Part shown: in pieces, positions 1 to 40,815 of the stretch
How the letters are laid out: every line of letters starts with the position of its first letter
How positions within the stretch are numbered: the first letter of the stretch is position 1
DNA from: a virus
Direction: 5' to 3' (one strand)
DNA: 40,815 bases
Virus record (IMG/VR): IMGVR_UViG_3300046804_003631
Span: 1 to 40,815 of that record
Translations under genes and position numbers: made by a program
Notes under the pieces: generated by a model
Databases searched by the model: none
What the model was told of the DNA's origin: nothing
The model's input: only the letters and a program-made list of their open reading frames with translations

Positions 1-86
1 AATATATCCAAATCTAATTTAAAACCAGTTGGAGCAAGAAAATTTCTATTCTTTGGTTGCTCAGAATACCACTTTGATTGTGCCAT
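1..86 (-). CDS. 5' end of a tail tube/tail completion-like protein, truncated by window edge
   Basis: An ATG at 84-86 opens a frame that stays open to the left edge and gives 28 residues beginning MAQSKWYSEQPKNRNFLAPT and continuing GFKLDLDI. The 'NFLxPTGFKL' opening is, as I recall, typical of small tail tube-related or tail completion proteins in marine T4-like phages. In several cyanophages gp3 lies next to gp23, so gp3 is the best guess from position. That assignment is inference, because too little sequence is visible to name the family. No strong ribosome-binding site is seen. A CATAAATA late-promoter-like element at 100-107 lies only 13 bases upstream, which would leave a very short leader. 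Confidence 0.6.
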   Translation of the reverse strand, partial: MAQSKWYSEQPKNRNFLAPTGFKLDLDI

Positions 87-99
87 CGTGTTTTATTTT

Positions 100-107
100 T
101 ATTTATG
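100..107 (-). promoter_or_regulatory. candidate late promoter CATAAATA
   Basis: Read on the minus strand this is CATAAATA, one mismatch from the T4 late promoter TATAAATA. It lies in the gap between the terminator at 114-141 and the ATG at 86. The spacing to the ATG is unusually short, so confidence is modest. Confidence 0.35.
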
Positions 108-113
108 ATCATT

Positions 114-141
114 AAAAAACCCCCTTTAAAAGGAGGTTTTT
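114..141 (-). terminator. Rho-independent terminator after the 84-aa gene
   Basis: On the minus strand an AAAACCTCC arm pairs with a GGGGGTTTT arm (one G-U wobble) and is followed by a T run. It lies just past the stop codon of the 149-403 gene and before the next promoter, so it ends leftward transcription of that gene. Confidence 0.75.
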
Positions 142-148
142 CTTAAAA

Positions 149-403
149 TCAAGCAATGCGTCTATACATTACACCATGATAACCACAATCAGGTTCGGCG
201 ATTTGAGCGCATTCCCACTTTTGTCCTTGCTTTAAAAGTTTAGAAGGAACTTCAGGTCTTTTATTTCTGCCACCCAATTCTTTGAATGACATATAAAAAC
301 CTCCATTTACTGGAGTGGTATACCATGGATAACGGCAACGAGTACTTTTATTGCGATTGAAGATTTCAATTGGAAAATCATTTGATGAAAAAGTATGCAT
401 CAT
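149..403 (-). CDS. small conserved phage protein with 'PW..P..GGF' pattern
   Basis: This 84-residue frame lies alone between two leftward terminators. It contains RYPWYTTPVNGGFY near residues 24-37 and ends GYHGVMYRRIA. The pattern resembles small phage proteins with a 'PW..m..GdSF' N-terminus and a 'GvRvwR' C-terminus (DUF7303-like), but that match is from memory. It favours the long start at 403 or 400, and a TTTAAATA element 36 bases upstream agrees. Against this, a strong GGAGG at 300-304 sits seven bases before an in-frame ATG at 290-292, which would give a 47-residue protein beginning MSFKELGG. The function is unknown; two cysteines (near residues 66 and 74) are present. Confidence 0.6.
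   Translation of the reverse strand: MMHTFSSNDFPIEIFNRNKSTRCRYPWYTTPVNGGFYMSFKELGGRNKRPEVPSKLLKQGQKWECAQIAEPDCGYHGVMYRRIA
300..304 (-). promoter_or_regulatory. strong Shine-Dalgarno GGAGG for an internal start
   Basis: On the minus strand GGAGG is followed by seven bases and then ATG (292-290), in frame with the 84-aa gene. It could direct a 47-residue product, or it could be chance within the codons for NGG. The upstream ATG pair at 403 and 400 has no visible Shine-Dalgarno sequence. Confidence 0.4.
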
Positions 404-438
404 TAAATTTGGGCAAATATCGAAAAAAGTATATCATG

Positions 439-446
439 TATTTAAA
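439..446 (-). promoter_or_regulatory. candidate late promoter TTTAAATA
   Basis: This is one mismatch from TATAAATA on the minus strand. It sits just downstream of the gp23 terminator and 36 bases before the ATG at 403, a spacing like that before gp22 and gp23. Confidence 0.35.
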
Positions 447-459
447 TCGATGTCAAGCC

Positions 460-485
460 AAAAAAAACCCCCCTTGTGGGGGGGG
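460..485 (-). terminator. strong Rho-independent terminator after gp23
   Basis: On the minus strand a run of C pairs with a run of G (at least six G-C pairs) around a short CACAA loop, followed by eight T. It lies 24 bases past the gp23 stop codon and insulates the capsid gene from the small gene downstream. Confidence 0.85.
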
Positions 486-508
486 AATCGAAAATCCAAC
501 AAACCGAA

Positions 509-1900
509 TCAGTTGATGTTGGTGATTTGTACTCTTCTGTAGTACTGGTTGCTGTTGGCATTCATTGCCTCGCCAGCAGGTGCTGAACCATAGTTACCAT
601 CGGTAGTAACGAATGGGTTAGCAACCATGCCATAGCGAGTCTTGAATCCAATCTTAGGTTGGAAGGTGTCCTGACCGATGCTACGGACCATCTGGAGAGG
701 TACGTATGGGCAATAGAATAGACCAGCATCATAAGGTGAAGTGCCCTTATAACCCATTACATAGTAGTGCTTAGAAGCAGTGCTCTGGGTGTAGGAAGGA
801 CCACCGAATGGATCGATGTAGACCTTAACGCGACCGTTGAGTGTGCCAGCGAATACGTTGCCAGTGTCATCAACATTCATTGAAGTGCTGAGAGCAGGAG
901 CGTAATCGAGAGCGCCAGTTAGGTTAAGAGCTGAAGCAACGTCTGCTGAGCAGATGATGAAGTTGCCCTTACCTCTACGGGTCTCTTGAGCGATAGCATT
1001 AGCGTCGCGGTCAATCTGGAATAGAAGACCCTTGAACTTCTCTGCCATCCAACGACCGTTGGAATCAACGTCGAGGTCAAATACACCAGGAGTTGCAACG
1101 TTATGCTGAGCGCCTTTCTTAGCAACGTAGTATACGGTGCGGATGATTTCACGGTTGATTTCAGCAAGAATCTCTGAAGAGAGAATGTTGGCAAGCTCTT
1201 GCTCAGCATCAAGACCGTGGATTGCCTTAAGGTCTTGTGCAAGCTCTAGAGTGTACTCAGCTTTGAGAGCGCGTGACTTGGCGGTAACCGAAGTCTTCTC
1301 AATGCTGAATGCCATCTCACGGAAGAGATAACCAGTTTCACCGAGTTGCTCACTCTGAGCACGAGTCATCTTAGCGCCTAGTTCGTAAGTGCCAGCAGGG
1401 GTATCGTTGAGGACTGCAGGGTTGTTACCCTCCATGTCTCCACCTGAACCAGCCTGGTTACGTACTGAGTAGTCTCCCTTGTTTACATCGTAACCACCTG
1501 AGAAACCTGCATCAGGTTCGTTGTATAGCGCCTCTTCGCCGCCCTGGTTCTCGTACTTCGCCTTCATAGCGAAGATAAGACCAGTAGGACCGCTCATTGG
1601 TTGAACGCCACAGATGTCGTAAGCAACGAGGTTAGGCATTGCACGACGAATTAGGCTGATGAGCACAGGATCAAAACCAGCGATAGCGCCAGTTGATGCT
1701 GCAGCACCAGTCATGTTGGTTGCGCCAGCGTAGTTTACGGCAACCTCATTGAGGACGCCACGCTCTTCGCGCATGAATCTTTCTTGGTTTTCTAGGAGGA
1801 CAGCGGTAACAGCCTTTCTATGAGCATCAGAAATCTCAGAGACCCCTGAATGATTGAGAACGGGTGCCCACTTTTCCTGTAACATTTCTGCGTTAAACAT
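509..1900 (-). CDS. gp23: major capsid protein gp23
   Basis: This forms the hexamers of the prolate head shell. The 463 residues (T4 gp23 has 521) contain family hallmarks throughout: RRAMPNLVAYDICGVQPMSG near 84-103, the LELAQDLKAIHGLDAEQEL block near 223-241, and the C-terminal QPKIGFKTRYGMVANPF block. The T4 capsid is matured by gp21 cleavage after an (I/L)-x-E motif. Here LNE at residues 50-52 is the obvious candidate, which would release a 52-residue propeptide. The start has a good GGAG six bases upstream. A late-promoter-like TATAAATC lies about 41 bases upstream and a strong terminator follows. No intein or intron interrupts the gene. The C-terminal signature is close to cyanophage gp23, which supports a marine exo-T-even assignment. 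Confidence 0.97.
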   Translation of the reverse strand: MFNAEMLQEKWAPVLNHSGVSEISDAHRKAVTAVLLENQERFMREERGVLNEVAVNYAGATNMTGAAASTGAIAGFDPVLISLIRRAMPNLVAYDICGVQPMSGPTGLIFAMKAKYENQGGEEALYNEPDAGFSGGYDVNKGDYSVRNQAGSGGDMEGNNPAVLNDTPAGTYELGAKMTRAQSEQLGETGYLFREMAFSIEKTSVTAKSRALKAEYTLELAQDLKAIHGLDAEQELANILSSEILAEINREIIRTVYYVAKKGAQHNVATPGVFDLDVDSNGRWMAEKFKGLLFQIDRDANAIAQETRRGKGNFIICSADVASALNLTGALDYAPALSTSMNVDDTGNVFAGTLNGRVKVYIDPFGGPSYTQSTASKHYYVMGYKGTSPYDAGLFYCPYVPLQMVRSIGQDTFQPKIGFKTRYGMVANPFVTTDGNYGSAPAGEAMNANSNQYYRRVQITNIN

Positions 1901-1940
1901 TTTTAACTCCGTTTGGATGTTTGGAAAAAATAGGGTTTAT

Positions 1941-1948
1941 GATTTATA
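1941..1948 (-). promoter_or_regulatory. late promoter TATAAATC for gp23
   Basis: This is seven of eight bases of the T4 late consensus on the minus strand, abutting the gp22 stop codon and about 41 bases upstream of the gp23 ATG. The most highly expressed late gene is expected to have its own promoter. Confidence 0.55.
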
Positions 1949-3076
1949 TCAAGACCAGCGAGCGATTGCTGCCATGTAGGCTTGCATTTGAGGTGACACT
2001 TCTTGTCCCTCTCCCTCTACTGGTGTTTCATCAACTACTTCTTTAGCGATTGCTTTAGGGAAATATGATTCCTTAAGAGTAGAAAGTTTCTCGCGGAAGT
2101 TTTCTTCCGAGATAAACTCAACACCTTCTGCTAGTGAAGCTAGCTTTTCTTTCTGGGTATCAGCGAGACCTTCAGAAATTTGATTTAGGATTACGGTCTT
2201 GTTGAAACCAGCAAGACGATTATTTAATTCAATATTGCGCTCAACCTGCTCGTTTAGGCGCTCTTCCATCTCACAAAGCTCGGCATTCATTGTTTCGACA
2301 ACATTAATTTTGTCGTCGGGAATGTCGAGATAGTTTTCTTCAAAAACTGTCTTGAGACCCTTCATGAAGTTTTCAGCGATTTCAAGCTTAAGACCTGAAT
2401 CGATGGCAACTACATTCTCCTCTAGCCAATTTTGAATGGCATAGTTGAGTGTCTCATCTACCTTTTCAGCAAGAGAAACTTTAACTGCTTCAATTTCTTC
2501 TGCTAGTTTGGTAGCATATTGCCCCTGAATTGCGGAGACCTGCTCATTGATTTTTGCTCTAACAGCGGCTTCAAAGATTGTCTTTGCTTTCTCTTTGAAT
2601 GTATCAGTGATTGTCTCGCCTTCTACAAGAGCTTCGATATCCTCATCAGAGGAATAATCGATTTCTTCCATACCAAATACTTTGGTATTGTTAGGACCAC
2701 CAGGAATCTGGTAACCAGATGACTTAACTACAGGGGCTGGGTCTTGGTGGTTGTCACGAACTACATGACCATCAGCAACTTTCTTATTATGGGAAGCTGC
2801 TTTTGCTCCAGGATTGTCTTCGCCTTCTGGTTTCTCGAAAGAGGAACCACCATCATCTTCAGTGGACTGCCCAGGGACAACCGAAGTTGGCACCGTTGGC
2901 ATTGGATCTCTTCCAGCAGAAGCATTAGCATTTACTGCAGTGTGTGTTTGACCAGTTACAGGTTTCATGTAACCGCTGGCAACAGGACTGCCAGGAACAA
3001 CAGCTGCACCGACGCCAGGCATCGGATCATTTTCCGCTAGGAATTCCTCAAATTTTTCGTTTAACATATCTGACAT
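1949..3076 (-). CDS. gp22: prohead core scaffolding protein gp22
   Basis: This is the main scaffold of the prohead, degraded by gp21 during maturation. The 375 residues (T4 gp22 has 269) have the family profile. The N-terminus is low-complexity and the C-terminal half (about 130-350) is long, acidic, helical and coiled-coil-like, rich in E, K and L. Position between gp21 and gp23 is exactly as in T4. The N-terminal region is longer than in T4 and contains a diverged duplication: 'DPMPGVGAAVVPGSP' near residue 17 and 'DPMPTVPTSVVPGQS' near residue 57. Several (L/I)-x-E tripeptides could serve as gp21 sites. An AGGGGA about ten bases upstream can act as ribosome-binding site. AATAAATA about 41 bases upstream is a candidate late promoter. 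Confidence 0.93.
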   Translation of the reverse strand: MSDMLNEKFEEFLAENDPMPGVGAAVVPGSPVASGYMKPVTGQTHTAVNANASAGRDPMPTVPTSVVPGQSTEDDGGSSFEKPEGEDNPGAKAASHNKKVADGHVVRDNHQDPAPVVKSSGYQIPGGPNNTKVFGMEEIDYSSDEDIEALVEGETITDTFKEKAKTIFEAAVRAKINEQVSAIQGQYATKLAEEIEAVKVSLAEKVDETLNYAIQNWLEENVVAIDSGLKLEIAENFMKGLKTVFEENYLDIPDDKINVVETMNAELCEMEERLNEQVERNIELNNRLAGFNKTVILNQISEGLADTQKEKLASLAEGVEFISEENFREKLSTLKESYFPKAIAKEVVDETPVEGEGQEVSPQMQAYMAAIARWS

Positions 3077-3116
3077 CTTTGGTTTCCCCTGTACAGTTAT
3101 ACATTTATTCTACAAT

Positions 3117-3124
3117 TATTTATT
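3117..3124 (-). promoter_or_regulatory. late promoter AATAAATA for gp22
   Basis: This is one mismatch from TATAAATA on the minus strand, in the gp21-gp22 gap and about 41 bases upstream of the gp22 ATG. The spacing matches that of the gp23 promoter. Confidence 0.5.
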
Positions 3125-3128
3125 AAAT

Positions 3129-3773
3129 TCATAAATTAAACAAGAAATCCTCAAAGACCTTCAAGGATCTCTCTTCAATATTTTTACGAGTTGCCTCGGA
3201 AATATATCTTTGGTATTTAGCAACTTTTGATTCTTTAAGAATTCCGTTGTCCCAAATCCATTCTTTTCCTTCCATGATGCCATTTACAAAAGCATCTGGC
3301 GCAGAAGGATCTGCTACAATATCAGCAGCAGTTGCCAACATGAAATCATCTCGGACATAGTTAGCACCATTTCTTTCTTCAATAGAACCCATGCCTCTAG
3401 AAGAAACGCCAAGCTTAACTCCAGACTCTAAAAGATTTCTGGCGATACTGCCCATTGGGGTTGAAAGAATTTGTGCCTTACCAATAAAATTACTACCCTC
3501 TGCTTTGAGTGAAACAATTTTATGTGATACTCTATCGAGATTTACAGTAGGTCCATCGGGATGACCTAACTCACCAAGAGCACGACCTGCGGCAACATAA
3601 CTTTCATTGTATCTTCCAACTTCACGCTCTAATACGCTGAATGGATATACACGACCATTACGGTTTTTAATATCTCCTTGAAGGAAAACACCTTCGATGT
3701 AGAGATTCTTTTTTCCGTTAGATTCTTCTACGAGTACTTGTACATCCTCGATACTCTCGGTGATTAGTTTCAT
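3129..3773 (-). CDS. gp21: prohead maturation protease gp21
   Basis: This is the serine protease that cleaves scaffold and capsid proteins in the T4 prohead. The 214 residues match the T4 length (212). Visible family features are the NRNGRVYP segment near 37-44, the catalytic-type histidine in LGELGHPDGP (H71), and GVSSRGMGS near 122-130 holding the likely nucleophile serine (S124 or S125). The start overlaps the stop of the preceding small gene by ATGA, so translation is probably coupled. The C-terminal part (about 180-214), rich in K, R and E, may include a self-cleavage segment, by analogy with T4. Confidence 0.95.
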   Translation of the reverse strand: MKLITESIEDVQVLVEESNGKKNLYIEGVFLQGDIKNRNGRVYPFSVLEREVGRYNESYVAAGRALGELGHPDGPTVNLDRVSHKIVSLKAEGSNFIGKAQILSTPMGSIARNLLESGVKLGVSSRGMGSIEERNGANYVRDDFMLATAADIVADPSAPDAFVNGIMEGKEWIWDNGILKESKVAKYQRYISEATRKNIEERSLKVFEDFLFNL

Positions 3774-3961
3774 TCTTCTGTACCTTCTGTTGGAGCTTCT
3801 ATTTGTTCTTCCTCTGCAGAAGCAAAGAAAGATTGTGCTAGAATTTCTTTGTATGACTTCATATTCTCTGCTGCTTTTGCATAGAGATGGTCATTGATTT
3901 TATCAATAGCATCAATTTTATTGCCAGCGGCAATCGCATTAATGATGTCAATGGTGTCCAT
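3770..3961 (-). CDS. small prohead core protein (gp67/gp68-like)
   Basis: This 63-residue protein lies between the portal and protease genes, where T4 carries the minor prohead core genes 67 and 68. It begins with a short helical segment (MDTIDIINAIAAGNKIDAID) and ends in a strongly acidic tail rich in E. Acidic gp67-type core proteins are cut into internal peptides by gp21. Assignment is by position, size and composition; sequence identity to T4 is not obvious. AAAAGG lies nine bases upstream of the ATG. GATAAATA at 3983-3990 could promote it together with gp21, with which it overlaps by four bases. Confidence 0.75.
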   Translation of the reverse strand: MDTIDIINAIAAGNKIDAIDKINDHLYAKAAENMKSYKEILAQSFFASAEEEQIEAPTEGTEE

Positions 3962-3982
3962 ATAATTTAACCTTTTAATAAT

Positions 3983-3990
3983 TATTTATC
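3983..3990 (-). promoter_or_regulatory. late promoter GATAAATA fused to the gp20 stop codon
   Basis: On the minus strand the gp20 stop TGA runs directly into TAAATA, giving TGATAAATA. It lies 22 bases upstream of the small core protein ATG. The same arrangement is found after gp19. Confidence 0.45.
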
Positions 3991-5623
3991 AAGAATCGCT
4001 GCTTGACGATGATTTCTTAGGCGCTGGAGCTGTGGGAGCAGGCGGCGGCATTGCGGATAACTCCAATGCTTTCGCATTCATTTTGTTTGTATGCACTGGA
4101 TCTGGAGACAATCCACTTGTAATATCTGTCTTCATTTGTTTATCAATTTCATCAAAGACAACATCTGATTGTCTTAATACTTCTTTGCGGACATACTCAA
4201 CTGAATAGTATTTTCCGACAAAAGGATCGATTTTCATTAACAAATCTAAACGAGTATTCATCAACTCCGCATCACGAAGCTCAGAGAAATGATTATCGAA
4301 GAGAAAATCATATTGAATGTTTTCCTCCATGTCTTCCCAATCTTCTGGGGTGAGGACACCTTTCAAAACAAGTTGTGTTTTAAGCATGTCGTGGAAGACA
4401 TATGCAAACTTCTTGCGAAGCCTTCCGATAAATTTAGTGAATTTTAATTCGTCTCTTAAAACTTCAGTTGTCTTGCCGAGATTAAAACCTTTGTTATCAT
4501 CAGTTAATCTTGAAGGTGGGAGGTTAAGTGAGTTGTATAGTTTCTTGCGGAAATACTCAACGTCTTTTAATTCACCAAGATTTTGACCACCAGGAAGAGT
4601 CGTAATTTCTGTTCCTCTACCACCCTCGCGGCGTGGAAGCCAAAAGTCTTCCAGCATTGACATATGTTTTTTATCATCTCTGATTTCTCCAGTTGATGCA
4701 TCATAAACAAGTTTGTTGCGATAACGATTCATAACTTCACGAAGGTATTGCTCTGCTTTTACCTTGGGAAGATTACCAACATCGATATAAAAGATTCTTC
4801 TTTCTGGCGCTCTTGACAATCTATAGATAACCAATGCATCTTCAATCATGCGTAATTGGTTAAGTGATTTGATTGATTTATGAAGATAACTAAGATTCAT
4901 CTTCTTGTTTAAATCCATCAAACCACATGGAGCAAATGTGATAGAATCTGCGGCAAATCTTAATCCACCTTGCATTGGATCAGGACCACCAGCAAATGAA
5001 ATAAAACCTTTTGGGTTGTAAAGATAGTACTCTATAAATTCTCCAAAATCATATGCATCAGCAGTAAGAGCTCCATCGCCTTTGGACATTAATTGCTGTG
5101 ATGATTTTTCTCTATCTTGTAATCTTTGCTTTACCTTTTTAATTTTGAGTGGATCGATGTATCGTACTTCTGTGATACCACCTCTAGGATTTGCAAGGTC
5201 TACAACTTTATGATAATATAGACGACCATCAATATACCAGTTACGAAAAATTTCGTGTGCCTTTTTATCAAAATTTAAAAGTTTTTTAATATATTCAAAC
5301 TCAGCACGAATTTTATTTTTAATTCCTTCGCCAACTTCTAAGTTAGATAATTCAATTTGTACAGCTGATTGGTCTTCGTTACTCACAATTGCTTCATTAA
5401 CAATTTCATCAACCGCACTATCAACTTCTGGGTGTAGCGCCATATCACGATAGCGCCTAATGAGATCAAACTCATTACGCGCTACGCCTTCTATATCCAC
5501 ATAATGACCGAAGTAGCCACCAGCAACGGTAGCTACTCCATCATCTTGTTGGGGTGGAATTGGGGACTGTCCTTTTGGTTTAGAAACAGCCCCGTTTATT
5601 GAAAAACCGAACAGTTGACTCAT
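3989..5623 (-). CDS. gp20: portal vertex protein gp20
   Basis: This is the dodecameric portal through which DNA enters the head and to which the neck binds. It has 544 residues against 524 in T4. Recognisable blocks include the 'RYRDMALHPEVDSAVDEIVN' region near 56-75, LSRAPERRIFYIDVGNLPK near 269-287, and 'LPPSRLTDDNKGFNLGKTTE' near 369-388. The C-terminus is a low-complexity Ala/Pro then Ser tail. The Shine-Dalgarno sequence is weak (AAAAG). A GATAAATA element overlaps the gp19 stop just upstream. No insertion element or intein disrupts the gene. Confidence 0.97.
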   Translation of the reverse strand: MSQLFGFSINGAVSKPKGQSPIPPQQDDGVATVAGGYFGHYVDIEGVARNEFDLIRRYRDMALHPEVDSAVDEIVNEAIVSNEDQSAVQIELSNLEVGEGIKNKIRAEFEYIKKLLNFDKKAHEIFRNWYIDGRLYYHKVVDLANPRGGITEVRYIDPLKIKKVKQRLQDREKSSQQLMSKGDGALTADAYDFGEFIEYYLYNPKGFISFAGGPDPMQGGLRFAADSITFAPCGLMDLNKKMNLSYLHKSIKSLNQLRMIEDALVIYRLSRAPERRIFYIDVGNLPKVKAEQYLREVMNRYRNKLVYDASTGEIRDDKKHMSMLEDFWLPRREGGRGTEITTLPGGQNLGELKDVEYFRKKLYNSLNLPPSRLTDDNKGFNLGKTTEVLRDELKFTKFIGRLRKKFAYVFHDMLKTQLVLKGVLTPEDWEDMEENIQYDFLFDNHFSELRDAELMNTRLDLLMKIDPFVGKYYSVEYVRKEVLRQSDVVFDEIDKQMKTDITSGLSPDPVHTNKMNAKALELSAMPPPAPTAPAPKKSSSSSDS

Positions 5624-5647
5624 CTTTTAAATTTCAATCTGATACTC

Positions 5648-5655
5648 TATTTATC
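5648..5655 (-). promoter_or_regulatory. late promoter GATAAATA fused to the gp19 stop codon
   Basis: On the minus strand the TGA stop of gp19 runs into TAAATA. The motif is 25 bases upstream of the gp20 ATG and is one mismatch from the T4 late consensus. Confidence 0.5.
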
Positions 5656-6253
5656 AGAGATTAATATTGGTGGATCCGCCAACTCCAGTAGCAGTGCCTC
5701 TAGTAGCAGTCCAGTATTGTAGTTGAAACTCAACTGTAAAATCTTCAATCTGGTCATTGCTGTCATAAGCAAGATCGATTTGTGAAATGTTAGTTGGGAA
5801 ACAACCAACCAATGTGTAAGTTCTTAGAATAGAACCGCCGTCAGTTGAATCTCTTTCTAATTGTTTAACAGTTAAGTCTGCTAGATAACCTTCTCCACTA
5901 CCATCTGGCTTGAATGCAGAAGCATTGTTTGCTTGGTGGCGATTGATAGACTCCATCCATTTTTCCATGGCATGACGAATGGTTTGATTTCTATCACTGA
6001 TAAAGGTTGCAGTCCATGTATCAAATGTTCTGTCTCCTGCAATTTTAACAGTTCTTCCACGGAAAGGAACTTCAATAACTCCTAGGTTAGATGCTGGGAG
6101 AGCAGCAGATTTGCAAAGCATATCTACGACATCTAATGTTGGAGCATCAGCTCCCAATACAGTTGGGAATGTGAAATTTACAAGAAATAGGTTATTTTTA
6201 ACACCTTGTTTTACGGTGCTTAAGAATGCGTTGATGCCGCTATTTACAGCCAT
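5654..6253 (-). CDS. gp19: tail tube protein gp19
   Basis: This polymerises into the inner tail tube. It has 199 residues (T4 gp19: 163). The opening 'GINAFLSTVKQGVKNNLFLVNF', split here as GINAFLSTVK then QGVKNNLFLVNF, is the usual start of the family. Further hallmarks are LPASNLGVIEVPFRGRTVKI near 53-72 and FQLQYWTATR near the C-terminus. It follows the sheath gene with a 36-base gap and no clear promoter, so the two are probably co-transcribed. GAGG lies about nine bases before the ATG. Confidence 0.95.
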   Translation of the reverse strand: MAVNSGINAFLSTVKQGVKNNLFLVNFTFPTVLGADAPTLDVVDMLCKSAALPASNLGVIEVPFRGRTVKIAGDRTFDTWTATFISDRNQTIRHAMEKWMESINRHQANNASAFKPDGSGEGYLADLTVKQLERDSTDGGSILRTYTLVGCFPTNISQIDLAYDSNDQIEDFTVEFQLQYWTATRGTATGVGGSTNINL

Positions 6254-6289
6254 TGTTAGTTACCTCTATGTTTTTAACGTTTATAAAAA

Positions 6290-7948
6290 TCAAACTTGAC
6301 CAGTTACTTCAGCGAATGAAACGCCAGTCTTAGTAGCAACAAAGGTAATTGTGATATAATTAATTGACCTTGCTGGTTTTACATAAATTTCAGCGACAAA
6401 TTCGTTTCTGTCAATAACATCTGGAGTATTATTTGTATCGTCACAAACAACTAAGAAATCGGTAACTCCTCTCTTTGCTTTAACTTCTTCCATGTAAGCA
6501 TTTACAGTTGTGAAGAAAGCATTTCTTGTTGTCTCATCATTCAATTCAAATAATACTGTTTTTGCAACGGACGATACTCTTCTTTCCAATGCTAGGAAAA
6601 GACGACGCACGTTGATTCTATCAAAAGCACTTGGAGTTGATAATGCAGTCTTATCTCCGAATAAGACAATTCCTTGTCCTGGGAATGAAGTGATGGGGTT
6701 GATTCTATTTTGATACAACTCATCTCTTTCATTTTTAGTTGGGGTGTATGCAAGTTTAATAGCCCCGCGAAGGTTTCCTCTCTGCAATCCAGCTGGCGAG
6801 AACCAATCCTCTAAGGTTACTGATGTTTGTACGCAAAGTCCAGCAACATCACCGCAGCAAGGAATATAACGATAAACATCATTGTAACGGTCGTAGATAT
6901 ATTTGTAACCGCTATCAAATACAGCATATGAGCTGCTAGTTAAACTGCTGAAGTATGAGATAATTGCATCTTTCTGTGCTGAAGTGTCTGAAAGAGTAAC
7001 GAAGTTTCTGTAAGGAGAAACAAACGCAATACAATCTTTTCTATTTGCTGCAACTGAAATTGCTTTTAGTGCTTTAGTTTTGGTTGCATCTCCAGGAGTT
7101 GTACCATAAGTAACACTACCACCTGCTAAAATAAAATCAATTGTTATATTTTCAACGTCATCAAATTTAGATAATGCTGTTTCTAGTGCAGAAGTTGCAG
7201 CCTGATATGCATCTGCTCCACCGTCAAGTGATAAATCTTGATCTCCTGCGGTTACTAATTCATCTGCATATACATATTTTGATTTTCTATTAACCACATT
7301 AGGATAGTAATTTGATTCTCCTTCTGAGTTTACTGCAGTTGAAGATCTTGAAACAAACAAGAAAGATTCTAATAGAGTACCTGGCGTTCCAGTAATAGTG
7401 CCACTCTCATCAATAACTGCGACGTGACATGTATCAGCGTCTGCTGGTTTTAATGCAAGTGATGACCATTTAGAAGTGCTGTGATATGTGGCAGTTGCGT
7501 AAGCATTTGATGTTACGCTTCCATCGATGGTTGAAACTTTAAGTGAGCTTCCCCATGTGCCAGGAGTTCTGGCAGCAAACTTGAATGTGGTTGTTCCTTT
7601 TTGTGCTTCAAACGATTCTGTTGAAGTGATTAGAGGTGCGTTTGGATTTTGTGTGTCGTATTCTGTAACAGCATTTTTAAGTGCCGTGTCAGCAACTCTA
7701 ACTACTTGGAGCTGACCACCATAACTTAAAAAGGTGGAAGCAACGTACCAATCTTCAAAGTTGTTGTTATTTGGTTTGCCGAATGTATCGACAAGTTGTT
7801 TTTCTGTGGTGATTGTGGTAATTACTCCAACTGGTCCTTTTTCAAAGACGCCAACGATTGCAGCTGTATTTGCTTGAGAAGCTACGGCCACGGAATTAGT
7901 TAAGTCACGCTCTCTTAATACAATTCCAGGTGATACTTGACCCGCCAT
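6290..7948 (-). CDS. gp18: contractile tail sheath protein gp18
   Basis: This is the contractile sheath subunit around the gp19 tube. It has 552 residues (T4: 659), so the protruding variable domain is smaller. The N-terminus SPGIVLRERDLTNSVAV followed by AAIVGVFEKGPVG is the family signature. The conserved C-terminal core includes GQGIVLFGDKT and DRINVRRLFLALERRV near 420-455 and ends ITFVATKTGVSFAEVTG. The start is supported by GGGAG seven bases upstream. The late motif CCTAAATA lies about 38 bases upstream of the ATG. Confidence 0.97.
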   Translation of the reverse strand: MAGQVSPGIVLRERDLTNSVAVASQANTAAIVGVFEKGPVGVITTITTEKQLVDTFGKPNNNNFEDWYVASTFLSYGGQLQVVRVADTALKNAVTEYDTQNPNAPLITSTESFEAQKGTTTFKFAARTPGTWGSSLKVSTIDGSVTSNAYATATYHSTSKWSSLALKPADADTCHVAVIDESGTITGTPGTLLESFLFVSRSSTAVNSEGESNYYPNVVNRKSKYVYADELVTAGDQDLSLDGGADAYQAATSALETALSKFDDVENITIDFILAGGSVTYGTTPGDATKTKALKAISVAANRKDCIAFVSPYRNFVTLSDTSAQKDAIISYFSSLTSSSYAVFDSGYKYIYDRYNDVYRYIPCCGDVAGLCVQTSVTLEDWFSPAGLQRGNLRGAIKLAYTPTKNERDELYQNRINPITSFPGQGIVLFGDKTALSTPSAFDRINVRRLFLALERRVSSVAKTVLFELNDETTRNAFFTTVNAYMEEVKAKRGVTDFLVVCDDTNNTPDVIDRNEFVAEIYVKPARSINYITITFVATKTGVSFAEVTGQV

Positions 7949-7985
7949 GTTTATCTCCCTATAGAAGCCATTTTTAATCTACAAA

Positions 7986-7993
7986 TATTTAGG
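7986..7993 (-). promoter_or_regulatory. late promoter CCTAAATA for gp18
   Basis: It contains CTAAATA, the variant I recall being reported as a late motif in cyanophages, on the minus strand 38 bases upstream of the gp18 ATG. It sits in the 85-base gap after the small zinc protein gene. Confidence 0.45.
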
Positions 7994-8033
7994 AAAATGC
8001 TTTTTTCAAACGGGGAAACAATGCATGAGCATA

Positions 8034-8261
8034 CTACCAGTCAGGATACTCCCATAATTTATATTGTTTTTTCTGTCTTCTATTCATAACTCTTTTGATT
8101 GTGCAATCTTTGCACTCGTATGCATATGAAGATGGAAGATACTTTTTACCTTTGCGAATATTATAGAAATCAGTCATGAGGTCTTTAGTTTCTCCACAGA
8201 CCCTACACTCTCTTTCTTTAAACAATAAATGCTCTAAAGAAAACTGATCTTCTATGTCCAT
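8034..8261 (-). CDS. small zinc-binding protein between gp17 and gp18
   Basis: The 75-residue basic protein has two CxxC pairs, C19/C22 and C50/C53, which form a likely zinc knuckle. The segment between them, 'GETKDLMTDFYN', resembles the small phage zinc-finger proteins that accompany HNH or endonuclease VII type nucleases, but no HNH catalytic histidines are present. The ATG overlaps the gp17 stop as TAATG without its own Shine-Dalgarno sequence, so it is probably translated by reinitiation in fixed ratio to gp17. A role in packaging or DNA binding is inference from that position. Confidence 0.8.
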   Translation of the reverse strand: MDIEDQFSLEHLLFKERECRVCGETKDLMTDFYNIRKGKKYLPSSYAYECKDCTIKRVMNRRQKKQYKLWEYPDW

Positions 8262-9925
8262 TAGTAACCAAGCATGTAAGATACTTCTGGTGCTACGTCG
8301 CCATACTCATCAAGGTGCCATACGTCGCCATACTCATCCACAAACTTAGTTTCTTCATCTTCAAAACCATCTACAATAAAACCAAATGGAGACATGTCTT
8401 GTTCGATTTGATTTGCTTGTTCTTCATAGATACGTTTTCTTACATCATTGTCCGTCATCTCTCTGAAGTAAGGTTGCACTGCTAACCATGCAAACAACAC
8501 AAGACACATTACTAAGTCATCGTTATGTCCTTCATCTGCTTCAAAAGATTGATTTTTCTGAATGAATGTGGTAAGCTCGCTAATGATTTCGTAATCAGGA
8601 ATGAGTAACTTATCATCTTCAATCAATGTCTTTAAGTTAGAGCATCCAACTTTCTTAGTCACCTTAGACATCTTCAATCCAAGTTGAGATTTAGTGCCAG
8701 AGAATCCCTGACCAACAATCTGACCAGCACGACCACGCATGGCACACATCAACACATTAGGATATTCTAAATCGTAATGTAGAATGTTTCCTACTTGCTC
8801 ACCAATATCATTGATCTCAATTAGAATATATGCTTTATTGTAGTTTTTAGCAACTTGGTCTATAATACTAGGAAATAGTATAGGTTTGATTTCATTGTTG
8901 CGATATTTTGCTACTACTTTCCAGGGTAATGAAGTAATATCAAATACCACAAAAGCAGAATAGTCATTATTAGTGCCACGAGACACATCAACTGTTACAA
9001 TATAATCTCTATCTTCCTTTACTTTCTCATATACTTTGAGACCCTTGCCATTATCTTGAATTGGGTCATCGTAAGCCATTGAGCGAAGTTTAGATGCCGA
9101 GATGAGAGTATCAACCGACCCTAAGAATTCACACTCAAACTCTTGCGTGAATTGACGCTCAGAGGTGTTTCTAATCGTCTCCTCTTTCCATGCCTGGTCT
9201 CTTCCAGGAACTTGAGACCAATGCACTTCAAGCGGCACATAACCATTCTTACCACGCTCTGCATCATGCCACAGTTTATAAAACATATTCATACCCTGTG
9301 GGGTAGAAATAATAATAACTTTTGTGGTCTTACCAGATGAGATAGTAGGATACACCGAGCTAAAGAATTGCTCTGAGATGTGGTTTGGAATGAATGCAAA
9401 TTCGTCAAGGAAGATGATATTGAAAGAGTTTCCTCGCACAGCAGATGATGAAGTGGAAGCAGCAATAATTTTGCTACCATTCTCCAATTCCATGGATCCT
9501 TTATTCCATGCTACAATACCCATCTGCATCCACTTGGGCAAATTCTCATATGCCAACTGAAGACGAGACAATAATTCTCTTGAAGTTTCTGCTTTGTTTG
9601 CAAGAATAGCAATCTTTACATTATCATTAAACAAAGCATAGTGAAGCAGATAGGAAATAACTGTCGTTGATTTTCCCGTCTGCCTAGGTAGTTTTGCGAT
9701 ATTGAATCGATGATTGTGGAAGTTGCTAATCAGTTGCTCTTGGAAATCCCACATCTTGAAAGGCACTAGACCTTCATCAAGAGAAACAATTTTGATATGA
9801 TTTTTTGTGAAATAAACAGGGTCATCTTTACAACGAATAAATTCTTGAATCTGCTTCTTCGTAAAATTTATTGGTGTATTCGCTTTTTTTAAATTAGGAT
9901 TACCAAGATATACTGCATCACTCAT
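8261..9925 (-). CDS. gp17: terminase large subunit gp17
   Basis: This is the headful packaging motor: an N-terminal ATPase and a C-terminal nuclease that cuts concatemeric DNA. It has 554 residues (T4: 610). Walker A is LPRQTGKST (79-87), Walker B is IIFLDEF (170-176, with D174 and E175), and the coupling motif is STPQG (207-211). The RuvC-like nuclease residues are visible as D313 (TVDVSRG), E370 (ILIEIND) and the HNDD at 467-470. All needed residues are present, so it should be active. The gene overlaps the upstream 77-aa gene by eight bases. Its C-terminal tail contains an exact 18-base direct repeat that duplicates DEYGDV. Confidence 0.98.
   Translation of the reverse strand: MSDAVYLGNPNLKKANTPINFTKKQIQEFIRCKDDPVYFTKNHIKIVSLDEGLVPFKMWDFQEQLISNFHNHRFNIAKLPRQTGKSTTVISYLLHYALFNDNVKIAILANKAETSRELLSRLQLAYENLPKWMQMGIVAWNKGSMELENGSKIIAASTSSSAVRGNSFNIIFLDEFAFIPNHISEQFFSSVYPTISSGKTTKVIIISTPQGMNMFYKLWHDAERGKNGYVPLEVHWSQVPGRDQAWKEETIRNTSERQFTQEFECEFLGSVDTLISASKLRSMAYDDPIQDNGKGLKVYEKVKEDRDYIVTVDVSRGTNNDYSAFVVFDITSLPWKVVAKYRNNEIKPILFPSIIDQVAKNYNKAYILIEINDIGEQVGNILHYDLEYPNVLMCAMRGRAGQIVGQGFSGTKSQLGLKMSKVTKKVGCSNLKTLIEDDKLLIPDYEIISELTTFIQKNQSFEADEGHNDDLVMCLVLFAWLAVQPYFREMTDNDVRKRIYEEQANQIEQDMSPFGFIVDGFEDEETKFVDEYGDVWHLDEYGDVAPEVSYMLGY
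8294..8338 (-). repeat. 18-bp exact direct repeat in the gp17 3' end
   Basis: The same 18 bases occur at 8294-8311 and 8321-8338, a 27-base (nine-codon) period. They encode the doubled DEYGDV in the gp17 C-terminal tail. It is in frame and looks like a recent tandem microduplication. Confidence 0.85.
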
Positions 9926-10151
9926 TTGCTCGTCTAATATCCTTTTCTATATCTTCCATACTATTTAACCTTTTTTCCCACCCATCACCTTTTGTTGTTC
10001 CATGTGCTGGATTGATACAAGTATCATCACCAAACTTATCACAAACTAAAGAAGCGAGCTCAGTTTCATTCCCTTTCTTATTTGTGCCAGCCCAGAAGTG
10101 TTGACCCCCAATCCAGCAAGCCCCACACTTAGGGCAGGTTTTGGTATCCAT
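9918..10151 (-). CDS. small cysteine-rich protein upstream of gp17
   Basis: This 77-residue protein has CPKCGACW at residues 6-13, with further potential ligands H18, C37, C45 and H50, which suggests a compact zinc fold. The sequence 'GQHFWAGTNKKGNE' and the acidic/basic C-terminal helix are not a domain I can name. I believe similar small proteins occur in cyanophages. It overlaps gp17 by eight bases. It is the first gene after a consensus sigma70-type promoter, whose -10 lies 26 bases upstream of its ATG. AAGG lies eight bases before the ATG. The close linkage suggests a packaging-related or early role; this is inference. Confidence 0.8.
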   Translation of the reverse strand: MDTKTCPKCGACWIGGQHFWAGTNKKGNETELASLVCDKFGDDTCINPAHGTTKGDGWEKRLNSMEDIEKDIRRANE

Positions 10152-10164
10152 GTGTCTTACCTTG

Positions 10165-10179
10165 ATACGGTAATCGTAT
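10165..10179 (-). promoter_or_regulatory. operator-like inverted repeat at the gp17 promoter
   Basis: ATACG-gtaat-CGTAT is a perfect five-base dyad with a five-base spacer. It overlaps the last two bases of the -10 element and would cover the expected transcription start. It could bind a repressor or form a hairpin at the 5' end of the RNA. It is short, so chance is possible. Confidence 0.4.
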
Positions 10180-10205
10180 TATATAGGTAAACGAATGTTT
10201 GTCAA
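10178..10205 (-). promoter_or_regulatory. consensus sigma70-type promoter TTGACA-N16-TATAAT
   Basis: On the minus strand TTGACA (10205-10200) and TATAAT (10183-10178) are both perfect and are separated by 16 bases. It lies in the 75-base gap between the DUF6321-type gene and the 77-aa gene and points to gp17. In cyanophages early genes use host-type sigma70 promoters. A perfect one inside a late gene cluster is unusual. Confidence 0.8.
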
Positions 10206-10226
10206 GTAACAAATGATATAGTTTTG

Positions 10227-11018
10227 TCAGCAATTCCAAGCTCTTAATGATTTAGATAGGCGATCTTCGCCAGTGTTATTGCTATCTTTTTGTCTCTTAC
10301 GCATACCTTTCATTCTTGCACAGAATGACGCCCTGCGAGGATTTCCAACTTTCTTTGAAGGTGCCTTAAGGTCGCTTCCAGGATGCTCTTTCTCGTAAGA
10401 CTTTCTTCCTTTTTCATTCAGACCACCGTTTTTGTTTTGACCTGATTTCTTAGTCCAAGCAGCTCCCTCATTTACATCTTCGCTATCATTATCGTCATCA
10501 TCCTCATCGTCTTTATCTTTTTTAGACTTTTTTGCTTCGTGGATTACCTCCTCATTTTTAGATGACATGTAATCTGCAGCAGTATCAATGTAGTCACAAG
10601 CAAGAGTAATCTTAGACTGAACCCAAGCAGGAAGTTGCATCTTAGGATCTTTTACCACTAAACGGAGGCGATTAACAGCATCCTCCATCGTATCAAGTTG
10701 ACTCATAATCATTCCACCTTCATCATCAAGTTCTCTACCCATCGCAACAGCAATGTGATTCTCGCAAATCTCACGCATCTCTTTAACGGTTTTCTTTTTC
10801 TTCCATTCTTTTTTGAGTTTGTCTTCCATTGGTAGTAAGTGCTTGTAGTAATCGGGGAACTCCATAATATGTTGAAGGGCAATACCATATGCCTCTTCGT
10901 GGGTGGTGACATGCTCACGCTCTACAGTGGATCCAACCTCCGCTTGGCGAGTGACATAAGCAAGTGAAACACCATGCTTTCTGACAATTTCTTGTTCGGT
11001 AGGAATTCTTTTTTTCAT
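10227..11018 (-). CDS. DUF5661/DUF6321-type conserved marine phage protein
   Basis: The chosen start (11018, MKKRIPTEQE) overlaps the upstream stop as TAATG; a ten-residue longer form from 11048 is less likely. The 263 residues show three parts. First is an N-terminal segment with a DUF5661-like 'EEAYGIALQHIMEFPDYYKH' block. Next is a helical middle with LPAWVQSKITLACDYIDTAA, followed by a K/D/E-rich linker. Last is a C-terminal basic domain with WTKKSGQNKNGGLNEKGRK, FCARMKGMRKR and the terminal LRAWNC. That end matches the DUF6321 pattern as I know it. The function is unknown. The basic domain suggests nucleic acid or DNA-protein contact in the virion, which is inference. Confidence 0.88.
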   Translation of the reverse strand: MKKRIPTEQEIVRKHGVSLAYVTRQAEVGSTVEREHVTTHEEAYGIALQHIMEFPDYYKHLLPMEDKLKKEWKKKKTVKEMREICENHIAVAMGRELDDEGGMIMSQLDTMEDAVNRLRLVVKDPKMQLPAWVQSKITLACDYIDTAADYMSSKNEEVIHEAKKSKKDKDDEDDDDNDSEDVNEGAAWTKKSGQNKNGGLNEKGRKSYEKEHPGSDLKAPSKKVGNPRRASFCARMKGMRKRQKDSNNTGEDRLSKSLRAWNC

Positions 11019-12409
11019 TAGTAAATTTCCCTCCACTGTAGAGAACAAGCAGCAGATGATGTAGCATTTGCTGCAGTAGAAACTGTTTTAATTGAAACCA
11101 CAAATACTTCTGAGCTAGTGGAATCAAAATTTTGAGTGATTACGTTTTTCTTTGCCGAAGTCAAAGCACCAGTTGCTACTGGAGATAGTGAGTTTGGCGA
11201 AGCACCAGCTGGAATAATACCAACTGAAAAGACATCAGTTGTTCCTGTGATTGCTTCAGCATTTGTGCAATACTCAACACCACTATTATCATTAGCAGAA
11301 GTCCAAGTCAATACACCACCATTCAATGTTGTAGTTAATTGACTGGCACTGGATATTTTAATTAATTCATAATAACAATCACCACTGGAAGCGTAAATAC
11401 CCAAACTATTTGGTCTTACTGAGATTCTATTTGGATAACCTTGAAAACTGTTCTTCAAACGAATTGCCAGTAATGGAAATTGAGTTCCACCAGGAGTTTT
11501 GGTTGTTCTTGCAGCACCAGTGGCAGTAGCCCAATCAATACCACTTTCAACATATCCACCTTCTGACATGACGGTAGAGCAGATCTGATCCATAGATCCA
11601 CCAGCAGTTGTGCCAGTATTTCTAATCTCACATCTCACTGGAAGATTAGGATTAGACATATAAACTTCAGACAACTCATTAGAGCAGTAGTATTCATGTG
11701 CTAAAATAATCTGTCCGTTGTGAACAAACCCACAACGAATTCTACCAACTCCAAGCCACTGGAAGTCAATATAAACCAGTTGAGTTTTTGAAGTATCAAT
11801 ATTAAACTTGGAAGGACCAGTGCCATCGCAAGGATCAATATTCCATTCTGACTGCGGAACTCTTCTCTTGTAGTTTCCTACTGTTGCTTCACTAGCACTA
11901 CCACTAGCATAGGAACGAACTACAAAGTTAAGTGTGCCGTTAGTTGTGCCATCAGCAGTTCCATTCCCAACCTGCTCAAAATAAATGCCATCTCTATCAT
12001 CAAAGTATCCAGTTCTTTTGGTTACATTCTGTTGAGCATATCCAAATTTTATTGAACTAAAAATAACTTGTGATTTGCCTGGTTGGTAATGGTGATAAAA
12101 CTTTGTTTGATGAACAGCACGGGAAGCAACATTAGATGTTGTTGTCATGTTGGCACATGCTTTATTTGCTGTAAACTGAATATTGCCGCCATTCTCTTTT
12201 AGATCAACAAAGTTTGGGTCAATCGCATACAGGTGCTTATAGTCACCGAGAGTGAATGTTTCTGCAACTCTCAAACGACCGAAAGCATCTGTAGCAGTCG
12301 CACCAGTTCCAGCAGTAAGATTACCGAAGTTATCGGCAATCATAACTACTTCAAAATTTGTTTTTTCCTGTGGCAGGAAATCTTCGTAGTGTTTGCTATA
12401 CTGTGCCAT
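11018..12409 (-). CDS. virion structural protein with 'AFGRLRV' motif, paralogue of the 2589-aa protein
   Basis: The 463 residues contain DAFGRLRVAETFTLGD at 41-56, a motif seen in many phage virion proteins, then a beta-rich body. The segment from about residue 72 to 290 (QTKFYHHYQPGKS, GYFDDRDGIYFE, VPQSEWNIDPCDGTG, HEYYCSNELSEVYMSNPNLP) can be aligned by eye with the C-terminal 500 residues of the 2589-aa fibre protein. It is linked by TAATG to the 92-aa gene upstream and to the 263-aa gene downstream. A surface or tail-fibre-associated role is likely, but its place between gp16 and gp17 is unusual. The exact location in the virion is unknown. Confidence 0.88.
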   Translation of the reverse strand: MAQYSKHYEDFLPQEKTNFEVVMIADNFGNLTAGTGATATDAFGRLRVAETFTLGDYKHLYAIDPNFVDLKENGGNIQFTANKACANMTTTSNVASRAVHQTKFYHHYQPGKSQVIFSSIKFGYAQQNVTKRTGYFDDRDGIYFEQVGNGTADGTTNGTLNFVVRSYASGSASEATVGNYKRRVPQSEWNIDPCDGTGPSKFNIDTSKTQLVYIDFQWLGVGRIRCGFVHNGQIILAHEYYCSNELSEVYMSNPNLPVRCEIRNTGTTAGGSMDQICSTVMSEGGYVESGIDWATATGAARTTKTPGGTQFPLLAIRLKNSFQGYPNRISVRPNSLGIYASSGDCYYELIKISSASQLTTTLNGGVLTWTSANDNSGVEYCTNAEAITGTTDVFSVGIIPAGASPNSLSPVATGALTSAKKNVITQNFDSTSSEVFVVSIKTVSTAANATSSAACSLQWREIY

Positions 12410-12687
12410 TATCCTAGGTACGCAACTTTAGTAGCCGACACATTATCAGTGCTATCAACTTTAATCTTTTGAGCAGCGTCCTTATTAATAATAAGAGGAA
12501 TGCCAACAGTTAAAGCAAAACTACCAACCACTGTAGTGCCATCTGATTCATATAGAGAAACTGTTCTGGTTGAAGCTTCACCAGATAAGTCTGAGTGTGT
12601 GTTGTAAAGATACACATCAGTTGCTTTACTAATATCACTTGGCGTTGTTGTGAGCGTTTCCGCCTCAGCAAGAATCTTAATTCTCAT
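12409..12687 (-). CDS. small beta-rich structural protein
   Basis: This 92-residue protein has alternating hydrophobic and polar stretches: YLYNTHSDLS, VSLYESDGTTVVGSFALT and IPLIINKDAAQKIKV. It suggests a single beta-sandwich domain. The layout recalls the 110-aa protein at 27023 and small head- or fibre-decorating proteins of marine phages. Its stop overlaps the start of the 463-aa gene (TAATG), so the two probably act together. A late motif AATAAATA overlaps the gp16 stop just upstream and probably starts this operon. No specific family recognised. Confidence 0.8.
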   Translation of the reverse strand: MRIKILAEAETLTTTPSDISKATDVYLYNTHSDLSGEASTRTVSLYESDGTTVVGSFALTVGIPLIINKDAAQKIKVDSTDNVSATKVAYLG

Positions 12688-12707
12688 CTTATTTACCGTT
12701 TATTCTA

Positions 12708-12715
12708 TATTTATT
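12708..12715 (-). promoter_or_regulatory. late promoter AATAAATA overlapping the gp16 stop codon
   Basis: On the minus strand the gp16 TAA stop is part of AATAAATA. The ATG of the 92-aa gene is 21 bases downstream. It would start the 92-aa/463-aa/263-aa unit. Confidence 0.45.
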
Positions 12716-13115
12716 CTTCCTCTACCTTTCCACGCTTTAACATCTTCTGTAAGTCGGCAGTGCTTCCCAAAAAGATAGCGTTGTTAGTAACAGATGTTGG
12801 TCCTTTTTTAGATTCTTCTTTATTGAGATTCTTCATCTTCTGCTGTAAGTCAATCAATTTATCAGTCATGTCTGAGACCTGTTTCATAGCGTTTACAGCA
12901 ACTTCATAAGCTCTAGGGTGCCCTGACTCCTGAGCGACCTCTAAAGCGCCTTCTACCGCCTCCTGACCCTTAGATATGAGCCTGTATAATTCACCTCTGG
13001 TATATTCATAATCTTTGTCTGCATCTTGATTTTCTTCAGAGGCAACAATTTCTGCCTTCTCTGTAGTAACTTCAATATCAAAAATCTCTTCCATATTATC
13101 CTCAAACTTACTCAT
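12711..13115 (-). CDS. gp16: terminase small subunit gp16
   Basis: This is the DNA-recognition and regulatory subunit of the packaging motor. It has 134 residues (T4: 164). The central helical pair, with YTRGELYRLISKGQEAVEGA near 38-57 and QVSDMTDKLIDLQQKMKNLN near 79-98, is the coiled-coil core of the T4 family. The C-terminal FLGSTADLQKML is also typical. The start overlaps the gp15 stop (ATGA). A second in-frame ATG at 13094 has a better Shine-Dalgarno (GAGG, five bases), so an N-terminally shorter form is possible. Unlike T4, gp16 is separated from gp17 by about 2.8 kb. Confidence 0.93.
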   Translation of the reverse strand: MSKFEDNMEEIFDIEVTTEKAEIVASEENQDADKDYEYTRGELYRLISKGQEAVEGALEVAQESGHPRAYEVAVNAMKQVSDMTDKLIDLQQKMKNLNKEESKKGPTSVTNNAIFLGSTADLQKMLKRGKVEEE

Positions 13116-13909
13116 AGAATTTCAATACCTTCATTAAATCCAAAATCATCTCCAGGCATCAGCAGAGCATCATCTAAATTATTTACAACATCATCATCGT
13201 TTTTGTCTGTTAATGCTTCTGGCTCTACTGTATATTTAATAGTTCTTCTGTGTTGATCTAAATCGCCAATAGATTCAAATACGGTTGCCTTGCGAATGAT
13301 TTCACTGTTAGTAACAGGACCGTAGAAGTATGTCTTAAGAGTAAAATCTAAAGTGTATGTGATACTTCTACGACGCATCATATCATCTTGATAATCATCT
13401 TCATAAGAAATGCCATTCAATACAATAGGCAAATCTTTCTTCTCATCCATTTCTGGAATGAGATTGATAGTAACAGTAAATGCTGGTTGAAAGTATGGTA
13501 TAATTTGCTCAAGAATTTGTAGCGCATCATCTTGATTTTTAGAAATAATTGCTAACTCAAACTTAAGATTGTATGGCACGGGCATATACTGCACTTTAAC
13601 TGATGTGCCAGAATTTTCTTTAAGATACTTTTGAATGGGAGATGTTTTTCTTGAAGGGTCGTATTGCAAATCGACCATCTCAAAAGAAATACGAGGAAGA
13701 GTAATACTTACTTTTCTTTCTGTGCTTGGGTCTTGATCTAAGCGAGCAAGAAATTTGCTCTTTGGACCGTAAGCAAGAGGCACCTTCTGACGCTGAATTT
13801 CTGCATCAGTTTCTGGGTCTGTCTTCACAATTTCAATATTGTTGAAGACGGTGCCAAATGCTTTTACATTCTTTTTAATTATTTCGTGATAAAAATGCCT
13901 ACCTAACAT
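13112..13909 (-). CDS. gp15: proximal tail sheath stabilisation protein gp15
   Basis: This terminates the tail tube and sheath and forms the connector to the head. Its 265 residues are close to the T4 length (272). The N-terminus MLGRHFYHEIIKKNVKAFGT, then VFNNIEI and ITLPRISFEMVDLQYDPSRK near 70-89, aligns well with T4 gp15 as remembered. YMPVPYNLKFELAI and RRSITYTLDFTL are further typical blocks. It is joined to gp14 by TAATG and to gp16 by ATGA. Confidence 0.95.
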   Translation of the reverse strand: MLGRHFYHEIIKKNVKAFGTVFNNIEIVKTDPETDAEIQRQKVPLAYGPKSKFLARLDQDPSTERKVSITLPRISFEMVDLQYDPSRKTSPIQKYLKENSGTSVKVQYMPVPYNLKFELAIISKNQDDALQILEQIIPYFQPAFTVTINLIPEMDEKKDLPIVLNGISYEDDYQDDMMRRRSITYTLDFTLKTYFYGPVTNSEIIRKATVFESIGDLDQHRRTIKYTVEPEALTDKNDDDVVNNLDDALLMPGDDFGFNEGIEIL

Positions 13910-14814
13910 TAGAATGAATCCTCCATATTTCCATATTCACCAAATGGATTGCCTTCAGTAAAGTCAATAATCTCGTCTCCTCTATCCTCATACCATTTGT
14001 TTTCGGCATTATCATAATTATCAATCTGAAAATCAATGGTAGAGAAATTATCGACGGTCCAAGAAGCACCACTGTCTTCTCCAACTAAAGGTAAATTTTC
14101 TCTTAATACTCCACCTTTTATATAGGTTAATCTAAGTTTTCTATTTAACTGATCCCACTCAGCAACTGTGCCTTCTATAGTTACTGGGGTGTCATCAACT
14201 GTATAAGTTTGCTCTACCTTTTCGCCAACAATATAACTACCAGTGCCACCAGATTTCACATACACTGGGAATACATGTGCTTCTTGTGTGAGATCATCTA
14301 TTAACGGATCTTTAGTATCGAAACGATTGTCGCCATTTTCTAGAAGTTCACAAGTCAAAGAAAAAATATAATTTTTTCCTAGCTGATAAAAAGGAACTTC
14401 TCTTTCAACAAATTTTATTTCATATAAATTTTTTGTCATAGGCACATATAATAAATCGCCTTCATTTGGTCTATTAGGTACTACTGTATCTATTTCTGTT
14501 TCCACATAATTAATCCATCTTCTTTTTGAAACAGCGTATGTAATTTCATCTGATAATCTCAAACCAAATTTACTCATCGCTACAGCACTAGCACCACCAA
14601 ATCCTTCTACATTAATTAACATCATTTCTATAGTAACTTTATCTTCAAATTTAGATAAAACAACATCATTTAATGTCTTATCAATTAGCATTGTTTTTGG
14701 CACATAAACTACATCTTGTCCAAATAATTTAATTTGTTCATCAACTAAATCTTGGACCAGTGTTTGTTCTGATGTTCTTCCACCGTATTGTGGAAAATAT
14801 TGACTTTTAGCCAT
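13909..14814 (-). CDS. gp14: neck protein gp14
   Basis: This is a head completion/neck component acting with gp13 so that tails can join. It has 301 residues (T4: 256). Family features include DEQIKLFGQDVVYVPKTM near 26-43, and FGGASAVAMSKFGLRLSDEI near 72-91. The C-terminus has GNPFGEYGNMEDSF. A middle segment (about 195-250) with TYTVDDTPVTIEGTVAEWD is a small beta insertion, absent from T4 as far as I recall, and may account for the extra length. It starts one base after the gp13 stop. Confidence 0.95.
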   Translation of the reverse strand: MAKSQYFPQYGGRTSEQTLVQDLVDEQIKLFGQDVVYVPKTMLIDKTLNDVVLSKFEDKVTIEMMLINVEGFGGASAVAMSKFGLRLSDEITYAVSKRRWINYVETEIDTVVPNRPNEGDLLYVPMTKNLYEIKFVEREVPFYQLGKNYIFSLTCELLENGDNRFDTKDPLIDDLTQEAHVFPVYVKSGGTGSYIVGEKVEQTYTVDDTPVTIEGTVAEWDQLNRKLRLTYIKGGVLRENLPLVGEDSGASWTVDNFSTIDFQIDNYDNAENKWYEDRGDEIIDFTEGNPFGEYGNMEDSF

Positions 14815-14815
14815 A

Positions 14816-15622
14816 TCAACCGATTAAGAAGTTTGCTGGTAATTCATACTCTGATTGCATTCTCGCTTCAATATCAGCTATCTCTGCTTTTCCTTCTTCG
14901 TATAATTTTTCCCCATTTAAAGAAACACCACCAGGAAGTTGGACTCCATTAAACTTGATTAAATTTTGTCCCCACTGCATTTTAATTTGTGCAGTTACAT
15001 AACGCTTAAGGAAACTATCATTATAGATTTTTGTATAATCATTTGGATTAAGTGCTCTATAACACTCAATAACCATCCATCTATCTTTAGCAATATATTT
15101 TGGATCATAATCAATATATAAACGATTCTGACGTTTAGTATATCTTATTTGAATCATTGATCCAGTATTCAAAATCATATCTAAAGTTTCAAGATATGAT
15201 TTTGTCATATAGTAATTAAGAATATCGAGAGACCCAAAAGCATACAAATCATTTAAAAACATTTGATATTCAATACCAAATAGGTCACCGCGAATTGTAG
15301 AAGATACAAAAGAAAATAATCTTTCTACGCCAATAATATGATCTGGTATTTGAAGATAATTATTTCTTTCTTCCCAGACATCTCCATTTGAAGCAGTTGA
15401 ATTAGTATTACTTGTTTGAAATCTATCTACATCTGTTTGCGTAAATTTATGTTTAAGAAACATTTTTTCGACGCCATCAAAATGTCTTTCGTTAAAATAT
15501 TGCAAAGACATATCAATAATATCTTCAATTTGTTCATCTGCAACATTAATTTCTAATACTGGAGCTCCCAATCTACGAAGACAATATGCTTTTAATTCAG
15601 TTCTATTAGTTGGATTTGCCAT
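14816..15622 (-). CDS. gp13: neck protein gp13
   Basis: This is the head completion protein, first gene of the neck operon. It has 268 residues (T4: 309). The start TNRTELKAYCLRRLGAPVLE and the next block VADEQIEDIIDMSLQYFNE are characteristic. QIRYTKRQNRLYIDYDP and the final QSEYELPANFLIG also fit. A CATAAATA element lies 23 bases upstream of the ATG, directly downstream of the terminator of the fibre operon, so transcription is re-started here. Confidence 0.95.
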   Translation of the reverse strand: MANPTNRTELKAYCLRRLGAPVLEINVADEQIEDIIDMSLQYFNERHFDGVEKMFLKHKFTQTDVDRFQTSNTNSTASNGDVWEERNNYLQIPDHIIGVERLFSFVSSTIRGDLFGIEYQMFLNDLYAFGSLDILNYYMTKSYLETLDMILNTGSMIQIRYTKRQNRLYIDYDPKYIAKDRWMVIECYRALNPNDYTKIYNDSFLKRYVTAQIKMQWGQNLIKFNGVQLPGGVSLNGEKLYEEGKAEIADIEARMQSEYELPANFLIG

Positions 15623-15644
15623 TCTGATAAAAGCTCTTTTTAAA

Positions 15645-15652
15645 TATTTATG
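15645..15652 (-). promoter_or_regulatory. late promoter CATAAATA for gp13
   Basis: On the minus strand it directly follows the T run of the fibre operon terminator and precedes gp13 by 23 bases. It is one mismatch from TATAAATA. Confidence 0.55.
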
Positions 15653-15686
15653 AAAAAAGAGGGGTGTCTTTCGACACTCCCTCTTG
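15652..15686 (-). terminator. strong Rho-independent terminator of the fibre operon
   Basis: On the minus strand GAGGGAGTGTC pairs with GACACCCCTC (one bulged base) around a GAAA tetraloop and is followed by six T. It lies 22 bases past the stop of the 2589-aa gene. Confidence 0.9.
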
Positions 15687-15707
15687 ATTAAAGAATAACT
15701 GAAAGAA

Positions 15708-18700
15708 TCAAGCTTGTGATTCAGTCCAAGTTAGACGTGCAGTAACTGTTGTTGCTGCAGCAGTATCAGTTGGAACAACTGCCAGAGTTAGAACGTCTGG
15801 TCCGTTAGGGAATACATAATCTCCACCGAGAATGCTGTTGCCAAGTTCCACAAGTGTTCCAAGATCTTGTGTGATTGGAGAGTTTACAGCAGCACGGAAT
15901 TCGAAGATTGAGATACCACCGCTGATGGTATCAGCACTTTGACCAGTGTGCTTGATGATTTGACATAGTGAAGGAGAACCGTAGTTGGTGAAGTATGCTG
16001 ATTGTGAGAGGTTACCATTTAGAATGAGACGTACTGAAGCAGGTTTGTTGTTTGTATTACCAACAACAAGACCAGTTGAATTCATCTTAAGAATCATTCT
16101 GTTAACGAGATCTCTTTCGCCAAGAGGACCAACGAGTGAAGTATCAACCGATGGAGCAAGGCGAATTGAGAGAATCGGTACCGCAACACCAGCAAGTGTC
16201 TGTGGAATCGAAATAGTATCCGAACCAGCAGAACCAGAAGCAACGGAGAAGAGGTATGCCTTGTCATCCTCAAACTTACCATCCATGATTACCGAAGCAC
16301 CCCAGTGATAGAGTGATGGAGCATAGGTTGGAGAATCGCCATTTTCAATTTCATAACGAGCAGGTAGGTTACCAGAACGGAGGTAAGCTTCGTTCTCCTT
16401 GTTGTTGTGAATAAACTCGTGAACGTAAGTTACAATACCTTTTTGATCTTTGAATCCGAAGCGGACCTTACCAGCACCATACCATGAGTAATCCATGTAT
16501 GCCATTTGCTGGCGGTGGATGTCGAGCTTGAATCCAGTTACGCCGTTTCCATCACACTTATCAATATTCCATTGTGATTGTGGAACCTTAAGATCGATAA
16601 TCTTGGTAACTACAATCTTAGATCTTGAAGTTCCTCTATAAGCAGGAGTGATGGAAGCAGAAGTATCAGAATCAACAGCAGTAATCTTGTATGTCATACC
16701 GCGAATTACAACTCTATCGTTTACAGATAGTTGTTTGGTGAATCTTGTGCCATTACCAGAAATTATATTTCCTTTAAATGTGCAAGCAACTGTGCCAGCC
16801 ATTTGTGAAGTTGCATTTCTTCTTACACAAGAGAGATTCTGACCATCATACTCGAAGAACATACCGTTTTGGTCATCAAACATACCAGCGCGGACTCTTG
16901 CATCTGCCCACTCATATAGGAATAGAGATGCGAATCCAGATGGTGCTAAATCAGAAGGAACGCCATTAGTTGCATAGCGGAAGGTGAATTCATCAATAAC
17001 GTTGTTAACAGTAAAGTATAGACCGTTCGCTGGAGTTACATAAGGAGCATTTACTCCAGAGGTAACAGTTACATCTTCCACAATAATTCTGTTTCCAGCA
17101 ATTAGTTTGTGTGGTTTTCTACTAATCACAGTTGCAAATGATGATCCATCATGAGTAATGCTAGAAACATCAATCGAAGGACTGAAGTTGATGCCAGTAG
17201 AATACTGCAGACCTTTACCAGACTGATAACGGAAATATCTTCTGGTCTGTCTTGTGATTTGTACTCCAGGAGCTCTTGCTGCTGAAATTTCAACACCACC
17301 ATCAAATGATCTATGTAGATTCAAGCAATCTGGTCTTACAAACATTTGAGTTTCATAAATGAATGGAATTGCTTGGAGAACACCATCACGAATGTTAGCA
17401 CCAGTTTGTGTTAGATAGTAGTTGCTGTTTGTACCAGTTAATGAATCTGATGCTAGAGCACCACCAGACTGATAACGAATGTAGGAGCTTGAGCAGTATG
17501 TAGCAGCAACTAGGTAATGGTTGAAACCTTGACCAGTTGAAGTAATATCAATAAACTGGAATGTAAGTGCGTTGCTAAGCGAGCTAGCGAGACGAATTAC
17601 ATCGTCATTAATCTTGATGATGTAGTAAGTAGAACCTTCAGCTAAACCACCAATAACGTTACCGATACCAAAACCAGCAGAATAGTAAACCTTAACACCA
17701 GTGTTTAGACCATGATTTGGAATATAAATTTCATCTCTTTCAGTTGAAATAACTGGAGTTGCTAGACCAGAAACAGCAACTGCTATCGTCTGTGGGTTGA
17801 AGTTAATTTGACGAGTTGGATATGGGTCAGTAACAATCATATCCGAATCATTGTTAACTGCAAGTACTTGCATATCAAATACAAATCCTTCATACTTCTC
17901 GAAACGATGTGATGAACCACTACCGTTTGCAGTAGGAATGATTTGGTCAACTCCAGTACCAGTTGAACCACCGATGAAAGCACCAGCAGGTGAACTGTGA
18001 ATTGTGAAGTTGTTGGCGTCAATTACGTTGATGTAGTAGAGAGTGTTTGCAGTCATGCCACTATATGGCTGCTGTGGAAGTTGTGAAGTATATTCTTGCC
18101 AGCTACCATTAGTCCCTTGGTGCCATCCACCTTGAGCATCCAGTTTGTAAACAACAGCATCGCCAGTAGATAGACCGTGACCGTTGATGTTGAAGATACC
18201 AGTTGAAGTGTTAGCAACACCAGTACCAGAAAATACAAGGGTCTTAATTGGCATCCTACCAGACAACTTAACGCTATCACCACCTCTATACTGAGCAAGA
18301 AACTTGGTTGAGTATGAAGGAAGTGGTGGGAGAAGCATCCAGTTGAGGTTTGCTCTACCGTCAGAATCTTGTACGGGTTGGTTTCCAGAGTTACCAACAA
18401 ATGTTGATTGACCAGGAGCAGTAGCACCAGTTACTGACATGTAGTAGCTGTTTCTGAATATAACAACATCGCCATATGTATAAGTATCAGATGTGTTCCA
18501 ATCACCTTTGAAGGTTGTTCCTCTTAGTGATGGGTTGGTTACTTTAAACTGGTGAAGTGTGCTAGTTCCAACGCCAAGAATATCAACTAGGTCGGTATTT
18601 GTGTAAGCACCCACCCATGTATTGTGGAGAGAGAACTGGTTAGCAGCCTGACCAGCGGCAGCACCACCTTTTGCCTGAGCACCAGCAGTATTGTTGATGA

Positions 18701-21700
18701 AATACTGGCGGCCAGTTACTAGACCATTGATATTTCTACCATTACCCCATACTTGATAGATGATTCTATCACCAGTGTTAAATCCATGACCAGTGAATAC
18801 AATTCTATCAGAAGCAGCGAGAACAGCAGCATTCGAAGATCCATTAACAATAATATCTCTAGCAACAATAGTGGCGAGACCATTTCCTAGAGATTCTCCA
18901 GTAACTTGCAAAGTAGTGATGGTATGACCAGCATTAACTGTGCCAGTAGTTGAGAAGTTTTGAATTGCAATACCATTTAAAGCATCTTGCTTAGTATATG
19001 CAAGTTGGAACATATCGAGGTTTCTGCGAATTGTATAATAAGTTCCAGAAATGAATCCAGTACCACCAGGAGATCCACCAGTTGTTGAGTTTGCTACAGT
19101 CACAGAAGATACTGTAGATGAAACTACCTTGAAAGTTCCATTATAACCATTTGCAGTTGATCCACCTACAGTTACGCCAGAAATTGTAATTGTTTGGTTT
19201 GGAACGATATCAAATGGAGATGATGGTAGTGTTCCAAAACCATATGTTACAAAACCAGCAGAAGGAGATGAAGCCGTGATGCTAGTAATCTGTAAATCAT
19301 ATAGAGCATTATAACCAGCGCGAGGGTTGGTATTACCAGTGGATCTACCAATTTCAAAGCTGTTTCCATTTCTAGAATAAACAACTCTTGTGCCAGTAGT
19401 TAGACCATGATCTTGATAATAGAATGTGCCAGTTCTTAAGTCGGTATTCTTAGCGGGGTCAAAGGTAATAACTCTATTACTAATAGTATTACCAGGAGTA
19501 AAAGATACCTTATAATCAGATACTGCAACAGCATCATATCCACCATCGATAGTTCCAGTTGAGGAAACATTAACTAGGTTGTGAGTGCCACTGGCAGAAG
19601 ATGTAAGAGGAACTGAGTCATAGTATTGTACGAATGACCAGTTACCAGCAGAACCTGTGTTTGTAATATCAATTGGGAAACCAGCAAAAGCAGCAGCTCT
19701 GGAGTGTGCTAACTGGAAGTTGTTGGCGTCAACGGGAATTGCATAATAAAGTTGAGCGTTTGCAGACTGAGAAGTATTGATGATAGTGTTAGTAATAGCA
19801 CCAGACGTTGTATACGCTGAGATAGCAACGGTTTCGCCAATTCTTAGACCGTGACCAGTCAAGTTCCAAGTATCAGTTGTAGAGTTGGATGAACCAAAAG
19901 CAACTGAGAAAGATCTTGGAGTTGCGGTATCTCTAACTTGTAACTGGAAGCTTCCATTTACTCTGTAGATACTTACTTCTGCTGGAATTGCTCTAGCAGT
20001 TGTGCCACTGTATCCTCTTGTAACTGTAACAGTGTTTCCACTCACAGCAGTAACAAGCATTTTTTCATTTAGATAAACACCAGTCCATAAAGTATTTCCT
20101 ACGGAAATTCCAGATCCAATAGAAGTGTTTAAAGTTAATACTGTAGCGTCAGCACCATGGTCAATCGTAGTAAATAGACCAGTTGAAATTGGAGTGAAAT
20201 CGCTTACGTTTCTTACTGTAAATAGACTACCATTTACAAGACCAGGAGCACCTGTATAAGCACTGCCAACTTCAGAAGCACCAGTAGACTCATATCTTAC
20301 AATATCTCCTTCGGTTAAAGTTTGTTGCTCAATAGGTAGGAATATTCTATTACCAAATGGGTTTGCAACAGAAGAGTTAGCAAACTTAACTTTTGTGGTG
20401 CCAAAAGGTCCAGAAACAGAAGTGGTTGCTTGTGAAGCAGTACCAGTGATAGTTAACTGAACTGTTGGTTGACCAGTAGGTAACGTAGATGCCGAATATG
20501 CCTGTACTTTGAAAATATCATCATTGATTGGCACCATGTAATAACGGTTTCCACTAGTGAGTCCTTGAATAGGAGCTGTAGCTTGTGTCATCGTCATGCT
20601 GACTCTTGGCCAGTTAACACCAGTAGAATCCGTTACATAATCGAATAGAGGACCAGGGAAACCAGCAGTAGCAGGGAATACACCTTGAGTATCAGTTGTG
20701 CCTCCTGTAAACGATCCAGAGATGCTATAAGCAGTTCTTTGCCCAGTAACACCACCGTGGTTTGGTAGATAGAAACTATTTGAATATGGGTTTTCTGCGA
20801 TACGGCAGCAAATAAATCTACCAGCACCAGTAGTGTGGTTTGAAGTAAAGTTGATTGGAGAACCACTATCAGCAAGAGTAATAGAGAATTCACTAGCGCC
20901 AGAAACTGGACCAGAGTTAATTAATGTTCTTGCAAAATACTTCTGGAATGATGCATATGTGTTTGGAGTTTCAGTTACAGCACCAGGAAGTGTTGATCCT
21001 GTACCATTCTTAAGAATGATTTCAGCCTTTTCTGTCATGTATGGAGGTAGGTTTGCATAAGCACCTAGAACACGGTCACGACCACCGCCACCACCACCAG
21101 CAGCTGCTGAGAATATGTTAACTGTGAAACCAGGATGAATTTGATACACGCCACCAGCCCATGTGTTTGCTGTGGAGAAGTTTACACGAGTAGCACCAGT
21201 AGAACCAGAATAAGGACCAACACCAGAAACAGTTTCAGTAGTGCGAAGTTCAATTTCATCTTTGTTAATTGGCTCAACATAATAAATTGCAGACTGGGAA
21301 GCAGATTCTACTGGAGCTGTTACACCACCAGTCCAAGTATTTCCTCCACCAATAAAGATAATTGGAACACCCGATGCTAAACCATGGTTCTTAATGAAGA
21401 TTCTATCAGATGAAATGCATTCACGAGTAAACATCTTACCAGTGATTGAGCACCAATCGTGAATAGAAACACGAGTGTGATTCAACCATGAAGTTGCACC
21501 ATCATGTATTTGAGCACGTGCGCCAGAACGGAATACTTTAATTGTTGCACCACCGACAGTTCCACCGAATGAAACAGGAGTTACTGAAACAGCTGGGTTT
21601 GTAGTTGAAAGAGTAATAGAAGTAGAAGTTACTGTAGAAACAAAATAGTTTGTATTCAGAGAAACACCAGTTAGAGAACCAACGTTAGTGAATCTAACAA

Positions 21701-23477
21701 TAGATCCTACGCGAGTTGGGAGGTCACCGTTGCCAAGATTTGTTAATGTATTAACGGTTAGAGTTGCACCACTAGCTGCAGTGATAGTTGGTGAGAATGT
21801 ATTTTCAAAATTCTTTGTTCTAATAATAGTATTTGTTGCTGCAGCAGCATTTGATAACACGTAGGTTGCAGAAACAGTTTGGTTGGTAAAAGCGGCACCA
21901 GTGCTGTTGGATGGACCTTCCATGATGAAGAAGCTATCAGTTTCTCTCCAGTTCTGACTCGTAAAACCAGGAGCAGTTGGAGTTGCTTTTACAACATAAA
22001 CACCATCAAGACCAGCAATACCAGTATCACTTAGAGTGATCTGACGCTCTGGATAAACACTCATTTGACGGTTTGTTCTGCCGCTAAATGTAACTTTAAC
22101 TTCGGATTGACCGTTTATAATTTGAATAGATGAAATATTTTGTTGAATTTCATAACCTCTTGTATTGAAAAGAGAGAAAGTCAAGTTACCGCTACCAGAA
22201 CTAGCAAAGTCAACGAGGACATCATTGTTATAAGCATTCTGTGGGTTGGTTGCTAATTTAATAGTATCAGAATCTACAACAACAGCATAGAAGAATGAAG
22301 AAGCCGCTACTCCAGTTCCGTTGTTGTATATTGGTAGTTGACCTGCGGAAACAGCAAAACGACCTGTTGAAACAGCGTTGATTGTTGGATGTGATCCAGT
22401 AGAACCTAGATATGTGATGGGGTCTCCAGTTACTAATCCATGATTTGTAATAGTGATGGTATCTGCGGAAACGTTAATACCAGTTGCAGCATCAACAACA
22501 CGAAGAGCAGTACCTGCGTGATAAGGTTCATATGTGTTGAAATCACCAGTATCTAGAGAATATGAAATTCTATCTTCGACGTTACCGCCAGATGTAATGG
22601 AAGAAGCAGCAAATGCAACTCTTTTATTAGAAAGAGTATTTGTTAAATAGAATGGAGAATTAACTTTGAATCCATGCTTATATGGAGTAGTTACTGTTAG
22701 AGTGCTTGTAGATGCGTTGTCAGTAACAACTGGTCCTTCATCAACATTAACACTATTATCAAAAGGAATTTGTGATTGGACATAGAAACGACCAGTCGTG
22801 ATAGTTACATAAGCAGTATTGATGCTTACTGGAACTGAAGGTGAACCAGGCTGTACAGTTCTTGTTTCGTATGTGAAGGTGTAATCTGTTGTTTTGCGAA
22901 CTAGGAATGTACCTTCTGCTGTTATACTGTCGAGACCGCGAACATCAATAGGGATACCAGTCGTTAGACCGTGAGGTGATGTTGTGGTTACAGTAACAAT
23001 TCTGCCACCATTTGTGCTTACATCAGAAACATTTGAGAGGGGGGTATCGCCACTGATTGAATAGTAACCAGGAACGTTATTAACTCTTTCTAGAGTTTCC
23101 CACTTGGTTGCTTGTAGACCATATTCGAAGTCGGTATCAATTAGAGTGTTTGGCTCTGATACGCGAAACTTAGATACTGGGTCTAAAAGGGTATCAACTG
23201 GTTTGATTTCAACACCATCTTGCTCTGTAAAAATTTGAAGAACATCACTGTTATTCTGTCCAGTGGTGTCGTAATTTAGAGTGATAGTGGTTAAATCTGT
23301 AGATGGATTATAATCTACAGCAGTTGCTTTTAGAGCAGGGTCGCCAACGTTGTAGATAACGGTGTTGGCGGTTGCGTTGTTGATTAAGAGTAATCTCTTG
23401 AAATTTATATTACCTTTGATTGTAATCTGACGAGCAGCTTTATTAAAGGTATAGTCAAATGCTAACTTTCTTGCCAT
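15708..23477 (-). CDS. giant modular tail fibre/adhesin protein (2589 aa)
   Basis: The largest gene here, last in a six-gene fibre operon. Residues 101-128 carry FRVSEPNTLIDTDFEYGLQ, a conserved virion-protein motif related to AFGRLRV in the 463-aa protein. From about 165 to 2030 the protein is built of diverged beta modules, many opening with 'HGL-x-TG' and ending 'YY.I..D.n.i.La'. I place them near residues 170, 270, 347, 700, 910, 1206, 1356, 1564, 1769, 1925 and 2127. A glycine-rich hinge lies near 800 and one CBM5/12-like unit near 1658. The last 500 residues align with the 463-aa protein. Several modules resemble the E1_FCCH fold often detected in phage fibres. No enzymatic motif is seen. 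The start has AAAGGAG eleven bases upstream. Likely surface exposed and host-interacting. Confidence 0.92.
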   Translation of the reverse strand: MARKLAFDYTFNKAARQITIKGNINFKRLLLINNATANTVIYNVGDPALKATAVDYNPSTDLTTITLNYDTTGQNNSDVLQIFTEQDGVEIKPVDTLLDPVSKFRVSEPNTLIDTDFEYGLQATKWETLERVNNVPGYYSISGDTPLSNVSDVSTNGGRIVTVTTTSPHGLTTGIPIDVRGLDSITAEGTFLVRKTTDYTFTYETRTVQPGSPSVPVSINTAYVTITTGRFYVQSQIPFDNSVNVDEGPVVTDNASTSTLTVTTPYKHGFKVNSPFYLTNTLSNKRVAFAASSITSGGNVEDRISYSLDTGDFNTYEPYHAGTALRVVDAATGINVSADTITITNHGLVTGDPITYLGSTGSHPTINAVSTGRFAVSAGQLPIYNNGTGVAASSFFYAVVVDSDTIKLATNPQNAYNNDVLVDFASSGSGNLTFSLFNTRGYEIQQNISSIQIINGQSEVKVTFSGRTNRQMSVYPERQITLSDTGIAGLDGVYVVKATPTAPGFTSQNWRETDSFFIMEGPSNSTGAAFTNQTVSATYVLSNAAAATNTIIRTKNFENTFSPTITAASGATLTVNTLTNLGNGDLPTRVGSIVRFTNVGSLTGVSLNTNYFVSTVTSTSITLSTTNPAVSVTPVSFGGTVGGATIKVFRSGARAQIHDGATSWLNHTRVSIHDWCSITGKMFTRECISSDRIFIKNHGLASGVPIIFIGGGNTWTGGVTAPVESASQSAIYYVEPINKDEIELRTTETVSGVGPYSGSTGATRVNFSTANTWAGGVYQIHPGFTVNIFSAAAGGGGGGRDRVLGAYANLPPYMTEKAEIILKNGTGSTLPGAVTETPNTYASFQKYFARTLINSGPVSGASEFSITLADSGSPINFTSNHTTGAGRFICCRIAENPYSNSFYLPNHGGVTGQRTAYSISGSFTGGTTDTQGVFPATAGFPGPLFDYVTDSTGVNWPRVSMTMTQATAPIQGLTSGNRYYMVPINDDIFKVQAYSASTLPTGQPTVQLTITGTASQATTSVSGPFGTTKVKFANSSVANPFGNRIFLPIEQQTLTEGDIVRYESTGASEVGSAYTGAPGLVNGSLFTVRNVSDFTPISTGLFTTIDHGADATVLTLNTSIGSGISVGNTLWTGVYLNEKMLVTAVSGNTVTVTRGYSGTTARAIPAEVSIYRVNGSFQLQVRDTATPRSFSVAFGSSNSTTDTWNLTGHGLRIGETVAISAYTTSGAITNTIINTSQSANAQLYYAIPVDANNFQLAHSRAAAFAGFPIDITNTGSAGNWSFVQYYDSVPLTSSASGTHNLVNVSSTGTIDGGYDAVAVSDYKVSFTPGNTISNRVITFDPAKNTDLRTGTFYYQDHGLTTGTRVVYSRNGNSFEIGRSTGNTNPRAGYNALYDLQITSITASSPSAGFVTYGFGTLPSSPFDIVPNQTITISGVTVGGSTANGYNGTFKVVSSTVSSVTVANSTTGGSPGGTGFISGTYYTIRRNLDMFQLAYTKQDALNGIAIQNFSTTGTVNAGHTITTLQVTGESLGNGLATIVARDIIVNGSSNAAVLAASDRIVFTGHGFNTGDRIIYQVWGNGRNINGLVTGRQYFINNTAGAQAKGGAAAGQAANQFSLHNTWVGAYTNTDLVDILGVGTSTLHQFKVTNPSLRGTTFKGDWNTSDTYTYGDVVIFRNSYYMSVTGATAPGQSTFVGNSGNQPVQDSDGRANLNWMLLPPLPSYSTKFLAQYRGGDSVKLSGRMPIKTLVFSGTGVANTSTGIFNINGHGLSTGDAVVYKLDAQGGWHQGTNGSWQEYTSQLPQQPYSGMTANTLYYINVIDANNFTIHSSPAGAFIGGSTGTGVDQIIPTANGSGSSHRFEKYEGFVFDMQVLAVNNDSDMIVTDPYPTRQINFNPQTIAVAVSGLATPVISTERDEIYIPNHGLNTGVKVYYSAGFGIGNVIGGLAEGSTYYIIKINDDVIRLASSLSNALTFQFIDITSTGQGFNHYLVAATYCSSSYIRYQSGGALASDSLTGTNSNYYLTQTGANIRDGVLQAIPFIYETQMFVRPDCLNLHRSFDGGVEISAARAPGVQITRQTRRYFRYQSGKGLQYSTGINFSPSIDVSSITHDGSSFATVISRKPHKLIAGNRIIVEDVTVTSGVNAPYVTPANGLYFTVNNVIDEFTFRYATNGVPSDLAPSGFASLFLYEWADARVRAGMFDDQNGMFFEYDGQNLSCVRRNATSQMAGTVACTFKGNIISGNGTRFTKQLSVNDRVVIRGMTYKITAVDSDTSASITPAYRGTSRSKIVVTKIIDLKVPQSQWNIDKCDGNGVTGFKLDIHRQQMAYMDYSWYGAGKVRFGFKDQKGIVTYVHEFIHNNKENEAYLRSGNLPARYEIENGDSPTYAPSLYHWGASVIMDGKFEDDKAYLFSVASGSAGSDTISIPQTLAGVAVPILSIRLAPSVDTSLVGPLGERDLVNRMILKMNSTGLVVGNTNNKPASVRLILNGNLSQSAYFTNYGSPSLCQIIKHTGQSADTISGGISIFEFRAAVNSPITQDLGTLVELGNSILGGDYVFPNGPDVLTLAVVPTDTAAATTVTARLTWTESQA

Positions 23478-23500
23478 TTTAGTTTATTCTCCTTTTGAAA

Positions 23501-24400
23501 TTAGAATCCGAATGTTAGTGAAAATGTTAAAGCTGCCGCCTTAACTGCAGCAATTTGTTGGGTTACGTTACTGGTGTTATCACCTTGAGCAAATAATTCC
23601 CAATAAGCAGGTGCTTGTTCTGGGTCTCTTGCGCCACCATCAGCAATGGTGTATTCTTGGATATTTATCCAAGCACTAGCACCTTTAAATACAATTTCTC
23701 CTAGTGTATAATCAGAAACTGCACTCCAAGATCCTCTCCACCTTAAACCAGTTTGGAGGAAAGTCCATTTTGTTATATCTGACGAAGGTTTTACGTTAGT
23801 ATTGGCAACAATCGCAACGTAAAGATTGCCACCATACTGAGCAACATCACCTGGCTTATATGTAGTTGCTCCACTCCATGCTCCCACTGGGGATAGTCCA
23901 GTGACTAGGAGACCCCAATCAGCAGAACTTGAAGAAGGAACTACGTTTGTATTGATTGTTTTAGCGGTATAAGTATATCCGCCATAAGCAACAATATCTC
24001 CTGGTTGATATTCGGTTGAATTACTCCAACTATTTTCAAACTTTAATCCGTTAAGATAAGTTGAAAATTTAGTAGGATCATATATGGTTGCTGAAATGTG
24101 TGGTGTTGTACAAACATAAATTGAGTTACCATAAGTAACAAGGTCATTTACTTTGTAAAAAACGTTTGCTGTCCACGTCCCTGTTACTTCGTAACCTGGA
24201 ACGTGAACATTCCATCTACTTGTAGGTGCGCCTAAATCAGTTACATAAAATGCCGCTTCATCAACGGCAGATGTGTGGTTGACAACACAAATATATGTGT
24301 TACCACCAAACTTCACGATATCATCAATTTCGTAGGCTGTATTAGCATTCCACGCGCCTCTCCAATTAAATTTTAATCTACCTAATCTGAAGTCTGCCAT
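23501..24400 (-). CDS. five-repeat CBM5/12-like carbohydrate-binding fibre protein
   Basis: The 299 residues are five tandem repeats of about 50 residues, beginning near 13, 72, 122, 172 and 221. Each reads roughly 'G.W...t.Y..gDiV.ygg..Yv', as in RGAWNANTAYEIDDIVKFGG and GAWSGATTYKPGDVAQYGG. This is the carbohydrate-binding module 5/12 (chitin-binding-like) pattern, with the conserved W, Y and aromatic positions kept. The protein likely binds cell-surface polysaccharide. It precedes the 2589-aa gene in the same operon, which holds a single stray repeat of the same type. An AGGA precedes the ATG. The N-terminal 'FRLGRLKFNWRGAW' looks like the anchor to the virion. Confidence 0.88.
   Translation of the reverse strand: MADFRLGRLKFNWRGAWNANTAYEIDDIVKFGGNTYICVVNHTSAVDEAAFYVTDLGAPTSRWNVHVPGYEVTGTWTANVFYKVNDLVTYGNSIYVCTTPHISATIYDPTKFSTYLNGLKFENSWSNSTEYQPGDIVAYGGYTYTAKTINTNVVPSSSSADWGLLVTGLSPVGAWSGATTYKPGDVAQYGGNLYVAIVANTNVKPSSDITKWTFLQTGLRWRGSWSAVSDYTLGEIVFKGASAWINIQEYTIADGGARDPEQAPAYWELFAQGDNTSNVTQQIAAVKAAALTFSLTFGF
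23656..23673. repeat. perfect 8-bp inverted repeat in the CBM-like gene
   Basis: CTTGGATA and TATCCAAG face each other with two bases between. It lies within the codons for WINIQ in the last CBM repeat and includes a GATAAATA on the minus strand. Probably coincidental, but a hairpin or internal promoter is possible. Confidence 0.4.
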
Positions 24401-24412
24401 TTTGTTTTCCTA

Positions 24413-24814
24413 TTATTTTGGACCTGTGTATGTGTAATTGTTGTTTAGTCTTGCGACTAGATAACCTTCATCATCAATAAAATAACGCACTTTTCTAGTT
24501 TCAAATCTATACTGTTGGTATTTATCATTGCTATCATTTAAATCTCCAACATTATCTACATTGTTTATTCCTCCTGAAGATGAAATATTATTTTTTGGTC
24601 TTCCAGGTGGAAGAGATTCAACATAATCGTCCAAACTATAAAAAGAATTTTTAATTGGACTATTAAAAACTTGAATGTTAGTATTAGAAGATGCATCTTC
24701 TAAAGTATAAACTAGCATTCCATCAGCTGTTTTTGAAAGTGCATGAAAATCAAATACTGATGAGGAAGATCCTCCCCCTCCAGTTCCTATTAAATTACTT
24801 AAATTAATTGCCAT
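24413..24814 (-). CDS. small protein of the fibre operon, glycine/serine hinge
   Basis: This 133-residue protein starts MAINLSNLIGTGGGGSSSS, so it has a flexible Gly/Ser hinge at 11-19. It continues with VFDFHALSKTADGMLVYTLE and ends YFIDDEGYLVARLNNNYTY. No family recognised. It lies one base after the 731-aa fibre gene stop and 12 bases before the CBM gene, so it belongs to the same operon. It may be a fibre connector, trimerising or assembly protein. That is inference from context. Confidence 0.75.
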   Translation of the reverse strand: MAINLSNLIGTGGGGSSSSVFDFHALSKTADGMLVYTLEDASSNTNIQVFNSPIKNSFYSLDDYVESLPPGRPKNNISSSGGINNVDNVGDLNDSNDKYQQYRFETRKVRYFIDDEGYLVARLNNNYTYTGPK

Positions 24815-24815
24815 T

Positions 24816-27011
24816 TTAGTAAAGCCTCCAATATGTTCCTGTCCATACTAAATCTATATTCACGCCAGAAAAATCTAAAATTAATGTGTTGTCAATCACT
24901 CCAGTACTAACCAAAAATGATTTATTGCCAGCATTAATATTTGCTGGAATACTAGACCAAGTATTTGCGCCATCCGCCAATCTTACAATGTCTCCTATTT
25001 TTGGATTGGTTGGTAAATCTAAAGTGATACTACCGTATGATGTATCAACAATATAATTTTTATTAGACTGTAAATTGGTATTTACGCTGACAAAAGTTGA
25101 TATTGCAAAATAGGGACTTAATGTAGCAGATATATTTTTTGTGCCAATTGTTATATAATAATCTATACCATTCATGTTCAAAAAATATAATTCAGTTGAT
25201 TCTAGAGAAGTTCCGACATCTAGAGATGGCACATAGAATAGAGACCAATTTTTTCCATCAACGGATCTGTACGAAATGCCATAATTATCAACTATTATAT
25301 AAGCTTGTGTTGCTGAAGAATATTCTAAAGAATTTATTGTAGTGATATTTGGCGGATTTACAATTAAATCTATCCATGTGTTACCATTTGTAGAAGTTTT
25401 GATTGTAACATTATTATTAGATAAATCATCGATTACAGCAATAAATCCTGAACCATATGGTTTCACAAAAACATTTTTTAATCCTCCAATATCCAATGTT
25501 TTCGTCCATGTGGTAGTGTCATTACTAATTGCTATATCACCACCAGAACCAGCAGCAACAAAAACTCCATTATTGTATGAAAATTGATTTATTCTTGACA
25601 CCAAATTACTGGACCTTAGTGTAAAGGTAGTTGAACCAGATGAAGATGCAATATTACCTAAAGAGCTTCCTATTAATTGCTTATTATTTGCATAATATGA
25701 TGCAGTAATATTAGATCCATTTGCAGAAAATGGTCCAGAAGATACTGTCCACGAAGAACCACTAGATGATGTTAATAAAGTATTTGAATCTGCTCCTGCA
25801 AAGAAAAATGTTCCTCCCCACGAAACCGTATTAATATTATTGCCAGTTCCAGAAGTAGCAGCATTCCAATTATTTAAATTGGATGAATATGAGATTTTAC
25901 CAGTGTTTGATACGATTACATGAATAGGTGCAATAAAATTTCCGTTGGAAGCAAAGGAATTTATTATTGTTTCTGGAGATATATTCGTATTTTTTTCTAC
26001 CAAACCATTAATACCAGATGGAAGTAATGAAACAAAAGACCACCCAACTAAACTACCACCAGTAGTTGTTGTTAGTAATTCGTCCCATCTACTATCAGAA
26101 ACATTATAAATTTTTGCTGTATTTGTAAATGTATTCCATATTAATTGACCATCTGTTGGAGATGCTGGATCATTCACTACAGTGATATTAATTTTATCCG
26201 AAGTTACAGCACCTGTAGATAATTCTGTTGTTCCTACTGCTCCGTTTGCTATTTGTGTAGAAGTTATAGCATCGTTGGCAATTTTATTTGTAGTTACTGA
26301 TAAATTTAATAATTCTGAAGTACCTACCGCTCCAGAGGCAATTTTATCTGCAGTTACTGAATCAGTTGCTAATTTTGAAGTTGTGATATTACTATCAGCA
26401 ATTTTTGCAGTTATTACTGCAGAATCTGCTATTTTTCCAGCGGTTACATTTAAGTCTGCAATTTTTGCTGTTGTTACTCCAAGGTCAGCTAACTTTGAAG
26501 TAGTGATATTTAAATCACGAATTTTGGCAGTTGAAACTGCTTCTGCTCCAGGTGTACCATCTAATTTAATAGTGGTGATTGCACCATCTGAAACATCAGA
26601 TGCAATAACCGTACCAGGAGCAATTTTATCACTAGTGATAGAATTGTCAGCAATTTTGATGGTAGTTACAGCGCCATCTTTGATAGTATCAGTTGTTACT
26701 GTATCTGTACCTGGCTTGTTTAAGGAAACTCTATCACCAAGAATGGCAAAGAAAATTGCGCCAGAAGAAGGAGCAATCGCAAAAGTAATTACATTACTTT
26801 GAATAGTAAAGTCAACTTTTGGATTTAATTGCCCACCATTGAGAACTGCTTGAAATAGCAACTCTGTATCTGGATAAACTGGTTCTCCTTCAATTGTTAA
26901 ATAAAACTGTGTTGCTGAACCATTAAATCCTACACCACCACCAACTCTTTGGAGGGGAGTATCAATTTTTCTATTATCTGTCCTTGTAGGACTTATACCT
27001 AAGTATGGCAT
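24816..27011 (-). CDS. tail fibre with decapeptide-repeat stalk and putative six-bladed propeller
   Basis: 731 residues in four parts. Residues 1-100 are an attachment-type N-domain (MPYLGISPTRTDNRKIDTPL). Residues 105-274 are about seventeen ten-residue repeats of the type 'IADxxITTxK', forming a stalk. Residues 320-600 hold six Asp-box-like motifs (S-x-(D/N)-x-x-x-W) near 374, 413, 455, 494, 538 and 581, spaced about 40 residues apart, as expected of a beta-propeller. Residues 645-731 are a C-terminal beta domain (NKNYIVDTSYGSITLDLPTN and WTGTYWRLY) that, as I recall, also ends many marine phage fibre proteins. It probably binds a host surface ligand. GGAG lies five bases before the ATG. 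No sialidase catalytic residues can be assigned. Confidence 0.9.
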   Translation of the reverse strand: MPYLGISPTRTDNRKIDTPLQRVGGGVGFNGSATQFYLTIEGEPVYPDTELLFQAVLNGGQLNPKVDFTIQSNVITFAIAPSSGAIFFAILGDRVSLNKPGTDTVTTDTIKDGAVTTIKIADNSITSDKIAPGTVIASDVSDGAITTIKLDGTPGAEAVSTAKIRDLNITTSKLADLGVTTAKIADLNVTAGKIADSAVITAKIADSNITTSKLATDSVTADKIASGAVGTSELLNLSVTTNKIANDAITSTQIANGAVGTTELSTGAVTSDKINITVVNDPASPTDGQLIWNTFTNTAKIYNVSDSRWDELLTTTTGGSLVGWSFVSLLPSGINGLVEKNTNISPETIINSFASNGNFIAPIHVIVSNTGKISYSSNLNNWNAATSGTGNNINTVSWGGTFFFAGADSNTLLTSSSGSSWTVSSGPFSANGSNITASYYANNKQLIGSSLGNIASSSGSTTFTLRSSNLVSRINQFSYNNGVFVAAGSGGDIAISNDTTTWTKTLDIGGLKNVFVKPYGSGFIAVIDDLSNNNVTIKTSTNGNTWIDLIVNPPNITTINSLEYSSATQAYIIVDNYGISYRSVDGKNWSLFYVPSLDVGTSLESTELYFLNMNGIDYYITIGTKNISATLSPYFAISTFVSVNTNLQSNKNYIVDTSYGSITLDLPTNPKIGDIVRLADGANTWSSIPANINAGNKSFLVSTGVIDNTLILDFSGVNIDLVWTGTYWRLY
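26188..26698 (-). repeat. 30-bp-period coding repeats of the fibre stalk
   Basis: The decapeptide array at residues 105-274 of the 731-aa fibre has an almost unbroken ten-codon period, with one irregular unit near residues 151-160. Units are diverged in sequence but keep the I/V-TT-x-K-I/L-A pattern. Confidence 0.8.
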
Positions 27012-27022
27012 GTTACTCCGTA

Positions 27023-27355
27023 TTAATTACTAATTTCTAAAAAGCTTAATAATACATCCATGCCACCAGCAGTATCACATCTCACTTTAACTTGGTCTCC
27101 CACTTCTAATACGATCTTTTGACCAGATAAAACTTCAAAAGAAGATCCTGTTGGAATGGGGATATTTTTTATTAAGTTTGCATCAGCACCTACTGCTTTA
27201 TCAATAATAACATCAGCAACAACTGAAGAAGTTGCTACACAAGCAAGGTTCATTCCAATAATAATAGAAGAAGTATTAGATGGCACAGTATACACTGTAG
27301 TTAAACCACTTCCTACTGCTGCACTTACTTTTGATTTGAAGGTATTTGTTGCCAT
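27023..27355 (-). CDS. small virion structural protein, beta-sandwich-like
   Basis: This 110-residue protein has TVYTVPSNTSSIIIGMNLAC, then ADVIIDKAV and the end QKIVLEVGDQVKVRCDTAGG with MDVLLSFLEI. I recall this as a recurring small structural protein of marine T4-like phages, often next to fibre genes. The shape suggests a single jelly-roll-like domain. AGGA precedes the ATG by eight bases. It has only short gaps to the 89-aa and 731-aa genes and is likely incorporated with the fibre. Specific role unknown. Confidence 0.85.
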   Translation of the reverse strand: MATNTFKSKVSAAVGSGLTTVYTVPSNTSSIIIGMNLACVATSSVVADVIIDKAVGADANLIKNIPIPTGSSFEVLSGQKIVLEVGDQVKVRCDTAGGMDVLLSFLEISN

Positions 27356-27359
27356 GTTA

Positions 27360-27629
27360 TTATCCTAATGCAATTGATAATGCCAATACATCTTCAACAA
27401 AAACAGGTGTTACCCACGATAGATCACCAGATCCATTCGTCTGCAACACCTGCCTATTCACCCCAGCGTCGGTGGGGAGAGTCAATGTATAATTAGCGGA
27501 AAGAGATACTGGCGCTCTGAGTGCTACTGAATTATCACCATTGGATGATAATTCTTGTAATTCAAGTTTATTTTGGTTTTGTACGACGACGCCGTTTTTA
27601 ACGACGAACGCCTTAGCATTCGTTGCCAT
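27360..27629 (-). CDS. short fibre-type protein, first gene of the leftward fibre operon
   Basis: The 89 residues start MATNAKAFVVKNGVVVQNQN and contain NYTLTLPTDAGVNRQVLQT then NGSGDLSWV. Both blocks are normally part of much longer phage fibres, so this looks like an isolated N-terminal fibre domain or a truncated fibre. A GGGGAG Shine-Dalgarno sequence and a perfect TATAAATA late promoter 39 bases upstream argue that it is expressed as is. It may act as an adaptor for the fibres encoded after it. That is inference. Confidence 0.82.
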   Translation of the reverse strand: MATNAKAFVVKNGVVVQNQNKLELQELSSNGDNSVALRAPVSLSANYTLTLPTDAGVNRQVLQTNGSGDLSWVTPVFVEDVLALSIALG

Positions 27630-27667
27630 GAAGGTTCACTCTCCCCTTCCACTAAATTTTCTAAGTA

Positions 27668-27675
27668 TATTTATA
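27668..27675 (-). promoter_or_regulatory. perfect late promoter TATAAATA driving the leftward fibre operon
   Basis: This is an exact T4 late promoter box on the minus strand, 39 bases upstream of the 89-aa gene. It is back to back with another exact box on the plus strand 17 bases away. Confidence 0.8.
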
Positions 27676-27692
27676 CAACCAAAATACTGAAT

Positions 27693-27700
27693 TATAAATA
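27693..27700 (+). promoter_or_regulatory. perfect late promoter TATAAATA driving the rightward fibre cassette
   Basis: This is an exact T4 late promoter box on the plus strand, 28 bases upstream of the ATG at 27729. Together with the box at 27668 it forms a divergent promoter pair in a 99-base intergenic region. Confidence 0.8.
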
Positions 27701-27728
27701 CTAGTACGGAAAAATATGGGAAATCATA

Positions 27729-30413
27729 ATGCCATTACAAAACCAATTTCCTTGGTCAACCGTTGAGAAAATTGCTGCAAATCTATTAACCAATGGTTAT
27801 CATAGTGGTATTAGTTTTGCATATGATTCATTAAATGGAAGAATTAATGCAACTGCCACTGGTGGAGGTGGTGGGAGTTCAACGCCACCAAGTTTAAGTA
27901 TAACAACTCAGGGAGCATCTGGGTCTGGAGCATTGCAATACAATAGCACTTCTGGTGTTTTAACTTTTACTCCACCTCTACTAACAGGATACGCACAAAA
28001 GAATGCTGCTGAAACATTTTCGTCATTGGTAGTTGGAACAAGCACAACATCCCCAACTGTTTTAGCAAATACTATTACAAATACATCTGGGGGTCCAGTA
28101 TCGTTTTCTTCGGGATTAGATATTACTTCTTTGAGAGTTAATGGGTCATTAGGAGCATCTGGTCAATATTTAACGAGTACTGGCACTGGTGTTTCGTGGA
28201 CAACTTTGAATGTTGTTTCTCAAAATAGTTCTCCTACTTTAAATAATGTTACTGTAACAGGTAATTTGAATGTAAACGGACCTTTAACGACACAAAATTT
28301 AACGACTTTAAATGTTTCAAATAGTCAAATTATTTTAAATGATAATATAACTGGTAATCCAACAACAAATGCAAGTTTAGTAATTAATAGAGGAAATACT
28401 ACTGACGTAGAAATAAGATGGAATGAGCTTACTGACAGATGGGAATTTACAAATGATGGTGTCACGTATGTAAATTTACCATTATCAACAGAATATAATA
28501 ACTACAATAATTTAATTAATAGACCTTCAATTCCATCCGCTCAAGTTAATTCTGATTGGAATGCTGTGAGTGGAATAAGTGCTATTTTAAATAAACCCAC
28601 ATTATTCAGTGGAGCATATGCTGACTTAACTGGAAAACCAACAATTCCATCATTACTTCAAAATCTTTCCAATGTTTCATCTGCCACACCAGTAACAGGA
28701 AACATTTTACGTTGGGATGGCACTCAATGGTCACCAGCATCTGCTGGTGGTTCGGGAAGTGGTGGTGGGACGATGATTGGTCCTGTTACATCTATTGATA
28801 AATCAATTGCTAGATGGAATGGCACTACAGGTAACGAAGTTCAAAATTCATTAGTAATTATTGCTGACGACGGTGCTATCACTGCACCAAAAGTAAAAAA
28901 TCTAATTCCATTTTATTATTCAAGTATTTCTGAATTTCCTTCTGCTTCTGGTAATGAAGGTGGTGTAGTATATTCGGAATCTGGTGGGGCTTTATATTAT
29001 TCTCATGCGGGAAGTTGGACAAATCAAAGAGTGGTAACTACAACAAGTTCAACTTCTTCTGATTTACAAACTTTACTTGGAAACTTCCAGCAAACATATT
29101 CTACTTCTACCTTAGATTATACTGCTGGCACCACTCAGCAAAATATAGAAAGAAAAATTTTAAGATTATCTGCTTCTGGTGGAGCAACAAGTGATATTAT
29201 TATCAGAGCAACAAGTGGAATTAATATTAACAGAAGTAATAATGAATTAACTTTACAGGGAAGACTTTATAATATTAGCACTGAGCAATCTCTTGGCAAT
29301 ACTGTAAAATTAAGATTGCAAGAAGTTGGTATTGCCACTACAAATACTGATATTACTTTTGCTGGAGCGGATGGATTATTGGTTGAAAGAACAAATGCAA
29401 CCACTATTACTTTCAGAGCACCAGCAACCACAGTAACACAATACACCGATGCTTTGGCGAAAGATGCTGCAGCATTAATGTTAATTAATGGTAGTAAAGT
29501 TGGTGTTACTTATACTTATGATAGTGTCAATAAAGTAATAAACACTATTGTATCAGGCGGTGGCGGCGGTGGAGGCACAGTAATCACTTATGATTTATCT
29601 GGAAGAAATACCACAAGCAATAATGCTTTTATTGACCTGATACCAAGTAGTGGATTAACTGATAGCGTTGAAATTGCTGGTAGTGCAGGAACAACAGTAA
29701 ATTGGGATTCTGGCAATAAGAGAATTACTATTGGTAGCGTTGCTCCAGTTCAAGCAGACTGGACTCAGACAAATACTTCTTCACTTGATTACATTAAAAA
29801 TAAACCAACTATTCCATCTGCTTATACACTTCCAACTGCTTCTGGTTCTGTCCTTGGTGGAATTAAAGTTGGTGCTAATTTAAGCATTGATGTCAATGGT
29901 GTTCTTAGCGCAAATACAGGTAGTTACAGCTTGCCAACAGCATCACCAACTACTCTTGGTGGTATCAAGATTGGTTCTGGTTTAACCGTTGATGGAAATG
30001 GAGTTGTCAGTGCTTCTGTGGCATCAAGCGTTCCAACCATCCAAGAGTTGAGTGGATCCACTGCGTCATTAGCTCCTAACACAACTGCGGAACTAAATAT
30101 TACTGGATACAAAGCATATTCATTATTTAAAATTACAACCACCGCCGAAGCATGGGTTCGTGTATATACAGATGATGCATCAAGAGATGCTGATTCATCA
30201 AGAAGTGAAGGTCAAGACCCAGCAGCTGGCACAGGTGTAATCAGTGAAATTAGAACTGACGGCATCACAAATACAGTATTAATTAGCCCAGGTATTTTAG
30301 GATTTAACAATGACAATCCAATAACAACCACAATTTATCTTTCTGTTACAAACAGAAGCACATCATCTACCCCAATTACAGTAACTCTAACAGCATTAAA
30401 GATCGGAGAATAA
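27729..30413 (+). CDS. tail fibre protein with polyglycine hinges (894 aa)
   Basis: First gene of the inverted cassette. Three glycine-rich hinges (near 45, 337 and 610) separate segments. The N-terminal 'LLTNGYHSGISFAYDSLNGR' and the internal 'LMLINGSKVGVTYTYDSVNK' before the third hinge are copies of one module. RWDGTQWSP and ARWNGTTGNEVQNS are common fibre elements. A doubled 'GGIK(V/I)G....D.NGV(L/V)S' unit lies near 707 and 743. The last 125 residues (from about 768, including EAWVRVYTDDASRDADSSRS) look like a C-terminal beta domain I have seen in marine phage fibres. Likely a host-recognition fibre. Shine-Dalgarno weak (GGGAAA). Confidence 0.9.
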   Translation: MPLQNQFPWSTVEKIAANLLTNGYHSGISFAYDSLNGRINATATGGGGGSSTPPSLSITTQGASGSGALQYNSTSGVLTFTPPLLTGYAQKNAAETFSSLVVGTSTTSPTVLANTITNTSGGPVSFSSGLDITSLRVNGSLGASGQYLTSTGTGVSWTTLNVVSQNSSPTLNNVTVTGNLNVNGPLTTQNLTTLNVSNSQIILNDNITGNPTTNASLVINRGNTTDVEIRWNELTDRWEFTNDGVTYVNLPLSTEYNNYNNLINRPSIPSAQVNSDWNAVSGISAILNKPTLFSGAYADLTGKPTIPSLLQNLSNVSSATPVTGNILRWDGTQWSPASAGGSGSGGGTMIGPVTSIDKSIARWNGTTGNEVQNSLVIIADDGAITAPKVKNLIPFYYSSISEFPSASGNEGGVVYSESGGALYYSHAGSWTNQRVVTTTSSTSSDLQTLLGNFQQTYSTSTLDYTAGTTQQNIERKILRLSASGGATSDIIIRATSGININRSNNELTLQGRLYNISTEQSLGNTVKLRLQEVGIATTNTDITFAGADGLLVERTNATTITFRAPATTVTQYTDALAKDAAALMLINGSKVGVTYTYDSVNKVINTIVSGGGGGGGTVITYDLSGRNTTSNNAFIDLIPSSGLTDSVEIAGSAGTTVNWDSGNKRITIGSVAPVQADWTQTNTSSLDYIKNKPTIPSAYTLPTASGSVLGGIKVGANLSIDVNGVLSANTGSYSLPTASPTTLGGIKIGSGLTVDGNGVVSASVASSVPTIQELSGSTASLAPNTTAELNITGYKAYSLFKITTTAEAWVRVYTDDASRDADSSRSEGQDPAAGTGVISEIRTDGITNTVLISPGILGFNNDNPITTTIYLSVTNRSTSSTPITVTLTALKIGE

Positions 30414-30416
30414 AAA

Positions 30417-32729
30417 ATGGCAATTTTTAAATCAGTTATTAATGTTAATAACGGAAATGCTGGATGGACACGCCAGCATGTTTTAGATGCGTTAGAAACT
30501 GCTTTTAGTCAGTTGGGGTTTAATGGTGGTAGTGCTGTTGCTGGATCTCCTGTGGCATTTGAAGCTCCAGGAAATAATTCAACTAATGTTGGTGATTACA
30601 ACTGGAGATTTTGTGGTGGCCCAGCAGTATCTCCTAATAGTTCTATTAATAGATATTTTTATGTCACTAACAATGGAACGTCATCATATAATTTATTAGA
30701 ACAATGGTATGTAAGTAATTACAATTTAAGTTCAGATACTTTGACATTAACACAGCACATTCTACAAACTGGAAATCCAGTTGTTTGGAATCCAGATAGT
30801 TTATCGGGTAGTATAAGTCCTTTAGTAAACAATACAACATATTATGTTATTAAAGTTGATAGTAATACAATTAAATTAGCAGCAACACTTGATGATGCCA
30901 CAAATGGAATTTCAATAAATCTAACCGCAGTTTCTGGTTCATGGAACACAATTCCACTGAGAAGAGCATTTAATGTTTTATATAACAACTATCAAATTGA
31001 TGTTGAGATGGGAGATACTCTTAATTTTATAGTAAATGATACAACAAGTGGCGGACAATTTTATATTATTGACAGTCCATCCACAGGATATGCTGCAAAT
31101 AGAGTATTGAATACAAATAATTATTATGCAGAAAGTTATAAAGTTTTTCCAACTGGACAAGGAACATCAAGTGTAGTTTGGACTGTTAGGGGATGGCCTC
31201 AAACAGAAGACGAAAATCAAAATCCTGATGATATAGCAGGAACGGGTTTAACAGGAATTTATTCATATGGATATGGTAATTCTGCAAACTCATCTATGAG
31301 AGGAGTAATCAGAATATTACCTGCCGTTAAAAATGGTAATAGTACTTCATACTATCCATATTGGAAGTATACAATTCCAGCATCTGGAAGTAGATCTTCA
31401 TTGAAAGTCAAAGTCTATCGTGCTCCTTCTAATATAGCGTATACTCACCAAGTAGCTGGTATCCAAATTTACAGCAAAGGATCTGGTTGGGGCACAAATG
31501 AAATTCTTACTATTCCTGGATCTGCAATCGGTGGAGTTGATGTAACCAATGACATTTTAGTGGGTGTCAATAGCGCAACCACAGCACAACAAACAGCATT
31601 TAATGGAGTTTGTGATGTTATCACTACAAATTATGGTGCTGGAAGTACAATGTATCAAAAGAGTTCTTATGGACAGTTTGCGGTATTAAAAAATGTAAAT
31701 GATAATACTAAAACTTTTGGAACTACATTTTATGGATTTGGATTGGATACTAACAACTATAGAATGTATATTAGTTCTGGTGCAATGTGGATTTCATTAA
31801 ACAGAAAAGGCACGAATGCTAATTATAGCAACGGACAATATGATTATGGTTTTTATGGTGGCGATAGAGGATTAGATTATCAAGAATCTTATAATTATAT
31901 AAACAATTATCCTGAAAGTAATTTTACGTATGTTGATTATGCTACATCTTCTACGCCAACAGCTTATCCTCTTTCTATAAGATTATATAAAGCACAATCT
32001 CCGCAAGATACAAATTTTGCAGTAATACAATTTACTCAAACAATTAATAATGCTATTGTTCCTTTTGCTACATTTTCTATACATAAAGGCAGTAATTTCG
32101 GTAGTAATGTTTGGGATTTAAATCATGTATGGAATGGCGGAATTACAACCTATACAACTAGCACAAGAAATGTCGGTATGCGTTATTTCTGTCCAGGATA
32201 TACTTACTATTATTATAGTAGTAACGGACAACAAAATGAAGCTGTAGATAGTCGTTCGTTATCCAGAGAAGCAAATTATGGATATCTTCGCAACAATAGT
32301 TATTCGTCAATTCCAATAACTACATATGAATGTAATATAGATACTGCGAATGATCTTAATTATTCAAGAGCAATTACTTACTACAGAAATTCTAATTATG
32401 ACGGAATGCAAAGTGCTCAAACATCATTAAACTACGCAGACAGAAATAAAACGGTTTCTCCATCTGCAAACTATTATAAACCAATTAAAGGTATTCCTAT
32501 ATCTAATTGTTTAATGCCGTGTCCATATTATCTACCTGATGATTACATCATGCTTCAAGTTTCTACTTCTCCTGGATTAACGCAATTCAGACCAGGAGAC
32601 ACAATAACAGTAAGTCCTTCTGAAGTTTATGAAATTATTGTTGCTGGTTATGAAACTTCTCAGAATGGACTTGATAATATCAATGGAAATAATTCAATCG
32701 GTATGATTTTCGCAGCGAGGACAACCTAA
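30417..32729 (+). CDS. tail fibre/adhesin protein (770 aa)
   Basis: This starts three bases after the 894-aa gene with GGAG eight bases upstream of the ATG. The N-terminus (MAIFKSVINVNNGNAGWTRQ and VLDALETAFSQLGFNGG) looks like a shared attachment domain. Near residues 105-180 it carries one 'TGNPVVW...TTYYVIKVDSNTIKLA' module of the type repeated in the 2589-aa protein. The rest is rich in Tyr, Asn and Ser, with many Y-Y and N-Y pairs, typical of receptor-binding surfaces; no enzyme motif is seen. Its stop overlaps the 91-aa gene start (TAATG). Function inferred: distal fibre or adhesin. Confidence 0.87.
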   Translation: MAIFKSVINVNNGNAGWTRQHVLDALETAFSQLGFNGGSAVAGSPVAFEAPGNNSTNVGDYNWRFCGGPAVSPNSSINRYFYVTNNGTSSYNLLEQWYVSNYNLSSDTLTLTQHILQTGNPVVWNPDSLSGSISPLVNNTTYYVIKVDSNTIKLAATLDDATNGISINLTAVSGSWNTIPLRRAFNVLYNNYQIDVEMGDTLNFIVNDTTSGGQFYIIDSPSTGYAANRVLNTNNYYAESYKVFPTGQGTSSVVWTVRGWPQTEDENQNPDDIAGTGLTGIYSYGYGNSANSSMRGVIRILPAVKNGNSTSYYPYWKYTIPASGSRSSLKVKVYRAPSNIAYTHQVAGIQIYSKGSGWGTNEILTIPGSAIGGVDVTNDILVGVNSATTAQQTAFNGVCDVITTNYGAGSTMYQKSSYGQFAVLKNVNDNTKTFGTTFYGFGLDTNNYRMYISSGAMWISLNRKGTNANYSNGQYDYGFYGGDRGLDYQESYNYINNYPESNFTYVDYATSSTPTAYPLSIRLYKAQSPQDTNFAVIQFTQTINNAIVPFATFSIHKGSNFGSNVWDLNHVWNGGITTYTTSTRNVGMRYFCPGYTYYYYSSNGQQNEAVDSRSLSREANYGYLRNNSYSSIPITTYECNIDTANDLNYSRAITYYRNSNYDGMQSAQTSLNYADRNKTVSPSANYYKPIKGIPISNCLMPCPYYLPDDYIMLQVSTSPGLTQFRPGDTITVSPSEVYEIIVAGYETSQNGLDNINGNNSIGMIFAARTT

Positions 32730-33004
32730 TGGCAGATATTCCTTTAAATGATTTACAACCATCAACAGCAGAAATTGCTTATGATAATACAAAACTTTTT
32801 ATACAAACAACTGCAACTGGATTTATTGGTCCGACGTTTTCTTCTGTAACTAGAACAACAAATAATATTGCAACTTCATATAACTACAATATTTCAAATT
32901 TAGATTCGCCATCATCAGGAAATCGTTCTTCTACTCCTGGTATTCTTACTGGGCGCAGACCAATATATGGTCAATTATTTCCGAGGGGATATTTCAACCG
33001 ATAA
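32729..33004 (+). CDS. small protein ending the rightward fibre cassette
   Basis: The 91 residues begin MADIPLNDLQPSTAEIAYDN and end GRRPIYGQLFPRGYFNR. The ending 'GRRP..GQ.(Y/F)PRG.(Y/F)N' recurs, as I recall, in small proteins encoded next to marine phage fibre genes. Translation is coupled to the 770-aa gene through TAATG. It could be an assembly chaperone or a fibre tip subunit. No known domain seen. Confidence 0.8.
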   Translation: MADIPLNDLQPSTAEIAYDNTKLFIQTTATGFIGPTFSSVTRTTNNIATSYNYNISNLDSPSSGNRSSTPGILTGRRPIYGQLFPRGYFNR

Positions 33005-33033
33005 AAAAAGACCCCTTTCGGGGTCTATTTTTT
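33003..33033. terminator. bidirectional Rho-independent terminator between convergent genes
   Basis: GACCCC and GGGGTC form a six-base stem around a TTTC loop, with an A run before and a T run after. It can therefore stop transcription from both directions. It separates the rightward fibre cassette from the leftward 61-aa gene. Confidence 0.92.
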
Positions 33034-33218
33034 TATTCTGCTGCTGTTGCTTCTTCTTCGCCTTCTTGTGAAGATAGCAACTCTAGAGTTTCTAAACCAC
33101 CTTGTAGTTTGAGTTTATATTCTTCTAACTTTTCCAATTCACCTTTTAGTTTAGCAATTTGTCCTTCAGTTTCTTTCAACTGATTATTGAAATTAGTTCT
33201 CAGGGTATCAGCATTCAT
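33033..33218 (-). CDS. small coiled-coil protein
   Basis: The 61 residues are almost entirely a coiled coil (LRTNFNNQLKETEGQIAKLK, GELEKLEEYKLKLQGGLETL) with an acidic tail rich in E. It follows the 2108-aa gene and has its own candidate late promoter, CATAAATA at 33246-33253. Small coiled-coil proteins next to fibres often serve as trimerisation or assembly helpers. This role is inferred only. Confidence 0.8.
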   Translation of the reverse strand: MNADTLRTNFNNQLKETEGQIAKLKGELEKLEEYKLKLQGGLETLELLSSQEGEEEATAAE

Positions 33219-33245
33219 GTTTATACAAAATTAACAACGCTATTT

Positions 33246-33253
33246 TATTTATG
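33246..33253 (-). promoter_or_regulatory. late promoter CATAAATA overlapping the stop of the 2108-aa gene
   Basis: On the minus strand the TAA stop of the 2108-aa gene is inside CATAAATA. The ATG of the 61-aa gene is 28 bases downstream. Confidence 0.45.
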
Positions 33254-36200
33254 TTAGGAAATCTCTGCTAAGTCTGACAGTATTTGAGATAACGTTTTCT
33301 ACGCCACTCCAGAATCCGCCTGGATTTCCTGCTGGCACACCATTTATTGCTGATGGAGTGTATATAACAGAGACAATATCATTATTGAGAGTAGCGGTGA
33401 ATTCTCCAAGATATTTTGTGGCTAGAGTGCCATACTCACTAATCATTACATCTACTCCATCATGGACTATCATTATTTCTGTTGAATGTAAATATTTTGT
33501 TTCTTGATTTTGTACGTTTGTTGGACCCACTGGTTTATTGTAAACTTGAATTAAATACTTGCCAGTGTAAATATCTCTTGCCGAGAAAGTATCTATTACA
33601 ACAGGAGTAATTGTGGAGAATGTCTGAGATACATTAACCGTGCTACCTCTAAAGTTTGTGATATTAATGACTCCATAATTAGAGGCATCAGAACCATCTT
33701 GATAATATAAAACTGTTGGAGTATCTTGAGTTACTGTTACGATAATTTCTCCAACTTCTACACCAGAACCATTGCTCTGGAGACTGTTTACAAATTTAGT
33801 AATTCCAGTATCGTAAACTGATGGTGGTGGACTTGCTAATGTTCCTGTTTGACCAGGAACAGTAGTAATAAACATTGGATGACCAGCATTAGTTGCCTTT
33901 AAAATAAATTTAATTGATTGACCTACTACCATTTGAAGTTGTGGTCTTTCTCCAATACTTCTATTTGTAACTAATTCATTAATTTCCCATTTACCACTTA
34001 CGTTTGGAATTGTTTCGTATTCAAAAATTTCGGCAGCAAATCCTCTTAGTGGTACTTCTGCTACGTTTTGCTCGCTGTAGAATGTATTACCAAGTAGAGA
34101 GCGAGGACCAATATTTTCAATTTTTGATAGAGAAACACCTTTATCTCTAAGTGTTACTGAATATCCTGTAGAAGATAGCATCTCAAAGGTGCTATAATCA
34201 AAACTAGCAACACCGTATTCACTACTTCCAGTTGATTGTCCCTGTGCAAATTTAGCAATGTTTACGTCGAGGTCTAAAAATCCAGTTTTGTATGGATCGC
34301 CTTTAGTTACAGTTCCTCCATTTACATATACTCCTGGATTGACTGCTGCTGCGACAGTGAAAGTATCTCCATCAACAACTGTTACTTGATAATAACCATT
34401 ATAAGATCCTGGTGAAATACCATCAATCTCCACATAATCTCCATTTACTAAACCATGATTAGTAGATGTATTAAATGTAAATTGGGGCGATCCACCACCA
34501 GTATAGAAAGCAGATGAAACGCTAATAGATGATCCAGTTCTTTTTACTGAAAGAGGTCCATCACTTCCCAAACTGATGATTGTTGTTCCTGAAATCGAGT
34601 TAGGAACTGCTCTGATTCCTTTTGGAAGAGGCACATATTTGCTGAGACCAGAAAGGAATGTGTTTTCGTTAGAAATTCTGGTGCCTAATCTAGCAGGTGA
34701 AACAATACCAGAAACAATCTGACTAGCATCAACTTGCTCAGAAGAAATAACTTGCCAGTGATTGTTTACTGTCGCTGGCAATGATGCTAAAATATAAGAT
34801 CTTGAAGGTGGACTTGATGTATTTGTTTGAACAACAAAGTCTCCTACTTTTAGAGGAATACTATTCTTAATAACAATATTGCCTGTAATTTGTGAAGTGA
34901 AATTAGCAGCTGGCACATCAAGAGTAATAGTGTTATTTTGAGTATCAAATGAAACTATTTTTGCATCTACTAAACCATTTTGGGGGACATTTGTTCCCGT
35001 TACAGAATATCCGATAGCAACACTGACTAAATCATTGATAGTAATTACATTACTGCCAATGGTATGTGATACAACAGTTTTTGTTAATGTTGGAATTGCA
35101 TCTACTAAACGCTCAGAATCTGTATCTACGACATAAACATTAAATGGTTCTTGTGGAGGAATCTGGTCTCTATTAATTTTTCCAGTTCCATCTAGCTGGA
35201 CTACAACACCTGGCTGTGATGATGTGCCAACTTCTAAATCAAAGAAGTTGCCAACTTTGTCAACGATAAAGTCACGAACTGCTTTTTGTGTCGGCACAAC
35301 TTGGTCCGATCTTCCAGAAGCACCTCCCAAATCAGTATTTGTTGAAAATGCAAAAATAGGGGTGCCAGGCGATCCTTTTAATTGGAGAGAATCTAGGATA
35401 CCAATAGCAACAGCACCAGTAAATGTAGCTTTACCTGTTCTCAAATCAACGTTGAAGTTTGGACCAACAGTAAAGTTACCATCTTGGTCAGTAGCAGACA
35501 CATAGCATTTGCCAGAATTAATCTCCACACTTTGTTTAGATGTTATTGCTCTACCTCCATTAGTAGGAAGAGCCATGTAATTTGTTCCAGACCCAACATA
35601 TTCAAATGTATGCCCAGAACTATTAACACTTGAAGGAGATCTTAATTCACAAGCAGCATTATTTGGCACTAAAGGAATATCAGCATTTGGAACTTTTTGC
35701 ACCAAACTGAATTCACAAGTATTTAATAGATCTGGTGGTGAAAATGTGAATACTTCATCAACAATATATTCGCCATCTGGCAGCGTTGGCAATTGATCGA
35801 TTTTAACTATTTGGTTTGCCAAAGGAGCTTTTTGGAAATTAATAGCGGTAACCTTAGTGTAAGTTGAACCACTGGTAATTACCACACTTCCAGTAGAACC
35901 ACCTGCATATGGAGGAGCGTAGGAATTTTGATATGGAGTGTTTAAAATAAAGGTGAAGTAATTATCACTAAATTTGACAGTTTCGATTTCTATGTTAGTT
36001 CCATTAATGTTTGGCGTAGATGTGTGACCAGTAATTGTGATAATCTGTCCTCTCTCAAATTTACTGATATCATTAGCAGATACTTTAACAGTTACTCTTG
36101 TTTTTGCTCCACTTAATACAGAACTAAATGTTGTTCCAATGATTCCAGATGCTGTTGTGGCAAATGATGTCTTTGTGATGTTGGTAATGCCAGCAACTCT

Positions 36201-39200
36201 TCCGTTAGAATAGAATGGAAGCGCCACAGGACTGTATCCAATCGCTTTAAGACCTTCGTTACCAAAGTTAGTCGCAGAGTTCGTTACGGAGGCATATCCA
36301 CCAGTCTCACAAAGCACGCCAACATCTTCGAAGATTTCGAAAACAGATACTAACTGAGCATATGAGTCATTCTTTAGGTGGAAACCAACTGAGTTGAATA
36401 CAACCTGAGTAAACGCATCAGCAACCATTGACTTCAATGGTGTGTCTGTGAGTAGGTTTGCGCCATCAATTAACAATCCACCTGCTCTTGTCTTGGTAGC
36501 ATCATATGCCTTTGTTGTGGAATTATATGAAGTCTGACCAAGAACTGAAATTACTGAACAGTTCTGTATATATGGAGATAAGAAAATTCTTTCTTTTGGA
36601 GGAATAAATCTGTAAATAGTAGCGGAAACAGATGAGCTTGGTACAGTTGCTAATGTTAATTGCGTATTTGATTGTACAGATAGAATAGTGTAGGAACTAT
36701 TTCCTATTTTTATCGAACCACCCGCAAAAGTTTGGGAAATAAATTTAGTATTTGTTCCCGTGACGATTGAAGTTGAAGAACTTACATTGATTCTACCAGC
36801 ACCCTTGATGCCAGTCTGATCTGGATATGAGACCGCGTATCTGAAAACTCTACCGCCTTGAGTCACTACAGCACCATTTGGATGTTCTGCTGCTACTGTT
36901 GCTGTTCCAGTGATTGGATTAGGAACTCCTCTACCGTTCGTAGATATTGTTACTGTGTTGCCAGTAATATCATCTACTCTAATCCACTCCTGATCAATAA
37001 CTACATATCCAGGACCAGGGTTGTATACTGGACTATCGGCGCCATCTAAAATTGAGACTACGATTCCAAATAAAGTATCAATGTTTGTTTGAACATTAGT
37101 GCAGTCTCCTATAGTAACGGCAGGAAACTGTGAGAGGAATCCAGATTCTGTGATAATTCCAGTGTCAGTAACAACTTGTCTTGCTCTTAGACGTAATTGT
37201 TCAATTGCATACTTTGTTTCTATAAATTCTGTCGTAATATACTGCAAATTACCATTTGCATCTCTGTAGGACTCGCCAGCTAGAATAGATTTTACATTTC
37301 CACCAACTTTTAAATCATGAATAATTGCATCTAAAATCAATCCAAGATCTCTCTTGCACTTGCCATCTCCAGGAACACTTAACGATGCCCCATTTTCATT
37401 TGCTAATGCTGGAGCAGATAATGTTATTTGAGTAGCACTATCAATACTTAAAATTGTTGTTCCTAGTGTAATATTAGTTCCAGTTACTACATCGCCTACC
37501 TCTAGTCCCTGTATGCTGCTTACGCCAGTTACGATAGGATTATTGTTTGTAAGATTTCCTGTGAAATTTGTTGGGGGAATAACCAGTGAAGGATAACCAC
37601 CAACCAATTGAGCATAAGCATAACTAATAGTATCATCTCTCTTATATTGGAGCATATTAGCCCCATCTTTATAAATTCCTGAAATATCTTTTAAATTGTG
37701 TCCAGGGAATAAATTAAATGTTGTTGCGGTTTTGCTAATATATGGATTAATGCCAGCATTTAATTGTCCAATACCACGAAGAGAATCTGCTGGGTTATTT
37801 GGGTCTCCATAGTTATCTCTTAAAACAAATTGAGCGATATAGCAACCACTAGTGACCCAAAACATATCATCACCATCATTTAATGGTTTGATAATTGTTT
37901 CACGAAGGTTGTCACCTAATAAAGTTGTTCCTTTTGGTAGATAAATTGGATTGTCTTCATAATATTCGCCAGAAGCAACTTTAATAGTTGTATTTCCAGT
38001 AGTTGCTCTAGCTGCTTCTGATGCCTTTTTGATAGTCTTAAATGCTTTTGCTGGTGTGGATCCATCATACAAATTATCACTTCCATTTTTAGAAACAAAA
38101 ATAACATTTTCTATCTTGTCTTCTTTAATACAAATTGGAGAAGGCCAACTACCACCTTCTTTTGGACCATAAAATTCTTGTTTTACTTTATCAAAATAAA
38201 AGTCTCCATTATTGCCCAAACTATTTGATGGAGCAGTGATACCATATCTAAATTGATCGGTTAATGAAACATATTCGTTATCAATAAATGATTCCAATTC
38301 GTTAGTAGTGGTATTAAATCTCACCAAACCATTTGTTGCGATTGGTGTGGTAGGTCTCTGTGCTGAGGTTCCCTTCGGCACTACAAAACCAGCACGAGTA
38401 TCTAAAATAACTACTCTATCCGTGCCAGGAGTTATTGTAATATCGGAAGCAGTTGTATTATCATTTACAATTGCATTCTGAGAAATTTTTAAACCATCTT
38501 GAATCTTTACTGGAGTATTGAATTCCCATGCCCCAGATGATTGTAACCACTTGATAGTCTTATCTACCGAAGCTTTTAATGTGATACCACCACCGTCAGC
38601 TGTAGCGTCTGATGGCGTGGATACAGAGCCAATCTCTATATTTTTATCATCTACCGTTAGGGTAGTTGAATTAATCGTTGTAGTCGTCCCCGCGACATAC
38701 AAATCTCCCAAAACATCTACATTCTTGTGGAGAGTTACCTTTTCAGCACCATTAGTGGTATCAATAGATACATAAGAATTTGTAGATTCTCTTATAGAGA
38801 AAGCATTTTGAATATTATCTTGTAGAGCAATACCAGATGGAATGCTTAATCCACCAGTAACAAATAAATCACCAGTGAAACTATCTACGCGAAACTTTTC
38901 TGAAACTCCATCTGTGATTACAAAATTTTGATTATTTCCTCCTTTGAAGATTAAATCGCCAGTGCCATTAGGATCTATTGTGATATCACCATTAGTTTCT
39001 GTAGATGAAATGGTGTTAGTGTAAGAAGAAGAAACATAAATATTTCTCCACTTTTGATTGGACGAACCTAAATCATATGCATTATTCGTATTAGGAATGA
39101 AACTGGAATTAATATCAGCATTGAATACAATATTATCAGTATTGAAATCACCAAGAGTAATAGATCCATTAGACCCACTACCAGCTTTAAATGTTATGTC

Positions 39201-39575
39201 TCCATTTACAGTTAAATTACCACCAACTAAAGTATTTTTGTGTAAGGTAATTAATTCTGTATCATTTGTAGTGTCAATGCTTAGATATGGGTTAGATCCC
39301 TCGATTATTTGTAAAGCATTTAAAACATTATCTTTTATAAAGATATCTGTTGCAGCAGAATCTAGGTAAATATCTCCACCTTGAATAGTTAAATCACCAG
39401 TAAAATTACCATTTTGAAGATATTGAGCACCCGAAACAATATCATTAATTGCATTCGTTAAAACTTTCGATGTGGTTGTTAAAGCAGCAGCATCGCCAAC
39501 ATCCTGAGACAAAGAATTAATTTCTTGTCTCTGCTGTTCAAATGTGTAACTTTTAAGTACGTTTCTAAGTGCCAT
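33249..39575 (-). CDS. giant fibre/baseplate-associated protein (2108 aa) with beta-helix-type region
   Basis: The N-terminal 45 residues form a helix. Two copies of a fibre module follow near 58-125 and 230-297 ('SIDTTN....(I/V)TLHKN'). Residues 490-580 (IFVSKNGSDNLYDGSTPAKA then FKTIKKASEAA) are a pectate-lyase-like beta-helix start. Next come 'KCKRDLGLILDAIIHDLKVG' and the LFGIVVS region, both recurring in marine T4-like phages. A GTNTKF-type module sits near 940 and an HGL/FCCH-type module near 1705. Residues 1880-1975 look like a cupredoxin fold without its cysteine ligand. It overlaps the upstream 62-aa gene (TAATG). Likely a large side or long tail fibre. No catalytic site assigned. 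Confidence 0.9.
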   Translation of the reverse strand: MALRNVLKSYTFEQQRQEINSLSQDVGDAAALTTTSKVLTNAINDIVSGAQYLQNGNFTGDLTIQGGDIYLDSAATDIFIKDNVLNALQIIEGSNPYLSIDTTNDTELITLHKNTLVGGNLTVNGDITFKAGSGSNGSITLGDFNTDNIVFNADINSSFIPNTNNAYDLGSSNQKWRNIYVSSSYTNTISSTETNGDITIDPNGTGDLIFKGGNNQNFVITDGVSEKFRVDSFTGDLFVTGGLSIPSGIALQDNIQNAFSIRESTNSYVSIDTTNGAEKVTLHKNVDVLGDLYVAGTTTTINSTTLTVDDKNIEIGSVSTPSDATADGGGITLKASVDKTIKWLQSSGAWEFNTPVKIQDGLKISQNAIVNDNTTASDITITPGTDRVVILDTRAGFVVPKGTSAQRPTTPIATNGLVRFNTTTNELESFIDNEYVSLTDQFRYGITAPSNSLGNNGDFYFDKVKQEFYGPKEGGSWPSPICIKEDKIENVIFVSKNGSDNLYDGSTPAKAFKTIKKASEAARATTGNTTIKVASGEYYEDNPIYLPKGTTLLGDNLRETIIKPLNDGDDMFWVTSGCYIAQFVLRDNYGDPNNPADSLRGIGQLNAGINPYISKTATTFNLFPGHNLKDISGIYKDGANMLQYKRDDTISYAYAQLVGGYPSLVIPPTNFTGNLTNNNPIVTGVSSIQGLEVGDVVTGTNITLGTTILSIDSATQITLSAPALANENGASLSVPGDGKCKRDLGLILDAIIHDLKVGGNVKSILAGESYRDANGNLQYITTEFIETKYAIEQLRLRARQVVTDTGIITESGFLSQFPAVTIGDCTNVQTNIDTLFGIVVSILDGADSPVYNPGPGYVVIDQEWIRVDDITGNTVTISTNGRGVPNPITGTATVAAEHPNGAVVTQGGRVFRYAVSYPDQTGIKGAGRINVSSSTSIVTGTNTKFISQTFAGGSIKIGNSSYTILSVQSNTQLTLATVPSSSVSATIYRFIPPKERIFLSPYIQNCSVISVLGQTSYNSTTKAYDATKTRAGGLLIDGANLLTDTPLKSMVADAFTQVVFNSVGFHLKNDSYAQLVSVFEIFEDVGVLCETGGYASVTNSATNFGNEGLKAIGYSPVALPFYSNGRVAGITNITKTSFATTASGIIGTTFSSVLSGAKTRVTVKVSANDISKFERGQIITITGHTSTPNINGTNIEIETVKFSDNYFTFILNTPYQNSYAPPYAGGSTGSVVITSGSTYTKVTAINFQKAPLANQIVKIDQLPTLPDGEYIVDEVFTFSPPDLLNTCEFSLVQKVPNADIPLVPNNAACELRSPSSVNSSGHTFEYVGSGTNYMALPTNGGRAITSKQSVEINSGKCYVSATDQDGNFTVGPNFNVDLRTGKATFTGAVAIGILDSLQLKGSPGTPIFAFSTNTDLGGASGRSDQVVPTQKAVRDFIVDKVGNFFDLEVGTSSQPGVVVQLDGTGKINRDQIPPQEPFNVYVVDTDSERLVDAIPTLTKTVVSHTIGSNVITINDLVSVAIGYSVTGTNVPQNGLVDAKIVSFDTQNNTITLDVPAANFTSQITGNIVIKNSIPLKVGDFVVQTNTSSPPSRSYILASLPATVNNHWQVISSEQVDASQIVSGIVSPARLGTRISNENTFLSGLSKYVPLPKGIRAVPNSISGTTIISLGSDGPLSVKRTGSSISVSSAFYTGGGSPQFTFNTSTNHGLVNGDYVEIDGISPGSYNGYYQVTVVDGDTFTVAAAVNPGVYVNGGTVTKGDPYKTGFLDLDVNIAKFAQGQSTGSSEYGVASFDYSTFEMLSSTGYSVTLRDKGVSLSKIENIGPRSLLGNTFYSEQNVAEVPLRGFAAEIFEYETIPNVSGKWEINELVTNRSIGERPQLQMVVGQSIKFILKATNAGHPMFITTVPGQTGTLASPPPSVYDTGITKFVNSLQSNGSGVEVGEIIVTVTQDTPTVLYYQDGSDASNYGVINITNFRGSTVNVSQTFSTITPVVIDTFSARDIYTGKYLIQVYNKPVGPTNVQNQETKYLHSTEIMIVHDGVDVMISEYGTLATKYLGEFTATLNNDIVSVIYTPSAINGVPAGNPGGFWSGVENVISNTVRLSRDFLT

Positions 39576-39763
39576 TATTTCCCAGCTATTTCTCTTAAAA
39601 GGGTTTTTATTTCTGATAATTCACATTTCAAATCATTCACATCATTTTGTAATTGTTTAATAGTTACAGAAGGAGATAATCTTTTATCTGTATTTATGAT
39701 GGCACCAGTAGTGTTATCACGGTATAATTCATCGTGCCCGTATACTTTACTATAATCTTTCAT
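39575..39763 (-). CDS. small coiled-coil protein linked to the 2108-aa gene
   Basis: This 62-residue protein begins MKDYSKVYGHDELYRDNTTG and has a coiled-coil second half (IKQLQNDVNDLKCELSEIKT, LLREIAGK). It is joined by TAATG at both ends, to the partial structural gene upstream and the 2108-aa gene downstream, so all three are made together. I recall similar mini-proteins beside cyanophage baseplate genes. It may trimerise or connect fibre and baseplate. That is inference. Confidence 0.85.
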   Translation of the reverse strand: MKDYSKVYGHDELYRDNTTGAIINTDKRLSPSVTIKQLQNDVNDLKCELSEIKTLLREIAGK

Positions 39764-40815
39764 TAATATGCAGCAACAATTCTAATATCTTGTATTTTTG
39801 GTATATAGCAAGGATTGGATGCTTTCATTACAATTTTAATAGCAAAAGAATTAAATGGTATTAAATTAGTTACACTGTATTTGTGCTCTTTATATGAAGA
39901 TTGTTTTTCAAATAATCCAGATATAGCAGCATCGGCAACAGGAGTAACTAAATCATCAGATAGTCCATTTCCATTAAATGCTATCCATTCAATGTCATCA
40001 AAATTATTTTGAGAATTTGACGGTTTTGTTTTGTAATAAACTTCTACGTCATCACTTTCAAATAAATTAGCAGTAGATCTAACTTCAATAGTAGTTGCTG
40101 CATTTTGTAATGTAATTTCTTTAGTTACATATTTTGCTGTTGAGCTACTATTTTTTGAATTTATATCTGAAATATATAATAATCCAGTGGTATAATCTAT
40201 TGATTTTACTTCTACAAATCCAGGGACAGATTCATTTGTATCACCAGTAAATGCTGGGGAAATCTTTTGATGCCATAATTTATCATTGACTCTAATTACG
40301 TCTGATAATTGATTTGCTCCATTGTTAGAAGAATTTCTTCCATAAGTGGACCCACTAGCAGATGCTGTGTAATTTCCGTTTATAGGTGCTTTTTCTTCTA
40401 AAACATATAATTTTTTATTTTTATCATCCCAATTAATAATCTTAGCAAATATTTGATTACTAAATCTATTTGTTAAATCTTCACGATAAACTTCAACATT
40501 AGTTCCTGTGGTAAATGACCATGGCACTTCAGTTGCCCCAGATGGAGAAACTGCAACACCACTGAAACTAGATTGGACACTAAATGTTAAACTTTCCCTG
40601 GCAGTAAATAGACTCGAATTTTTTATTTTCACATAAATTAAAGATCCAGTAACTTTTACAATTTCACCTAAAGTCTTACTTGTATTACCAGATACAGTTT
40701 GATTTATAGTTGGGAGAATAACATTGCCAGCACTATCTGTTGGCAATCCAGTAACATCAAATTTATAGATTGGATAAAAACTTAAAACTTTTTGTCTTCT
40801 TCCATATCTAGTTTC
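39763..40815 (-). CDS. C-terminal part of a baseplate/tail structural protein (5' end outside window)
   Basis: The frame stays open to the right edge: about 350 codons are visible, starting ETRYGRRQKVLSFYP at the edge. An internal TTG at 40744-40746 could be mistaken for a start, but the open frame above it shows the gene continues. The visible part is beta-rich with fibre-like segments (YVKIKNSSLFTARESLTFSV and KYSVTNLIPFNSFAIKIVMK). By synteny it lies where cyanophages encode gp10-region or DUF4815-type baseplate wedge proteins, but I cannot confirm the family. It overlaps the 62-aa gene by TAATG. Confidence 0.85.
   Translation of the reverse strand, partial: ETRYGRRQKVLSFYPIYKFDVTGLPTDSAGNVILPTINQTVSGNTSKTLGEIVKVTGSLIYVKIKNSSLFTARESLTFSVQSSFSGVAVSPSGATEVPWSFTTGTNVEVYREDLTNRFSNQIFAKIINWDDKNKKLYVLEEKAPINGNYTASASGSTYGRNSSNNGANQLSDVIRVNDKLWHQKISPAFTGDTNESVPGFVEVKSIDYTTGLLYISDINSKNSSSTAKYVTKEITLQNAATTIEVRSTANLFESDDVEVYYKTKPSNSQNNFDDIEWIAFNGNGLSDDLVTPVADAAISGLFEKQSSYKEHKYSVTNLIPFNSFAIKIVMKASNPCYIPKIQDIRIVAAY

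Follow-up and report, generated by a model that had tools for sequence, protein, structure and literature searches.

A giant phage virion structural protein probably built by insertion of modules into one turn of a lectin-like core

An IMG/VR virus record of 40,815 bases, analyzed here at its full length and referred to as the window, encodes two proteins of 463 and 2589 amino acids (aa), and these raise the question of whether the large one is the small one with its core fold interrupted. The original prediction, made from the letters alone, was that the 2589-aa protein corresponds to the 463-aa protein split by about 2000 residues of HGL-type modules (i.e., a core fold that grew by insertion). 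Among the search results, the closest relatives of the window are T4-like cyanophages (Kyanoviridae). The 463-aa open reading frame (ORF) is flanked by neck/terminase genes, and the 2589-aa ORF is located upstream of gp13.

11018..12409, minus strand: 463-aa small virion protein (phrog_1645) with an uninterrupted core
15708..23477, minus strand: 2589-aa giant relative (phrog_5838), recognized by family profile match
23184..23477, minus strand: extra N-terminal domain, residues 1-98 of the 2589-aa protein, not in the 463-aa protein

Two virion structural protein families

The phrog_1645 profile matched the 463-aa protein over its full length (E 3.5e-136; positions 1-440 of 440), while the phrog_5838 profile matched the 2589-aa protein in three stretches that comprise the N end and the body (E 1.6e-180; E 2.5e-37 for residues 1-134 alone). 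Each protein also scores against the PHROG family of the other. Both families are labeled virion structural protein (category, head and packaging) in PHROGs, and members from Synechococcus phages (e.g., S-RIM32 and S-PM2) carry the annotation of virion structural or of hypothetical protein. The phrog_5838 profile has a length of 1106, and the member in the window is 2.3 times as long. We found no assigned function for the two families and no account of them as one fold with and without an insertion; a Pfam search with both proteins returned no match above the cut-off, GH16 included. The first 82 residues of the 2589-aa protein match gp26 of Arthrobacter phage Sonali.

An N-terminal block common to both proteins

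23088..23183, minus strand: N-terminal block (N block) of the core, 2589-aa residues 99-130, recognized by motif and profile comparison
12194..12289, minus strand: N block, 463-aa residues 41-72 (first strands of the lectin-like fold)

The N block reads DPVSKFRVSEPNTLIDTDFEYGLQATKWETLE in the 2589-aa protein and DAFGRLRVAETFTLGDYKHLYAIDPNFVDLKE in the 463-aa protein, and the two stretches align without gaps (32 versus 32 residues), so that the N-terminal motif originally noticed in both proteins lies where it had been placed. This similarity is below the sensitivity of a plain BLASTP comparison of the two proteins, and a single-profile search of the window with the N-block profile did not retrieve the 463-aa protein; only a profile-profile comparison detects the match. 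When 70 large N-termini were compared with 79 small proteins in this manner, the alignment was significant at the motif (score, 42.5; E 2.3e-5; Prob 76), with 23.6 as the best score of 200 column shuffles and 18.1 for the reversed profile. Against PDB sequences, the N-block profile gave chance matches only, none of them to GH16 proteins.

Within the clade of large proteins, 18 of the 42 positions are invariant. This conservation, which extends beyond the breakpoint described below, is far above the need of a buried strand. The N block is encoded in the same ORF as the body at 80 of the 82 loci that carry it, and at the other two it is encoded by the ORF immediately upstream.

The C-terminal body and its smaller insertions

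15711..17342, minus strand: rest of the core (body), interrupted by two smaller insertions, 2589-aa residues 2046-2589
16941..17180, minus strand: second insertion (B-C loop), 2589-aa residues about 2100-2179, one HGL-type module
16600..16760, minus strand: third insertion (C-D loop), 2589-aa residues about 2240-2293, a module of the GT.F..QL..GD type

The bodies of the two proteins are related at the level of BLASTP (E 6e-23), and all of the C-terminal motifs on which the original prediction relied are present in both (positions in the 2589-aa protein and of the counterpart in the 463-aa protein, respectively): RQTRRYFRYQSGK (about 2076 and 100), FDDQNGMFFE (2200 and 136), VPQSQWNIDKCDG (2298 and 184), HEF (2353 and 238), and NLPARYEIEN (2370 and 255). 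The anchor spacings in the 2589-aa and 463-aa proteins are 1977 and 59 residues (A-B), 124 and 36 (B-C), 99 and 49 (C-D), 72 and 71 (D-E), and 66 and 59 (E-G). Since the B-C and C-D spacings differ, the two smaller insertions suspected inside the body are real (+88 residues around position 2127 and +50 residues around position 2243). The part of the large-family profile equivalent to the C-D insert matches an F2-pyocin side fiber (E 2e-7).

A giant insertion at one breakpoint

17343..23087, minus strand: giant insertion, 2589-aa residues 131-2045, HGL-type modules and one CBM5/12-like stretch
12185..12193, minus strand: turn equivalent to the giant-insertion site, 463-aa residues 73-75 (NGG), located by the breakpoint at 74/75 and DSSP of the model

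The giant insertion of the 2589-aa protein lies between the two halves of the core. Thirteen HGL-type modules were found in this protein (12 in the main insert and 1 in the B-C loop). Aligned to the core profile, the N block extends as far as position 74, and the block after it begins at 74 or 75 (large relatives L116, L150, and L110; larger profile); no core position is missing in the best-resolved large members, and the breakpoint is lossless. In the model of the 463-aa protein, the breakpoint falls in a turn of three residues between strands 67-72 and 76-80.

In the small proteins, 58 to 60 residues separate anchor A (D..xKxR) from anchor B (RQT...YQSGK), compared with 236 to 2433 residues in the large ones, while the D-E spacing is 71 to 72 residues in the former and 72 in the latter. 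The number of HGL modules increases with protein length (r 0.77), and comparisons of the 2589-aa protein with relatives at 52-56% identity revealed indels of 73, 82, and 90 residues (i.e., approximately one module each).

Predicted structures

11555..12259, minus strand: concanavalin A-like/GH16-type beta-sandwich, 463-aa residues 51-285 (VIA-align Z 18.0; 172 residues; rmsd 2.3)

An AlphaFold2 model of the 463-aa protein was built with 57 relatives (pLDDT 83.8; pTM 0.81). The best structural neighbors of its sandwich are GH16 lichenases, laminarinases, and agarases (Z 15-18), including 3d6e (Z 18.0) and 1mac (Z 17.6). On the basis of this model, the protein is predicted to consist of a concanavalin A-like/GH16-type beta-sandwich and a C-terminal beta domain. 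The core has the same fold as the GH16 enzymes (e.g., 3d6e, 1mac, and 3wz1) but differs from them in that it lacks the catalytic motif, has about 10% identity, and, in the large form, has its fold broken after the first strands. A search of PDB sequences with the small-family profile detected no relative (best E 0.34).

The expectation that the two ends of the large protein fold together was assessed with a natural large relative of 878 aa (L164), which carries an insert of about 190 residues and was modeled with 26 sequences (pLDDT 70.9). GH16 structures align to this model from residue 26 or 27 to residues 680-687, across the insert (3wz1, Z 10.1 over 189 residues). The agarase 3wz1 is aligned from its residue 27 on the 878-aa model and from its residue 29 on the 463-aa model (against residue 41), and because these starting points are nearly equal, both N blocks appear to occupy the same place in the fold. 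The expectation was supported only in part, by the GH16 alignment (26..684); the N block itself is weakly placed in this model (pLDDT 31-49), and given values below 50, we take this overlay as support rather than proof. The C-terminal domain of the same relative (residues 690-878) resembles TNF-like lectins (Z 8.4-8.8), namely PLTL (9ib7) and the N-terminal domain of BC2L-C (2wq4), with middling Z values. TNF-like lectins are trimers.

HFTV1 gp20, whose length equals that of the Foldseek target A0A410N6U5, was evaluated as a possible virion-located relative but rejected, because the family profile did not match its sequence.

Relatives and history

Large homologues were found in the isolated phages S-PM2 (1095 residues), S-RIM32 and S-RSM4 (1108), S-CAM1 (1673), S-CAM3 (1682), and S-BM3 (2087), as well as in the metagenomic phage genome ctQRb9 (1736). 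S-RIM32 has the small form as well. Two scans of IMG/VR yielded 80 loci of the small form and 80 loci of the large form. When searched with the small-family profile, about 80 large relatives carry the five shared blocks in collinear order. In an unrooted tree of core block D-E (104 columns), computed without two fragments and two long-branch rows, the large proteins form one clade (SH-aLRT 99). The two fragments (L146 and L155) had looked like small proteins within the large clade; their ORFs start at a contig edge. The small form was found in addition in Salicola phage SCTP-2, the gammaproteobacterial phage DSL-LC04, and the haloarchaeal virus HGTV-1 (gp10; E 2.5e-25).

A single founding insertion followed by changes in length is the simplest reading of this tree. 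As the small forms are more widely spread, the small form is favored as the ancestral one. Taken with the lossless breakpoint in a beta-turn of the model, the spacing variation at one site, and the module-sized indels, the single insert-bearing clade supports the original prediction that a core fold grew by insertion.

A lineage with split genes

In the Actinomycetia phage DSL-LC01 (L006) and the contig L156, the gene is divided in two at a point within the insert. The N block is encoded upstream, by an ORF of 824 aa in DSL-LC01 and of about 900 aa in L156; the ORF for the body (2853 aa in DSL-LC01) follows less than 20 bases downstream, and each half has gained its own new terminus. The N halves of the two loci are 53% identical, the C halves are 45-73% identical in parts, and the latter are sisters in the tree (97), so that one old split is the simplest account. 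It follows that the N block and the body need not share one chain, though they are kept as a gene pair. Such a split would fit either a strand shared between chains or a separate role for the N block. Tentatively, we suggest a two-chain fold for these two loci, in which the first strand of the upstream product would complete the downstream sandwich and thereby lock two different fibers together. If this suggestion, which we hold as conceivable but doubtful, is true, the loci may represent a natural case of a single fold made from two genes.

Alternative explanations

In the large proteins, the N block could be a separate small domain that merely resembles the first core strand, with a body that folds without it. 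Its low pLDDT in the 878-aa model, the split genes with a new end on each half, and the exceptional conservation that runs past the breakpoint would all suit such a domain. We nevertheless consider it unlikely, in light of the ungapped match of equal length with a profile score well above those of the controls, the exact complementarity of the blocks at 74/75, the near-constant co-occurrence of N block and body, and the coverage of the same GH16 strand in both models. The strand might instead be shared between chains, the N block packing into a neighboring protomer of a domain-swapped trimer or, where the gene is split, into the protein encoded just downstream. With as many as 2,400 residues of linker, swapping would be feasible, the resemblance of the C-terminal domain to trimeric lectins is in keeping with it, and the split has been kept in two sister loci with adjacent C halves; however, the block of the small proteins lies only 59 residues from the next anchor, which favors packing in cis there. 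We see some chance, albeit a rather small one, that strands are shared in this way.

Gain and loss of the insert cannot be separated by an unrooted tree itself, and the small protein could thus derive from a large ancestor by deletion. This direction is very improbable given the wider distribution of the small form, the extra modules at three or more (i.e., at least 3) loops that would need to disappear without trace, and the match of the core to GH16 proteins that have no insert. The identity of the best structural neighbors would be consistent with a working GH16-like polysaccharide hydrolase (i.e., a depolymerase) rather than a lectin-like binder. However, the E-x-D-x-(x)-E motif occurs in only 7 of 184 relatives, all of them large members, and never in the core body, and Pfam gave no GH16 match. 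As the catalytic motif is lacking in the core, we rejected the enzyme reading, to which we assign little probability; no enzyme activity is expected, and binding is likelier than hydrolysis.

Proposed architecture and function

We regard it as probable that these proteins are adhesins with a lectin-like core, one turn of which was opened and filled with modules. The 463-aa protein would be a compact virion surface protein in which a putative short virion-anchoring N-terminal peptide precedes the predicted sandwich and a C-terminal beta domain, whose counterpart in the 878-aa relative resembles TNF-like lectins. The 2589-aa protein would be a paralogue built on this core. In the common ancestor of the large members, the beta-turn past the first strands may have been opened once and filled with small HGL-type beta-barrel modules, the later gain and loss of which would explain inserts that range from about 180 to 2,400 residues; one or two more loops (B-C and C-D here; E-G in other members) probably took single modules. 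If the turn was opened and filled in this manner, the first strands should pack on a body whose beginning is about 1,915 residues further along the chain, and the insert, leaving and re-entering the core at neighboring strands, would project as a long arm.

The usual description of phage fibers has them grow or exchange parts at the ends, and both domain insertion and lectin-like phage proteins are already known. The unusual features here are the size of the insert, the exactness of its site, and the split lineage. The proposed architecture would represent a surface protein that has gained as many as 2,400 residues from the inside, at one beta-turn, with the surrounding core positions intact. 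The large members also offer a graded natural series (inserts of about 180 to 2,400 residues) for testing the tolerance of a loop to insertion, and the model provides a fold-based reading for two large cyanophage structural-protein families of unknown function.

The protein is most likely a host-surface or glycan-binding virion adhesin, in which the modules would set reach and specificity. Both its virion location and its glycan binding are what we infer, since no solved relative was found by sequence. The 1095-aa large homologue of S-PM2 is S-PM2d173, within the gene run S-PM2d173-175. In a coevolution study, which does not name d173, S-PM2d175 is placed within a contiguous adhesin-component block and is the site of a repeatable selected substitution (PMC9910659).

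The HGL-type modules resemble the barrel modules of the E1 FCCH domain and of phage endosialidases (4hiz and 1v0e). Unlike those barrels, the modules described here are strung together, as many as a dozen in a row, within a loop that belongs to another domain.

The small virion protein and its possible anchor

The 463-aa protein, a small virion protein that represents the uninterrupted core, starts with a disordered segment of the following form:
window 11021-12409, minus strand: 463-aa protein; disordered N-terminus, residues 1-40, MAQ.....FL.QE...FE

This N-terminus also occurs in other cyanophage proteins, e.g., the MA01/MC09 tail fibre protein (weak match; E about 4), and residues 1-40 are perhaps a virion-anchoring peptide. 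A Foldseek search with the AlphaFold2 model of the 463-aa protein gave, among its matches, one of 418 aa, which was likened to HFTV1 gp20 on the basis of its identical length:
L183, 10332-11588: HFTV1 gp20

Mass spectrometry has detected gp20 in HFTV1 virions.

Large relatives in other contigs

Large relatives of the 2589-aa protein lie as follows:
L103, 4397-11809: large paralogue, 2471 aa
L103, 12966-18719: large paralogue, 1918 aa
L006, 10222-18783: DSL-LC01 body half, 2853 aa (OQ999401.1)

The two paralogues adjoin on a single contig, each from a separate branch of the large clade. The body half from the split-gene locus of DSL-LC01 is labelled "ALK tyrosine kinase receptor" in its record, which is a misannotation.

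Modules and repeats elsewhere in the window

window 18456-18506, minus: CBM5/12-like W..Y..GD.V.Y stretch within the giant insert (residues 131-2045 of the 2589-aa protein)
window 23501-24400, minus: 299-aa tail-fibre-like protein
window 24816-27011, minus: 731-aa protein, degenerate IT..KIAD repeat run
window 26182-26802, plus: 206-aa ORF opposite these repeats
window 30417-32729, plus: 770-aa protein
window 33249-39575, minus: 2108-aa protein

The CBM5/12-like stretch is common to the tail-fibre-like protein (several copies) and the giant insert (one copy). A single HGL module, the small beta-barrel-type unit that fills the insert, lies at residues 101-196 of the 770-aa protein, and the E1 FCCH domain weakly matches the 2108-aa protein. 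A stretch of the latter (SKNGSDNLYDGSTPAKAFKTIKKA) looks like a beta-helix spike. The 206-aa ORF is probably a by-product of the IT..KIAD repeats.

Follow-up and report, generated by a model that had tools for sequence, protein, structure and literature searches.

Phages Mu and P1 carry invertible tail-fibre segments. In T4-like marine phages the host recognition cluster (HRC) sits between VrlC and gp14, and in two similar pelagimyophages the HRC was found to diverge gradually rather than by replacement (PMC7029224). Metaviromic islands obtained by read recruitment lie at host-recognition genes (PMC3909814), and the consensus of the cyanophage late promoter is NATAAATA (PMC2984593). The Synechococcus phages ACG-2014i, S-H9-1, Sf-CH1b and S-BM3 carry homologues of the genes A and B described below in the same order (B 29–40% identical); gene C has a clear homologue in ACG-2014i, weak ones in S-H9-1 and Sf-CH1b, and none detected in S-BM3. 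These genes are annotated as tail fiber-like or hypothetical and, unlike those in the DNA analysed here, are co-oriented with their neighbours.

The stretch of DNA that was analysed (the window), a 40.8-kb genome fragment, comes from an uncultured T4-like cyanobacterial virus of the ocean (cyanophage) whose capsid protein is at most 72% identical to those of Synechococcus phages in the phage collection. Its leftward genes are ordered from gp23 to gp13, followed by large structural and fibre genes, and the right edge is taken up by a VrlC-like protein (X350; 41% identical, across 71 aa, to the 'virulence associated protein' of S-BM3). The block between the VrlC-like gene and gp13/gp14 includes genes for tail fibres and lacks synteny among relatives of similar core, indicating that it belongs to the HRC. 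It occupies the same place as the HRC of pelagimyophages and is likewise large, fibre-rich and variable between relatives, but in the window a block of about 24 kb has been exchanged, and this block includes a strand-flipped, insulated unit (compare PMC7029224). As in the metaviromic islands, fibre and receptor-binding genes are the variable spots, although the units in the window are defined by recombination breakpoints between contigs instead of by read recruitment (PMC3909814).

The features of the locus are listed in the table. The sequence-only reading had described a rightward block of three genes in otherwise leftward surroundings, and this was borne out: ORFs A, B and C all lie on the plus strand, and every assignable gene elsewhere in the window runs leftward. 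We favour, with a probability of roughly 0.7, the interpretation that the cassette is a self-contained late unit which encodes a host-contact fibre and lies, in a fixed reversed orientation, within the HRC of a T4-like cyanophage. Mosaicism of the host-recognition region is known in kind; new are the fixed strand-flipped insulated unit, its psbA-side counterpart in a sister lineage and the replacement of B as a single gene. Within the part of the literature covered by the search, no previous account of such a strand-flipped fibre unit was found.

Table. Features of the window (positions are those of the window)
Feature	Position	Strand	Remarks
gp13/gp14	13909-15622		
Exchanged host-recognition block	15708..39575	.	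S2589 to S2108, cassette inside
F299	23501..24400	-	Fibre protein, four CBM_5_12 carbohydrate-binding modules
F731	24816..27011	-	Fibre protein
T110	27023..27355	-	Structural-type protein
T89	27360..27629	-	First gene left of cassette
Late promoter box TATAAATA	27668..27675	-	Of the leftward T89-T110-F731-F133-F299 genes
Inserted transcription unit	27676..33032	+	Rightward late box, A, B, C and bidirectional terminator; missing at the same L090 site, from which the ends were set (approximate to a few bases)
Cassette late promoter box TATAAATA	27693..27700	+	36 bp before A start codon
Gene A, 894 aa	27729..30413	+	Tail-fibre-like; PHROG 9729 tail fiber, 9627, 15343
Gene B, 770 aa	30417..32729	+	Candidate receptor-binding protein; exchanged singly
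Gene C, 91 aa	32729..33004	+	Start overlaps B stop
Bidirectional intrinsic terminator	33009..33026	.	AGACCCC-TTTC-GGGGTCT, with A-run and T-run
61-aa gene	33033..33218	-	Convergent with cassette; marks insertion site
Late box CATAAATA of the 61-aa gene	33246..33253	-	
S2108, 2108 aa	33249..39575	-	Large fibre-like structural protein; PHROG 5342
VrlC-like large structural protein (X350), C-terminal part	39763..40815	-	Right boundary of block

All three cassette genes had been called fibre genes. The result showed that this holds for A, which matches tail-fibre families, but not for B and C, neither of which gave a Pfam or PHROG match. The last ~165 residues of A are conserved across nearly all A-B-C loci in the alignment; a resemblance of the C-terminal domain of A to a viral turret protein, based on a single marginal PDB match (7e-4), was set aside as evidence. 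The AlphaFold (AF2) model of B, a confident one (pLDDT 86), consists mostly of strands and loops and had no PDB match at E<=0.001, alignments with a TM score of ~0.1 being disregarded. At the sequence level B matches cyanophage virion proteins, the best viral match being a virion protein of S-SCSM1 (1e-23). Given its variability, its position beside a fibre gene and its exchange as a single gene, B is probably the receptor-contacting part; as it has no recognised domain, this role rests on variability and position. Homologues of C, including the window at 32951-33001, share a conserved end of the type RRPxxGQLFPRGYFNR or RRPSGGQLYPRGNQ. Of the fibres profiled against the window, F731 is the most divergent, and its residues ~180-660 diverge more than any other stretch in the block genes so compared. 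The S-BM3 homologue of T110 lies directly upstream of the S-BM3 gene A. The CBM_5_12 family, represented in F299, is known from chitin- and cellulose-binding enzymes.

Comparison with relatives showed that the window is a mosaic. Its core is closest to that of G005 (gp23 97%, gp17 97%, gp13 88%, VrlC-like protein 68%), and both flanks of the block match G005, whereas the S2589-S2108 block itself matches G009, G002 and G010. Identities to G009 and G002 are 94% for T89, 85% for A and 86-87% for S2108, compared with 56% for gp13 and 47% for the VrlC-like protein. In the trees the window was placed with G004 and G005 by gp13 (support 100/99) and with G005, G006 and G013 by the VrlC-like gene (100/100); in the F299 tree it falls with the cassette-bearing group. 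On a separate contig, G004 likewise combines a G005-type core (gp23 94%, gp13 85%) with the window's block and both late boxes. To judge from these breakpoints and trees, the 24-kb block, cassette included, was shown to move between core genomes; a core with a gp23 97% identical to that of the window bears a different block.

A smaller exchange was seen between the close relatives G002 (L194-L196) and G009 (L205-L207). Identity between the two is 95-99% for gp14-gp16 and the VrlC-like gene, 98% for A, 92% for C and 96% for S2108, against 72% for B. At the DNA level, identity is 92-99% throughout A, declines where B begins, stays at 60-86% over the length of B, and rises again from C onwards, with 85-99% beyond B. 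The A tree joined G002 and G009 (99/100) and rejected a grouping of the window with G009 (AU p 6e-5), whereas the B tree joined the window and G009, at only 93/95, and rejected G002 with G009 (AU p 0.008). The G002 allele of B is present at 100% identity in G003, a separate contig. Other genes also vary between G002 and G009 (S2589 80%, F133 79%, F731 84%), so that B is the strongest variable gene of this pair, not the sole one. The identity profile and the conflicting trees show that, as far as alignments can tell, B was replaced alone between close relatives.

An empty site was found in one 30-kb contig, L090. Here the T89 promoter joins directly to the stop codon of the 61-aa gene; A, B and C are absent, the leftward TATAAATA is retained, and no match to B was found within the contig. 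T89 is 74% identical to that of the window in L090 and 90-94% in cassette-bearing relatives. In G005 and G006 different genes adjoin the 61-aa gene. With L090, G005 and G006 as outgroups, gain of the cassette in the cassette-bearing lineage appears to require fewer events than repeated loss. The arrangement box-A-B-C was found in at least four genomic settings; A-B, usually with a small C after it, occurs within the recognition cluster, close to nrd/talC/psbA, beside gp17 and elsewhere. In L069 and L071 the triad stands directly before gp17 in the packaging region, co-oriented with its neighbours. A tRNA-Gly lies no more than ~50 bp upstream of A in L036, L040, L044 and L068, and just ahead of the fibre genes in S-H9-1 and Sf-CH1b. 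As an insertion anchor, however, tRNA-Gly was rejected, being near A in 8 of 53 loci (4 within 50 bp) and lacking in the window.

The B tree recovers the inverted group as monophyletic (support 100), with L014, from another neighbourhood, as its sister (100). At L014:5404-16345 a rightward unit of the triad and two further genes is flanked by psbA and by a gene that matches PHROG 844 and was read as hli-like, both of them leftward. This unit opens with late boxes that point in both directions, roughly 45 bp apart, and closes with a GGGGGTC/GACCCCC hairpin. Its downstream same-strand neighbour is another fibre gene of the same island, and the island as a whole is flipped at least relative to psbA and the hli-like gene. 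Since the same anatomy recurs at another locus in the sister, the unit probably moved, in one direction or the other, already insulated. A history of local rearrangement is a less likely account of the locus, suggested by the S-BM3 lineage, which has a co-oriented A-B pair in the same cluster.

That the cassette is swappable was thus upheld for gain or loss as a unit, from the empty site and the several box-A-B-C loci; a swap of the three-gene cassette as such was not seen within the clade, where the visible swaps are those of the 24-kb block and of B alone. Could the locus nevertheless be an ordinary fibre operon, inherited vertically without swapping and with an incidental orientation? The cassette and its orientation are common to all eight relatives, and the identities of A, T89 and S2108 co-vary (Spearman 0.85-0.88), as such an operon would predict. 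However, core and block trees conflict, B conflicts with A in the AU tests, and an empty site exists, making this explanation unlikely. The sequence-only reading had held that one orientation together with a vertical phylogeny in all relatives would speak against a swappable module; the orientation is indeed uniform, but the phylogeny is not vertical, with gp13 and the VrlC-like gene putting the window with G005 and the block genes putting it with G009 and G002.

Exact TATAAATA was found only at the two window sites reported earlier, which face outwards 17 bp apart. The weight placed on their being perfect was not justified, since two exact copies compare with a mean of 3.7 in shuffled sequences and are thus not above chance. 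The consensus NATAAATA occurs 13 times in the window, seven of these 28-48 bp ahead of gene starts; motif and distance to start codons match the described cyanophage late promoter (PMC2984593), and a box shortly upstream of the gene marks a late unit, whereas two such motifs back to back with a conserved spacing of 17-19 bp distinguish the window. The leftward TATAAATA and the rightward ATAAATA are invariant in eight aligned sequences while the intervening bases vary, the two boxes stand 17-19 bp apart in 11 sequences, the more distant G004 among them, and the rightward NATAAATA is conserved in the window's clade and in G004. What goes beyond chance is therefore the conserved position and spacing of the boxes, not their exactness. 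Outside the clade a late box precedes A in 31 of 46 loci, B in 1 of 69 and other plus-strand ORFs in 83 of 572, these loci being partly non-independent.

The constant spacing, kept despite divergence of the spacer sequence, could also mean that the boxes were selected for regulation, the 17-19 bp precluding joint occupancy and so coupling transcription of the fibre and its neighbour. The facing boxes of L014 are roughly 45 bp apart, however, and the divergent partner is missing at most A-B-C loci, and we regard such coupling as improbable.

At the other end of the cassette, the two-way hairpin was confirmed: a terminator was predicted on both strands (folding energies of -16.9 and -17.2 kcal/mol, with z scores of -5.1 and -4.2). 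The stem is retained in relatives and the loop varies, with the exception of L008, in which the central part of the stem is lost at ~12636-12650 and AGACGTCT remains. The 61-aa gene, located between the terminator and the 2108-aa gene, is 75-98% identical in relatives and is also present at the L090 empty site. Because this leftward gene, next to the terminator, has its own late box, the terminator separates two convergent units. At G005:28970-29040 and at the matching G006 site, a late box after the 61-aa homologue lies inside a CCCTTC...GAAGGG hairpin, so that terminator and promoter appear to overlap. The conserved boxes and terminator support the earlier description of the unit as transcriptionally self-contained, at least as predicted from its signals.

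As the window is a metagenome-derived virus contig, its mosaic structure could be an artefact of chimeric assembly, but the same combination of core and block in the separate contig G004 makes this very improbable. The earlier term 'inverted' was found to apply as a fixed state and not as an invertible one. IMG/VR was scanned with B alone, which yielded six close relatives, and with the B alignment, which yielded 77 loci; the cassette is opposite to its neighbours in 8 of 8 clade loci and, by neighbour count, in no other locus. Flipped relatives, a comparison that had been suggested, were absent from scans with B, the B alignment, F299, the 61-aa gene and T89. No invertase gene linked to the cassette was found among the genes searched, the contig being a fragment and small ORFs covered in part. 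Fibre genes in reversed orientation are common to the Mu and P1 segments and the cassette, which opposes its surroundings and is bounded by symmetrical elements, but a host-range switch that inverts as in Mu or P1 is hardly credible here, given that no recombination sites and no second orientation were seen, all eight relatives agree in orientation, and the cassette ends share no inverted repeat of >=8 bp (longest inverted match 7 bp).

In the favoured interpretation, a fixed self-contained late unit, the sequence shows the cassette's own late box heading A-B-C, the conserved back-to-back box heading the leftward neighbours, and the hairpin parting the convergent ends, so that gain or loss of the cassette need disrupt neither of the adjacent units; the empty site shows that such an event took place once. 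A gp55-type factor of phage late transcription would be expected to read both boxes, as suggested by their motif. A may attach the fibre to the virion, its conserved C-terminus holding B, and B would make the receptor contact. The conserved A and C sequences may serve as homology arms through which B alleles recombine during co-infection. Tentatively, and with clearly less assurance, B might represent a new, structurally uncharacterised family of receptor-binding proteins in marine T4-like phages, its gene being exchanged singly between conserved arms in A and C, and the insulated late unit around it might have passed in flipped orientation between the surroundings of psbA and the HRC.

Taken in this way, the variable host-recognition region of ocean cyanophages is resolved into nested exchange units, namely a 24-kb block, an insulated fibre unit and a single gene. 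Gene B is an unannotated, testable candidate determinant of host specificity, present also in cultured Synechococcus phages.
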